A program made the translations under genes and the position numbers. The notes under the pieces were generated by a model. It did not search any database. It saw nothing but the letters and a program-made list of their open reading frames with translations, and was not told where the DNA came from. From Neckera pumila (lineage: Eukaryota > Streptophyta > Bryopsida > Hypnales > Neckeraceae): a stretch of DNA of 64,000 nt. Numbering within the stretch: the stretch's first letter is position 1; the number at the start of each line of letters is the position of its first letter. Of the stretch, positions 1-64,000 are shown piece after piece. The stretch spans positions 13,567,711 through 13,631,710 of the forward strand of contig OZ018413.1 in assembly GCA_963969595.1 (NCBI GenBank). The letters are read 5' to 3'.

Positions 1-1
1 C

Positions 2-202
2 CTTGAGTTCTCTGCCGCAATCCAAACCTCGTTACCAAACAGCGAACTCATCAAGTGGTAGCCTGAAAAACATAAATCCGCAGAGCGAAGAAACAGTCGG
101 CTTTCAAGTGTGGTTACCGACTACAGTGCAGCGGAGGACAACTGGATGGGACGCTACTTTGGAGAAACAGTGGAAGCCCTGCAAAGCGCCCTGTATACAT
201 AA
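2..202 (+). CDS. Possible 3' end of an unidentified gene (partial)
   Basis: The first 250 bases are richer in G+C than the AT-rich DNA that follows. The frame starting at base 2 reads like protein: it has a phrase 'TDYSAAEDNWMGRYFGE' and ends at a TAA at 200-202. A TAG at 59-61 interrupts it, so it could be two exon pieces, a short C-terminus followed by 3' UTR, or a chance reading. Another open frame covers 3-242 and is less protein-like. The gene would lie mostly left of the window. No family is recognised. Confidence 0.2.
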
Positions 203-639
203 CAAGAGTTTTGTTCAAGGTTCTTTATTTTGGAATGGCTAACAATCAACCGCCACCCAAACCTTTAATGAGGTCACTTTTACCATTTTGCAAGTTTGGA
301 TACGTTGTAGTGAATGGAGATTTTTGAATTTGTACATGGATTTATTTGAGTAACTTTAATTTCAATTGTCATATTCTATACATAGCATTGAACTATTTCA
401 TATCATTTTTATAAATATTACATAAAATTTATAAATTTTTGTTTATAACAAATTTGAAGCACTCAAAAATAAATCAAGGTCTCCACAATACCACCAATAT
501 ATTTTGACTAAGTTTGGATCTCCACAATATCAACAAAACAGTGACAGTTCTATAAAGCGTCCAATATTAATTTGCTCCTCTTTGGAATGTATTTGGATTT
601 TGCATAGTGCATACTATTAACTTTAATTTTGGCGTATGA
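203..639. other. AT-rich intergenic DNA
   Basis: No gene or clear repeat end is seen. A short phrase about the 'ccacaatat' motif recurs near 480 and 520, which suggests a small local duplication. Confidence 0.5.
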
Positions 640-880
640 ATAAGGACATCTCACAAGAAGGTATTTGGCCCATGCAAAGGGCTGCGAGTTCCTGACTACA
701 GAGAACACACAGCGCAGCAATGTGACATGGCTGAAATTCGTCAACGTCATTTTTAATTTTTAATTTTTTTGGGGGTAATTAGGGTTTTGGCAACAGCTTG
801 ACGTTCCTTCCCTGCATCGGGAATAAATTGAGGTACAGGCCTAAAACGACCCTCGAATGCCTTCAAATAACATCTAATGT
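640..880. mobile_element. Decayed MITE of the CATTAGA family
   Basis: The right part (about 830-880) matches the right end of the copies at 11165-11462 and 17864-18156: 'ggcctaaaacgaccctc' followed by 'catctaatg'. The inner part shares 'ctgcgagtt' and 'gtcattttt' with them. The left terminus is eroded, so the left boundary is approximate. Confidence 0.55.
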
Positions 881-1518
881 CAATAAATCTAGTGTACTAG
901 CCTTCCTCAAAAAATTCTCATGTCTAATTAGGCTTAGTGTTCATAATCAAATATTGAAATTATTATCATTGGAAGCACATCCAAAAGTACTACCATATAT
1001 ATGGTGAGTTATTTTTTGTTGCTAAATTGGCCACCATATGAAGATATGACAAGCCACTTTTACACATGATTTTTAACTCCTATAAATTTGATAGATCTAG
1101 CTTGCGTAGTGGCATTTGACTTGATTTGCCTAGGCAATATTTATTATTTTATTGAACCAAATGGTTTCATGTAACTAAGCTCAAAGACGGCTGCAACAAC
1201 TGATTATGCTTCATTTGAACTTCAGTTGACTACACTTAGACAATCTGAACTTGCCCTTGCTTGAAAATATGACATAGCCCTTGCATATTTAATCCTTGCA
1301 ATTACACCCTCTTGTTTAAAATTGCTACAACACTTGCTTATCTGGTAATTGATTCATTAATGCAAAATAAAAAATTCTTTGGGATATTTTTTATGCAAAG
1401 GTATTGAATTGTTGTGATGGACTAATGTCGTCAACCCAAGTTACTTCTTTTGCTGTTTAGATTTTAGACTTGAGTTGTTTAAATTATTGTATACAAGTTT
1501 TTTGGTCTAATATTCTTT
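881..1518. other. AT-rich intergenic DNA
   Basis: No coding region or repeat boundary could be supported. Short open frames here are random in appearance. Confidence 0.5.
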
Positions 1519-1554
1519 TGCATATCCATACCTTAAGTTTGGCTGTTTGATTTG

Positions 1555-1586
<32 letters not shown>

Positions 1587-2534
1587 CGGTGAGATCTCGC
1601 GGACCATGCGTCCCCCGGCCACATGCTTAGTACCATCGGAAAGCCCTCGGCAAGGAGGGGTGCACGGACTTGGTTTGGTGGCGTTTGGAGCTACGGTGCG
1701 GAAATTATTGAATTTCAAAGTATTTATGGAATCCAAAAATTAGAAAATTACTTTTACTTTGATTTTGGTCGTGTTCTTGTTATTGTTGGAAAGCTCTTGG
1801 CGAGGAGGGGTGGAGGGGCTTTGGTTTGTGGCGTTTGGAATGACGGTGTGAAAGATGTTGAGTTTTAAAGTTTTTATTATGAATTAGAGAATTAGAAAAT
1901 TATTTTTACTATGGTTTTGACTATGGCAATAATATAGGGGACACTAGAAAAAAAAATTTACCTTGATTTTGGTTGCAATCTTAGTACTATTGGAAAGCTT
2001 TTGGCAAGGAGGGGTGGACGAGCTTTGTTTTGTGGCATTTGGAATGACAATGTAAAACATATTGAATTTCAAAGTTTTTATTTTGAAAATTAGAAAAATA
2101 CTTTTGGTTGTGGCAATAGCACAGGGCACACTAGTCCATACCTTAAGTTTGGCCGTTTGTTTTGTTTTGTTTTGTTACGTTGAGATCTCTCGGATCGTGT
2201 GTCCTCCGGCTACGTGCTTGGTATTGTCGAAAAGGGCTCGGCGAGGAGGGGTGCACGGGCTTGATTTTGTGGCTTTTGGACCTACACTGAGGAAGTTATT
2301 GAATTTCAAAGTATTTATGGATCAAAAAATTAGAAAATTACTTTGATTTTGATTTTGGTAGGATTCTTGGTACCGTTGGAAAGCTCTGGGCAAGGAGGGG
2401 TGGACGGGCTTTGTTTTGTGGCATTTGGAATGATGGTGCAGAAGATATTGAATTTCAAAGTTTTTATAGATTTGAAAATTAGAACATTACTTTTTCTTTT
2501 GTTTTGGTTGTGTCAACGGCACAAGGCACACTAG
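1519..2534 (+). repeat. Composite tandem repeat with (TTTTG)n head
   Basis: Five diverged copies of a core with 'aaggaggggtg' are centred near 1655, 1805, 2010, 2245 and 2390. Each is followed by 'ttgaatttcaaagt' and 'attagaaaa'. Two higher-order units begin with 'ccttaagtttgg' and a (TTTTG)n run, at about 1530 and 2142. Both end in a version of 'ggcacactagt' (about 2127 and 2526). The second unit is shorter by one core. Open frames across it are products of the repeat. A related block lies inverted at 8690-9240. Confidence 0.75.
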
Positions 2535-2608
2535 TGAAAATGGTAACAAGTTGTTTGTGGGCTTAAGACACCTTGAATATATCAACTAACCTCATCTTTT
2601 GATGTTAA

Positions 2609-3493
2609 CCCCTAAAGGTTCATTGATACTTTGGGGGACAAATGGGATTTCAAGCAGGTACCTACAGGTTGAATTTTTGTCGTGATTTTTTGAAACTTTT
2701 GTTGAAGTTAGAGAAACTAATAATCTTCATGGTAATGTAATTTTTTTTTCAATTGATGCTTGGGAACAAAAGTTATGCTCAAATAAGCTCAACACAAAGG
2801 AGAAAGGATAGCAAAAAAATATTTTGCAAAAATTTGAATTTTAGTTTTTTAATTTTTTTTCTCATTGATTATATTTTTTTCTACCTAGAAAGTTTAAGTT
2901 TGATTCATTTCATTTGGATTTGTTATGAGAAAGTAATGGACAATTAGAGAATATTCTTGAAAAAATAATTTGTAGGATTCAATTCTGAATGCACTTTTTG
3001 CAACTTTTCAAAATAAAAAAGTTTAACATGGTTTAGTTTGCTTGCTAGAATAATCTTACCGGTGAGATTAGTGCATTTTAATTCCATCTAAAAAGATATC
3101 AATAGTTAGATTTTTCTTCTATCTCATACCTACTTCTATTTAACAATTTTTTTTAAAATGAAATTAAGCTATTTCGAAGGATTTTTTTTTCCTAGACTTT
3201 CAACGCAATTCTTCACTATAAACATTTAAAGCCCAAAACTTTGTAGTGCAAAATTTAAGTTAAAAATGTTCAAAGTCAAAAAACCCAGTTCCACAATGTA
3301 CTGAAAAACTTATTATTTTCACATCAAATGCAGATATCTTGCAATTTGTGCCGTCAAAAATTTTAAAAAAAATTCCACACATTTCCATACTAGTTAAGTA
3401 TTAGATCCTATATTTAGATGTGCCAAAAAAAAATTCAAATTCTTTTACTCTTTGCTATAAAAATTGCAATTTTGAATGTTTTTTGTTTAGGGG
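2609..3493 (+). mobile_element. TTAA-flanked non-autonomous element, copy 1
   Basis: The element is 885 bp. TTAA at 2605-2608 and 3494-3497 flanks termini CCCCTAAAGG and TTTAGGGG, which are inverted repeats. The interior shares long stretches with the copies at 14024, 16762, 43654 and 61753 (for example 'ttcatttcatttggattt'). No transposase is encoded. The TTAA duplication and CCC-type tips recall piggyBac or Sola3 elements; the superfamily is an inference. Confidence 0.8.
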
Positions 3494-3497
3494 TTAA

Positions 3498-5539
3498 ATG
3501 TCAAGGGCGCAGGTGAGGCCCAATGATCTTTTGAAGCTTTTGGAGAATATTGTGGATACTTTCATCCTTTACACTCATACTAGTAGATACTTATCAGTAT
3601 ACAAGTACTATGAAATTTATAAACATGATGTTATAATATAATTAAGACTTTCTACTATAATGTGTATTTTGCCTTAATAAAAGACAGTATGAAATTTTGA
3701 TATACTAAGAGTTGTTGCTACTTTTACAATGATCAAAGTGTTGATTTAGAAGAATGAAATTGGAAAACAAAGAGAAAATTGATTTTGTTTTTGTTATGCT
3801 ATTGTATTGCCAAAAATTAATTTAAAAAAAATGGGATTTCCGGGCTATTTTAGAAAATCTTTTTTTTAGAATTATGAGTATAGATCTATATTTATCATGA
3901 TAGATCAATTAATGTTATTTGGTAATAGTTGGTTGTTTTTAAAATTGCATTTGTGTCATAATATTTTATTGCTATATTATTAATAATTTTAAGAGTGTAA
4001 TTGACATCATTTTTTGTTAGTAATAGAGTTTTGTATAGAGCAATGGTTGATTTATGGTTATTCAAGCACTAACTACAAACTCAATAAGAGGTTTAGCATT
4101 CCATCAAATGCTATTGATGTTATCTAGGAAGTATTGATATTTCTTGGTTTTTAATGTTGTCTCTTCTTGTAAGGATTTATCATTGCAATAAATGAATTCA
4201 AAAAGATGTCTTTGGCAATTTTTGGTTGGTTGTAATGGAGGAGGATATTGGTATTGTATAATTTTTATTCATAATAGATAAAGGCAAAGTTTTGATTTGC
4301 AATTGCAATTTATATTAGGTTGGCATGAATATCAGGTAGTAGCTTTGGTAGTACAATTTGTTCACATGGTTTTCCTTCCAATATGGTTGCATTCATCAAT
4401 GTGCAACAACGTTTGGCAGTATGTGACATTAGCAATTTTCATACTTCTTGTATTCCAATATTGTACCTTTGAAAAGATGTTGTTTTTATATGAAGTCCTA
4501 AATACTATAAGAATACATATATCTAATTGTACCTTATTCAATTTAGGTTATTTGGTGGGTATTTTGTAGATGGATATTCTATTGACAAAAACAGATATTC
4601 GTAGGCTTGACCCTTATATTGTCCTTATCAGCACATTAGATGAGATTTCTAGCTTGAGCAAGACCACTAGTTATAGTTACAAGTAATTTATAAAATATAT
4701 ATTAAAAAACTAAAATTATTTTTTACAATAACTAATATTAAATCTGACATGGATTTGATGTGGCCATTTTCTGGCCATGTTCAGTTGGATTCATTTTGAA
4801 TTTATTTTTAGATTCTTTGTTTAATAAAAAGAAATTGCAACAATTATCTTAAAAAATAATTAAAAAAAAAAAAATTATTTAAAAAAAATTAATAATTTTT
4901 AAAAATTTAAAATTTAAAATTTTTATTTTTGTAATATTTTTGATTAAAAATATTATTTCTGGCATGTACAATAAAACAACCCTCCACAAGCCTCAGATCC
5001 TAGCCTATGTAATGATTTTAGTAGTTGTGTAACTTGTACGTTTGTAATGGTGGAATTGGCCTAGAATTTATTTGATAAGTGATAATGGATGGTTTTACTT
5101 CCTATCCATTTATTGATGGATGGAAATTTGTAAGCTATACTCCAATCGAATTGACCATGACTAAGCCTTCCATAATGGGGACATCTAAAATTAAAAATTC
5201 ACAACATTCATTATATTGGCAAATTTTCAATTGCTAAAAATGCAATCTCAAAATTTGAATCAATTTGGACTACAACTTCATCACAGTAATAGAAAATTTT
5301 AGGTTATCAATTTAGAAACCAACATTCAAGGATGATACTACTAGATAGTTTAATTTATTGCATGAATACTGTAAGAAAATCCAATTCAATATGCATAATG
5401 AATCCCAAAACAATTTCAAACTATATTATACAAAAGAATTATATATTGCCTAGATTATTGGACTATGCATAAGTTAGGATTTTGCCAAATGACGTATAGG
5501 TGATTTATAGCAAGAGTAACTCTTCTTCTTTATGTGAGA
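3498..5539. other. AT-rich intergenic DNA with no gene
   Basis: About 2 kb without supported coding sequence. 4860-4950 is nearly pure A/T low-complexity sequence. An open frame at 4297-4569 (90 codons) lacks coding character or flanking signals and is not called. Confidence 0.55.
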
Positions 5540-5543
5540 TTAA

Positions 5544-5961
5544 CCCCTAAATGCCCAAGCCTTTCTAAGTGTATTTTGACTATGAAAAAAGAGCATGGGC
5601 TTATAGTTGTCTCCAATGAAGTAAATTGTTTAATTTTTTAAATCTAACCGTGTAGATGTTTAAAGAGCTTGCTTATTACTATGCATACTAATTTTAAGTG
5701 AAAAAATGCATTAGTTGGTCAAAGTTGAAAAATGAAGAAAAATTAGCAAGCTTTATTCTACACTTATGGTACATATATGCCTTTGAAGACCTCTCAAAAA
5801 TAAAATATTTATCATTTTCAATAAAAAATAAATTTGTTTGATAGTTAACCTTCAAAGCTGCCTGTAAAAGAATTTAACTAGCCAAAGGAATTTAACAACC
5901 CACACCAAAACAAGCTTGAAAAAACATATAAATCATATATGGTTGATGGGGCATTTAGAGG
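5544..5961. mobile_element. Short TTAA-flanked element (GCCC-tip subfamily)
   Basis: The element is 418 bp. TTAA at 5540-5543 and 5962-5965 bounds tips CCCCTAAATGCCC and GGGGCATTTAGAGG, nearly perfect inverted repeats. The tips match the nested copy at 45009-45653, but the interior is short and non-coding. Confidence 0.75.
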
Positions 5962-6084
5962 TTAACTAAAGAAAGCAAACTTACAAACAAAACCCAAGCT
6001 CGACAAAAGAAGGCAAAACCGGAAAACAATTCCAATCTCACCAACAATTCCTAACCCAACAATCTGGGAAAAGTGTATCATTAA

Positions 6085-6180
6085 TCCCTAAAAGACCCCG
6101 AGGAGCCCACTTTGGGCTTTATGAGAATTTGGGTAGCCTCTATTGACTTTATTATTTGGAATTTTTGCAAGACGTTTTAG
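6085..6180 (+). mobile_element. Isolated 5' end of a TTAA element
   Basis: TTAA at 6081-6084 is followed by TCCCTAAAAG and then 'gagaatttgggtagcc', which resembles the start of the element at 7113. No matching right end is seen before 7108, so the copy is truncated or eroded. The right limit is arbitrary. Confidence 0.5.
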
Positions 6181-7108
6181 GATGGATGCTACTCATCATA
6201 GTCTATGTGTAAAGCTTTATTTCATATCATTCCGATAATTACCGCAAATATTAGAAGGACTTTTTTGGATTCAAAGTCAAATCAGGTAGCAAAAAAAATA
6301 CTCCAAAAAATTATTCCTTATTGTTTTGAAGTTTCATAGATTAATACCTACCCAAAAAGAATTGAACCACTCAATTCCAAATAATGAAGTAAAAGTTATG
6401 AGGAGTTTAATTTTTTGGGCAATGAAGGTAGAAAAAACATGTAAAGTCATCTTTTGCTCTCAATTTTGAAAGTTTTCATACAAAAATCAAATAAATGATA
6501 ATAACTCTTTACTAAAACATTTTCACCATTAGGATTAAGAGTTTTCAATTTCTTGTAAGAATTAATAGCAAATTAGTTTTTTTTTCATTCTGTACTACCT
6601 TCTATTTTACAAATTTTCTTAAGATGAATATGAAAGTATTTTTGGTTTAAACTTTTATTATATGTTTTCATCACATTTTATAACATATAAGCTAAAACAC
6701 ACAAGTGTAGTAGTTTTGTGTCTTGATCTATCTACGAAATCAAGGAAGAAATTGAATGGGCCATTTCCATGAACTCACGCAACAAGACTAAATTAAAACA
6801 AAAGCATTGTCAAGATTCTCTAAATTTCAAGAATTCTTTAAGGAAGAAGCTTTAAAGGAAGAATATTGTGGATTTTTTGTTTTTATTTAAAATAAAAGAC
6901 AAAATTTATGAAGTTGAAAGACCTTGCTCTACATTCTTAAAAACACTACATTTGTTTAGAAGACCCATGATGAAAATGACAAGTTGAAAAACTAAATCTG
7001 ACATGTAGGTGATCATAGTCATACAATAATGCAAGGACAAGGCGTGGGACAAGGGGGGGGGGGGTGGAAACAAATTATGAGGTAACTTCACCTAATTGTG
7101 ACCATGTT
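6181..7108. other. AT-rich intergenic DNA
   Basis: No gene is supported. A G-run interrupts the sequence near 7052-7062. Part of it may be the eroded interior of the element that begins at 6085. Confidence 0.45.
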
Positions 7109-7112
7109 TTAA

Positions 7113-8046
7113 CCCCCAAAGGACCAAGCGGCGTTTTTTGGCGACATGGGAATTTTGGGTAGCTCACTACGAACGGAAATTTTAATTTTTTTTCTTTGAA
7201 AATTGCACAATGTGTACCTGAGGAGTAGCTTTAAGATCCAACAATTTTCAAAATTTTTGACTACATGGTTTAAAAGTTTTTGGATGATATGTCATTTTCA
7301 ATGGTCGGCGGGCAATTCAAATTTTTTCTGAAAAATCACTTTTAAAAAAAATAAAAATTTGATATTGGTTTTTTAGATTTATATATACATGGAAAGCTTT
7401 GAATTATTCCATTTTGATTCATGAGATAAAAATTACGAAGTATTCTAGTTTGCGGGCAATTATGGATTCCCTACTCTAAAATAAACTTTGGAGTCCTTGA
7501 TTTAACTCAATTTTTAATATTTTTGAAAAACGTAAAATCATAGGATGTCTATTGTTTATTAAAACATTAGAACATTTGGGATTGACATTTTTCAATTCCA
7601 TAATTAGTTCTTAACAATTTTGTGTTTTGAATCATTCTTCACTTCTTTCTACAACCTATTTTTTTCCTATATGTTGTACAATTCCAAATGATCTGAGAAT
7701 TTTCAAACATGTAGCCAACTTGCTTTGAAGAATGATTCCAAGGAGTAACCACCATTTTGGACATTTTTTTCATTTCAATGTGACCTTGTAAAGTGCAGCT
7801 GCCCGTTTTTTTCATAGTTTTTTTGCAAGGCCAAAAAAAGAGTTTTTCTCAATTCAAATGCTAATATCTTGCAATCTACATCGTGGAAAATTCTGAAATT
7901 TTTTCTACATATTCTCAAACAAAATTACTACAAGATTCTACAGTTACATGTGTCCAAATATTTTTTTTCCTTAAATTTGGTACTTCGGCTAGAAATGGTA
8001 GTTTTGGAGCATTTTTGGTGAAAACATAGTCTCTAACCTTTTGGGG
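7113..8046 (+). mobile_element. TTAA-flanked element, subfamily B
   Basis: The element is 934 bp. TTAA at 7109-7112 and 8047-8050 flanks tips CCCCCAAAGG and CCTTTTGGGG. The interior from about 7440 matches 26640-27209 closely ('ggattccctactctaaaata', 'aaccaccatttt'). It has the same size class as the other long copies but a different interior, so it is treated as a subfamily. It is non-coding. Confidence 0.78.
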
Positions 8047-8050
8047 TTAA

Positions 8051-8629
8051 ACCAACTTGTACAAATTATTGCCTGATATGTATAATCCCCATTCATAATA
8101 GACTACAAATGCTTTTTGGTACATCCATTTTTGGTACTTTGAAAGTTCTAGTTTATTCATTTAGTGTCCAAAATATGCATAAGAAGATTTAAAATACTAC
8201 TTTGACTTCCAAAATGATCTTGGAACATTAAATCAAGCAATTCAATTTAAAAATTTGAAAACATCATGAAGAATAATATATAATTATTTTACACACTTTT
8301 CAAAAATTTCAAAATAATTTGGAGAGTTTTTAAATAAACTGAAAAAGTGATAAATATTTGGAATCCTATTTTAAAATCAACTTTTTTTTTAAATTAAAAA
8401 AAAATCATTTTATGCAAGGGTAATAATTGTGCATCAATATATCCAAATTTTGTTAGAAATTTCTAATTTCTCAATTAGCCATGGCAATTTTAAGTGTTTT
8501 AAATATTTTGAGAGTTATTATATATTGGACATGTGATTTCATCTTTGAAAAATAAAACCAAAAAAAATCACTGCCAAACAATGAAGAAATGGAAAATGTG
8601 TAGTAACGACTTTCAAATTTGACTGCATA
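8051..8629. other. AT-rich intergenic DNA
   Basis: Nothing beyond A/T-rich low-complexity sequence is seen. Confidence 0.5.
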
Positions 8630-9297
8630 GTTGTATACTCCGTCTTTTAGGGATTCAAATTTCAAATTCAATTTCTAATTCCACTTTTACTAGTGTGCCT
8701 TATGCCATTGCTACAGTCAAAATTAAATTCCAAATATTTTCTAATTTTTGAATTCATTAAATCTTTGAAATTAATAATTTTTACACTGTAGTGTGAGAAA
8801 TTGCATTCTGTGTACAAACAAAAACTTTATGCACAAAGGAGTGCTAGAAATTTGTTTTGTGACATTTGGACATAGGATGTAAAAGCTATGATTTTTCCAA
8901 AATAAAAGATAATTTAATTCAATTTTTTTAAGAAAATCCATAACTTTTATACCAAAGGTCCAAACACCACAAAATTGGCAAAAATAGAAAGCTTATGCAT
9001 GAAGGAGTGCAAGGCTTTGTTTTGTGGTGTTTGAACATGCAATCCAAAATAAAAGAAATTTTTAATTCATAAAAACTTTAAAATTCAATAACTTTCATAC
9101 CATAGGTTCAAACACCATAAAACAAAGTCCACCTCCTTCTTACCAAAAAAAATTCTAACAATTCCAAAAAATGCCTATGGACGCCTCACAATTTTGTATC
9201 AAACAAAACAAAACAAAACAAAACAAAATAAACAACCCTATTGTATGCTCTGTCTTTTAAGAGTTCAAATTTCAAATTCAATTTCTAATTCCACTTT
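8630..9297 (-). repeat. Inverted relative of the TTTTG-headed repeat, between 57-bp direct repeats
   Basis: The block starts with 'actagtgtgcc' (8690) and ends with a (CAAAA)n run (about 9203-9227). These are the reverse complements of the tail and head of the repeat at 1519-2534. Imperfect direct repeats of about 57 bp flank it at 8630-8684 and 9241-9297, sharing 'caaatttcaaattcaatttc'. The interior has two cores around 8835 and 9000 with 'aaggagtgc'. Confidence 0.65.
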
Positions 9298-9345
9298 TGT
9301 TTATGGAATAAGGTGATAGTGCACTATAGTATACAACCCTACCAT

Positions 9346-9568
9346 CACTACAAGAGAATGGCGTATTTTAAGTGAGTTTTAAAGTATAGTCCTAGACATA
9401 AGGTTTTAAGTGATGACTTTCAAAGTAATTTTCAGCAAAATTTGACTGGAAACACATATATTTCTAATAAAATTTTGCTAAAAATTGCTTTGAAGGTCAT
9501 TACTTAAAATCTTACATCTAGGACTATACTTTAAACTCACTTAAAACCAACCTCATTCTCTTGTAGTG
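9346..9568. mobile_element. CACTA-type MITE, copy 1
   Basis: The element is 223 bp and nearly a perfect hairpin. It begins CACTACAAGAGAATG and ends CATTCTCTTGTAGTG. A 3-bp duplication, CAT, sits at 9343-9345 and 9569-9571, as expected for CACTA (En/Spm) elements. It has no coding capacity. Confidence 0.88.
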
Positions 9569-9587
9569 CATGTTCTTCAAATGCATA

Positions 9588-9809
9588 CACTACAAGGGAA
9601 AGGGGTGTTTTAAATTAGTTTTTAAGTATAGTCCTAGAGATAAGATTATAAGTAATGACCTTTATGGAGATTTTCAATAAAATATTACTAGAAATTCATG
9701 CATTTCTTGTAATTTTTTGTTGAAAATATCCACAAAGGTCATTACTTATAATTTTATCTCTAGAACTATACTTAAAAACTCATTGAAAACACCCTTTTCT
9801 CTTGTAGTG
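9588..9809. mobile_element. CACTA-type MITE, copy 2
   Basis: The element is 222 bp. It begins CACTACAAGGGAAAGG and ends in CTTGTAGTG, with a 3-bp duplication ATA at 9585-9587 and 9810-9812. The interior is related to copy 1 ('taagtatagtcctagagata'). It lies 19 bp from copy 1. Confidence 0.88.
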
Positions 9810-9812
9810 ATA

Positions 9813-11164
9813 TAGAAATGCTTGTTTGCATTAATTTTGCATCAAAATTGTGATTTTTGCACAAAAAAATATACTTGCATATTGAAACCATTTTGCCATT
9901 GATAATTTGTGCCCTTCAACAAAAAAATTTAGAACAATTTCATTCTCATAATTTATATAAAATGCTAATTTAAAAAAAATAAAAATAAAAATTTAAGCCT
10001 TTAAAATTCAATCCAAGTTTTTGAACTTCAAAGTTGAATCTTACAATTTCAAAAATTCCTAAAATTGTATGAATATAGAAAATAAAATCCTTTCAATGTA
10101 AAGACCTACATTAAAATCATCTCTACATTTTCAATTAGATTAAGCTTTAAATGTAGTATGCACGATTCATCATAACAAAGCATTCTTTTGGTGTAAATTT
10201 CTAATGTTGAGAACCTGGAGGTTTTGGATTAGGTAGAGAGAGGGTATCATGTAGTTTAGATAGCATGTCTCTTTCAAAAGAATGCCCTCCCCCTCAAATT
10301 CAATTTGCATTTACCGTGGACATTTTTCAAGTATATTCAAATAATGCCATCAATGCATTTTAACAAAAAAAATTCTTGTATCTTATTGTGCAAACACCCA
10401 ATTCTAGATGTCTTTAAATATTTTATAGCATCTTCATCATACATGGATAAATATTCTACAGCAATAGAACCTTGTCCACACAATAAACACTTTGCTTACT
10501 TTGTTCTTTACACTACAAAAATGTGATCAACTTGTGCACTTCTTGCACTATTTTTGCATACGAATTTTGAAATTAATTCACAAAAAACAACTTGATGCAA
10601 CTTTTAAAAAAGCCAATACAAATAATCAAAACATGCTTGGAGCTAAATACCTTCCTAAATCACATTCAAATGCAATCAATATGTATTAGTTAGGAGTTAT
10701 ATATTATTTAGTTGTCTATTATAGAGTGATTTGAATACCTCGACGAATTTGATAAGTTGATTTTTATATAAAAATTCAACCAAGCAAAAAAATCTTTTTG
10801 ACTTGCATTGCAAGTTTTATACCAAATTGAAGTCAGATATTTGAAATAGGAAACCAAAAGATTGGGTCAAAGGCTTATTCTACAAACAAAAGATTTATAA
10901 AGCAAATTAGATAGAAGGACCTAGAACCACTTACTTAAATTTTATGTGCATATTTAGATAGATTTAAAACTAATTATGGACAAGTACAATTTTTAAATTT
11001 GAAAAAATAACAATAATTTTTTGAGACATTTTTGTATTTTCTATGTCTTTTTAGAAGTAAGAATTGAAGAAATTTAAAATGTCTTATAGGTGCGTGTTTG
11101 ACTTGCCTTCAAAGATGCAAACCATTAGTATTGGATCATGTGTTTAAGAAAAAAAAGATGCAAA
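9813..11164. other. AT-rich intergenic DNA
   Basis: No supported gene. Open frames at 10305-10526 and 10492-10689 overlap each other, are low in complexity and have no splice or neighbour context. Confidence 0.5.
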
Positions 11165-11462
11165 CATTAGAAGAGATTTGAGGCCTCCAAGAGCCTGCGA
11201 GTTATCTTGTCTTCCTGCAGCGTTCCTATGCAAGAAAGCTGTTGGCTAATGTGGTCGAGAGAGTGCCACGTCATTTTTGAAAAAAAATAAAAATAAAAAT
11301 AGGCCTGAAATGATATTTGGGAGAGAATTTTTTTTTATTTTTTATTTTTTTATTTTTTTGAAAAAAAAAATTCTAATAGCTCATACCGCCTGTTTATAGA
11401 TCTGGCCAAATTAGGGAACGGGCCTGAAACGGCCTTCCAATGCCCTCAAATCTCTTCTAATG
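11165..11462. mobile_element. CATTAGA-family MITE
   Basis: The element is 298 bp. It has terminal inverted repeats CATTAGAAGAGATTTGAGG at the left and its complement ending TCTTCTAATG at the right. It shares 'gtgccacgtcatttttga' (as its complement or variants) and 'acgggcctgaaa' with other copies in the window. It is non-coding and A/T-rich in the middle. Confidence 0.85.
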
Positions 11463-11537
11463 CCATTCATCATAGTCTTAATGACTTTAAAACCATAAAG
11501 AACCACCTATAAAGTTTAACACATTCTACAGTGCAGA

Positions 11538-12908
11538 ACCAATCAAAATGGCGTTTTGTATTCCCAGAGAAAGAACTTTTTCTACTGCCAATTTTGACAC
11601 CTTCCCGAGGGTTGAAAAATTGGTTCTTTATTATGAATTTTTTTCAAAAGATCATCTCTATGTTAATTATATATATATATATATATATATCAAATTTCAA
11701 GGTCAATAGATTTACACAAATAAATATATACAAAAACTACCACATGTGTAGCAATAAGGAAAAACTCATTGCTGCCAATTTTGACAACCTTTCAAGGGTT
11801 GAATTTTTTTTTATCATAATTTTTTTTGAAATAAATCATATCTATGCCAATAACATGCGTGATAAATTTTAAATTTAAAAGATTTGTAAGAAAAAATATA
11901 TTCAAAATTTACCAACATGTGTAGTTGTGAGAAACAAATTCACTACCGCCAACTCTGACACCCTCCCAAGGGCTGAAAAATGCTTATTAATATTGAATTT
12001 TTTCTTGCAAAATCATCTCTATATTTATAACATGTGTGTCAAATTTCAAATTCAAAAGATTCACACAAAAAATGATATTCAAATTCTATCTAAATATGTT
12101 GTTGTGAAAATGATTTTTTCAGCTCTTGGGATAGTATCATTTTATAGATAAAATATCATATGGATGTAAAAAATCATTCTCACAACTACACATTGGATAG
12201 AAATAGAATATCTTTTTTTAAGCGAATCTTTTGAACTTGAAATTTGACACATATTATCAACATTGAGATGATTTCATAGAAAAAAGTTTTATGGTAAATT
12301 GTTTTTTTCTCAGCCTGCGGGATAGTGTCAAAGTTGTCAATAATGAAACTTTTCTCATAACTAAACATGTTGGTAGAATTCAAATATTGTTTTGTATGTG
12401 AATCTTTTGACCTTCAAAATGGCTCACATATTATCTATATAGAGATAATCTTGAAAAAAAAGTTCATGATAAATAAGCAATTTTTCAGCCCTTGGGAGGT
12501 GTCAAAGTTAGCAATAGTGAAATTGTTTCTCACAACTACCCATGTTGGTAAATTTTGAATACCTTTTTCTGTATAATTTTTTTGAACTTGAATTTGGCAC
12601 ACAAATTATCAACATAGAGATGATCTCCTAAACAAAAACTCATGGCAAAAAAAAAATTCAATTTGTGGGAGGCTATCAAAGTTGGCAGTTGTGAAATTTT
12701 TTCACAACTATACACGTTGGTAGATTTTGAATTTTTTTTTTGGTGAATCTTTTGGCCTGAAATTTAGTGTCACATGTTATCAACATAAAGATGATATTGT
12801 GACAAAAATTTCATGGTAAAGTATCAGTTTTTTAGCTCCGGAGGCTGTCAAATTCAGCAGCACTAAAATTTAATTCACTGCCAATTCAAAAATGTCATTT
12901 TGATTGGT
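11538..12908. mobile_element. Foldback element built of about 180-bp units
   Basis: The outer ends, ACCAATCAAAATG at 11538 and CATTTTGATTGGT at 12896-12908, are perfect inverted copies. The left arm holds at least three direct units of 170-180 bp, each with 'gccaattttgacacc' or a variant. The right arm holds at least four of the same units in reverse. The whole could fold into a long hairpin. Open frames across the units are repeat artefacts. It resembles plant foldback transposons by structure only. Confidence 0.7.
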
Positions 12909-12932
12909 ACCCCATTGGACAAAACTATTTAA

Positions 12933-13023
12933 CCCCTAAATGCCAATTGACCGTTTTATAGTCACTGCTCTACTTTGAGCAATGTTTCTAGGTGGAGTTT
13001 TTGTTTTTTTAAAAAAAAAATTT
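12933..13023 (+). mobile_element. Isolated 5' end of a TTAA element
   Basis: TTAA at 12929-12932 is followed by CCCCTAAATGCC, matching the tips of the 5544 and 45009 elements. No right end is found; a CATTAGA-family MITE begins at 13024. Confidence 0.5.
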
Positions 13024-13301
13024 CATTAGAAGAAATTGGAGGGCAGTGGAGGGTCGTTTCAAGCCTATTCCAAGATCTGTCCCGTTTCCGCAAACAGCCG
13101 ATTTGGACTGTCAAAAAAAAAAAAAAAAAAAAAATTCCCAAATATCATTTTAAGCCAATTGTTTTTTTTTCTTTCAAAAAATGACGTGGCACACTCTCAA
13201 CCACATCAGCCAGCAGTTATCCTGCGTTTCCGCAATCTGGAAACGCTGCGGGAACGCAGGATAACTTGCAGTCTCTTGGAGGCCTCAAATCTCTTCTAAC
13301 G
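13024..13301. mobile_element. CATTAGA-family MITE
   Basis: About 278 bp. The left end is CATTAGAAGAAATTGGAGGG and the right end is 'cctcaaatctcttctaacg'. The interior shares 'aaaatgacgtggcaca' and 'catcagccagc' with the copy at 17864-18156. It contains a long poly-A run near 13114-13134. Small open frames crossing it are not genes. Confidence 0.82.
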
Positions 13302-14019
13302 TTCTATGCAAATAAGATTTGATTATTTTCTAATATTGACTTTGAAAGTATAATTGCTAAGGTTAAAAACATTATAAAAAAAAACTGTGTGAAATTTTTA
13401 TTATTTGCCTAATATTAAAAGTTTGGCTATTTGAAGCAACTATGCTAGTGTATGAGTATGAAATTGCAAGCATGTGAGCCTTGAGCAATGAGCATATGAA
13501 TACGTAGATGTCCTACAAGCATTGAAAGTGCTTATAAATAAGCACCTATAATATAGGTATCTATAACATCGTTATACTATAATTATAGAAGGTTTTTATA
13601 ATATAGACACCTATAGTATACCTAGGTGTATAGTATTCAAGACTCATAAGCTTACCTTGCTAGGGCCTAGTCTCACATAATGGGAATCCTCTATTTGAAG
13701 AATATACTGATGCTTTCATCATTAAATCTTTTTCTTTACACATTGATTAAAATTGCAATTTTGACCAATCATATAAAATTTTGAATGCTAAAAGAAGACA
13801 TTGTTGTTTTTAGCAAATTTTTGAAATTGAATCTTCAACATTGATTCAAAACAAGATTTTGATTTCTTTATAAATTTGAGTGTATATGAGGATATTGTCA
13901 ATAGTCACACAATGTTAATCATTGTTTCCTTTCAAGAGAGTTAAATTTTCTTTATAAAAATTGTATTTAAAGCACACATGTACTTTGTATACAATCTCGA
14001 AGTCTTTTGGATTTTTATC
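13302..14019. other. AT-rich intergenic DNA
   Basis: No gene is seen. Short motifs containing 'ctataatata' recur around 13545-13625, which suggests a small local repeat. Confidence 0.5.
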
Positions 14020-14023
14020 TTAA

Positions 14024-14925
14024 CCCCTAGAAGCCCATTGTCCCTTTGAAGGACAAATGGGATTTTGAGCAAGTACTTATGGGCTGAATTTTTTCATGTT
14101 TTTTTGAAATTTTTTTGAAGATAGAAAAACTGCTAAGCTTTGTGGGAATTCAGTGTAATTTTAAATCGGTGCTCGGGAACAAAAGTTATTTCCATGTACG
14201 CTCAATACTAGGGAGAGGGGGCAGCAAAAAAAATTTGCAAAACTTTAAATTTTTCTTAAATTTTTTTATTCTTGTTGATTATATTTTGTCTATCTGGAAA
14301 ACTTTGATTTATTTCATTTGGATTTGTTATGAGAAAGTTATGGACAATCTTGTTTTTGGGGCACTAAAAGCATCTTTTTGAAAAATATAACTTGTAGGAT
14401 TCATTTCTAAATGCAATTTTTACAATTTTTCAAAAAAAAAAGTTCCACGTGGTGGATTATTTTTTCTTAAAAATAATCTCACCACTGGAATTAGTGCTAT
14501 TTTATTCTAAACAAAAGATATTAATATTTATGATTTTCCTTCTATCTCATACCTACTTCTACTTAACAATTTTTTTAATAATGAAAATTAATTTTTTTTG
14601 AATTTTTTTTTGCTGGATTCTCAACTCAATTCTCCACTATAAACATTTAAAGCTCAAAATTCTATTGTCGAAAAATGTTCAAAGTCAAAAAATCCAGTCC
14701 TGCAATGTGCTGAAAAACTTGTTTCATTCACTTTTAATACAGATTTCTTGCAATCTGTGCGGTCAAAAATTCTGAATTTTTTTCACACATTTTAATACTA
14801 GTTAGGTGAAAGATCCTATGGTTAGATGTGCCAAAATAAAAATTCTCAAATTTTTTACTCTTTGCTATAGAAATGGCAGTTTTGAATGTGTTTTTTGCAT
14901 AAAAATGGGCTTGGGCCTTTAGAGG
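14024..14925 (+). mobile_element. TTAA-flanked non-autonomous element, copy 2
   Basis: The element is 902 bp. TTAA at 14020-14023 and 14926-14929 flanks tips CCCCTAGAAG and CCTTTAGAGG. It is closely related to copies at 2609, 16762, 43654 and 61753. The open frame at 14115-14381 is a by-product of the shared sequence. Confidence 0.8.
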
Positions 14926-14929
14926 TTAA

Positions 14930-15949
14930 ACGGAGAGAAATTATAACTGTGTTAGTAAAAAATCTCAAAATCTTCCACTTTATGTCCTTCATTTTGTCCC
15001 TATTTGTGGCTAAATTTTTTTGTTTATTTTGCAAAAATGAAACCAGATGCGGAGTAGAGTATATTTCATAAATTTTCGTTTTTTGGTGAAAATTTAAAAA
15101 GCCATGAATTTTTGAAGAAAAAGTGATGGAAATTCATTTCTAATACAAAATAACATAAAAAAATTCGAAAATTAAAATTAGAAGTTTTTTTAAGTATAAA
15201 AACTTATACTAGTAATATAAAAAGTAATTTTTTCATTATCATATAGTTAAGAACATAGTTAATAAAAGACCCACAATTTCAAACTTCTATAGAATACTCA
15301 ATTTTAGGAATTTTCAAAAATTTTAGAAAGAATAAATAAAAACAAATAAGTAAAAACTTTCATTTTCTATTTTTTCAAAAAGAATAAATATTATCTTGTA
15401 TGTCAAAATCAAAGTTTAAAATACTAGAAATGACTTGAATGTAACAACTACTGAAAATGTGCACCCATTTATTGCAACTAATTGCAACTCTGCATACCTA
15501 TTGCAATAAAATTTTAAACATAACTTTTGTTCTCGGTACAAAAGTTACAATAATTGCAACTAAGCATACCTAGTGCTATAAAATATAAATGTTTAACTAA
15601 ATTTATGGGCAAGTAAAAAAAGATTTCAATATTTTAACAAGCATTATTTGAACCCTATATGAATAAATTATGAATTTTAGAATATCCTCAGTAGCCTTGT
15701 GTATAAAAATTAACATTAAGAGTCTCTCATAGACTTCTATGTTTTAATTAAATAAATCTTGTGCCATAAATATCTAGATTATAGTATCACTTTTTGGTCC
15801 AAATGTATAGACAATAATGATTATAGCTTGTAATCCTATACAACTTTTTACTTAAATTAAACTCAGTAATGTGGATACAATAGTATTAAAGTAGCATAGA
15901 AAAAATAATTGAAAATCTTTGAACATCAGAAAGGATCTTTTTACGGTTT
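14930..15949. other. AT-rich intergenic DNA
   Basis: About 1 kb with no coding region or repeat boundary that can be supported. Confidence 0.45.
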
Positions 15950-16130
15950 AAAGGATACGATTTATTTTTGCCTGCCTCGTAAGACCAAGATTACTTTGAT
16001 GATATGTCAATAGAAGCGTGCTTGACAACTTTAGAGGCATGGAGAATCAAATTAGAGTATTAGGTGAGTTATAACAGTGAAGCCTTTTTCAACTATTCCT
16101 TTAAACTAGTAAAAGTCCTACAGAACTCTT

Positions 16131-16619
16131 AGAACTATGTATGGGATTAAAACACTACAATTCCAATGGTGAGATTGTCTTAGCAAGCAAATTTAATCTT
16201 GTCAAATAATTTTCTTTGAAAAATTGTAAAAATTGCATTCAGAAATGAATCCTATAAGTTATTTTTTCAAGAAGATGCTCTAATTGTCCAAAAAATAAGA
16301 TTGTCCATAACTTTCACATAACAAATCCAAATAGAGTGAATTAAATCTTCCTATGTAGATAAAATTAAAGTCTATGAAAAAAAGATTAAATTTTTTTTTT
16401 AAATTTTTTTGTGTGAGGAGATTTCTACCTGCTGCATAAAAAAAAAGGACCTTTGTTCCATAACTTTTGTTCCTGGGCATCGATTGAAACAAAAATTATA
16501 TTTTCCAAAATCTAATGTGTTTTTCTATCTTCACAAAAAGTTTCAAAAAATTATCATGAAAATTGAGGTTGCCTGCCCGAAATCCATTTTGTCTCTCGAG
16601 GGGACAATGACTTTAGGGG
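16131..16619 (-). mobile_element. Truncated TTAA element, inverted
   Basis: The right end reads CTTTAGGGG followed by TTAA at 16620-16623. The interior is the reverse complement of the first half of the long copies (for example 'aatggtgagattgtcttagc'). The other terminus is missing; sequence left of 16131 belongs to the tandem array. The open frame on the minus strand at 16280-16492 is a repeat artefact. Confidence 0.7.
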
Positions 16620-16761
16620 TTAAAAAATTGCAAAAGCACTCATTGGAAGTCAAATTAGAGTAGAAGACCTCCCCTTTTTACAACAAAAGTCGGAGGATGC
16701 ATAGTTGCACTTCTATCTATCAGACAAAACTGAACATCCTTGTTGACATTTAAGGATTAAC

Positions 16762-17679
16762 CCCTAAAGGACCATTGTCCCTTTGGGGGACAAATGCATT
16801 TGCGGGTAGGTACCTACAGGCTGAAATTTTCTTCTGATTTTTTGAAACTTTTTTGGAGGTAGAAAAGTTGAATAGCTTCATGGGAATATAGTTTTTTTCA
16901 CAATTGGTGCTCGGGAACAAAAGTTATGACCAAATAAGCTCAAAACAGGGGACGGCGGGCAACAAAAAAATTTGCAATTTTTTTTTTCCTTAAGTATTTT
17001 TTTTCTCATAGATTATATTTTTGTCTATCCAGAAAGCTTTGATTCATTTCATTTGGATTTTGTATGAGAAAGTTATGGACATTCTTGTTTTTGGGCAATT
17101 AGAGCATCTTTTTGAAAAAAATAACTTTTAGGATTCATTTCTGAATGCAATTTTTCAAATTTTATCAAATTTTCTTTTTTAGCATGGTTTAGTTTACTTG
17201 CTAGAACAAGTTCACCATTGGGATTAGTGCATTTTAATCCCAACTAAAATATATGAATATTTTAGATTTTCCTTCTATCTCATACCTACTTCTATTTAAC
17301 AATTTTTTTAATAATGAAAAATAAGATTTTTTGAACTTTTTTTTTTTGGCTAGATTCTCAACTTAATTCTTCAGTATAAACATTAAAAGCTCAAAACTTT
17401 GTAGTGCAAAAAAATAAAGTTAAAAATGTTCAAAGTCAAAAAATCTAGTCCCACAATGTGCTGAAAAACTTGTTCTTTTCACTTTAAACGCAGATATCTT
17501 GCAATCTGCGCGGTCAAAAATTCTGAAATTTTTTCCACGCACTCTCATACTAGTTAGGTGTAAGATCCTATGGTTAGATGTGAAAAAAAAAAAACATTTT
17601 TCAAATTTTTTTACATTTGCTATAGAAATGGCAGTTTTGAGTGTTTTTTGGCAGAAAAAGGGCCCCGGTCCTTTAGGGG
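16762..17679 (+). mobile_element. TTAA-flanked non-autonomous element, copy 3
   Basis: The element is 918 bp. TTAA at 16758-16761 and 17680-17683 flanks tips CCCCTAAAGGACC and GGTCCTTTAGGGG, a perfect 13-bp inverted repeat. Just inside the left end 'gtccctttgggggac' can form a small stem-loop. It is a good reference copy of the family and sits in the 350-bp tandem array. Confidence 0.85.
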
Positions 17680-17863
17680 TTAAGAAAGATTTTTTACTTA
17701 GTCCAAAAGATAAATAAGATAGGGACATCCCAAAGCACCATGTGTTTGAAATCGCCACTTAGATGCTGCATTACAATGTGCATATCCTAAATCAACATGT
17801 CCCTGTTTTTCAAACAACACATTTTATCTTTAGCACTCTTATAGGATCCATGACACTTTCATG

Positions 17864-18156
17864 CATTAGATGACAATGGAAGGCATTGGAGGGCCGTTTC
17901 AAACCCATTTCCAAATCTGGCCCAATTCTGTGAACAACGGTATGGGTTGTCAGAATTTTAAATTTTAAAATTTTTTTGAATTTTTTTTCTCAAATATCAT
18001 ATTAACATTTTAAATTTTTAAATTTTTTTTTCAAAAATGACGTGGCACAGTGCTGGCACATCAGCCAGCTGCTGCAGCTGCAATCCTATAGTTTAAAAAT
18101 GCAGGGAACCCTCTGGGAACTCACGGTCTTCCAATGCCTTCCAATGTCATCTAATG
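17864..18156. mobile_element. CATTAGA-family MITE inserted in the tandem array
   Basis: The element is 293 bp. Terminal inverted repeats of about 26 bp have one mismatch: CATTAGATGACAATGGAAGG at the left and its counterpart ending GTCATCTAATG at the right. Sister units of the array at 18505-18525 and 18853-18875 show the unoccupied site, so the insertion point is known almost to the base. Confidence 0.88.
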
Positions 18157-19289
18157 ACATGTCAGTAGAAGCCTATTTGAGTAATTGGAAGTCACATGGA
18201 ATCAATTTAGAGTAATAGATGAGTTATGATAGCAAAGTCTTTTTCATTCTACTCCTTAAATTAGTGAAAGACTAGACATAGAATGTTGTAATTCGACTGT
18301 GTGGATGCCTTCATTGAATTTCATGAAGATTTTGTACTTGGCTGAAAGGACAAGCAAGATAAAGATGTTCTAAAGGTCCACGTGTCCAAAAAGGCCAGTT
18401 AGATGCTCATACTACAATGTACATGTATCTCTTCAATTACTACGCCCTTATTTTTCAAACTTGAAGACATATTTTATCCTTAGTGACTTTACAGGATCAA
18501 GGGCATTTTTATGACATGCCAGTAGAAGCCTACTCAATAGAATTAAAAGGTACGTGGAATTACTTTATAATACTAGGTGAGTTATGATAGCGAAGTCTTT
18601 TTCGTGACTATTTTGTTAAATCAGTCAAAGATTGTACATAGAATGTTGCAATTAGACTATGTGGAGGCCTTCATCAAAGTCAATGAAGATTCACCAAATT
18701 CAAAGGACAAATAAGATAGTGACATTCAAAAGCTCCACGTATCTGAAAGGGCCACTTAGACACTTGCACTATACTATACATATCCTAAATCGACGTGTTC
18801 TTATTTTTCAAAGGACACACTTTATCCTTGGTGGTCTTACAGGATCAAGGGCACTTTCTTGACATGTCAGTAGAAGCCTATTCAATAGAATTGGAGAACA
18901 ATCAAAATCAACTTAGAATACTAGGTGAGTTATAATTGCAAGGTCTTGTTCATGGCTACTCCCTTAAATCAGTGAAAGACTATGCACAGATTGTTGCAAT
19001 TGGACTGCGTAAATGCCTTCAATGAACTTAAGAAGAATTTGTACTTGGCTCAAAAGAACATCTGAAATCTCCATGTGTCTAACAGGGTCACTCAGCTTCA
19101 CTAAAACGTATATCTCCTAAATCAACATGTCTCTATTCTTCAAAAAACGATTTCAAAACATCAACCAAAAGAACTTTGACCCTTCCTAACTTTTGCACAT
19201 GGTATCCAAATGATGCGTTTGTTGGTACATTGAATCTCCCATCGTTTGCCAACGACATGTAAAGAATATAAAAATTTCACCACTCTAAT

Positions 19290-20926
19290 AATAAAAACTG
19301 TTCAAAACGATTAGAAAAGTGGAGATCTTAGGTGTCCCTGCCCTAAGTCTTCCCGCCTTCCCAGAACTTGGGGAAGACTGAACAGGCTCGGAAGACCCGC
19401 TTATTAGAAGGGTGGCAGTTGGCTGTGCCCAATCCGAAGGGGCCGTCGCCACCTGGGACAATTCGAACCCCTCCCAATCCGAGGTGGAAATCCCCGTGGC
19501 GCATGCGAACCCTGGGCACACCCAAGGAACTGGCGTGTCGCTCGCGCGATTGCGCTTCGCCTCAGCCAGGAGCATCGATTCTCTGCATCCCCGGCGCGGT
19601 CTCCTCCCGCCCGCTCTTCAACTCCATTCCATTGCCTGCCCAGCCATTCCGTTTCGTACATTCGGCTTTCGAATTTCGCAACCCTGCCGTTGAGTTTTCC
19701 ATTTGGGGTTCCATTGCATTCCGCCATTGCTGCTTAGTGCAGCCAATAACTTACAGTAGTGCAGCGTATTGCGGCTTTTGTGCATCTTCTCGGTGTGTTG
19801 CTGTGGGCGGTGATGCCGCGGCCACAAGGCGCCCGGACGATGGCCGTTGCGCTTGGTTGATTGAAGCTGAAGCTTCCGTGCGTGGATTGGAGGCTTTTGT
19901 TTCGTACGAGCGGGAGCAGGTAGGTGCCGGAGTTTTGTTATTAGGTACAGTAGTGGTGCAAACCAAATTTTTCAAAGCGCTTTATGGGTTTGCTTTCTCC
20001 CTAGGTGAGAGTTTCGATGCGGTTTGGGTTCTCCCGTGTTCTACTTTTTGTGTTGTCCGTTTGAAATTGAAATTTCTCGTGTGGGTTCGTGACATTGACA
20101 GCCAGCCGGCCGGCCTGTCTGTTTTGGGGATGATTGGGGGACCATTCCGAGGCCGACATTTCTGTGTAGGATGGTGTTGGGTATTTTGTGGATTAGGGTT
20201 TTGAGAATGGTTATTATTCTTGTTTTGGATGTTGTCATCTGGAGTCTTAAATTTGTTTTAGTGTTATGCAGGGAGCGAGAAATAGTTGTTTTCGCGTTTT
20301 TTTAATGTCGTTTAGTCACTGTCATCTGAGTTATGTGAACTTATCAGTGAAGTGATTCCGCTATATCATTTCCCTCACACTTAAGGTGGAAGATTGACGT
20401 GACATTTTCCGCTGACGTACTGGACAACTGTAAGCTAAGGAATAGATGGTTGTACGAGTACAGACATCTTCAAGTTGAAAGCTGATTTGAATTGCTCTGC
20501 CAGAAGTAGGGCGCAATGTCAGTGAGTGTGAGTGGGGCAGAGGGGCTTGACGGTGTTGGACTGTCCTCTTGAGCTATGGAGTGAAGGATGTTTTGATTTT
20601 GTTGACCTTGACCATTGTCTTTGTGTTCTTGATTTCTCTTGTTCCTTGCTTTTGTCTGCACTAAGTATCTGACTCCCCATTGTGCAATTGTGCAGGTGAT
20701 AGTGATAACCATGTTTCTGCGGGATCACTCAACGCTGTGAGAGGTCGTGCAGCTATTTTGCACCTGTAAGGCTTGTATGTGGCTTATGTTATCTGGAGAG
20801 CGTACAGATTTAGGTAAATGATTGATATCACTGTAATTCTAGGTGATGATGATTGATGTGGATTGGCGGAGGGTAGTCATACTTTTCAAATTAATTTTGC
20901 AGGGTTTTTTGAGGCGTGTGCCGAAA
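19290..20926 (+). promoter_or_regulatory. GC- and CpG-rich promoter/5' leader of the RING gene
   Basis: Base composition changes sharply near 19,340 to GC-rich, CpG-rich DNA and stays so to about 20,100. This is the expected place for a plant promoter and first non-coding exon. A candidate leader intron could run from a donor at about 19,921 ('gcag|gtaggt') to the acceptor at 20,902 ('ttttgcag'); another acceptor is at about 20,695. The transcription start is not visible. Long open frames here overlap on both strands and look like a by-product of high GC. Confidence 0.55.
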
Positions 20927-23900
20927 ATGGAAGGCGATGGTTCCAGTGATGGAGTAAACAGGGAGTTTGGAGTGGAAGAAGGAAGCTCTCGTATGCGGGG
21001 TCCGCGTACTCGAAAGCCACGGAGTGCCCTTGCGACTTGGTCGGAGAGAACAATGCCTTCACGTGAGAAAACTTCGAACGAAGCTCAAGTGGAGGGAAGC
21101 GGCGAGTTGCGGCATCAGAGCAGCGATTCGATGGACGCCTCTGAGTTTGATAGTTTGAGGGGGCGCAGACCAACAATTACTGGTGCTCTGTGGAGAAACG
21201 TGGCAGACACGGGCGGCGTTACCAGTGAGAGCACATTTGAAGGGAGAAACCGGGGAGCTGGGGAGGGAACGGAGGTGGTAGAGGTGTCTGGATGGCGCAA
21301 CCCTAGAAGGCATTCTCCAATGAAGTGGGTGCGAAGCGCTCGGGCTCCGGTGACAGAACCCACTGAGAGGAGCAGCCTTGGTCGATTAGCAGATTTGTTC
21401 GACAGTGGAGCGAGAGGATCAGAGGCCAGTGGCTCGAGAGATGGGGGCGTCCAAGCCCGCTCTGCAGTCACTGGCTTTTCATCGCATGAGGAGGACTCTG
21501 TCGTTGCTGGAAAGAAACCGGTTCATGATGTCATTGATCTTGCTGGCGACTCGCCAGTGCCTGGGATGAATGGATTGATCAGTAACGGGAGTGAAGAGTC
21601 TGGGCCGTCGCAGAGCTCTGGGGAGTCACCACCAAGAAGATTAATGCAGAGACCAGCATCAGCAGATGCGAAACGTGCAAGAAGACTTCTGCACAGGAAC
21701 GGCGTGGCTCAACCAGAAGATCGTCCTGTTGAAGACGGACGTATCACTCCAGAGGATCGGAGCGAGATTGAACCTTCAGGCGATGTTGCTCCACCTCCCC
21801 CAGAGCCTTATAATTTGAGAAGAGGACGAAGTTTGAATGCCGGGGGTGCTACACTCAATCGACTAGATCGTCGTACCCTCTCCAATTCTGGAATTCGTGG
21901 TAGATTGCGACGGCACAGGTTTCCACCTGGTGGTAGCTCAGGTGTCGGATTCTCAGACATTAATAATTTGCGACGGCCGTTCTCTGTATCTTCATCGTCA
22001 GGGAGTGGAAACGCGGATGCTCAAAGTAATTCAGTTGTGAACTTGGAGGATCAGGATTCTCCTACTGTGGTTGCCACGAGACCCGGGAACATTATCGTTT
22101 TGGAAGATGACGGAGATTCTGATCGGGCTCGGCAATTGGCGGAAGACGAGAGGGTAGCCAGAGAGTTGCAAAATTCGTTTGCTCTGGAGGACCAGCCACC
22201 GGTATTCTGTCTAAGCTCTCCGAAAATGAATATTGACATGCAAATTGCTGTTATGATGCCGTGGTGCAGATTTCATGTAAGAGTTGAGCTTAGAATACCA
22301 GAACAAAATGTGTTGGGCTCTCATCCTGAGTGATATTTGGTTGTGTAGACTGATGAGGTCTTAGCGAGGATGTTGCAAGCTGAAGAGAATTCTCATGGCC
22401 GTGGACTTCCGATCGAACAAAGACCTGTCTTCTTTGCTCCTGCGGGAATGCGGGTTAGTCCTCCACCTTATCCTACTTGTCTCCTGTATGCTTATGCGAT
22501 TGAGCTTTGGGTCATCTTTTTTATTTTTGCTATCCGCTCTCTGATTCATTGATCGTGTGCATGGTTTTAAAGTGACTGCTATGCTTTTAGTCTTTGTTAG
22601 GGGGTGATGAGAATGAGCGAGAAGCACGAAGGCTTTTTCGAAATGAGCTGGCCCAGGGCCAGGTGTCAGATAATGTTGCGTCGAGCTCAAGGATAGTGCG
22701 CAGGGGTTATGGACGGAACTCTGTATTACGTACGCTGAATGCTCTATCTGCGCCTACACCAGATATTATGAATGCTAGACGTGTCCAGTTTCCAGCAAGG
22801 ATGGGACTGGAGTCGGTAAGTTCTAGCAGTTCGTTAATCTTTGTATGTTTACAAACGAGCTTTTCCTCTAGTTCTTTCAAAATACTTTCTTTAATGCTTG
22901 CTCACCCAATTGATTCTTATCATTTTTGTTCTTTGTTTCCAGAGAATGGAGTTTTTGGCCGCTCTGGAGATGGCCTTGGAGCAGGTTCCTGTTGGCCTCC
23001 AGCTTGCGCACGTTGATCGTGATTTTAATGAGTGAGTTTTGTTTTACGAAGATGTGTTCACCAGATTCTTGTCGTTCACTCTTTTGTTCATCGTGAGAAA
23101 CCGTTTTTTGATTTGAATTGATGAGCTACAGGATATTATACTCGTTTGCAGATGAACGATAAAGATCTGTGGAAATATCTGTTGCTGCATTTGGTTCGGT
23201 GCAAATTATAGAACTATTTGATGATGCAATTGTATATTCTGACCTGTGAAGTTTGTTATGCTCCTTCATTGTTGGAGACCTTTATCCTATTCTGCAGCTT
23301 TCCAAGTTGTTGTACTGATCTTGTATCTCTTGGATGTCCATGTTGCAGGAATGATTATGAAATGCTGCTGGCATTGGACACAGATAATCACAGGCATCGA
23401 GGGGCGTCTTTGGAAAGCATTAGTCAGCTTCCAGTCACTATCATCGCAGTAAGTTCTCACTCATGCAACACATCATTTGGGGACAAAACATGTTAGTCTT
23501 TTTAATCTGCCAATTTTTTCGCAGTTTTGATCTCTTTCTGAGCTGGCTGTTTATTTGTGTTGAGATATTGAGTTTCTTTTTTAATTAAGTTTCGTGTAGA
23601 GTAAACGAGTGCCTTGTAACTTTGGGTGGCGATCGCAAGGAAATTTCTCATTTTATTACCTCTAGTTTGACTTATCTATGTTATTTTGGTGCAGCCAACT
23701 GATGTGATCGATGAGGATTGTTCGATATGCTTGGAGACGCCCAAGGCTGGGGATGCTCTTAAGCGTCTTCCTTGTATGCATGCCTTTCACCAAGGGGTAT
23801 GTGATCATGTATCCGACATGTGCCGTACTGTCTTTTTTGGTTCTCGTTAAATCTTTAAAGGACCGAATTTTCATGGATTTAAACCGACCAATTCCAATGA

Positions 23901-24237
23901 TCTAATTCTGAAAGGGCCGAATTTTTTTTCCACCAGGATCAATGGAGAACATGGTATGTGTTCGTCAGAAAATGAATAAAATGAACCAAGAAGTGTCTGC
24001 ACATGACCCACTTCATAAAAACGCTATAAATGCATGAGACCCAATTTGGTCTAGGGGTTAATGTTCAAGAAATAATATAGAACCCTCTACAGTGTCTTTG
24101 CTTGTTCTTGTTCCTAGATATTCTCTGGTGAATGAATGTGAAACTAACATGTATCGGACAACTATGTGATGGAGCAGTGTATAGACGAGTGGTTGCAGCA
24201 GCAAGCTGTGTGCCCCGTCTGTAAGGCGCACATTTGA
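20927..24237 (+). CDS. RING-H2 E3 ubiquitin ligase with SUMO-interaction-like motifs
   Basis: Predicted 651-residue protein from seven exons: 20927-22201, 22349-22453, 22591-22815, 22943-23031, 23349-23448, 23695-23796 and 24178-24237, all with GT-AG introns and consistent phase. The first 425 residues are Ser/Arg/Gly-rich and probably disordered. They contain three hydrophobic-acidic motifs resembling SUMO-interaction motifs: VIDL (202-205), VVNL (370-373) and IIVL (389-392), the last followed by EDDGDSD. A helical, charged stretch follows (about 400-445). Before the RING, 'DYEMLLALDTDN' resembles the module preceding the RING of SDIR1-type plant ligases. The RING-H2 (607-647) has perfect C-x2-C-x14-C-x-H-x2-H-x2-C-x10-C-x2-C spacing and keeps the E2-contact residues Ile609, Trp637 and Pro645. 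No membrane segment is seen. The ATG is the first in frame after the acceptor at 20902. A SUMO-targeted ligase role is inferred, not shown. Confidence 0.85.
23851..24057 (+). mobile_element. Small TTAA-flanked insertion in RING-gene intron 6
   Basis: TTAA at 23847-23850 and 24058-24061 flanks 207 bp that starts ATCTTTAAAGGACC and ends GGTCTAGGGG. This resembles the tips of the larger TTAA elements with two or three changes. The intron it occupies separates the two exons that together code for the RING domain. Confidence 0.55.
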
Positions 24238-25167
24238 GTTCTTTTGCGAGACGAGATGCTGTTGAGAAGATGACTTAGCTCCACTGTACTGTGACTACCA
24301 CATGCAGTGGATGAAGATTTGTTGCAAAATCTGGATGTCAGAGCTTCGAAATGGCTTAGCCTGCATTGATTGAGAAACGTTGTTGTTAGTGATCTGGTTC
24401 TCTATAAGTGGTGCAATTAATGCACACACTAGTGACAGAATTGGCTTTTGAAAGCTGCCTGAACTTTGTATTACAATTTCCAACAAGAACATGCAACAGT
24501 TTGGTAATTGGTTGTGGAAGAATTTGGTCCAGTCCATCTCGTCTTTCACTCTGGTGTCTACTTGGGAAACGTAATTTAAATTTCATTTAGATTGTGGCAG
24601 TGCTTTTGAGCGTTGAGTAGCTTCATCTTCATTGGATACGGTATTGTTCATTTGCAATTGGAAACACTATCTTATATTGTGGGCCTGAGTTTGTTATTTG
24701 TTTGATTTTTAGGTTTTCTATTTGAACCTTCACCTCGTTTGCATTTTCAAAATAACTAGGTTATGGACCTTCAAATCCTGAAACTTCATGTGCAGTGCTT
24801 GAACCTTCTTGACACCCTGCAAGGTTCCTGGATCAACTCAAATATTTTGAGAATGATCTTGTTAGAAGCATCTTGACCATTTCGTTCGAACAAGTCATGG
24901 AGAGTCATCGAGTTTGCACCAGTCGCTTTTTAGGTTTTGGTAGGGAGAAACTGATGAGTGAAGGCGGGATCAGGAACAGGAACTTCTACCTTGATGAATG
25001 TCCATGTATGCTCATTGCCTTCCCTCAAAACCATTCATTCATAGAGATTTTTAAACTCCAAACTCCACGGTTGTAGAATTTTGGCACAACTCTTCTTTGT
25101 AGGTACCAAGTACCAACCTGTTGTTTCAGGATTAACCCTAATAAATTGCTAAATCCAATGAATGACT
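24238..25167 (+). other. 3' UTR and downstream flank of the RING gene
   Basis: Moderately GC-balanced sequence continues to about 24,650 and probably includes the 3' UTR; no clear polyadenylation signal stands out. Beyond that it is intergenic. Open frames on both strands near 24,300-24,590 overlap and are not called. Confidence 0.45.
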
Positions 25168-25171
25168 TTAA

Positions 25172-26088
25172 CCCCTAAAGTCCCAAGGCCAATTTTTGTC
25201 AAAAACCACTCAAAATTGTCAATTTTGTTGTGTTCACCCAAAAACACAAAAAAAACATTTTTTTAGAATCTAGTCATGGGATCTTGTATTTCACTTGTCA
25301 AAGATCATGTGGTAAAAAATTCATGAAGGTTGACCATATAGATTGGAAGAGTTTAGTATTCACAGTTGAAAAAGAAAGTTTTTTTGAACACTGACTTGCA
25401 ATTTCAGATGACTTTGACCGCCGTTTGTAGAATTTTTTTGCACTGAAAACTTTGAATTTAAAAAAATTTTATATTGAAAAATTGAGTTGAAAGTCTAGAA
25501 AAAAAAATTCAGGAAACACACACTTCATTTTTATTTATTTTTAAATTGTTAAGTAGAAGTAGGTCCAAGATTGAAAAAAACAACTAAATTGTTAATAGCT
25601 CTAAGACGGGATTGAATCACAATAATTCCAATGGTGAGATTATTTTAGCAAGCAAACACAACCTTATTAAACAATTTTTTTTAAAATTGTGATATTTTCA
25701 TTCAAAAAAGAATCCTATAAGGTTTTTTTTCAAGAAGATGCTCTAATTGCCCCCAAAACAAGATTGTCCATAATTTTTCATTATTAGTCCAAATAGAATG
25801 AAGCAAAGCTTCACATATAGACAAATACATAATATTTAGGGAAAAGAATTTAATTTATTTTGACTTTTTGCAATTTTTTTTGTGCTGCTTGCCGAGTTCA
25901 CTTCTAGACTTTTTTGTAGTATAATTTTTGGTCTTGGTCACCAATTGAAATAAAAATTATATTCCCACATAGCTAATTAGTTTTCTTATCTTATAAGAAA
26001 GTTTCAAAAAAATTCATAAAAATTTGAGGTCACAAGAACTTGCTCAAAATCCAATTCATCCCCCGAGGGGACAATGGGACTTTAGGGG
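25172..26088 (-). mobile_element. TTAA-flanked non-autonomous element, inverted copy
   Basis: The element is 917 bp. TTAA at 25168-25171 and 26089-26092 flanks tips CCCCTAAAGTCCC and GGGACTTTAGGGG, a perfect 13-bp inverted repeat. Interior motifs occur as the reverse complement of the other copies, including 'ccccgaggggac' near the right end. Confidence 0.82.
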
Positions 26089-26092
26089 TTAA

Positions 26093-26639
26093 GAGAAAAT
26101 GTAGAGACAATCCAAAGAATTTGATTATTTTTGGTTGACTACCTCAAAAATAGTCAAAAATAGGTCCTATCATTCTAGAATTGAAGCATTTTCAATCTAA
26201 GGTCATTGTACTTCTTGGGAGATGTATAGACTATAGAGTGGTTATAGGAGAGCCTAATCTAGTGACATTAAATGGTTGTGATTATATATGTTCCTTATGC
26301 AATTTAAAAGTAGGAGGTTGTAGGCCTCCGATTCCATATAAACATGAAGGACTATAGACAAAATAGGCATGTTGTTGACTGAAATGCAAACAAGAATATG
26401 AGTATATGACATTTTGTTGGTAACAAGAGTTAGATTAAGAAGTTTGACTAAATTTGTAACAATTGAAATCAAAAGGGAACAAAGTATATTAATAAAAAAA
26501 AATTGTTATTGATAAATAGACCAAAATAGAAAATACAATTAGCCGTTCATTATTCTATATTATCATTTACTTTAGTCAAGATTAAATAGTATGGATTGTT
26601 TTGAATTCATTGCTTTGAGTTGAAAAAGCGGTCATAGGA
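26093..26639. other. AT-rich intergenic DNA
   Basis: No gene or repeat boundary is supported. Confidence 0.45.
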
Positions 26640-27209
26640 TTCCCTACTCTAAAATAAATTTTGGAGTTCTTTTATTTAACTTAGTTTTAAATATTTTTCA
26701 AAACAAATAAAGTATAGGATGTATGTTGTTTATTACAACATTACAATCGTTGGGATTGGCATTTTACAATTCCATAATTAAACTTGTAACAATTTAGTGT
26801 TTTGAATCATTCTCTATTTTTTTCTACTTACTATTTCTTTTGTATATGTAGTACAATTTCAAATGATTTGAAATATTTTAAGCATGTGGCCAACTTGCTT
26901 TGAAAAATGAATCCAAGGAGTAACCACCATTTTAGACATTTTTTCATACAAATGCGACTTTGTGTAGTGCAGCTGCCCGATTTTTCGCAAGGCCAAAAAT
27001 AAGGATTTTGTCATTTCAAACGCTAATATCTTGCAATCTATATGGTGGAAAATTCTGAAATTTTTTCAACATCTTTTCTAACAAGCTTACTACTAGATCC
27101 TATAGTTACATATGTCCAAAAATGTTTTTTTCCTAAAATTTGATACTTGTATTAGAAATGGTAGTTTTGGAACGTTTTTGGTGAAAACATAGTCTTTGAC
27201 CTTTACGGG
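26640..27209 (+). mobile_element. 5'-truncated TTAA element, subfamily B
   Basis: The right end CCTTTACGGG is followed by TTAA at 27210-27213. From about 26640 the sequence parallels the element at 7113-8046 from its position 7445 onward. The left third is missing. Confidence 0.7.
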
Positions 27210-27213
27210 TTAA

Positions 27214-28262
27214 GAGACAATCAAATCTCAAACCTTTTTTCTTTGTGTACTCCATTTTACCACTATTTATAAGTGAAATTGTTTACTCTTATTTTTCTGA
27301 GATTAAAGCATATCTCTAGTGTTCACCTTAAAAAAACTTTCATATTCATTTATGTCGCACATTTCAAATGACCATGAGCTTTTCAAGAAATATGGCAGAA
27401 AATTCATATCAAACACAAAACATGCTCAAAATAATTTCGAAAATTCAAAATGACATTACATTGTAGTACAAATGAATATAGTATAAAGTTCCATTTGTTA
27501 TAAAAATAAAGAAAAAGATATAGTATAAAGAAAATTTCCAAGTCGCTCTATATTTAGAAACGTGGTTACGCATCTTCACCTTCTCCTTCAGTAAAATGCT
27601 CATTTTTTTCAAATTTTCAAAACTATTCCAGCGGAGCAAAAATTGCAAATGAGACGGAAGCTTCTACTCATTTGAATTTGTCAGTTTTGCTGGAGAGCAA
27701 GAGAGTCAGTTTTGAATTGAATATGAGAATGATGGACTAGAATAACATATATACAAAGTCAACTGGACAGACTATTTATGCAGAACGACTCTAAATCATG
27801 ATTTCCTACGAATTCCCCTAATTGAAGCCACTCAGTACTTAAATTACAACTGAAGGCTGTAGGGAGGGTCCGGCTCCAAAAGAATGATTGCAAAGCCAAT
27901 GATGACTTGAAGACTATGAACGGTTTTTAAAAAAAATTATAAAAATTAAAGTGTAGGGATGCAAGTGCAGTGCGTGTTTTTCATTTTTTACTAGAATTAG
28001 ACATAAGTTTCCAAGCATTTTGAAATTCAGTATAATAACTTACCGCATGAGAAGGTCCGTCAGGAAGATTGGGTAGAGAGGTGCCAAAATGGAATTTCCA
28101 CATCACCAGATTTTGGCAAGTCCACATCACCTTGCACTAATCACTAGATGCCATGTGGCATTTTTTTGACAAAAACTACTTCATTTATGTCTAATCTCAA
28201 CTTGCGTAGGGTAGTATGGCATAGGAAGAAGGAGCCAGTTAGAGCATTCATTTGTTGCTAGT
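27214..28262. other. Intergenic DNA left of the large Mutator-like element
   Basis: AT-rich with no supported gene. An open frame at 27445-27648 on the minus strand is short and hydrophobic, with no context. Confidence 0.5.
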
Positions 28263-28271
28263 GGGTAGTGG

Positions 28272-28382
28272 GTGAGGGTTGCTAGTATGTGAGCCTAGGA
28301 GCTTGAGCCCAAGAGCCTAGGAGCCTAAAAGCCTAGCTAGTTTTACAAATTTGACCTATGACCGTGGACCTATATCCGTGAA
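28272..28382 (+). repeat. Left terminal region of the Mutator-like element
   Basis: It contains the terminal GCTAGTATGTGAGCCTAG, then several 'agcctag' repeats. Two tandem 14-mers follow, CCTATGACCGTGGA (28355-28368) and CCTATATCCGTGAA (28369-28382). These could be transposase-binding sites. Confidence 0.65.
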
Positions 28383-28659
28383 GATCTAACCAAGGATTTA
28401 GACATGGCTCTATATCTAGAGCGGGAGGTTTACAATACAAATCATAAAAATGATTCATAATTTGTACAGCTTTAGAAAAGACAAGGTATAAGTTTAATGA
28501 TCATATAAATGAAATAAATCCACCGAACACTAACCAAATGACAATAGTACCATAGTCCAATATATCATAAATTAAATCCAAAGCAAAACAAAGCCTCTGC
28601 CAATAAAAGGTGACGACAGTGTACAACAGACAAAATGAAATCCAACCAAGCAATTGAGA

Positions 28660-31600
28660 TATCAAGGTGAATCCTCAGAAGACTCCGAGCTACTCGAGGA
28701 GCCTATCATAGAATCACCATTTAACTTTGCTGCTTCTACATCAATAAAGTCTAAAACACGAGGATCCATGGTAATAAGCTCCTACCGTGAAGGCCTAGAA
28801 CCGCCTTGGATGTATGCATTTGCCATATTTGTTGCATACATTGGTAAATCAAAAGTCTTCTCTGGGCTTTGGAAGAATGCCGGGTTACAAAAGAAGGGTC
28901 GCGTTGTTATAAGGTTGGAACCTACAAATCTGATAAGCCACACATTTTGTATTAGAAAATAGTCAAGGACCAAACTTAAAGAATGAATGAAATACAAGAC
29001 TTACAAGGGTGACTTACTTACTAAAACGGGATTTTTTCTTCTTTGGCACAATGTCACGCAATTATTCATCTAGGTCATCAAAGGTCAATTCCACAACTTC
29101 TGTAGTTGCAGTAGGTTTTGGTGCAACACATTTCGGTGTAAGGCGGATCAATGGAGCTAGAAGTGCATGAAAGATTGCTTTGTCTTCTTCGAGGGCAACA
29201 ATGTGTCTTCCCATTGATTGGCATGCAAAAATCAAAGCCCCTGCCAATGAATTTTTATTAGAGAGTTTTAACACTGAACACATATGAAGGAAATTACAGT
29301 GCAACAAAATATAGTAGAACATAAATAAAAGTAATCACTGACTGGTCGCAGCAGTGGCATCCAAAACAAAGTCCCCAGGTATAGTGCTAGAATCGATCAA
29401 CATATGCATGAACATTTGATCTTTCTGTCGCCCCCCACGCCATGGAACCTTTCCATTCATCAATAGATCACCCTTCATTGTAAAATTATATAGAAACTCA
29501 TCACCACCGACATCAAAACATCGAGATTCAAGGTCTGGAATGTCTCGGAAGTTGAACTTTGACGGCGGGCAACCCTCCAAGTCCCAAATAAGAAGAGTGA
29601 CTCAAAACGTTTGGTCTGTAAGGATTTTGTAATCATTAAGTGTTAGAAGCAAATTAACCAAGAATTCAAGAATTACAACTTTTCAAAAGTACATCCTATA
29701 AGAAAAAATAATCATACCAATCTTGAAGAAGTAACCCTAGAAGATAAGTGGAGGCAATTTATCCCCCACCACTCCTATTGGATCTTCACTGCATTTGCTT
29801 GACAGAGCTCTAGAATGCTCTTCTTTGCTGAGGCACTGTGAGGATGTATAACAATGAATGCCCCATCATCATGAAGATGATTGTCCATCAAATCAAACAC
29901 AGATTCCAACCAACCCTCTGGTAGTCTGGTAACACGTTCCAAGTGGGTATTTCCGAATCTAGATGACTCACCCCAGGGACCGGCAACCCCTCCGGCATGT
30001 CCACAATGATAAGGTCAAGATCGGGATGCTTGTTGATCTAGCCTCGGAACAAACGAGTCTTCTTTGATGCATGCTGAAAAACAAAGTTTTATATCAATTC
30101 TTGAATAAGCCTTGACAATCAATTGAACTGAAAATTACAAAGAAAAATGAGGTTGAATGTTGAAGGACTCACTTTCCCAATGAATGCAACCATGTCGGTA
30201 TACTCTTGAGTCAATGGACTGTCATCGCTACCAAGTAACTTAGCCACCGATGAATTGAGTATTAACTCTTCTAAGCAAATCATATCATTATCCTCTAACT
30301 GAATCGGTAGAGGTCCATGAATAATCCTCTCTTCTGTGAGCAATATGTATGAAGATGGTCGTTTAGTACCCACTGTGGAGGTGACAACAACCTGAGAGCC
30401 GTCATCGAGCATTGACGATGCACCACCACCACCGTGACTCTCTACATTGGCAATTGATAGCTTGCCTTTCACTGCAACCTTCTCAATAGCCTTCAAAGCT
30501 GCATGTCCTTTTTTTTGGACATTTCTTTCAACTGCCTTTTCTACTTTCTCTTTCAAACATTATTCCATCTTCTTTTCAACTTCAACCGGCTTTGCAATGG
30601 CCTTGTCCTTTGCCTCGTCTTGCAAGCCTGCAAAGGCACTTACAACTGCGTCTACCACCCCAGGTTCTTCAATGGTTTGCCTTAGAAGAACCTCAGTGGT
30701 TGGTGTAAATGTTGGAACACATTCCAAATACCATCCGCATTCATTAAGATGCGCTGAGGGCCATGTCTTCAACTGTGCAGTGCTAAATATACAGTCATCA
30801 GACCATGGATCTAACCATGACCCCCCCAAAAGAGGAATATTGGATTTTACAATAGCTCTCTTAGGAAACAACTCCAACTTGAAATATCTGCTATAAAATT
30901 TGTTTTAAGTACATAAATACAAATTTAATAGGAAAGTGTAAAATAAATTGAAGAATGAATTAAAAAAAGAACACATCATTACCTGTAGACAATACGCTTT
31001 ACAATAAGAGATGAACCATTGAAATTCTTGAAAGAATCGGAGCGCTTGAAGTGTCCCTTCCTCAACAAATCACCATGAAAAGCACTGTCCCACACCTTCA
31101 TTCTCCAATTCTCCACATACTTAGGTATGGTCTCCGGCTCAAGTGCTAAGTTTATGTCCACAGGTATGTTATCTTTGTTCACAATGAGCTCAAAGGATTC
31201 TCAAGCACTCTCCTCAATCTGCACTAATAACCACAAAGAATTGAAATGACACTCTTGAATGAATTCAATAAGCAAATGTAACTTTAGTCAATGTTGAATC
31301 CAACAAATAGTAGCCATTTTATACACAGAGCAATAAAATAAAAAAGACAATGACCACATGCACTCACCCTTGCATATCACACAACTTTATGCAAGAAAGA
31401 CATCAATTGGTCTTCATTCACAGGTCTAGGTGGAAACCGACGAGCCTCCCTTGTTGGAGGGGAAGAATTCCACCACTTAAGCCAACAAACCTTGTAAATG
31501 GACTCAACATTGGAGTTTGCAAGAAGCTGAAGCTTGTCGAGCGTCAATTCCGGATCCGCATTCAAACTCCAATGCCTCCCAATCTAATGATTCAAAACAA

Positions 31601-33120
31601 ATGTTAGAGGTAAAATAATTCTGCCAAGATTATTAAATATGAAGAATATATTTTTCAGGATAATATAAATCTCACTTGTTATTCACCTCAGCAAGCCATT
31701 CGGAAGTGAGAGATGGATTTGCGATTGTCACCATTTTCGCAAGTTTTGAGTACATCTTGGTAGTTTTGTCTTTTGCACCTTTCTGCATTGCTCTTGCAAT
31801 ATCCTCTGCAATAATGTCCGCCTCAATAGTATTCTCATGATAAATGCGGACAGCAACATCTGCTGCAATTTCAATTTCATAGTGCACATTAAGTTGTTCA
31901 ATTAAAATACATGAACTCTTGTTTTCACAAAAAACAAATAAACAAGAAAACAAAACAAGTGGAGCTTGATGAATACTTAAATACATACCCTAAAAATAAA
32001 AGCTGTAAACACTTCCAATGGCATTGAGTACCAAGTATTTTTCACATTCTGCTGGCACTTTCGAAAATCTGATGCATTGAGGATTTCATTGAACTTGTCA
32101 ACTCCCAAACTTCCGTACTTCTGGATTTGGTATAAAGTATGTACCAAATTTGTTTTTTACATGGGAATCCTCTGTTTGTCTGACAAGCCAATAAGAATGT
32201 ATGTTAGATTGATACATATTAAAAAATGACCAACGATTGCAATTTGCAACACAAAGGAATAAATTCTCGCTTGTTAATGTCATACATGGATTGCATGACA
32301 GCCCCAATCCTGCCTTTTGTTTCCAAGACAATGTAGTCTACCGAAATGTGCCAATCTTCTTCTGTATGATGTTGCTTTGCAATATGATTCATCCAAGCTT
32401 TGTGACAGTGGTTATCGTCACAAATAAAGAATTTGGAATTCTTCAAATGTCGAAGCTCGCCCACCTTCTGCAAAGTAGCAAAAAAAATTTTGTTCTCTTC
32501 CTCCCATTTATCCCTCTATTTACTGGAATCTTGCTCGGACACTTCCATAGACTCATCAGCTTCATTGGTAGTGGACACGTAAAAAACGCAAGCACCTTCC
32601 CGATAGCCATGGACAAACTCTTGCTCTAATTTTGTTAGATCACATGCAAGAGTGGGCCTAACCATAGGCATGGGAACAAGCCGACACAATGGGATTCGGA
32701 GCCTTGACAAATGGTGGGGCTTCAAACGTAAACTATTGATGGTCCCACTGAATTAACCTTCTATTCTCAACGAATGTCATGCTCAACATTGTTGCAGCAT
32801 TGTCCTCATCTTCTTCCAAAGACTCTACATCTTCATCATCGCCTTTCATTTCCGGTTGTTCAGTCTTTGCACTACCTATGCTGCTTAGTTGATTTTGGCC
32901 TTGCAATTGAGACCCACTTGGTGTGCAAAGTTCCTACAAACAAAATCACTGTCACAAAGAGACATATATAAAAAAAAATGAAAATGAAAATTTGAGTTTC
33001 TCCTAATACAAATCAATAACTTTAAGAATGAGTCATCAAGGCTTACCGGCAAGCCTTGGCCATCGATTTCAGCAACAATTGGTACAATAAAACTCTGATC
33101 TTGAGTTCCAGTGCCCTACT
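28660..33120 (-). pseudogene. Decayed gene with a beta-class amino-methyltransferase-like C-terminus
   Basis: A chain of protein-like segments runs right to left. It includes an exon ending at a donor (33047); an acidic linker (32,933-32,750); a Cys/His-rich segment (about 32,480-32,290); unidentified charged segments (32,160-32,010, 31,930-31,690, 31,570-31,380, 31,180-30,980); a Trp-rich segment (30,880-30,690); and a Lys/Ala-rich helix (about 30,640-30,440). The C-terminal part looks like an N4/N6 amino-methyltransferase of motif order IV then I: 'LIIVDMPEG' (about 29,985-30,010), 'HDDGAFIVIHPH', 'QKDQMFMHMLI', 'GDFVLDATAA' (29,345-29,375), 'GRHIVALEED' and an acidic Ser-rich tail. In-frame stops at 30560-30562, 30038-30040, 29062-29064 and 28782-28784 and at least two frameshifts (about 32,130, 29,920) show decay. 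The methyltransferase reading is by motif only; the substrate is unknown. Confidence 0.6.
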
Positions 33121-34754
33121 CATACATACAAGTCAAGCATGTTATTACTAGTTGTTCATACAATGTCATATTGCCACTGTCACAACACAAATTAACCAAA
33201 GGTTAAAGTGAGATTTGCTAACCTCATTGATCAAATGGACAGTTTCCATGCCGTTGTGATCTGCATTTGTTGTAGAAATCTAATGACAAAATCTTGTGTT
33301 TAGTGACAGTCATGGATTCATGGTGGAAGAATTTAATACTCTTGCAAGAAGTTTAAGTATCCAAGTCCAATTACAATCAATAAAAATGAAATATTAATAA
33401 AATACAAAGTACTAGTCAAATAGATGGCACTCTTTTACCAATATTCTTAAAACTTGTTTTAGGGTTTGGTAGTTTAAAAAAAGAAGGGGCTACAATCTTT
33501 TGGTACCAAAAGACTTTGATAGGGCAAGACCTATAGCTCTATATTTAAATTGTCAAAGATTTCAGCAATGAGCAATTCATCATTCACTTGGCATTTGATC
33601 ATCACATACCTTTAATATGAACAATTGTAATATGTATTCTAGCATCATCTAATTGCAATATTTCTACTTCATTATAACTTTAAAATGGCCTTGAATGACT
33701 ATTTCAAAGACTTAAAACCATTACAACTGCTTGAGTGCAACCAATTAGAGGTGAGGAGATTTTTGAAGCAACTAATGAAAATTTAGACATTTTGTACTTC
33801 AAAGGTTTCCATTCAATGTGAACACACAAATTGATATTTTCAACTTTATCAATTTCTAAAATATTACGAGAGTGTCAAAAAATTTTGAAACCACTTGGGT
33901 GGCATATTTGATTTTCTTGAGTTTGCTAGTAACCTCATCAAATCTTGTGGTCATTTGACCTTTGAAGATAAAGTGTCTCTTCTAAGTTCCTAATCTCAAA
34001 CAAACTTTAATTCTGATGCATGAGGGACAAGCATCAAAACATCTTTTGGTAACAAAAGATAAAAACCTAGCCTGCTAAAGAACTCTCAAAGTTCTATATG
34101 TCCATGAAATTTAGTAGAAAAAGAGCAGCAATACCCATGTCCCATTGATCTTTTGGTACCAAAAGAGGAATAGACCTTTCTAATTTATGAACAAAATTCT
34201 AATTGCTCAATCTATGTTCATTCAATTAAAATTTTGCATCCAATTACTTGGTATAGAATGTGCATCTAGAATTCAATGTGGTTAATTATCAATATATTGT
34301 TCATTAGTTAATGATTTCCATGAAATCTGTATTGATGATGCTGGAGGTCTTTTGTTACCAAAAGACTTCCAACATCACCAATATAGAGCTAATTTTTTAG
34401 AACAGTAGTACTGGTTTCCTACAACAATAACAAGGTCGTCACTTGGCTACTCATACAACCAAGAGGATTTAATATAATGGAAGGACCCTCAAATAGCTTA
34501 GAGAAATGTAGCAAACTCGATCAATGAAAACAAAGGGTGCGAGAGCAAGCCAGTGAGGATTCCCCTCCTCTTTCACTATATTGATCCAATTACAAATGGA
34601 ATCAAGCTCTACTTGATTTCAACCTAATGCAACAAAGTGGAAATAACAAAACAAAACTCTAAGGCAACAATAACTTCCGGCATTCTCTAATCTTTGTAAA
34701 ACCAACACTCAAACAAACCAAATCAAACCAATTCTCAACAAACTAATTTTTCAA

Positions 34755-35448
34755 TGCCCATACTCTCAAAAGTTGCAACTGTGCAAACAACTATGAAAAG
34801 GTCTTTTGTTATCAAAAGAAGAATTTACACACATCTACTGCCGTTCAAAAAATGACAATATGCTAAGTTTAAAATCCGTGCATTCATAGTAATTCCAACA
34901 TGTATTAAACGGTGTTTCTTTCCAAAGCATGGAGTATTCATTGTTTACGTTTTTTGAGGGAGGATAAGCTAATTTGGACTTTGAAGGAGACATCCAAAAT
35001 GCTAAGATTGCACAGGTTCCATAGATTGCAGCAACTATGCTAGAAAAACCTAGAATATGACCTTATCAGGGAACCTAACATAGAACCTCATTGGATAGAA
35101 ATTCGCCACCATCGTGACAGTTTATTTGCAGAGCTGACCTTTTAGGGTTACGATAAAGTTGCAATGGTGGCATGGCATGGTGCCCATACTCTCAAAAGTT
35201 ACAACGGTACAAACAACTACAATAAGATCTTTCGATATCAAAAGGAGAATTGACACACCTCTACGGTGCTTTAAGAAAAGGCAAAATGCTAAGTTGGATG
35301 CACAGCACGTCTCCCTATCAATCATGAGTGATTCACGATGAACATACGGCACTACTCATCAGGGAGGATTTGGAAACCTAATGATCTCAACAATGGGCTA
35401 ATTTGGACTCTAAAAGAGACATCCAAAATGCTAAGATTACACAGGTTG
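34755..35448 (+). repeat. Diverged tandem duplication, period about 426-430 bp
   Basis: 'tgcccatactctcaaaagtt' at 34755 recurs at 35181. 'catccaaaatgctaagatt' near 34991 recurs near 35420. Each copy carries one of the palindromes. A third, partial relative of the palindrome flank lies at about 36145-36245. Confidence 0.7.
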
Positions 35449-35962
35449 CACACAAGAAAGCTCACCTTTTCTAAGCTAAATACATAGTAGGGATTGTTGG
35501 AGTGTGAGTATTTTGTTTTGCAAGAGGCGATTCTAAGAAACAATTTGATAACTGTACACAGGATAGGATTTCTAGGACGAGGTTATTGGGCTTGGAAGTG
35601 CACAGGGTTCAACATAGAAGCAATAGTGAAACCTTCCACTAGAAGCTGAGAGCTCTGACAATCCTAGTAAAACCTTGATGGCAAGAACCAAATTCGCTAC
35701 TCATGCTTAGTTCAAAAATCACCCAGGTCAAAATTACAACACTAATGGATAGGGTTCAATCTAAGATCGGAGAATCCAATTCTAGCAGGGGCCTAAAATT
35801 CTAAGATATTGATTATGAGAATGCGCACCACTTCAACATCAAATTTTGAACTCTTGGGCTATCTATTACGTCATTTACCTTGAGCTATGCCTAGTTGGTT
35901 GCCCGAAGGCCCCATGCCAGGTCTTATACTGGGTCTCATACCAAGCTAATTTTGAGTAAATA

Positions 35963-36102
35963 TAGTGCGGAGATAGTAAGTAGGCTATCCTGTGTTTTCA
36001 AAAGGTGCTTTCAAAAGGTGCTTACATTAACGATGATGAGGAGATAAGTTAAGATAGTGCGGAGATAGTGAGTAGGCTATCCTATGTTTTCAAAAGGTGC
36101 TT
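35963..36102 (+). repeat. Tandem repeat, period 92 bp
   Basis: 'tagtgcggagatagt' followed by 'agtaggctatcct' starts at 35963 and 36055. Each copy ends with 'tgttttcaaaaggtgctt'. Further fragments extend to about 36160. Confidence 0.75.
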
Positions 36103-36265
36103 ATAATAGTGATAGTGCAGAGATAGTGCGGAGAGATGCCCAAGATTTTCAAAAGGTGCAATAGTGCAAATAGTCTTTCGGTATTGAAAGGAGACTTTAC
36201 ACACTTCTATTGTGCTCTAAAAAAAGACAAAATGATAATTGGATTTACTACTCGATTCCACGTCG

Positions 36266-36346
36266 GACTTGAAGTTGTACTGGGATGCTTTGGACTTGAA
36301 GTTGCACTAGGCTGCTCCAGACTTGAAGTTGCACCTAAAGCACTCC
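36266..36346 (+). repeat. Three tandem copies of a 27-bp unit
   Basis: 'gacttgaagttg' starts at 36266, 36293 and 36320. The overlapping 88-codon frame at 36136-36402 owes its regularity to this repeat and is not called a gene. Confidence 0.8.
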
Positions 36347-38102
36347 TTGTTGCCTTTGCACAAGGAGCAGCCATTTGTGCTGCATTGACGAGACATTTCT
36401 AAATGGGTATGCACCCTTTGCGCAACATTCCCTCCTTCAACATCCTGCACAATTTGTCTTCAAGATTAGGAGAATGAATATTTGAGAAAAATGAAGGACT
36501 ACAACTTCTTCAAAAATCAAGTTGTACAATCTACTAAGTGCCACTATTAGAGTTTGGTGCAATATTAATAGGGTTCATATTGTATATGCTGATTCAACAC
36601 AAAAAAGATTCAAATCAAGCAAGTAGTGTATTTCAGATTAAGCAACAACAAAAATCTAAGTTCTTTCAGAGCAAGCAAACAACCTAAACCTAACTTGTTC
36701 CAGATCAAGCAAGACACATAAACCTAATTTGTTTCAAGCAAGCAACATAAACCTTGTTTTAGATCAAGCAAGCAAGTCGGACTTTGCTGATTTGTATTAG
36801 CAACAACGAAAGAGGTATGGGAAAAAAATTGAACGCAACCCTCAAACTGCCCAGTCCATCTTTGGACAGCCCCGCAGGTTTGCCGCACAATGTGCTGGCG
36901 CCCCGACTCTATTTGAAATGAGCAACTGTTTGGAATTTAAGCATTTGCGTCCATTTAATTCATTACATCTTGAGTATGTGATACACACTTACTCATAATA
37001 GTGTACAACATTTTTAGAAGAGACACTTTTTAAGTTTCACTCCCGTCAAGGTCAAATGAAGAATTTTTGGAATTCTTTACCTAAAACAACGTGAAGTCAA
37101 GAGAAATGCACTCCAAGTGGCTTTGTAATTTGTTGGCACTCTAATAATATTCTACAAATTTTGAAAGTTGAAAACATAGGATAGCCTACTCACCTTGAAC
37201 GGACACCCTTAAATTATAATTTGTCTAAACTTTAATTGGTTGCTTCAAAATAATCATCTCCCACCGTTTGCACTTGAACAGTTGTGGTAGTTCTACCACT
37301 TTAGAGTGTCATTTAAGGCTATGCTTAAGGTGTTGGCAAACAACAAGTGTTGCAATTAGACGTTACTACCTCAATGTGGACAAGCAAGTTTCTAAAAATT
37401 GTAAAGAATCTCACTCACCTACTTCATTAGGTTCAAGAAGCAACATCAACAATTATTTGATAATGAACCTTAAATCCATTTCTCTATGTCAAGTATTTTT
37501 GAAGCTGAACATAAAATAAAAATCAAGGGTTAAGATAATTGAATTCAGAGACTTGAATATGATTGAAGATTCAACTAACATCTCAAACAACCAAAGCAAG
37601 ATGGAAATGAGTGACTTACTTATTCAAATGAAACTACCAATGAGGAATGGATGAGTGGAAGTATTTTAAACCATTCAAGTTTGTTATAGACAAATGCACC
37701 ACTATAGAGTTAGTTTGAATTTGAAATTATGGCTCCTCTATAACTATCAATGCCATTTTGTCATGAATGTGCCGCCTAGATTTTGCTAAAAAATACTCAT
37801 GGGGATTAGCGCACCAAATGTCATTCAAAAAATTAGCTACTCAATAATGGTCCGATCTAATCTTGGATTCAGACTTGGTGCCGTCGCTGAGCATTTGCCA
37901 CCATTAATAATAAATGCAAATGTACAATGTCATCTTCATCTACAAGTATCCTTTAGATTATTTACATTTTGTTCATTTTTTATTGGAAATCACAACGGTT
38001 CAAAATCAAATACTGTCATGTACATAAGAGTGTGAGACATTCTTCTGCTATTAGTAATATTTTTTGTAGCAAATTGACTGCAATGATTTGATTTAGAAGA
38101 GA

Positions 38103-41100
38103 ATGGCATCAATTAGAGCTGATGGTTACGAGGTTCTTTTGGTATTGCCTGCAAATGAATTGAGATTAGCAATAATTTCTAGTCATATGCTAGATGTTAG
38201 GTTCAAATTTGTTGAGTTGTCAATATATGTCAAAGAAGAGGTACTTTCAGATTCTAGTCAGTTACAGGAATTCATCCTATTGCAGAAGTTTCTAGAAGAA
38301 GATGGACACTTTTGGACGCTCCCTCCAGATCGTTTCAGAGCTTTTGGACTCTTGCCTTCCCTCATGGCAACGTCCACGCAGATTCTAAGTTGTCATTCTA
38401 CTACTTCTACAGTAGATATGTCATATGGCACCCCCACTTATTTAGAGGGTCCAAGTTCGGCAGGTGAACATGTACATGTTACACCTCCCATTTTGCACTC
38501 CATTAAACAAGAGAGGTTAGAGCCCATTATAGAACTGTCTAGTAGGCCAGACAATGATTCTCCTCATAAGCCTATGATACATTCTTTTGGAAAGCTTGCA
38601 ACAACAACAGTTCCTTCAATTCTTCCTATTTTTCAAGATACACCTAGTCTTCTTCAGTGCTTGTGTCGTCTAGGTGATATTCAAGGGGCTAGAAATGAGC
38701 TTGCTAGCCTAAACTTTGACAAAATTCCTTTCTATCCCGTGCAATGTTTACCACCATCTTACAATAGAAATGTTGTTTTCCGATTGCCACCACTACCAAG
38801 TGCTTCATCTAGTAAAGCATCACGTATTATGCTTGATGCGATGGACAAACGTTAGGATGGGAACATCTGGTGTAGGACTTTCACCACTAACATCCATAAC
38901 TCGGACAACTTGATTTTTAGGAAGTCACATTGCGTTGGACAATTAGTAGGTACGAACTTGAATTGTGACTTTTTGACTAGGTCATCTTCAAGAAATGAAA
39001 CAGAGTGGTCTGGATGTTTTATGGATTCTGTCAAAATTGGTGGTGATCCTCCAGTAGGTAGTACCATCCTTTGTAGGATATGCAAAAGTCCTCCTACTTG
39101 TGTAAATGTTTGTCAAGCTCGGATTTACTATGTTATGAGCAAGGACGGAACAACTCGAAGGTGCATACATCTAGGAACACATTTTCATGAGGTTGCTCTT
39201 GGTACCTGTCGCAAATCATTGGACACAATATCGACACTCATTGGGGCGGAGGTATCAAAGACTCCAATAGCAACAAACTCAGCAATTGCTATAGCAGCTA
39301 GCAAGGAGTTCCTCGAGAGCTATTTGATTCACAAAGGACCTGGAACTAAAGTGATGTTGGAGGGAAAAGCACTTGAGGAGGTCATGGACAAGTTTCAAAT
39401 ATTGAGTTCTCCAAATGTGAAGAACATCATTTCTTCATTCCAGTATATTGGTACTGGTGGGATCATCGACTGAATTATGAATTTGAAGCGGGACTCTACC
39501 ATTGAATACATACACAACACTGTATTTCCAGGTCAAGGAAAGGAGAAGGTTTATCTTTTTAAGATGCTCGCAGTGGGGCCTGGGAGTAGAGTGGATCTAT
39601 TCCGCCGGATGCAACCGGGTGGTGATCTTGAGAATGCATGGTTGATGTTCGATCATGTGAAGCGCGTGAAGGATTGGACAACAATGGCTTGTCATGTCTA
39701 CGACTCAGGGTACTCTAAGGTTCAAACGATTGCCGTGTGTGACATGCAATTGGAGGATAAGAAGGTTTAGTGTATTATGTGGAGATGTTTGATTGCTCTC
39801 ATGAAGAAACATGGAGTGGAGAATCCAAATTTCAAGGGGTTTATGGTGGACAGTGCGATGGCAAATTGAAATGCTGTAAGGATTGTACTTAAATCAGGCG
39901 ACCCCAAGAACCCCATGGAGAATTGCAAATGTACATGTCTACCACACTAGACTAGTTCACTCCACAAGCATACTCAAAAATTTATAAAGCCGGACTTGCA
40001 ACACCAACATGATCGACTTTGCAAGCAATACAAAGATGCCAAGACAAGGGAAGAAGCAGAGACAAAGTACTTTGCAATTCGAGCATGGTGGTTATCAGCT
40101 GGAGCGGCTATAGAAGATGGGATCCGAGAATTGGATCTTTGGTTGGGTTTTTGGCACTTCAGATATTGACAGTAGGGTGGCTTTTGGCAAATGGTGAGTC
40201 TTTCTTATCATATCACAAATTTTGTTTGTCATAATTTTTGAATTCTGAAATTTGAATTGTACATGATCTAACTACTAGAATTGACACATACAGGGAATGA
40301 CACTTGAAGAAAAGGCAGATATGCCATCATGCAATCTGTCTGAGACAGTTCACAACAAATGGTTACAACGGTCAGGATATCGCGGAAACGATTTGTACGT
40401 GGCTACATGTGATGATAGCATCCATGCCTTTATGCAGATGACAAATTATCAAGCATATCTAAATGGATTAGCATCTGAGACTGGGCCTTCAAAACATGAG
40501 TTGAAATTGAGAGTTGCTCGTCAAAGTGGAGATCCAAAGAAGTTGATGGCGGCTCTAAACTAATTGGAAGGGGTTCATGAAATGGCCACTTGTGTCCCAC
40601 ACTTGGAGGGAGAAGAGATGTTTGGAAGTTTGAAGAAGAAGTTGGATCTTCCCATCGGCTCAGATGGTGATTCACATTGACCAGATAAGGTTAATTTTTC
40701 ACAACCTTGAGTTCAAATTAGCTCTAAATCTACTTGTTCTCCAGCATTAGAGCCAACTTCAATCACTTCCAATGTTGGAGAAGTTCTTCATGTCACCTCG
40801 GTAAGGGAGTCAGATTGTGATGTGTCTCAATGGCACATTGCAAGAATCTTCCACAACTCTGTTGCAAAGTGCCATGCCCAGCATCGTGGAACCAAGAAAA
40901 AATGCCTTGCTCGCATTATAAATCGACATTCCAACTCCAACGGCACTCCAGCTCCAACCTACCGCAGGCGTAAGAAAGAGTATAACTCCACTAAGGTGAT
41001 TGTCTCTGACTTTTGGTTTTGTTCTGATGACATAGGACAATGTGGGATGGGATCTCAACGCTCATGGATTTTAGACTAGTCCAAAGTTCCAGAAGTTTGG

Positions 41101-41691
41101 CCAATCCTCACAGGCACAAATCTAACAAGGCAAGAGACGCTTCTTCTTCAGGATGCGGGTTTTTGTCTACAAGCACGTGAGGCTATGTCTCCATGTTGTC
41201 TATTCACCATGTCGAGAGTTTTTGAGCCTACTACATTTGAGCATAGAAGCCTTGCAAATCCAGATCAATATCCAACAACTCAGAAGGGAAAGAATATTTG
41301 AAGGATCTCAAATGCACCAACAATTGAACATCAAAACAAGTGGGAGAGCACTCGAAATGTGAAGGGAAGCATCATTAGTGCTACCATGCTACCATTTCTA
41401 GGGCTTGGAGCTATAATATGTCTGGAAATTGGAACTGATAGTTCTTCAAATATTTACCACATTTTTATTAGCATGTACCCAGAATGTTCTTGCCCTAGTT
41501 TTGTTGACTTGGCCATGGCTACAATTGGTGGTCGACCGCAGTATGTGAATTGCAAACACCTATATTATCTTTTTAGGTATTTCTGTAAGATGAATTCCGA
41601 GGAAGACCAGTTCATTCATGCCCCAAGCTTCAGCTTCAATGAAGTGAAGTTGCTCCTTACTAGGGTTGGAATTCTCAAGTTGGCTAACTAG
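38103..41691 (+). pseudogene. Decayed MULE-like transposase with SWIM zinc finger
   Basis: One frame stays in register from 38103 to a donor at 40194, broken only by single stop codons (38853, 39471, 39768, 39867, 39948, 40167, 40173). A 100-bp GT-AG intron (40194-40293) leads to the next exon, with stops at 40561 and 40678; the rest runs 40,822-41,691. A 'CRICKSPP' zinc-type motif (about 39,077) precedes the catalytic part. Putative DDE residues are Asp in 'LMFDHVKR' (39651-39653) and Asp in 'FMVDSAMAN' (39849-39851); the Glu is not certain. A SWIM finger follows, with CSC at 41485-41493 and CKH at 41551-41559. This is the order of Mutator/MULE transposases. Most stops sit where Trp, Gln or Arg is expected. 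It belongs to the large element and faces away from the methyltransferase-like gene. Confidence 0.75.
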
Positions 41692-42018
41692 AGAGGTCCA
41701 TAGTAATTCTGGCAGTACTGTAGTTGTTACTAGCATTCTTCTTAGAATATGTTTTCATATCTATATTTGCTTCCAAAGTTTGTTTGGAGGTTAATTAGTG
41801 ATATAAAACATATTGTTGAGAAATGGTTTATGAAGGCCGAAAATGGCAAGTTTTTGTAATTTTGCAAGGCTTATTAAATGCAAAGTTCTGAAATTACTAA
41901 CTAAGTTTCTGAAAGGAAATAAATTGATAGAATGTCTAGTGAAGTAATTTTTGGATTGATTGAATAATTCACTTGAAGACTTTGATGAAATTTTTGGGGT
42001 TCAGTGGACTACTTTATC

Positions 42019-42232
42019 TTCCATGGTTATAGGGTACATATATTTTCCACGGTCATAGGTAACAAAATTTCATAAAATTCAATTTTTTTTCTAAAAAATT
42101 CCACTTATTCTCAAAATCTTAAAGGATAATCTTTACATTTCCATATTTTTTTTGTTTCCAAGCTCTAGGCTCAACAAATCTAGGTTCAAGGCTCGTAGGC
42201 TTGCATTTCTAGGCTCACACACTAGCATCATT
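42019..42232 (-). repeat. Right terminal region of the Mutator-like element
   Basis: It carries inverted counterparts of the left-end motifs: TTCCATGGTTATAGG (42019-42033), TCCACGGTCATAGG (42046-42059) and the terminal CTAGGCTCACACACTAGC (about 42,210-42,226). Confidence 0.65.
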
Positions 42233-42241
42233 GGGTAGTGG

Positions 42242-42569
42242 ATAAAAAAGATGGATCATTTATTTAGCCTTGATAAATAGAGACCTATTACTAAAGTAGT
42301 CTTTTTTATAGTATTTAAAAAATCATCCATTTGCTACTTTGTGGCCTTAGCCATACCATTGTATAATCAAGCAATGGTCCTCCTTATGTTCAGAAGGATT
42401 TATGCCTCTATAGATGCCTAGGGGAGACTTTTCAATTAATTCAAGGATTAGAGTTGGTTGAGGAGCCATTGAACAAAATTTTGTTCATTGTAGGGTCTCC
42501 TTTTTAAGGATGCAAAAGGGCCCCTTGCCTCATTGGTAAATAACCTAAATTCACTATTTTGTATAGAAG
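42242..42569. other. Intergenic DNA right of the Mutator-like element
   Basis: No gene or repeat boundary is supported. Confidence 0.45.
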
Positions 42570-42878
42570 TTATTTTTTCAAAAAGATGCTCTAATTTCCT
42601 GAAAAACAAGATTGTCCAGAACTTTTTTTAACAAATCCAAATGGAATGAATTAAAGCTTTCCACGCAGACAAAAATACAATCTGTGAGGAAAAAAAAATT
42701 TGACAACCCGCATTGCTTTTCATAGATTCTGGCCAGATTGGGGAACGGGCCTGAAATGGCCTTCCAATGGCCCCAAATGCCCTCTAATGGTGCAAAAAAA
42801 ACATTTTTTAATTTTTTTACTCTTTGCTATAAAAATGGCAATTTTGGATGCTTTTTGGAGGAAAAAGGCCTTTAGGAG
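42570..42878. mobile_element. Mosaic of TTAA-element and CATTAGA-MITE fragments
   Basis: 42,570-42,700 is an inverted interior piece of a TTAA element ('agatgctctaatt', 'aagattgtcc'). 42,704-42,790 is the right end of a CATTAGA MITE ('gggaacgggcctgaaatgg'). 42,791-42,878 is the forward right end of a TTAA element (GCCTTTAGGAG then TTAA at 42879-42882). It looks like a MITE inserted into a rearranged TTAA element. Confidence 0.6.
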
Positions 42879-42929
42879 TTAATTATGCATTAATCATACT
42901 ACACCCTTTATAATGGCGATTTGAAGAGC

Positions 42930-43141
42930 CTAATCACTTTAAGAACTTGTTATCTTATTACATTTTCCTGCTGAGTTGGAATTTTTGGATCTGAATGTAA
43001 TTTCAATACTTGATCATCAATGATAAATAATAGGTCTAATCACTTTAAGAACTTGTTATCTTATTACATTTTCCTGCTGAGTTGGAATTTTTGGATCTGA
43101 ATGTAATTTCAATATTTGATCATCAATGATAAATAATAGGT
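42930..43141 (+). repeat. Perfect tandem duplication of 106 bp
   Basis: 'ctaatcactttaagaacttg' begins at 42930 and again at 43036. The two copies differ at about one base (a C/T in 'caatayttgatc'), so the duplication is recent. Confidence 0.92.
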
Positions 43142-43649
43142 ATTATAGCATTTCTTTAAGGGTGAACAAGGAATAATGAAGGAGGGCAATTCTATGCAAT
43201 TAATTTAACAAATAACTCCAAAATATTCTACAATCCCAACCAACCAATCCAAGACCAGCCGTCAAAACCTTGTTTTTATTCTATGCATGGCAATTAATTG
43301 ACCCGTACATTACAAAAAACTTCAGGCCACAAAAAGGTTGCTAGGATGCATGAAAATGTACATTAAGAGAAAATATCAGCCCAAAAAGTCGTTAGGAATC
43401 TATAAGGTGAGCAATTAGCCGATGTATCCCGCCGGATTTTTGATTAAATTATTTTTTTTTTGATAAATCAAATAAAATTATTATTAATTTTTTTTTCATT
43501 GTATAAGCACATTTGCCAAAATCCTAATGGCACTCCACAAAGCCCATATTTTCTGTAATGAATAGAAGCATTCATTCTTTAGGTCTTTGGAAATTGTTTT
43601 CCAACTTGTATGTCTAAATTAATCATGCATGCGTGTATATCCAAGGTGT
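43142..43649. other. Intergenic DNA
   Basis: AT-rich; no gene or repeat boundary seen. Confidence 0.45.
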
Positions 43650-43653
43650 TTAA

Positions 43654-44576
43654 CCCCTAAAGTCCCATAGTCCCCTCGGGGGACAAAATGGATTTTGGAT
43701 AGGCTACTACGGCTTCAATATTCATTGTTATTTTTTGAAACTCTTTGTGAAGATAGAAAAACACATTAGCTTTATGGGAATATAATTTTTATTTCAATCG
43801 GTGCCCGAGAGCAAAAGTTATGGCACAAAAGGTCATTTTTTTTGGTGCGGCGGGCAGAAATCTTCTCACACAAAAAAAATAAAAAAAAATAAAAAGAATT
43901 ATTTTCTCATAGATTGTATTTTTATCTATATGGGAAGCTATGATTCATTCCATTTGGATTTGTTATGCAAAAGTTATGGACAATCTTATTTTTTGGGCAA
44001 TTAGAGCATCTTTTTGAAAAAATAACTTGTAGGACTCATTTTCGAATGCAATTTTCACAATTTTTCAAAAAAAACTGTTGGATACGTCTAAGTTCACTTG
44101 CTAAAACAATCTCACTGTTGGGATTATAGTGTTTTAATCCCATCTTAGAGCTATTGGCGATTTAGTTTTTCTTTCAATCTTAGACCTACTTATACTTAAC
44201 AATTTTTTAAAGAATGAAAATCATGTGTATTTTTTTGGAATCTTTTTTCCTAGATTCTCAATTCAAATATTCAACATAAAAAAAACTAAATTTAAAGTCT
44301 GTAGTGCAAATTTTTTTACAAATGGGGGTCAAAGTCATCGAAAATTGCAAGTTAGTGTTCAAAAAATCAATTTTTTCCAACTTTGAATGCTAATATCTTC
44401 TAATCTATACTGTCAAACTTTATGAAATTTTTACCACATAATCTGAAATAAGTTTAGTAAAAGATCCTATGGTTAGAATCTAAAAAAATTATTTTTTTCT
44501 CTTTTCTTAGATGAACGCAGCAGAACTAGCAGTTTTGAGTCGTTTTCGACAAAAAAATGCCTTGGAACTTTACAGG
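43654..44576 (+). mobile_element. TTAA-flanked non-autonomous element, copy 4
   Basis: The element is 923 bp. TTAA at 43650-43653 and 44577-44580 flanks tips CCCCTAAAGTCCC and GGAACTTTACAGG. The left subterminal 'gtcccctcgggggac' is an almost perfect palindrome. The open frame at 43801-44004 is a by-product of sequence shared with the other copies. Confidence 0.8.
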
Positions 44577-44580
44577 TTAA

Positions 44581-44984
44581 CTCTTTGTGAGAGCAATTTT
44601 TTGACTTAAGAGATTTTCATTGTATCTTAGTTATTTAGCACCATTTCCTTTGTTGCCTATCTAACAATTCCCTATGCAAATGCTTGATTATGGCTTTGGA
44701 GGTTTTTACTTATGAAAATAGATTAAAATTATGTCTTCAAAATTTTAAGGATACTATTCACATTTCATATGTTGGTATGTTGTTTTGAAAATGCACCCAG
44801 CTTGGAAAATTTCTTCTTCTATAACTGCAGACTATGCTGGAAGATATCCTCACATGGCCAAATTGTGGCAAGTTGTGTTTGCATTTCCAGATAGCATAAC
44901 TTCAAGCTTGGGGGAGATGAAGTCATATTGACAATGCCATTGGACTTTGAGGCTTTGGAAGCACAAATGAAAGATGCATAGTGC
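44581..44984. other. Intergenic DNA
   Basis: No supported feature. Confidence 0.45.
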
Positions 44985-45853
44985 ACTACAAGAGGAAGAG
45001 TGTTTTAACCCCTAATTGCCCGAGGCACCCAAATGTGGTGTTTGCAAAACTTTGAAGTTAAATAAAACCTAACCAAGTTGCTATTTTTAGTAGGTTATAT
45101 TTTTAGAAAATTCTTCTTGAAGTTTAGTTTTAGCATCAAAAATCTGATCTTGAAAATAAATGATAGTTATTTTTCTATTCATGATTTTGTATAAGGGTAC
45201 CCAGTGCAATCTTGACTTCCCGTAGTGTTGAGAGCTCTTGGAAATGAGCCTCAAATACACTAGATCTTGGAAGAAAATTCGCATTCAAAATTAATTTAAA
45301 AAAATTGTAGAGTAGATTTTAAGAAGGCGTCAATTGATTGGGATTATGCAAGTTAGGCTCTTTAACTTCAATTTTTTAGGTCACCAACTTTTTAGATTTG
45401 ACTTGTGAAAAGAGGGTTGAAAGACTTTACATCACTTTTGGAGTTTTAACACACTCATGGTCAATCATTATAATCTTTTGCTCTAAATGTGATATTATTG
45501 TATTTTTGTTTTTTATGAGACCTCTTACATATCTAGTTTGAATTCGTACGGTTACAATTAAAAAAAATTGATACAACTTATCAAAATGTTGGCATTTTGC
45601 TCAAGTTAGAGCAAATTCCAAGAAACTCAAAACATGCCTTCGGCATTTAGAGGTTAAGTGAGTCTTTAAGTATAGTCCTAGACATAAGATTACAAATGAT
45701 GATCTTTTAGGAGATTTTCAATAAAATTTTACTAGAAACACATATATTTCTAATAAATTTTTACAGAAAATCTCTTTAAAGGTCATTACTTATAATCTTA
45801 TGTCTAGGACTATACTTAAAGATTCACTTAAAACACCCCTTTCTCTTGTAGTA
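44985..45853. mobile_element. CACTA-type MITE split by a TTAA element
   Basis: It starts CACTACAAGAGGAAGAGTG and ends with 'cccctttctcttgtagta'. The outer segments match the MITEs at 9346 and 9588 ('taagtatagtcctagacata'). With 45009-45657 removed, the remainder is about 220 bp, the normal length of this MITE. The flanking 3-bp duplication is imperfect (GTG and GTA). Confidence 0.82.
45009..45653. mobile_element. TTAA-flanked element nested in a CACTA MITE
   Basis: The element is 645 bp. TTAA at 45005-45008 and 45654-45657 flanks tips CCCCTAATTGCCCGAGGC and GCCTTCGGCATTTAGAGG. The intact MITE at 9346 reads TTTTAAGTGAGT at this place, which gives the unoccupied site and proves TTAA duplication. 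The minus-strand open frame at 45087-45284 is not conserved in other copies. Confidence 0.85.
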
Positions 45854-47299
45854 GTAGAAACATTTCCAATAGAGTCCAAAGACTTTGGAGAATTCAATGT
45901 GTAAAGTGACCATCACATTTAGAGAATTCTTTTGTATTTATTGATTTCTATTACTTACTTGTTTAGAACAAATCAACATATCAATGTAATGATTTTGTTT
46001 TTGTTAACTATGATATTTTGTGATTATTTTGGCACAAAAATTGAAATTAAATCAAATAGTTGCATTCCACAATGAAACAAATAATTCTACTTTTTTTTAT
46101 TTGGAAGTAGACCGACTTTTGACAACCTAATTTTTGAGAAAATGGCATTTACGACACTCAAGTTTGAACTTACAGAGTGACATTTTTAACAACCTAAAAT
46201 TAAAAGTAAATAGTAACCTATGGGAAGGTGAGTTCCAATATTAGTAAAGAAATTTTGGTAATAAATATTATATGTCATCTTATAATTGGTTTAGGATGAT
46301 GTAGACCTTTTAGAATCCTTTATATTGATTACTAGTGTAGTGGATTGGCCTGTCACATTTTTTAAAAAAGGTGCTCTATAGTTCAGTATGAAGTTCAGTT
46401 GTAGAGCTTGATTGGCCATCTATAACTACACTCCTATATCAGGAGGTCTAGAAATGGATGAATCCTCCTTTCAAGAATCCAAGGAGGATGCAAAATTACC
46501 AATTACAGTTACTAGTTATACAATGTTACATTTGACGTGGAAATTAAGTTTCAACTCTTCTTCGTTGAATCTAATCTTCACCTAAAGAATCCAAAAATTC
46601 TTGAAAAGATGTCAAATTTCTATATCCAGATCCAAAGTCCATAAAATACTTTAGAACGGCCTCAAGACGTTCAAGGAAGTGAATGTAAGAGCTAGAATTA
46701 GACACCTAGTTAAAATAGACTTATATCTTGTTTCAAAATCGGAAAAAAAAATTGATTGAGTTTTTTAGAGTTAGAATTGTCTTCACCATGTTTCATAGTT
46801 TCACTTTTATTTAAGTAGAAAGAAACTACATTTTAGGAGTAAATTACATTGTTGGGCAGAATGGCCTCCGGATTATATTCTTCCATTATACAAGAGTGCG
46901 TTACATATTGCAAGGATTCTATTTTATCCTCAAATAAAATAGGGGCTTGAAATTTTTGTTTCAAGGGGCTATATCTAGGATAACATGACACATTCATATC
47001 ATCCATGTTTGGCAAGTGTCAAACACGTTGAAGACAAGAATGTAGATGCTGTTTGACAATATTTGGGATAACCTCCATGGCTAGGTCAAAATTAGCTAGT
47101 AGAAATGGAAAAAAAAACAGGAAAAGAATCTATAAAATTTCTATCCAGAGTAAAAAATAGAGAAAATAACCAGACTCCGTACTTAATTAACGGTTGGATA
47201 TGAGAATTGAAGAAAAGTAACTGGTAAAACTCCAAAAATATCCCGAACACTGCTCTTAAGTTAGAGGGAGCCAGTGGCATCCAAAAATTAAAGGAAGGT
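45854..47299. other. AT-rich intergenic DNA
   Basis: About 1.4 kb with no supported gene. The composition rises in G+C from about 47,250 as the next gene begins. Confidence 0.5.
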
Positions 47300-48378
47300 G
47301 TCAACTTTATACTATACCCTTGGCAACAGCCAATACAAAACCCTGCGCCATGCCCGTTTCACTTGGGACGCGAGCCAGATCCCGACGCCCAGTAAGTTCC
47401 GCGGACCAGGGCCAGTGGCGGCGACGCCGCGGGGCCCGCGCAGGAAATAGCCCTTTGCCAACGTGCTCCTCAGCCGATGCGGCTGCTGCGACTGCGGCCA
47501 CTGTTTGTCGCACCCCCGCCTTTGCTCCCTCCACCACTTTCTGCCAGCGCCATTTCATCCCCGCTCCGATGCCATTGCAACTGCGAAAGCCTCACTGCCT
47601 TTGGACGTACTCTAGCCAGCTTGTGCGCATCGGCATCATCACTTTGCGACGCCCGTTGCGCAGCTCATCAAGTCAATCAGCATCTGCTGATCTGCCGGCA
47701 TCTCCGCACCTGCCCTTGAAATCGAGCTCGCATTGCTAGCTTCCCGCCGCGATTCCAGTCCCCCAGAGGATTGAATGAACACTCTTTCAAGCTAGCGTCT
47801 TGTTGTCGGAGTAAGTTAGAGTCGTTGGAATATGGACGCGATGCATGTATCAGTGCCGAGTTTCAATTCAGGAGTGGGCGTCGATCGATGGGCGAGATTG
47901 GTGCTGCTGGTGGATGCATGCGCTCTGGATTGGATTCGTACGGAGGGGAGTTCGTGATCTCCGTTAATGTTATGGCCGGAGTCAGCTAGCGGAAGGATTA
48001 GATCCCTCCGAACTGATCGAGGAATCTGGAATGACTTGTCGATCCTGCATTGCCTCGGAGGTTAGTTTATGAGTCTTCGTTTTGGGTGAAGAGCATCAGG
48101 TGTTGCGAACAGAAGCGGTTACATTGGGGAATCTTTACGGAATCGAGTTATGAACTGGGGTTGCGATTGAATCCAAGAGTGTTGCAGTGGGACGTACAAG
48201 GATATCAGTGATGCGGTTTAGGAGGTGGATCTTGATCGGGGTAGGGTTGTCGAGAGGGTACCATGAGAATGGCGTTCGGGAGAACCATGGAAGATCAGTT
48301 GCAGGAATTCGGTAGAGATACAGCAACACAATCGGCATCACAAATCGAGATCACCGTCCAGGTGGTTAGGATTTCCCA
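47300..48378 (+). promoter_or_regulatory. GC-rich promoter/5' leader of the DUF1399 gene
   Basis: A CpG-rich island starts near 47,330 and runs to the coding start. It probably holds the transcription start and non-coding leader exon(s); a donor such as 'cggag|gttagt' near 48,060 may begin a leader intron. Long overlapping open frames on both strands (47307-47558 minus, 47320-47739 plus) are attributed to high GC and are not called. Confidence 0.5.
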
Positions 48379-51300
48379 ATGGAGACCACGCAGCAGGATG
48401 GGGAGTCGTCGCCGCGCTCCCTGTCGCCAACATCCTCTGCGCGCTTGACAATGTCAGTCCCGTTGCCGATGCCTGAGCTCATGTCAGGACCGTTGTTGGC
48501 CAAGGTTGACTCTGTGGCGATGTCAGGGCCGTTGGTGGCGAACTCAGGCTCTGTGGCGATGTCGGGGCCGCTGGCGTTCCGGACGGAGGCGGAGGTGCAG
48601 CGCGACTATGACGAGGAGCTGAAAGCCGCCTTGAGGATCCGGTTTAGTGTGGATCTTGCCTTCGCCGCCAAGCGGCAGTTGGGCTTCCTGCGCTCGATTG
48701 ACAGCTTGCCTTGCTTGCACAAAGGCCCCGCCGTTGTGCGCGCCATCCGCAGGTCTCTCACTGCTCACACACACACACACACACACACACTCAAAATTTC
48801 TACACTGCCGGCAATGTGTGGATTTCGATTCTCTAGAGTAACGGATACTAATTCCTTGTAAGCCGCGAACTATGTCCTTCGTTCAATGTGGCTTGTGGTT
48901 GATCAAGCATTTCAGATCTGAGAAGCTTGAAATTTTAAGCATTGTCGCAACGATAGAAGAAAACCTTGCAGATTTTCTTCCCAGCAATTTGAGCCTAAAA
49001 TCTGCAAGGTTTTCTTCACGTGCCTATATTTTGATCCCAGCAGATTCTGATCCCTGAATTTTATTCCGCTCTGATTTCTGGGGAGGGTGGAAATCAGGAT
49101 TGTAAGGAATGGCGTACTAGCACACATTGGGTAGTGAGTTTCAAATAAGAATGCTTCGAAATTTGTGGAATACTGGTGGAAACGGGCCATGACTGGTTTG
49201 CTGAAGAGTGTGACGTGAATTTCGAATTTCCTCTGATACCATAGATTGACTCATAGGTGTGGTTTCTTTGCCAGGTATCAAAAGTTTTGGATGCCATTGG
49301 TAGCTGATTCTCTCAAGTTCGATGCGTTGCTGAATGTCGATGCCAAGGGGAAAAGTCTATTGCCTCCCATGGACGTGCAGTGGATATGGCACTGCCACCG
49401 ACTAAATCCGGTAAATCTTGCCAGCTTCTTCAAAAATTCACACCCTAATTCTCCACCTTCTCACACAAGTCTATTGCAGCATCAAAATTGGTGTTTCTTT
49501 TGAGAATCTGGGAGTTCAGGGCATAGCATTCATCCTCCATAGGGCCTTCAATGTGCTACACTCAAGAATCCAAATCCACCATTCTGGTTCTATCAAAATA
49601 TGAAGTTTGTCATCTCGTCATCCTGTCTTTAGCACATTGCCCATAGGAACTATAGGGAAGCAAAATAAGGGTTGATAAAGCGCGAGATTAGATTATCTAG
49701 GAGTAGTCATGTCAGAATCCGATACTGATTCCAGAAGCTAACATTGACTGTTATGGAAAATTTCTGTTGTAATAAGCTCTAATTTCGGACATTTAAGGAG
49801 CCGGTCTTGTAGGTTGGCTATCGGCAATACTGCATCTCGAAATTCGGCCGAGTGATCGACTGCCCCTTGTTCCCAGACAAAGCCAGCGAGAGCTTCGCCC
49901 AAGAGCGTTGCCGTCGCCTCTGGTCCATCGTCTACCAGAAGGAGCCTTACGACATTATGTCCACCTTCTACAAGTTCCCTGGCAACCCCACAGCTCAAGT
50001 CGTCCCTGTTGACGACATCGACGGTCTCGATGAGCTTCTCTCCGCCGTGACTCGCCAAACCAGCTTCTACTACTACGTCTCCCAGCCTTACATGTGGGAA
50101 GAACCTATTCTCCAAGCCTCCGTCGAACGCTACAAGTGCTTCCTCCACCTCTTGTCCAAGTCCAAAGGGAAAACTTTCTGCATCCCCACGTTCGACATCG
50201 ACTTGATTCGGCACGCACATCAGCTGTTGCCCGGGGCGTACGCGAAGGACACGAAGGCGTTGCTTGGGAGTGTGGCGGAGTTATCCGTGGAACGAGGGCC
50301 TGGGAGTAAGTTGGGGATGGAGGGGTTTGAACAGACGGCGGGGTTGTGGGAGAGCACGTTTGGGATCTGTTATGAGAAAGCGGGGTCGATGTATCGGAAT
50401 ACGAAGCCGGTGAATGTGCCGCCGCCGCCCGTGTCGGAGATGAAGAGTAGTCTCATGTTGGAAAAGCCGCCGGCGTTCTTGCCGTGGGATCATCGGTTGC
50501 CGGATCATAATCCCACGAAGTACCCGGTTCTCACTCCGCGGCACGTCTTGCAGGTCGGTTACCGTTTCCTCGTCAGAATTTGTTGCTGAAATTTCGTATG
50601 CTCTGTTTTGAAGGGCTTTTGCACCAAGAATTCAAGGTACAGAATTGCCCACTTGGATTCACCAGCTTGTGTCACATGTAATTCATCATGTAATTCAATT
50701 GAACATGTAATCAATTAGGGTTGAACCTCATATCACCCGATCATTGCTTGGTGGAAAATAGATAAAAGTTAACAGAAAGAAATTTGGTACATGACGTACT
50801 CAAAAATGTTACTGAAAAGAAAATGAGGTCCAATTTGGGCTTCTTGTTCCGAAAGGGTTTAAGGTTATGAGCTCCATAGCTCATGCTCTGGACTAGGTCA
50901 GGTAATCTTGTTTGTGGTTATCGAAAAGAATTATTCAGTTTGTACCTACTTAGATGCTAAGGAGACACGAATTTGTAAATTAATCATGATAATGGTGACA
51001 TTAATTGCAATCACCGGACAAAATGCCAATAAAAATAGCATTTTGAATTGCAACCAAATTAATTTACTCCCTTCTGAAACTCATCATTGATACATTTTCT
51101 GCAGAACTAGAATGTACAATCTAAATGTGATTGTCCTATATTCAGCCTTTGATTTGAATATGCTAATAGAGCATGAAGTTTTAGACTTTCAAAATTCAGT
51201 ATTATACTTTAACTGCGACTAAGTTTGTGCACATTATCTCATTGGTTACATACCTCCTAAGACTAGTGAGTAATTTTCTTTTCTTAATTTCATTGGTTGC

Positions 51301-54300
51301 ATATTTTCTCAGACCTCAGAGTAACCTTGTGCATTTAATCTCGTCAGTATCATATTAAATTCTAAAACAGATTCCGTAGAGGGTTGTAAATGGGTTAGCA
51401 TCATGGATTCCAGTCTCCCTCCTCTCAACCATTGAGACTACAAAATCCTGCATCAATTGACAAAATGCTGCGGTCAGACATGACTCACACAATGTAGTAC
51501 CTCTGCATCTCCAGGTATGCATTTTGATCAAGTGCGGAGCCAGCATGATCCCCATCGGTCGCGAGAACGCGGACCTCTTCATCCGCCTGCGCACCTTAGA
51601 CGCCTCCACCCCCTTGAAGCTGGAGACGCCGGTGGTCCCGTTCACGCAAGACCCGCAATGGCAGAAGCTGTGGGTGCTGCAGTGCGAGGTGAAGACCAAA
51701 GGCGTGCAGCTGGAGTTGCGCTACCACGTCGAGGGCTGCATGAAGTCCTTCCAGAAGACGAAGCGCGTGGGGAGCGGCACCAAGCTCGCGTGGGCGGACC
51801 TCGCCAAAGCGCCCGGGCTCTCGCATGATATCGTCGTCCCGCTCCGGGACAAGCGGTTCAATTCGGTGGGGCGGAGGCAACCTCTGCAGCTCAAGCTGGA
51901 CGTATCTGTCACGCCGCCGGTGCAGGTACGCTTGGAACTTGTGATCTTGTAATTCTTTTGTTGTGGTGCTTGAATTCTCTGTATAAATTCGTCAATTTCG
52001 TTAAGTTGGCGCGATTCTGGGCACAGATTTAGAGTTCTTAAAATTAGCACAATTCAACGCACGATTCAATGCGTCCAGAATCAACGCCTATGTATCAAAA
52101 TTTGTTAGATTGGCGTTCATTTCTGCACAAAGCTCGCATTCTGCGCACGTTGGGCTCATTTTTGTTAGATTGTCGTTAATTATTAGAGCTTTCTGCACCG
52201 ACATTTAACTTAAGGATTGGTAGAGATTTACCGGCGGGAATGTGTTAAAGTCGTGGATTTTTGCCAATTCGACGCTATGTATTCAATATGTGGGAGATCT
52301 GATATTTCAAGTCTAGTGTATTTATAACCTACATACATAGCCTATTGCTACTCGTTATGGAGCGTTTGTGGTTAACTCTCATTCGCATCTTTCTGAACGA
52401 ATTCAACTTATAGTGCATCGGCCTACATTTGTTGCTAGATTTTCGTCATGGACTATTGTAGATTTCAGTATTGCACGCAGAGTGCGACGACTTGTAGTGG
52501 GCGCATCTCACTCAATGTAACAAGCTCCCACTACAAGCTGTAGCACACCACATGACGTTTCTGCATCCTGTAAACTACCAAAGTGGTGGAATCCTGTCAA
52601 TGTTGTTTCTTACTCTAAACCATGCTCCCTCATTCCAACTGCATTCTTCCAGTCGCACCTCGTACAAGAATCTCATGGATCCATGTGGTAATAAAAGCGA
52701 CAGTGACAGGAGAGGGTGATTACTCTCAACCAGTAGAATTTGTATAAATAAATCTTAAGCTACAGATTCAAATCTTTCGAACCCCAAGCTCTGAATCATT
52801 CCCCACCCCAGGCCTCCTACTTGCTGAAATCCGTCCCGGATTACATTAAAATCAACGAATTCAACATGTAGTGTTGCGATGTCTCTGCTCGGTCGAGGCC
52901 TTGTTCATTACCAAATGTGTTGGTAGTTACTGTGCTTGCTTGCAACATGCTACGGCTTGTGGTGGGCAGATGTCACTTCGATAGCTTGGTGTGACAAGCA
53001 CCCAGCAGAATCCGCAGCGAATGGCATGTTTTCTGCTATGCAATACCCAACTCATTATTATCTAATGACGATCACTCTTGAACCTTAGAACTCATCTCTA
53101 CAAATCTTACGCTACAGATGCACAATCTTCTTCTAACCCACGTACTGAAATCTTTCAATCCCAGGCCTCCTACTTGCTGAAATCCGTGCCTGACCGCGTC
53201 ACCGACGACACGGGCGCCATGCTCTCCCCCACCCTGGCACGCCGCCGCTCCGCCCCGCAGTCCGGCCGCTGGATCACCCGCACCGTATTCTCCCACACCC
53301 ACCACGAGTCTTTCGTCATCCGCATCCGCGCAGCAAAAGGCGCCTGGCGCAAGAGCGGCGAGCGTCCCATCGGAGTCGACTGGAACGAGCGCATCATCAC
53401 CATCCACGAGGGAGGGTGGAGCTACCTCTCTTCCAACGTCGGGGTGGCCCCGGAGAAAATCGTCGCCACGGCCTCCCCACTCGCACATGAACTCGAGGAG
53501 TATAAGCTCAGTTGGGCGCTTTCGACGGGGGAGACGCTGGTGATTTCGAGACAACTGAGGGACGTACATTGGGAAAGAAACCTGGAGTTTACGCTGAAGA
53601 CGTCGGGGAGAGGGGCGGGGTTGGCGAGGCTGGTGAATGGGAGGAAGCAGCAGTATGAAGTGGAGGGGGCGTCGCCGCAAGAGGAAGAAGGCTTTGTCAC
53701 ATTGATAAGGTATGTACAGTATGTATGTTTGGGTGTCAGAACTTAGCTTGCTTTACTCACTCCTTTTATGACTTTGGATTTCGGGCCTGGCGGCTTAACC
53801 CTGGAAGGACGAGACCTATCACCGAGGTAGAAGCTTGCCAAAAAGATCCAATTTACGGACCAATAGGTGCATTCTCTACAGTAATCTTGAAAGTCATCGT
53901 TCAACCATTTTTTGGCTGTTGTGGTGTTACAAGATTAAGATAGTGGTGCCTTGAACTCACAGGTACCTAAAATGAAGTCCTACTTTTGGTCTAATAGCAA
54001 GCCCAATCTGCATGTGAAATCATAGGTTTTTCTTGTTTAGAACATGAAATAGGTGATCAAAGTGGCTATTCAAGGGTGTGACTATTCTTGCATCACTCTC
54101 TTGTTGCTTCATGGTTTCAAATGTGTTGTTTCGTACCGAGTCTTTTACAATTTGGGACCTTTACCATGCCGCTTTAGAGGATTTATAACATAGTCTCCAC
54201 GTAGCCGAAAATCCAGATTTTAACTTTCATAACATCTTTTCCTACAATTTGCTCCTCTGGTTGAACCCAATTTTGATGATATGGTCTCAAGGAAGACACT

Positions 54301-55960
54301 GAACCTCTTCTACGGTAAACTGTCGATTCCCGGTGCTGCTCCCTTGGTTCTTCTCGGCTTGCTGTTTCGTTGATTGCTGTTTGTGCTTTTTGATTGATTT
54401 CGGGTTCGGTTCTTCGTGTCTTCCAGTGTCTGCCGTGGTTCCCAGGGCTTCTTCTTCTTCGACCTTTCAACTGGTATGATGTCTTTCCATTTTGACTACC
54501 CCACATTTGTCTTGATTTCCAGGTACGGGAGTCATACCCCTCAAGGCAAGGCGACTGCGCTGTTCAACTTCAAGATTTCCGCGATGGAAGTGGCCCCCGA
54601 GGAGGACGTGGTATTGGTGCTGCTGTTGTGTACTGCGACCATGCGGTCAATTGCGGACTTCGGGGGCTTGACTGCGGGGAATGAGTATACGCGGCAGAGA
54701 GGGAAGGAGAAGCCGAAGGCGGCCAGGGAGTGGGGGGCGGTGGTGGTGGAGAGCAATGGCAGCAATGAGGACAGAAGTTTGGGGCAGTGGTACTGGAATG
54801 GTGGCGGCGGTGTAAGTGGGGGTGAGGAGCAGGAGGAGAAAGGCGAGGGGGAGAGGATGCCTGGTATGTGGACTGGGGCTTACTCTTGAGCCCAGTGTTT
54901 GGGAAAAAATGGGGGCTAGTTCAAAGCTAGCCTGTGGAATTGTTAAAATAAAACTATTGCAATTTGAAAGAATCGGCAAACAACTGGTGAAAAGTCTATA
55001 AAATTTATATATGGAGTACAAAATAGAGAAATAACCGGACTTGGTGCTTGAAAAGCAGTTCAATATGGGAACCAAAGGAAAATAGCTGGTAAAACTTAAA
55101 GAAATCCCAAACATTGGTCATGAATGGGCATGTTTGACCTTGGAAATGGGGTTTCCAGTAACTATAAGTAACCGCACTTGAAATCGACCGAAGAAGGAAT
55201 TCAATAGGGTTCCTGTTATTAAACTGAAAAAGCTGTTGTGTGGTCTTGTTGATAGTCTAAAGGGGATTCTAGATTCTCTTATAATCTTTTTTTGACACCA
55301 TATGAATAAATGATGAATTTTCAAAGTACTGAAAACAGGCCTGTTTCTAAAACCGAACCTAGAATCTCTTGAATATGGGGAGTACATTTTAGGGGGCAAG
55401 AATCTGCAGGGGTCGGTTTGAGGTAGAGTTACCTGATACTGTTGTTTAGGATACTTTAGGTAACATTACGAAGTCATGTGGGTGATTTACTTATAAACGT
55501 GGATTGCAGTAGTAGTAGACTGTTTAGACCATAAAGTAATGGTTTCTTGAAGAGCTCATGATGAACTCATGGTGGCCAAGACCATGAAAGAATCTTTGAG
55601 AATTCCAAGGCGGGATTATCTTGTTATGATTAGCAAAGAGGATTAGCTAATGCTTGCGCGAGCAAGGCATGTTTAATATCTTTAGAAACGCGCATTCTGC
55701 AAGAAAGCAAGTAACTTATTGTTTGGATCTTGTTTTCTTGTTTTTCCTTGCAGCGTCTGAGAATAAAGCGGTGGATTGGAGCGGGACGATTAGCTCCACT
55801 TCAAGTCGGAGATTACCAAGTCAGTCACCCAAAGTGGCGATTGAAGATGCCACTCCATCAAGATCCATTACAAGTTCGACTCCATCCCGAGGAAGCTCCG
55901 GACGAAGAAATGCAGTTAGCTTGCAAATCAATCATAAAGTTCAAGCCAAGAGGCCACTGA
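48379..55960 (+). CDS. DUF1399 glycine-rich-domain-protein-like (GRDP family)
   Basis: Predicted about 900-residue protein from seven exons: 48379-48752, 49275-49410, 49813-50553, 51515-51925, 53165-53709, 54523-54811 and 55754-55960, all GT-AG with matching phases. The N-terminal half matches plant GRDP/DUF1399 proteins: 'RYQKFWMPL' (about 125-133), 'DVQWIWHCHRLNP' (158-170) and 'GYRQYC' right after it, then 'SFYYYVSQPYMW' in exon 3. Exon 4 codes for a C2-like beta-rich segment; exons 5-6 code for conserved C-terminal parts with 'VVLVLLLC'. Arabidopsis relatives are linked to stress and growth; the biochemical role is unknown. No signal peptide is evident. The start is the first in-frame ATG. 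Exon 1 contains a short repeat (SVAMSGPL). An alternative donor at 54864 would put the last exon in another frame, ending at 55971. Confidence 0.83.
48766..48790 (+). repeat. (CA)n microsatellite
   Basis: Twelve and a half CA repeats lie 14 bases inside intron 1 of the DUF1399 gene. This is a likely length-variable marker. Confidence 0.95.
48956..49017. repeat. Perfect 21-bp inverted repeat in intron 1
   Basis: The arms at 48956-48976 (containing GAAGAAAACCTTGCAGATTT) and 48997-49017 are perfect complements around a 20-base loop, forming a stable hairpin in the transcript. It is shorter than a typical plant microRNA precursor; a tiny insertion scar is possible. Confidence 0.85.
52470..53215 (+). 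repeat. Tandem duplication copying the exon 5 acceptor in intron 4
   Basis: The first copy includes 'ccaggcctcctacttgctga' at 52808; the second is the true exon 5 start at 53162. Upstream of each is a 'ttgtagtgggcgcatct'/'ttgtggtgggcagatgt' block. The first copy gives a decoy exon start at 52812 that reads 19 codons (ASYLLKSVPD then divergent) to a TAG at 52869-52871. Confidence 0.75.
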
Positions 55961-55971
55961 CGTTTTCTTAA

Positions 55972-57459
55972 CTAAGTTACATGTATGTATGATAGTGGGG
56001 TGTGCACGAGATAACCAGCAGCAAATCGGTTGCCGGACATAACCCTCTCCTACGAACTTGGTTGGGATTGTCAATTCTTGGAGATTTACAGTTCTTCAAA
56101 AAGTGAATGGAGGATGGGGTTATGACTTTAAACCACGACTCTCTCTTTCCAATTGACCTACACCATGTGGCGAAGAAAGTGAAGGAGAGGGTGATGCATT
56201 GAGGTCGTTATTGTTTGCTGTTTCCATTTCAAGTCTAAAGAGGGTTGCGAGGATAAATGACGTTCGAATGTGTAGCTCTCTTATAATTCAGCTTTTGATC
56301 CTCCATTCCTGATGTGAGATCAGGTGCTGAAAATGTTTAGATTCCACTTCCAATCTATGTTTTCTAGATAGTGTAGAAGATTACGGTATCCTCATGTACA
56401 TTGATTGGGGTGTTCAATTTGGTATTTACATTGGTTAGATCTGGTGTTCGAGTATGGTAGTCAGAGTTGCCTGTAATTTAAATTCATTGTGAGTAGAAGG
56501 TTGGCAGTTCAGGAAATTAATCAAGTGCTGTGGCCATTCTTTAGGGGGGAGAGGGGGGGGCGCTATGTATTGCCAGATTTCAGCAAATCTTTTTGTCTAG
56601 TTGCGAGGCAACTGGATATGAAGGATGAATGTGGGATTATGAAACTTGACTCTTAGCAACTGTGTGGAAAGTTTGTTGCCAATTGAGTGTGGAGCGTTGT
56701 GCTTGCTTGTTTCTCTTACTCGATTACTTGAATGATCCTGCTGCAGTGAAATTGTTAGATATCATGATATCTGAACCGCTGATTGTGACAACTAATCTAA
56801 GATGCTTCTTATGAGAAAAATTATTCATTCGATACTCATGGATCGAAGGTAGTCTAGTCCCGTAACTTAGACCTTTCCACTCCAAACTTTTGAGCAATTC
56901 ATAATTTATTCATGACATGCTAGTAACAGATTTGAACACATTTCAGTGCATTATGATTCTCTAGATAAATGGGGTTAGAACTCACAAATAAGGGACCACA
57001 ATCTAGTAATGGAAACCTCTTAAGAGAGCTAAGATAGTACGAAAACTGTATGTGACACCGTCACATTTGTCTTCAAAGAATAGAGTTCCATCGCTTTGAG
57101 AATAGGAATGAGTTGTTCCACTTCTGAAGTAAAGTTGGGCAACTTATCAATGTTCAGGCCCACTTCAAATTCGTGAGGTGGCTTCGAAAATCATGGTCCA
57201 GGTCTTCCAGCTCTAGGCCCACATATTACGCCACTGAACACAAAATTCATGTCACTACGGAAGCGCCGTTTGGCTTGGACTTAGAGTCAGAACGCGAGAG
57301 TGAAGGAGCCTTCACGCTTCTAATTTCAATCTATAAATGTAAAGAAAGCTCTACACCAACACGACGAATGTCCACTGGTAAAGAATAACAAGCGTCCGAA
57401 CTTTCCTAAACTATTACTCCAAGAGCTCCAATGCAACGAAGAACAGTCTGATCCACAGC
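55972..57459. other. 3' UTRs and gap between convergent genes
   Basis: The DUF1399 gene's 3' UTR probably runs to about 56,400 and the HHP gene's 3' UTR comes in from the right. A G-run lies near 56,546-56,560. No other gene is supported; open frames at 57,173-57,388 are not convincing. Confidence 0.5.
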
Positions 57460-60084
57460 TTATGAGAGAGGACACCCTTTCACGTCCCTCCACTTGAGGT
57501 AGATCAAGCCGCCTTGGTAGTGAACATACGCTGCCCACACAACCAGAACATGAAACAACTGATGGCTGTTGCCGATAATGTCGAAGGCTCCCGGTTTCCA
57601 ACGCTCCGGGATACGAGTGGCGTACACTAAGCCCCCCAGGGCGTAGATGATGAACATCTGCGCGTCGTTGTAGAGCGCTTCGTGAGCCTGGACCTCGTCT
57701 GGGAACATGATCACTTTGTGCACGCAGGGGACTATTCCTGAGATTGCCATGGTGGAGAACATCGCTGCACGGACCGATCGATATTCCGCGGTCTGAAACA
57801 CGGGGACCAACGAGAGTAACACACAGGCGATCCCCATCGTGGTGATAATGCTCAGGTACATTTTGCAGAGGGCCGGGTTACACATGAAGCTGTAATAGAC
57901 CTGAATTATTTAACAAACACGGCGCAAGTCAGAATTTTCTCACAGCTTACACCTGGAGCGAGATAAACCCTAAGACCCTAAAATCCTATCACGTATTGAG
58001 TGAGACCTGGAACTTGTTTCTTCCAATCAATACTTGGTTGGCGTTCAATTAGCAAGTTCGGTGTAAGCTTGAATTGGCTATATTGGTCGAATGCCACTCA
58101 TGTTTGAATGGTAATGGGATTGCCTTCTTTCCGTTCAATAGTGGCCTACAACTTCCCTGCGTTTGAATAATTGCATAAAGAAATTCATACATGTGATGAG
58201 AATTTGATTTTGGTCCTCTAGTTCCTGCAGTACCTGTAGTGAGCTCTCCAGTGAGCTCTATTGAGGGGTCTCCTAATGTAAGCACAATCCTACACTGATT
58301 GGTTAAAATACACTACAAGAAAATGAACCACGTATTAGTAGATTTCCGTTGGTTTCGACTACTCGATTTGGACACAATTAACAGAAATCACGAGAATCAG
58401 TTAATTGTGCCCAAATCAAGTGGTCTAAACCATCTGCAATTTGTTAACATAGGGTACATTTTCTTCTAGTGATGCTTAAAGTGATGGGAAAAATACCCAT
58501 AAATCTTATACTCAGAACTATACCGTCAGTGCGTGAGTTTCAGAAACATCAGGTGTGGCATGACTGAGGGGTACTTATAAACCATAGGGGGCGTTTAGAG
58601 TGTACATACAGGAGGATAGAACGATGCTACAGTGAGAGCAGCAATCCCCATGTAATCGACCCTCATCAACGTGTAGAAAGTTTTAGCACAACGGCAACTC
58701 AGTAGATGGCATGTTGTGCTTGCCAACATGCAAAACATGGCACCTCCTAAGAACACGAAGAAAGGCCAACGTGTGATCGGTTTCTGCACATCCTCAACAA
58801 CAGCAAGAGAACAATTAGAAGCTGAACCCTTTGGCAATTGGATTGACCTCCCTAGAGCCCAAATACACAATGCCCTCCATCTACATTTCACTCAACCCTC
58901 TCTAATGAGAAATGAGCTTCTACATGCGCACGGACATGATGTGTTCACAGGTGGTAGTTGTCCAATTAAATGCGTACACGACATGACAGTATCTGACAGT
59001 TTCTCTGGATGTACAAGGCATGTGCAATTAAAGAATGTCGTTAGAAAGGGTTGAGGGAATTCACTTCTGTAGCTCATCGAACGTGTCAGACTTAACTAGC
59101 TATACAACCAAAAGCCACACCATTTATTAGCTCTGGACCTAAGGGAAGGAGGGCTTGCATTGACAAAAGCTTCGTCGACAATGAGTGTGCATGTTGCTTT
59201 TTTATAGGTGAACCAATACTACAATTTTTTTATGCATTTGTGTTCCTTAAGGTCCCCATCGAGAATCATTTCAGTGATTAGTCACTCAAGCACCAAGTGG
59301 CTAGTCAACAAGTGGCCAACAGTCCAGCACAAGACCCAAAGCTCAGTAAATGGAGTTCACCAATAAGAACACTGATTCATGATGTTCCGAGGTTAATATT
59401 ACCATAGGCGGAAATAGTGTAACACAATTATAATGTCACAAACGGTGTAGCAAGCATCCCACCTGAATACATCGAGTGCCGTCGAACGTGCCAGGCACAC
59501 AACTGGAAAGAGCTTCCGGCAGCTGCAGATACGAAGGCAGCGACTCCATAATATACCCAGATTGCCATCTTTGAAGAGCAGCCGAATAGGTCGGCAAATG
59601 CGTCGCTGTGTAGATTGTCAATCCCAGAAACAAAATGAACCCAACCAAATGCCTGCCAAAACCACCACCACATTCTCAGCATCGCCCTGAAGAACACAAA
59701 CACAAACACCAGTTTGAAACAGAAGCAGAAACAACTGAGACTCATCTTCCAAATTAGGTCACACGGGAATGCAAAAGAATAAAAAACTTACGACCAAATG
59801 TTAAACGTTTCGTTGTGCATGGAAAACATGGAATAGAAGGCATGCTTGAACTGCCAATCCGCTCGGTAATGGCGCACGATGTAGCTGTTGTCTTGGAGAT
59901 ACTCGGGCAACGCGGAATACTCCACCAGCTGGTGCTTCACATTGCACCACAACTCCATTGCCTTCTCCCTGTTGCTCAAATTCAGCTCGACACTCGGGAA
60001 GCTCGTCGTTCTCTCCATCTCCTCTTGTTCCTTTACGTTGCTTCTACGACGGACTCCCACCTCATCATCCTGAAATGCTCCCAT
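57460..60084 (-). CDS. Heptahelical transmembrane protein (HHP, PAQR/AdipoR-like)
   Basis: Predicted 365-residue membrane protein from four exons on the minus strand: 60084-59792, 59652-59463, 58783-58610 and 57900-57460, all GT-AG with matching phases. It aligns by eye with plant HHP proteins (Arabidopsis HHP1 is similar in length). An N-terminal cytosolic part ends in 'LPEYLQDNSYI' and 'YRADW'. 'HNETFNIWSH' (90-99) then leads into the first helix. 'RWPFFVFLGGAMFC' follows in exon 3, and 'RIPERWKPGAFD' near the end. The three histidines expected to bind zinc in this superfamily are present: His187 in 'TTCH', and His332 and His336 in 'SHQLFH'. Arabidopsis HHPs are linked to sugar, abscisic-acid and stress signalling. 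The ATG at 60084 is the first in frame and is preceded by AGA. Intron 3 carries a small CACTA MITE. Confidence 0.9.
58311..58471. mobile_element. CACTA-type MITE in HHP intron 3
   Basis: 161 bp starting CACTACAAGAAAATG and ending CATTTTCTTCTAGTG. The 14-15 bp ends are inverted repeats with one mismatch. Flanking triplets are ATA and ATG, so the 3-bp duplication is imperfect. The interior also pairs ('gacacaattaac' with 'gttaattgtgcc'). Confidence 0.8.
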
Positions 60085-60600
60085 TCTTGCCACTATCTTG
60101 CCACAATCTTTCTCACCCCAAAAACGAAACCAAAACTCTGTATACAAATCTCCCTACAAAATCTCTATACAAATCTCTACAAGTCCCAGATCTGTCTACA
60201 TATCCCACTGCCTTCCTCCTCCTACCAAAAAATCACGAATAAACATCCAATCAATCTCGCGACTTTCTACAATTCCATGTCAAACCCAAACCTAAAGACC
60301 TTAATCCCAGAAAAAACGATTGCCACAAAAAACCAACCACCACCACCAAAACAAAAGCCGCACACTCTCATGTCCCCTGACTGATCGACCTTCAGGCTAT
60401 GGCACACAAAGAGAGACCCATTAGTGCGCATTGGTGAGGGGAGTAAGCGGAGAAACCAATGACGCCCACAACTACTCCTCCAGTCCTCCCCAATCTCTGA
60501 CTTTTCACCCAGCCAGGGAGGGATCGCTTTAAGCTTATAAAATGAAAACATGCACATGAAAGAATCGAAGCTAGCTCGATCAGTGCTGGAGCGTGGGTTG
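60085..60600 (-). promoter_or_regulatory. 5' leader and promoter region of the HHP gene
   Basis: Sequence upstream of the HHP start, with pyrimidine/adenine-rich leader-like DNA on the plus strand (60,110-60,370). No core promoter element can be fixed with confidence. Open frames on both strands here overlap and are not called. Confidence 0.4.
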
Positions 60601-61748
60601 GTGGGCAGCTACAGTAGCATCCTGTTGCTTTACTGCAAGGACTAACTTACTGAAGACGAAGACGGAGCTTTCAGCTTTGGGAAAAGGGAGCATCACCAGA
60701 ACAAGTGTGTGTGTGGGACTGATGGTTCGATCAACTGCCCCAACAAAAGAAAGCGCACGTACAATTAAAAGGAGAGTTCGACTGTGGAGACAGCGAGTGG
60801 GACAGATCGAGAGCAACGGCAAGTAAGTAAATCCTGAATAAGTTAGTGTGCGATGACAGAGTCACAGAGAGTCAGTAGTAGTGTACGTGATGAGACTGGG
60901 AGTGTGGGAAGCATGTGGGGTTTGTGAAGTTACTGTATTGATACTAAGCTTATGTATCAGAGGGAAATGAGAGGGGCTGGTGAGGACTGGCAGGTCTGAT
61001 GAGACGTCCTCTGGGAGTTCAGTACATGTACTGTACAATGGTCGGTTCCTACTTCTGGTGCTTTGGGGATACGGTTGTTGGAATATGCTTAATGCTTGTC
61101 ACTGGCAGCAGGCAGCGCAGATGGAGGAGGACAGACAGACAGGAGGCTCGCTCTTTCGACAGTATTTGGTTTGGGCTCTGGCAGGGTCTGGCCTGTACTA
61201 ATTTGACGAATTCTGGTGGCAGTAATAAGGAGGTTCTGTGTACTGTAGCTTACAAACGGAACCAGTAGTGTAGTGTGAAGAGGGCGCTTGATGGGAATCA
61301 GTTAGGTCGAGAACGAAAGGACGGTACAGGAACTGTGATAAAGGGTAGCAAGCGTGCATCGGTTCTGAAATTCACAGAGTGACACGTGGAATGGCATCTG
61401 AGCAGGACATCTGAATGAGCATCTAAGCATGATTCCTATTATGGTAGAACAGCCTATCACCACCCTGATATGCAATCGGACTATCTTGGGGTCAACTCTA
61501 AGAGGGGCACATATTTTTTTCAGAGGTGTGCACTTGTTTCATGAATCAAAACCAAGTGGAATTATAATTTTCCAATAAAAACAATGTAATTTTTTGGGAA
61601 TTTTTGAAGCAATCAGCCTGAAATTACAAAACCTTGTATGGAATGGAGATATAAATGTCCTCTCAACAACCTATAGATGCCCTTCTATGTATCTATTAGC
61701 ACTTAAGAATCCACCAATCAAGGGTTGGCACGTTATCCCATGTTGACA
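60601..61748. other. Intergenic DNA, moderately GC-rich
   Basis: More GC-balanced than the distant intergenic DNA up to about 61,400; it may be upstream control DNA of the HHP gene or an unrecognised transcript. Overlapping open frames at 60,593-60,826 and 60,980-61,268 have no recognisable protein features. Confidence 0.4.
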
Positions 61749-61752
61749 TTAA

Positions 61753-62665
61753 TCCCTAAAGGACCATTGTCGGTTCGGTGGACATTTGGGATTTTGGGCA
61801 GGTACCTACAGGCTGAAATTTTGTTGTGATTTTTTGAAACTATTTTTGAAGATAGAAAAGTTGATAAGCTTTGTGGGAATATAATTATTTCCACAATCGG
61901 TGCCCGAGAAAAAATGTTATGACCAAATAAGCTCAAAACAGGGGACGGCGGGCAACCCGGGCAGCAAAAAAAAAGGACAAAAATTTGAATATTTCTTTTT
62001 ATCATAGATTATGTTTTTGTCTATTTGGAAAGCTTTGATTCATTTCATTTGGATTTTGTATGAGAAAGTTATGGACATTCTTGTTTTTTGGGCAGTTAGA
62101 GCATCTTTTTGAAAAAGATAACTTCTAGGATGCATTTCTGAACGCAATTTCTCAATTTTTTCAATTTTTTTTTGGCATGGTTTATATTACTTGCTAGAAC
62201 AATCTCACCATTGGGATTAGTGCATTTTAATTCCATCTAAAGTATATGAATACTTAGATTTTCCTTGTATCTCGTAACTACTTCTACTTAACAATTTTTT
62301 AAAGAATGATAATTAAGTTTTTTTTTAAGTTTTTTTTCCTAGACTCTCAACTCAATTTTCCACTACAAAGATTTAAAGCTCAAAACTCTGTAGTGCAAAA
62401 ATTTTAAGTTAAAAATGTTCAAAGTCAAAAAAAGAAGTCCCGCAATGTGAAGAAAAACTTGTTTTTTTCACTTTAAAACGCAGATATCTTGCAATCTGTG
62501 CGGTCAAAAATTCTGAAATTTTTTCCACACACTTTCATACTAGTTAGGTGTAAGATCCTATGGTTAGATGTGAAAGAAAAAACATTTTTCAATTTTTACT
62601 TTTTGCTATAGAAATGGCAGTTTTGAGTGTTTTTTGGCGGAAAAGGGGCCTTGGTCCTTTAGGGG
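61753..62665 (+). mobile_element. TTAA-flanked non-autonomous element, copy 5
   Basis: The element is 913 bp. TTAA at 61749-61752 and 62666-62669 flanks tips TCCCTAAAGGACC and GGTCCTTTAGGGG. The interior is very close to the copy at 16762-17679 ('ggggacggcgggcaac', 'gatcctatggttagatgtga'). Confidence 0.85.
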
Positions 62666-62669
62666 TTAA

Positions 62670-64000
62670 AGCTAGAATCTTATCAAATTTAGTCATAATC
62701 TTAAATGGTTTAGGATACTTTTTGGATAGATTTGTGTAGTCATATTTTATTTTTCAAAGTTTCTCAATTGACCAATTTTGTGGTGTGAATTCAGATTTAA
62801 CAACTGAAATTTAAATTTCATAGTATGAATGTTGTACTTAGCCAATTGGTATCAATTTAGCAATTTTCAGGATTCCAATGGGCTTTTAGCCAATGGATAG
62901 TTATAACATAGTAAAGTCGATTGGTACAGAGTCTCAATTTGCCCATTTGTTTTTTTAGTGTCCATGTGAGTGAAGCATGAGCTCCTTCCAATAGAAAAGT
63001 AAAAAGAATAGGAGTGTTTGTGTAATGAAAATTGAAATTGAAATTGTATGTGATTGTGTATTGTATGATGAATTGTGAAAAATTGTAGAAATGGTGACTT
63101 TGTATGTGGAAGTTTGAGATTGCCAATTGAAGTGACTGACAAAATTGAAAGAAAAAAATTAAATGAATAAAAATTAAGAGAGAAATTGAATAGATAAAAA
63201 TTGGAGATTAAACAAAGTATAAAAGTATAAAAATAATTGATTGAGTAAGAGAAAAGAAGTATAGATTTGAAAGACAAAATAAATTAATTGGAGAAAGGAA
63301 CCAATGAAGAAAATCTTGAAAATTAATTTCAATTGTATATAATAAATGGTTTCTATAACCGTACATTCTATTGGTTATTTTGGAAAATTTTGTATTCTAT
63401 GAATAATTCCAAGTGAGCAAATGCAATTGATTGATAATACCTTTGTTGGAAATCTATCTTACCTTCCTACAAACAAAATCAAAAAATTAATTTTAATTAA
63501 ACCTAATATTAATTTCACTATAATTTAGATGGGCCGGTGAACGCAATTGGGGCCAAACAATAGGGAACGCAATTGGGAAGCAAATGATGATGGGCTGGCC
63601 CACCTTACTCCCTCCATTCCAAAATGATCTTTTAGTTCATCTTAATCTTGTCGGGATGCTGTGGACTAGAGTAGTCTGGTGGATGACTTCATTGTTAGTT
63701 GTAGAGAAAGAGAATGTATGTATGGCCAATTTCATTAAAATGGCGCCATTCCAAAATTTTGATACTCTTACAGTTCAAAAGGGCCGTTCGGAAATCTATA
63801 TGTGTTTTAGATGGTTTTGAATGGCCGTTTTGAAATCTATACCCGTCCTAGATAGTCAAAATGGCACGCAGTCAAAATAATATGTGGAATATTGCCATTT
63901 TAACAAAATTCCCCATACATGTTGGTTTAATAAACAAAGAATTTTGGTGACTACCTTGGTCATAGGGGGGCATTATAGAGTTAATTTTGTAAGGATGTTG
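62670..64000. other. AT-rich intergenic DNA to the window end
   Basis: No gene is supported. A diverged duplication of about 43 bp occurs at 63,783-63,865 ('ggccgtt..gaaatctata' twice). 63,000-63,330 is purine-rich low-complexity sequence; the minus-strand frames there are Ser/Phe/Tyr-rich artefacts. Confidence 0.45.

Follow-up and report, generated by a model that had tools for sequence, protein, structure and literature searches.

The segment at 28,272–42,232 of the 64-kb window (the window being the whole stretch of DNA that was analysed) is a real, decayed Mutator-class element. It is about 14 kb long and has inverted ends and two divergent genes, both of which are broken. We consider it fairly probable that this element is the remnant of a large Mutator-class (IS256-like) transposon, in which a transposase gene was accompanied by a divergent gene for an accessory protein with ParB-like and beta-class N4/N6 amino-methyltransferase domains.

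The bounds of the element were described in the first-pass annotation by related inverted ends with a 9-bp direct repeat just outside them, and both features were recovered. The direct repeat GGGTAGTGG, read as a target-site duplication, is exact on both sides (left copy at 28,263–28,271, right copy at 42,233–42,241). In the chance control, with position pairs drawn at random, an abutting exact 9-mer (±3 bases) turned up in 12 of 20,000. The left terminal inverted repeat (28,280–28,318, plus strand, core TGCTAGTATGTGAGCCTAGG) and the right one (42,189–42,227, minus strand) form 39-nt arms that are 77% complementary. The inverted ends alone are modestly above chance, since 2 of 392 segment pairs drawn at random from the window attained their local score of 36. 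The TGCTAG core is located 8 bases inside the direct repeat at the left end and 5 bases at the right end, which leaves an uncertainty of a few bases in the exact element ends. The hallmarks of MULEs, a target-site duplication of 8–11 bp together with inverted ends, are thus both present. The two divergent genes are separated by a gap of about 4.8 kb. When the window was scanned for Rfam families and tRNAs, nothing was found.

The surroundings of the element were also inspected. When eight flanking open frames were scanned, GRDP-like (E 9.4e-34), GRDP_C (E 2.5e-27) and HlyIII-family (E 3.5e-32) domains were found at 49.8–57.9 kb, corresponding to pieces of a GRDP-like gene and to a membrane protein of the HlyIII family at 49,813–53,746 and 57,460–57,909. 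GRDP is typical of plants, and these genes would fit a plant nuclear genome. A dispersed AT-rich repeat of about 0.9–1 kb was observed in the flanks at 2.6–3.5, 14.0–14.9, 16.7–17.7, 43.6–44.5 and 61.7–62.7 kb, and in inverted orientation near 16.1–16.6 and 25.2–26.1 kb, with pieces about 60–88% identical. A 106-bp unit in two tandem copies (99% matching) lies at 42,930–43,141, roughly 0.7 kb beyond the element's right end.

The transposase is encoded on the plus strand by two exons. Exon 1 (38,103–40,210) contains an N-terminal domain, a zinc domain that is GCM-like, and the DDE core, as assigned from homologues, a profile and the fold of a relative (P0016); it has 7 in-frame stops over 703 codons. 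Exon 2 (40,288–41,691) is also disrupted and matches the open 476-aa second exon of a relative contig, L001. A SWIM-type motif, C-x-C-x19-C-x-H, was read at 41,485–41,559, and the CxC...CxH pattern is found in L001 as well. The family is large, with 287 homologues. The best Foldseek match for the fold of P0016 was the ISCth4 transposase, and an IS256/Mutator-type RNase H transposase core is present. Conserved Asp positions were found in the family, with no third acidic residue assigned that would complete a DDE triad. After the second Asp, the residues of a C-x2-H motif are nearly invariant (C624 in 65 and H627 in all of 67 family sequences). We take this motif and the SWIM-type CxC...CxH to be MULE features.

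The identification as a MULE/SWIM transposase in the first-pass annotation thus stands on the fold, the zinc/SWIM layout, the conserved residues and the 9-bp repeat, but it did not extend to the Pfam models themselves. Neither the MULE nor the SWIM model matched any of 30 family members, the L001 exons or the exon 1 consensus, and the transposase profile gave no match against PDB sequences at E up to 10. L001 was the only relative contig returned by the genome-contig search with the transposase. This contig is filed in a cyanobacterial metagenome-assembled genome and carries, at positions 1–4101, a two-exon copy of the transposase with open frames. The presence of such a two-exon copy in a cyanobacterial bin suggests that L001 is a misbinned eukaryotic contig.

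The second gene runs on the minus strand from about 33,260 down to 28,640 and contains stops and frame changes. Its joined pieces probably encode a ParB-like domain, a linker and a beta-class amino-methyltransferase-like domain. The methyltransferase motif-I exon (GDFVLDATAAT, 29,335–29,601) and the last methyltransferase exon (GALIFACQSMGRHIVALEEDKAIF, approximately 29,062–29,241, with a putative splice join) were located by profile matches. Where the DPPY-like motif IV would be expected, a piece with DLIIVDMPEG (29,941–30,080) lies outside every profile match. The joined exons matched Pfam N6_N4_Mtase (PF01555) with E 3.1e-4 and 21.2 bits, which is below Pfam's cut-off of 26.7. They also matched PHROG methyltransferase families (E 3.4e-4, 0.0017 and 0.031), NCBIfam CcrM (E 0.0089) and DpnA structures (E 0.031). 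Lysozyme_like matches on the same gene (E 0.04–0.09) were taken as chance.

When the methyltransferase stretch was searched against phages by tblastn, 163 records were obtained at E up to 10. Among the best 20 of them, which include some duplicates, 17 were annotated, and all 17 were named methylase or methyltransferase. Alignment by hhalign against three phage methyltransferases gave a probability of 93.8% (E 1.8e-7), versus at most 4.2% for 40 shuffles; the three proteins had been picked from the tblastn matches to the same stretch, which means that the comparison is not an independent one. No homologue of the methyltransferase half was found with a 573-aa query among the 7,995 candidates that had the most words in common with it (lengths 0.55–1.75×). 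With a 172-aa query and the same length range, all 21 matches fell in the ParB-like part and none in the methyltransferase half; the length limits of both searches leave room for shorter exon pieces of this half. The multi-exon opposite-strand gene with a terminal beta-class amino-methyltransferase-like domain, as proposed in the first-pass annotation, is therefore borne out by a real similarity, including the one to Pfam N6_N4_Mtase, but a partial one: it is confined to a single stretch of about 50–61 residues that covers motifs X and I only.

Within this stretch, the segment QK...PGD-VLD...G-R-I-E-F aligns with beta-class amino-methyltransferases of the DpnA/CcrM/YhdJ type, whereas the GSG loop and the DPPY motif of these enzymes are lost in the window gene. 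The signature of the active beta class (D/S-PP-Y/F/W in motif IV and the GSG loop in motif I) was not found in this broken copy. The residues are DATAAT in motif I and DMPE at the position of motif IV, neither of which resembles an active enzyme. Judged by these residues, the window copy would be inactive as a methyltransferase, a pseudogene with degenerate motifs.

The minus-strand gene opens with a DGNHR domain (32,270–32,743, minus strand, read through one stop), which was overlooked in the first reading, where the 3′ part of the gene was seen. The exon was recognised by its homologues and a family profile. It has 21 homologues from several sources, and it scored 254.8 bits (E 1.1e-77) against the family profile from which the window sequence had been left out. 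The fixed positions of F-F-x-C-D-G-N-H-R-x2-A-W-M-N-x-I are invariant or nearly so in the family, and the DGNHR motif of the window copy is degenerate compared with its relatives.

The DGNHR domain is probably ParB-like, with profile support that is weak and mixed. The PHROG family 'ParB-like partition protein' matched 6 of the 21 members (best E 0.03), and DGQHR (E 0.0045) and DndB (E 0.026) matched 1 of 22 members each. Pfam ParB matched none of the 22 members, among which the unrelated DUF5531 reached E 0.0047, and the family consensus had no ParB match in Pfam or NCBIfam. The hhalign probability against N15 SopB was 0.2%, and the family profile found nothing below E 0.9 among PDB sequences. 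The predicted structure (pLDDT 45.8, low confidence) gave no fold match. The order of elements in this low-confidence model is helix-strand-(insert)-strand-helix-strand, which we take to fit the ParB/Srx layout. The exon had no significant sequence match in phages and plasmids, no relative of the ParB-like part was found in the genome contigs, and the viral contigs yielded no relative.

Between the two genes and upstream of the ParB-like gene, there is an array of the 18-bp sequence TCTTTTGGTACCAAAAGA, a perfect palindrome (33,496–34,819). Five copies with 0–2 mismatches start at 33,496, 34,042, 34,149, 34,348 and 34,802, and degenerate copies are found at 35,228 and 36,174. The five copies compare with 0.10 expected and were reached in 0 of 100 shuffles, for a pattern that was picked after being seen. 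A de novo search for palindrome families within 1.5 kb, which is independent of the prior choice of TCTTTTGGTACCAAAAGA, found 6 members here, whereas the best family had 1 member in each of 40 window shuffles, 3 members in the left flank and 1 in the right. The flanks of copies 1–4 differ from one another, which indicates that the palindrome itself is kept in these copies. The fourth copy is within a 62-bp imperfect palindrome, and the fifth and the two weaker copies are within longer direct repeats. The array is a candidate binding-site cluster, putatively for the ParB-like protein.

An accessory protein of this kind, with a probable ParB-like domain for DNA binding or nicking joined to a beta-class N4/N6 amino-methyltransferase domain, would in intact relatives most likely have bound its own element at the palindrome array. 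From the array, the bound protein may either have methylated the element or, if its methyltransferase fold was dead, have acted as a sequence-specific binder alone. In this way the element would be kept active or its transposition assisted, comparable to the role of VANC in VANDAL elements. The self-modification or anti-silencing role raised in the first-pass annotation is accordingly kept here as a hypothesis.

Whether the protein would modify DNA at all bears on a somewhat doubtful alternative, that the methyltransferase fold is dead throughout the family and the protein is only a sequence-specific DNA binder acting as a repressor, a transposition cofactor or an anti-silencer. The altered motifs I and IV of the window copy would fit a dead fold, and the palindrome array suggests binding. 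However, the window copy is a pseudogene whose DGNHR motif is degenerate too, and the same decay may explain its methyltransferase motifs. A rather unlikely possibility is that two nested or adjacent elements are seen, the methyltransferase-like gene being part of another transposon beside which the MULE, or the segment at 33,640–37,368, was inserted. This segment is bounded by an internal inverted repeat (arms at 33,640–33,898 and 37,113–37,368, 70% over 260 columns) and may be a nested insertion; four of the five good palindrome copies are inside it and one is outside. The 21 matches of the ParB-like exon versus 287 of the transposase, from searches with different queries and length limits, would also agree with separate origins, as would outer inverted ends that are not outstanding by themselves (2 of 392 random pairs with an equal score). 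In contrast, both genes lie between the outer ends with their exact 9-bp repeat, no direct repeat was found by eye at the internal arms, and an algal transposon with the same two-gene, opposite-strand layout has been reported.

MULEs often capture genes, and the minus-strand gene appears to have introns, as an ordinary host gene captured by a Pack-MULE would. This origin is very improbable for a long, multi-exon gene with 21 relatives of its first conserved exon from several sources, and algal proteins of a similar kind are described as encoded by transposons in the available text of PMC12477816, where Pack-MULEs are also mentioned. With these alternatives weighed, the single transposon with a transposase and a ParB-like/methyltransferase accessory gene is the reading kept below.

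The first-pass annotation regarded such a cargo as not described, which no longer holds, since the general idea has been reported from algal DNA transposons in the part of PMC12477816 available to us. According to this text, the 21.5-kb Sola1-1_Ec32 of Ectocarpus carries, opposite its transposase, a gene for a 1104-aa protein with ParB-like and N4/N6 DNA-methyltransferase domains; similar green and red algal proteins are cited, and the protein is proposed to bind its own transposon and modify it (PMC12477816). Compared by domain description, both are large DNA transposons with an opposite-strand accessory gene for these two domains, of which the ParB-like one is a probable assignment here. They differ in that the Ectocarpus element has a Sola-1 transposase, whereas the element here is Mutator/IS256-like, has a 9-bp repeat and lies in a plant-like genome. 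The combination of ParB-like and N4/N6-methyltransferase domains opposite a transposase is thus already known from algae, and here it most likely occurs with another transposase superfamily in the plant-like genome. The arrangement of an accessory gene opposite the transposase within one large element was seen in one copy. A ParB-methyltransferase gene of a land plant or a MULE was not found among the literature matches listed, which consisted of titles and abstract starts and covered few subscription papers.

Further likenesses are found in plants and bacteria. VANDAL elements belong to the Mutator class. In Arabidopsis, VANDAL elements with VANC likewise combine an extra protein with a short-motif array in noncoding DNA, as far as the accessible parts of PMC5735166 and PMC10398659 describe them, and VANC21 is reported to bind motif arrays in the noncoding DNA of VANDAL21, where methylation is lost locally (PMC5735166). 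The systems are likened by description, and they differ, since VANC21 reportedly binds a 9-base motif whose arrayed copies share one orientation, whereas an 18-bp palindrome and a methyltransferase-like protein are found here. In bacteria, the ParB-methylase Bce_0392 is a fusion of a ParB domain and an adenine methylase, and its ParB part nicks DNA, according to the portion of PMC5512222 at hand, which also treats phage and plasmid ParB and methylase proteins. All of these are prokaryotic, and the ParB-like exon here is without a significant phage or plasmid match.

The palindrome cluster between the genes is a new feature and provides a concrete candidate target for binding and base modification. 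If the preferred reading is true, the same bacterial-type module would have been recruited repeatedly by different transposases, and there would be a natural transposon-encoded source to consider in the controversy about N6-methyladenine in the DNA of eukaryotes. In a bolder version, which we regard as distinctly unlikely, a ParB-methyltransferase was acquired by a Mutator-class transposon of a plant. It would bind the palindromes of the element as a parS-like cluster and deposit N6-methyladenine or N4-methylcytosine on the element, a self-marking that competes with 5-methylcytosine silencing and would be convergent with VANC. If this self-marking reading were true, a bacterial-type DNA mark in plants would become directly testable.
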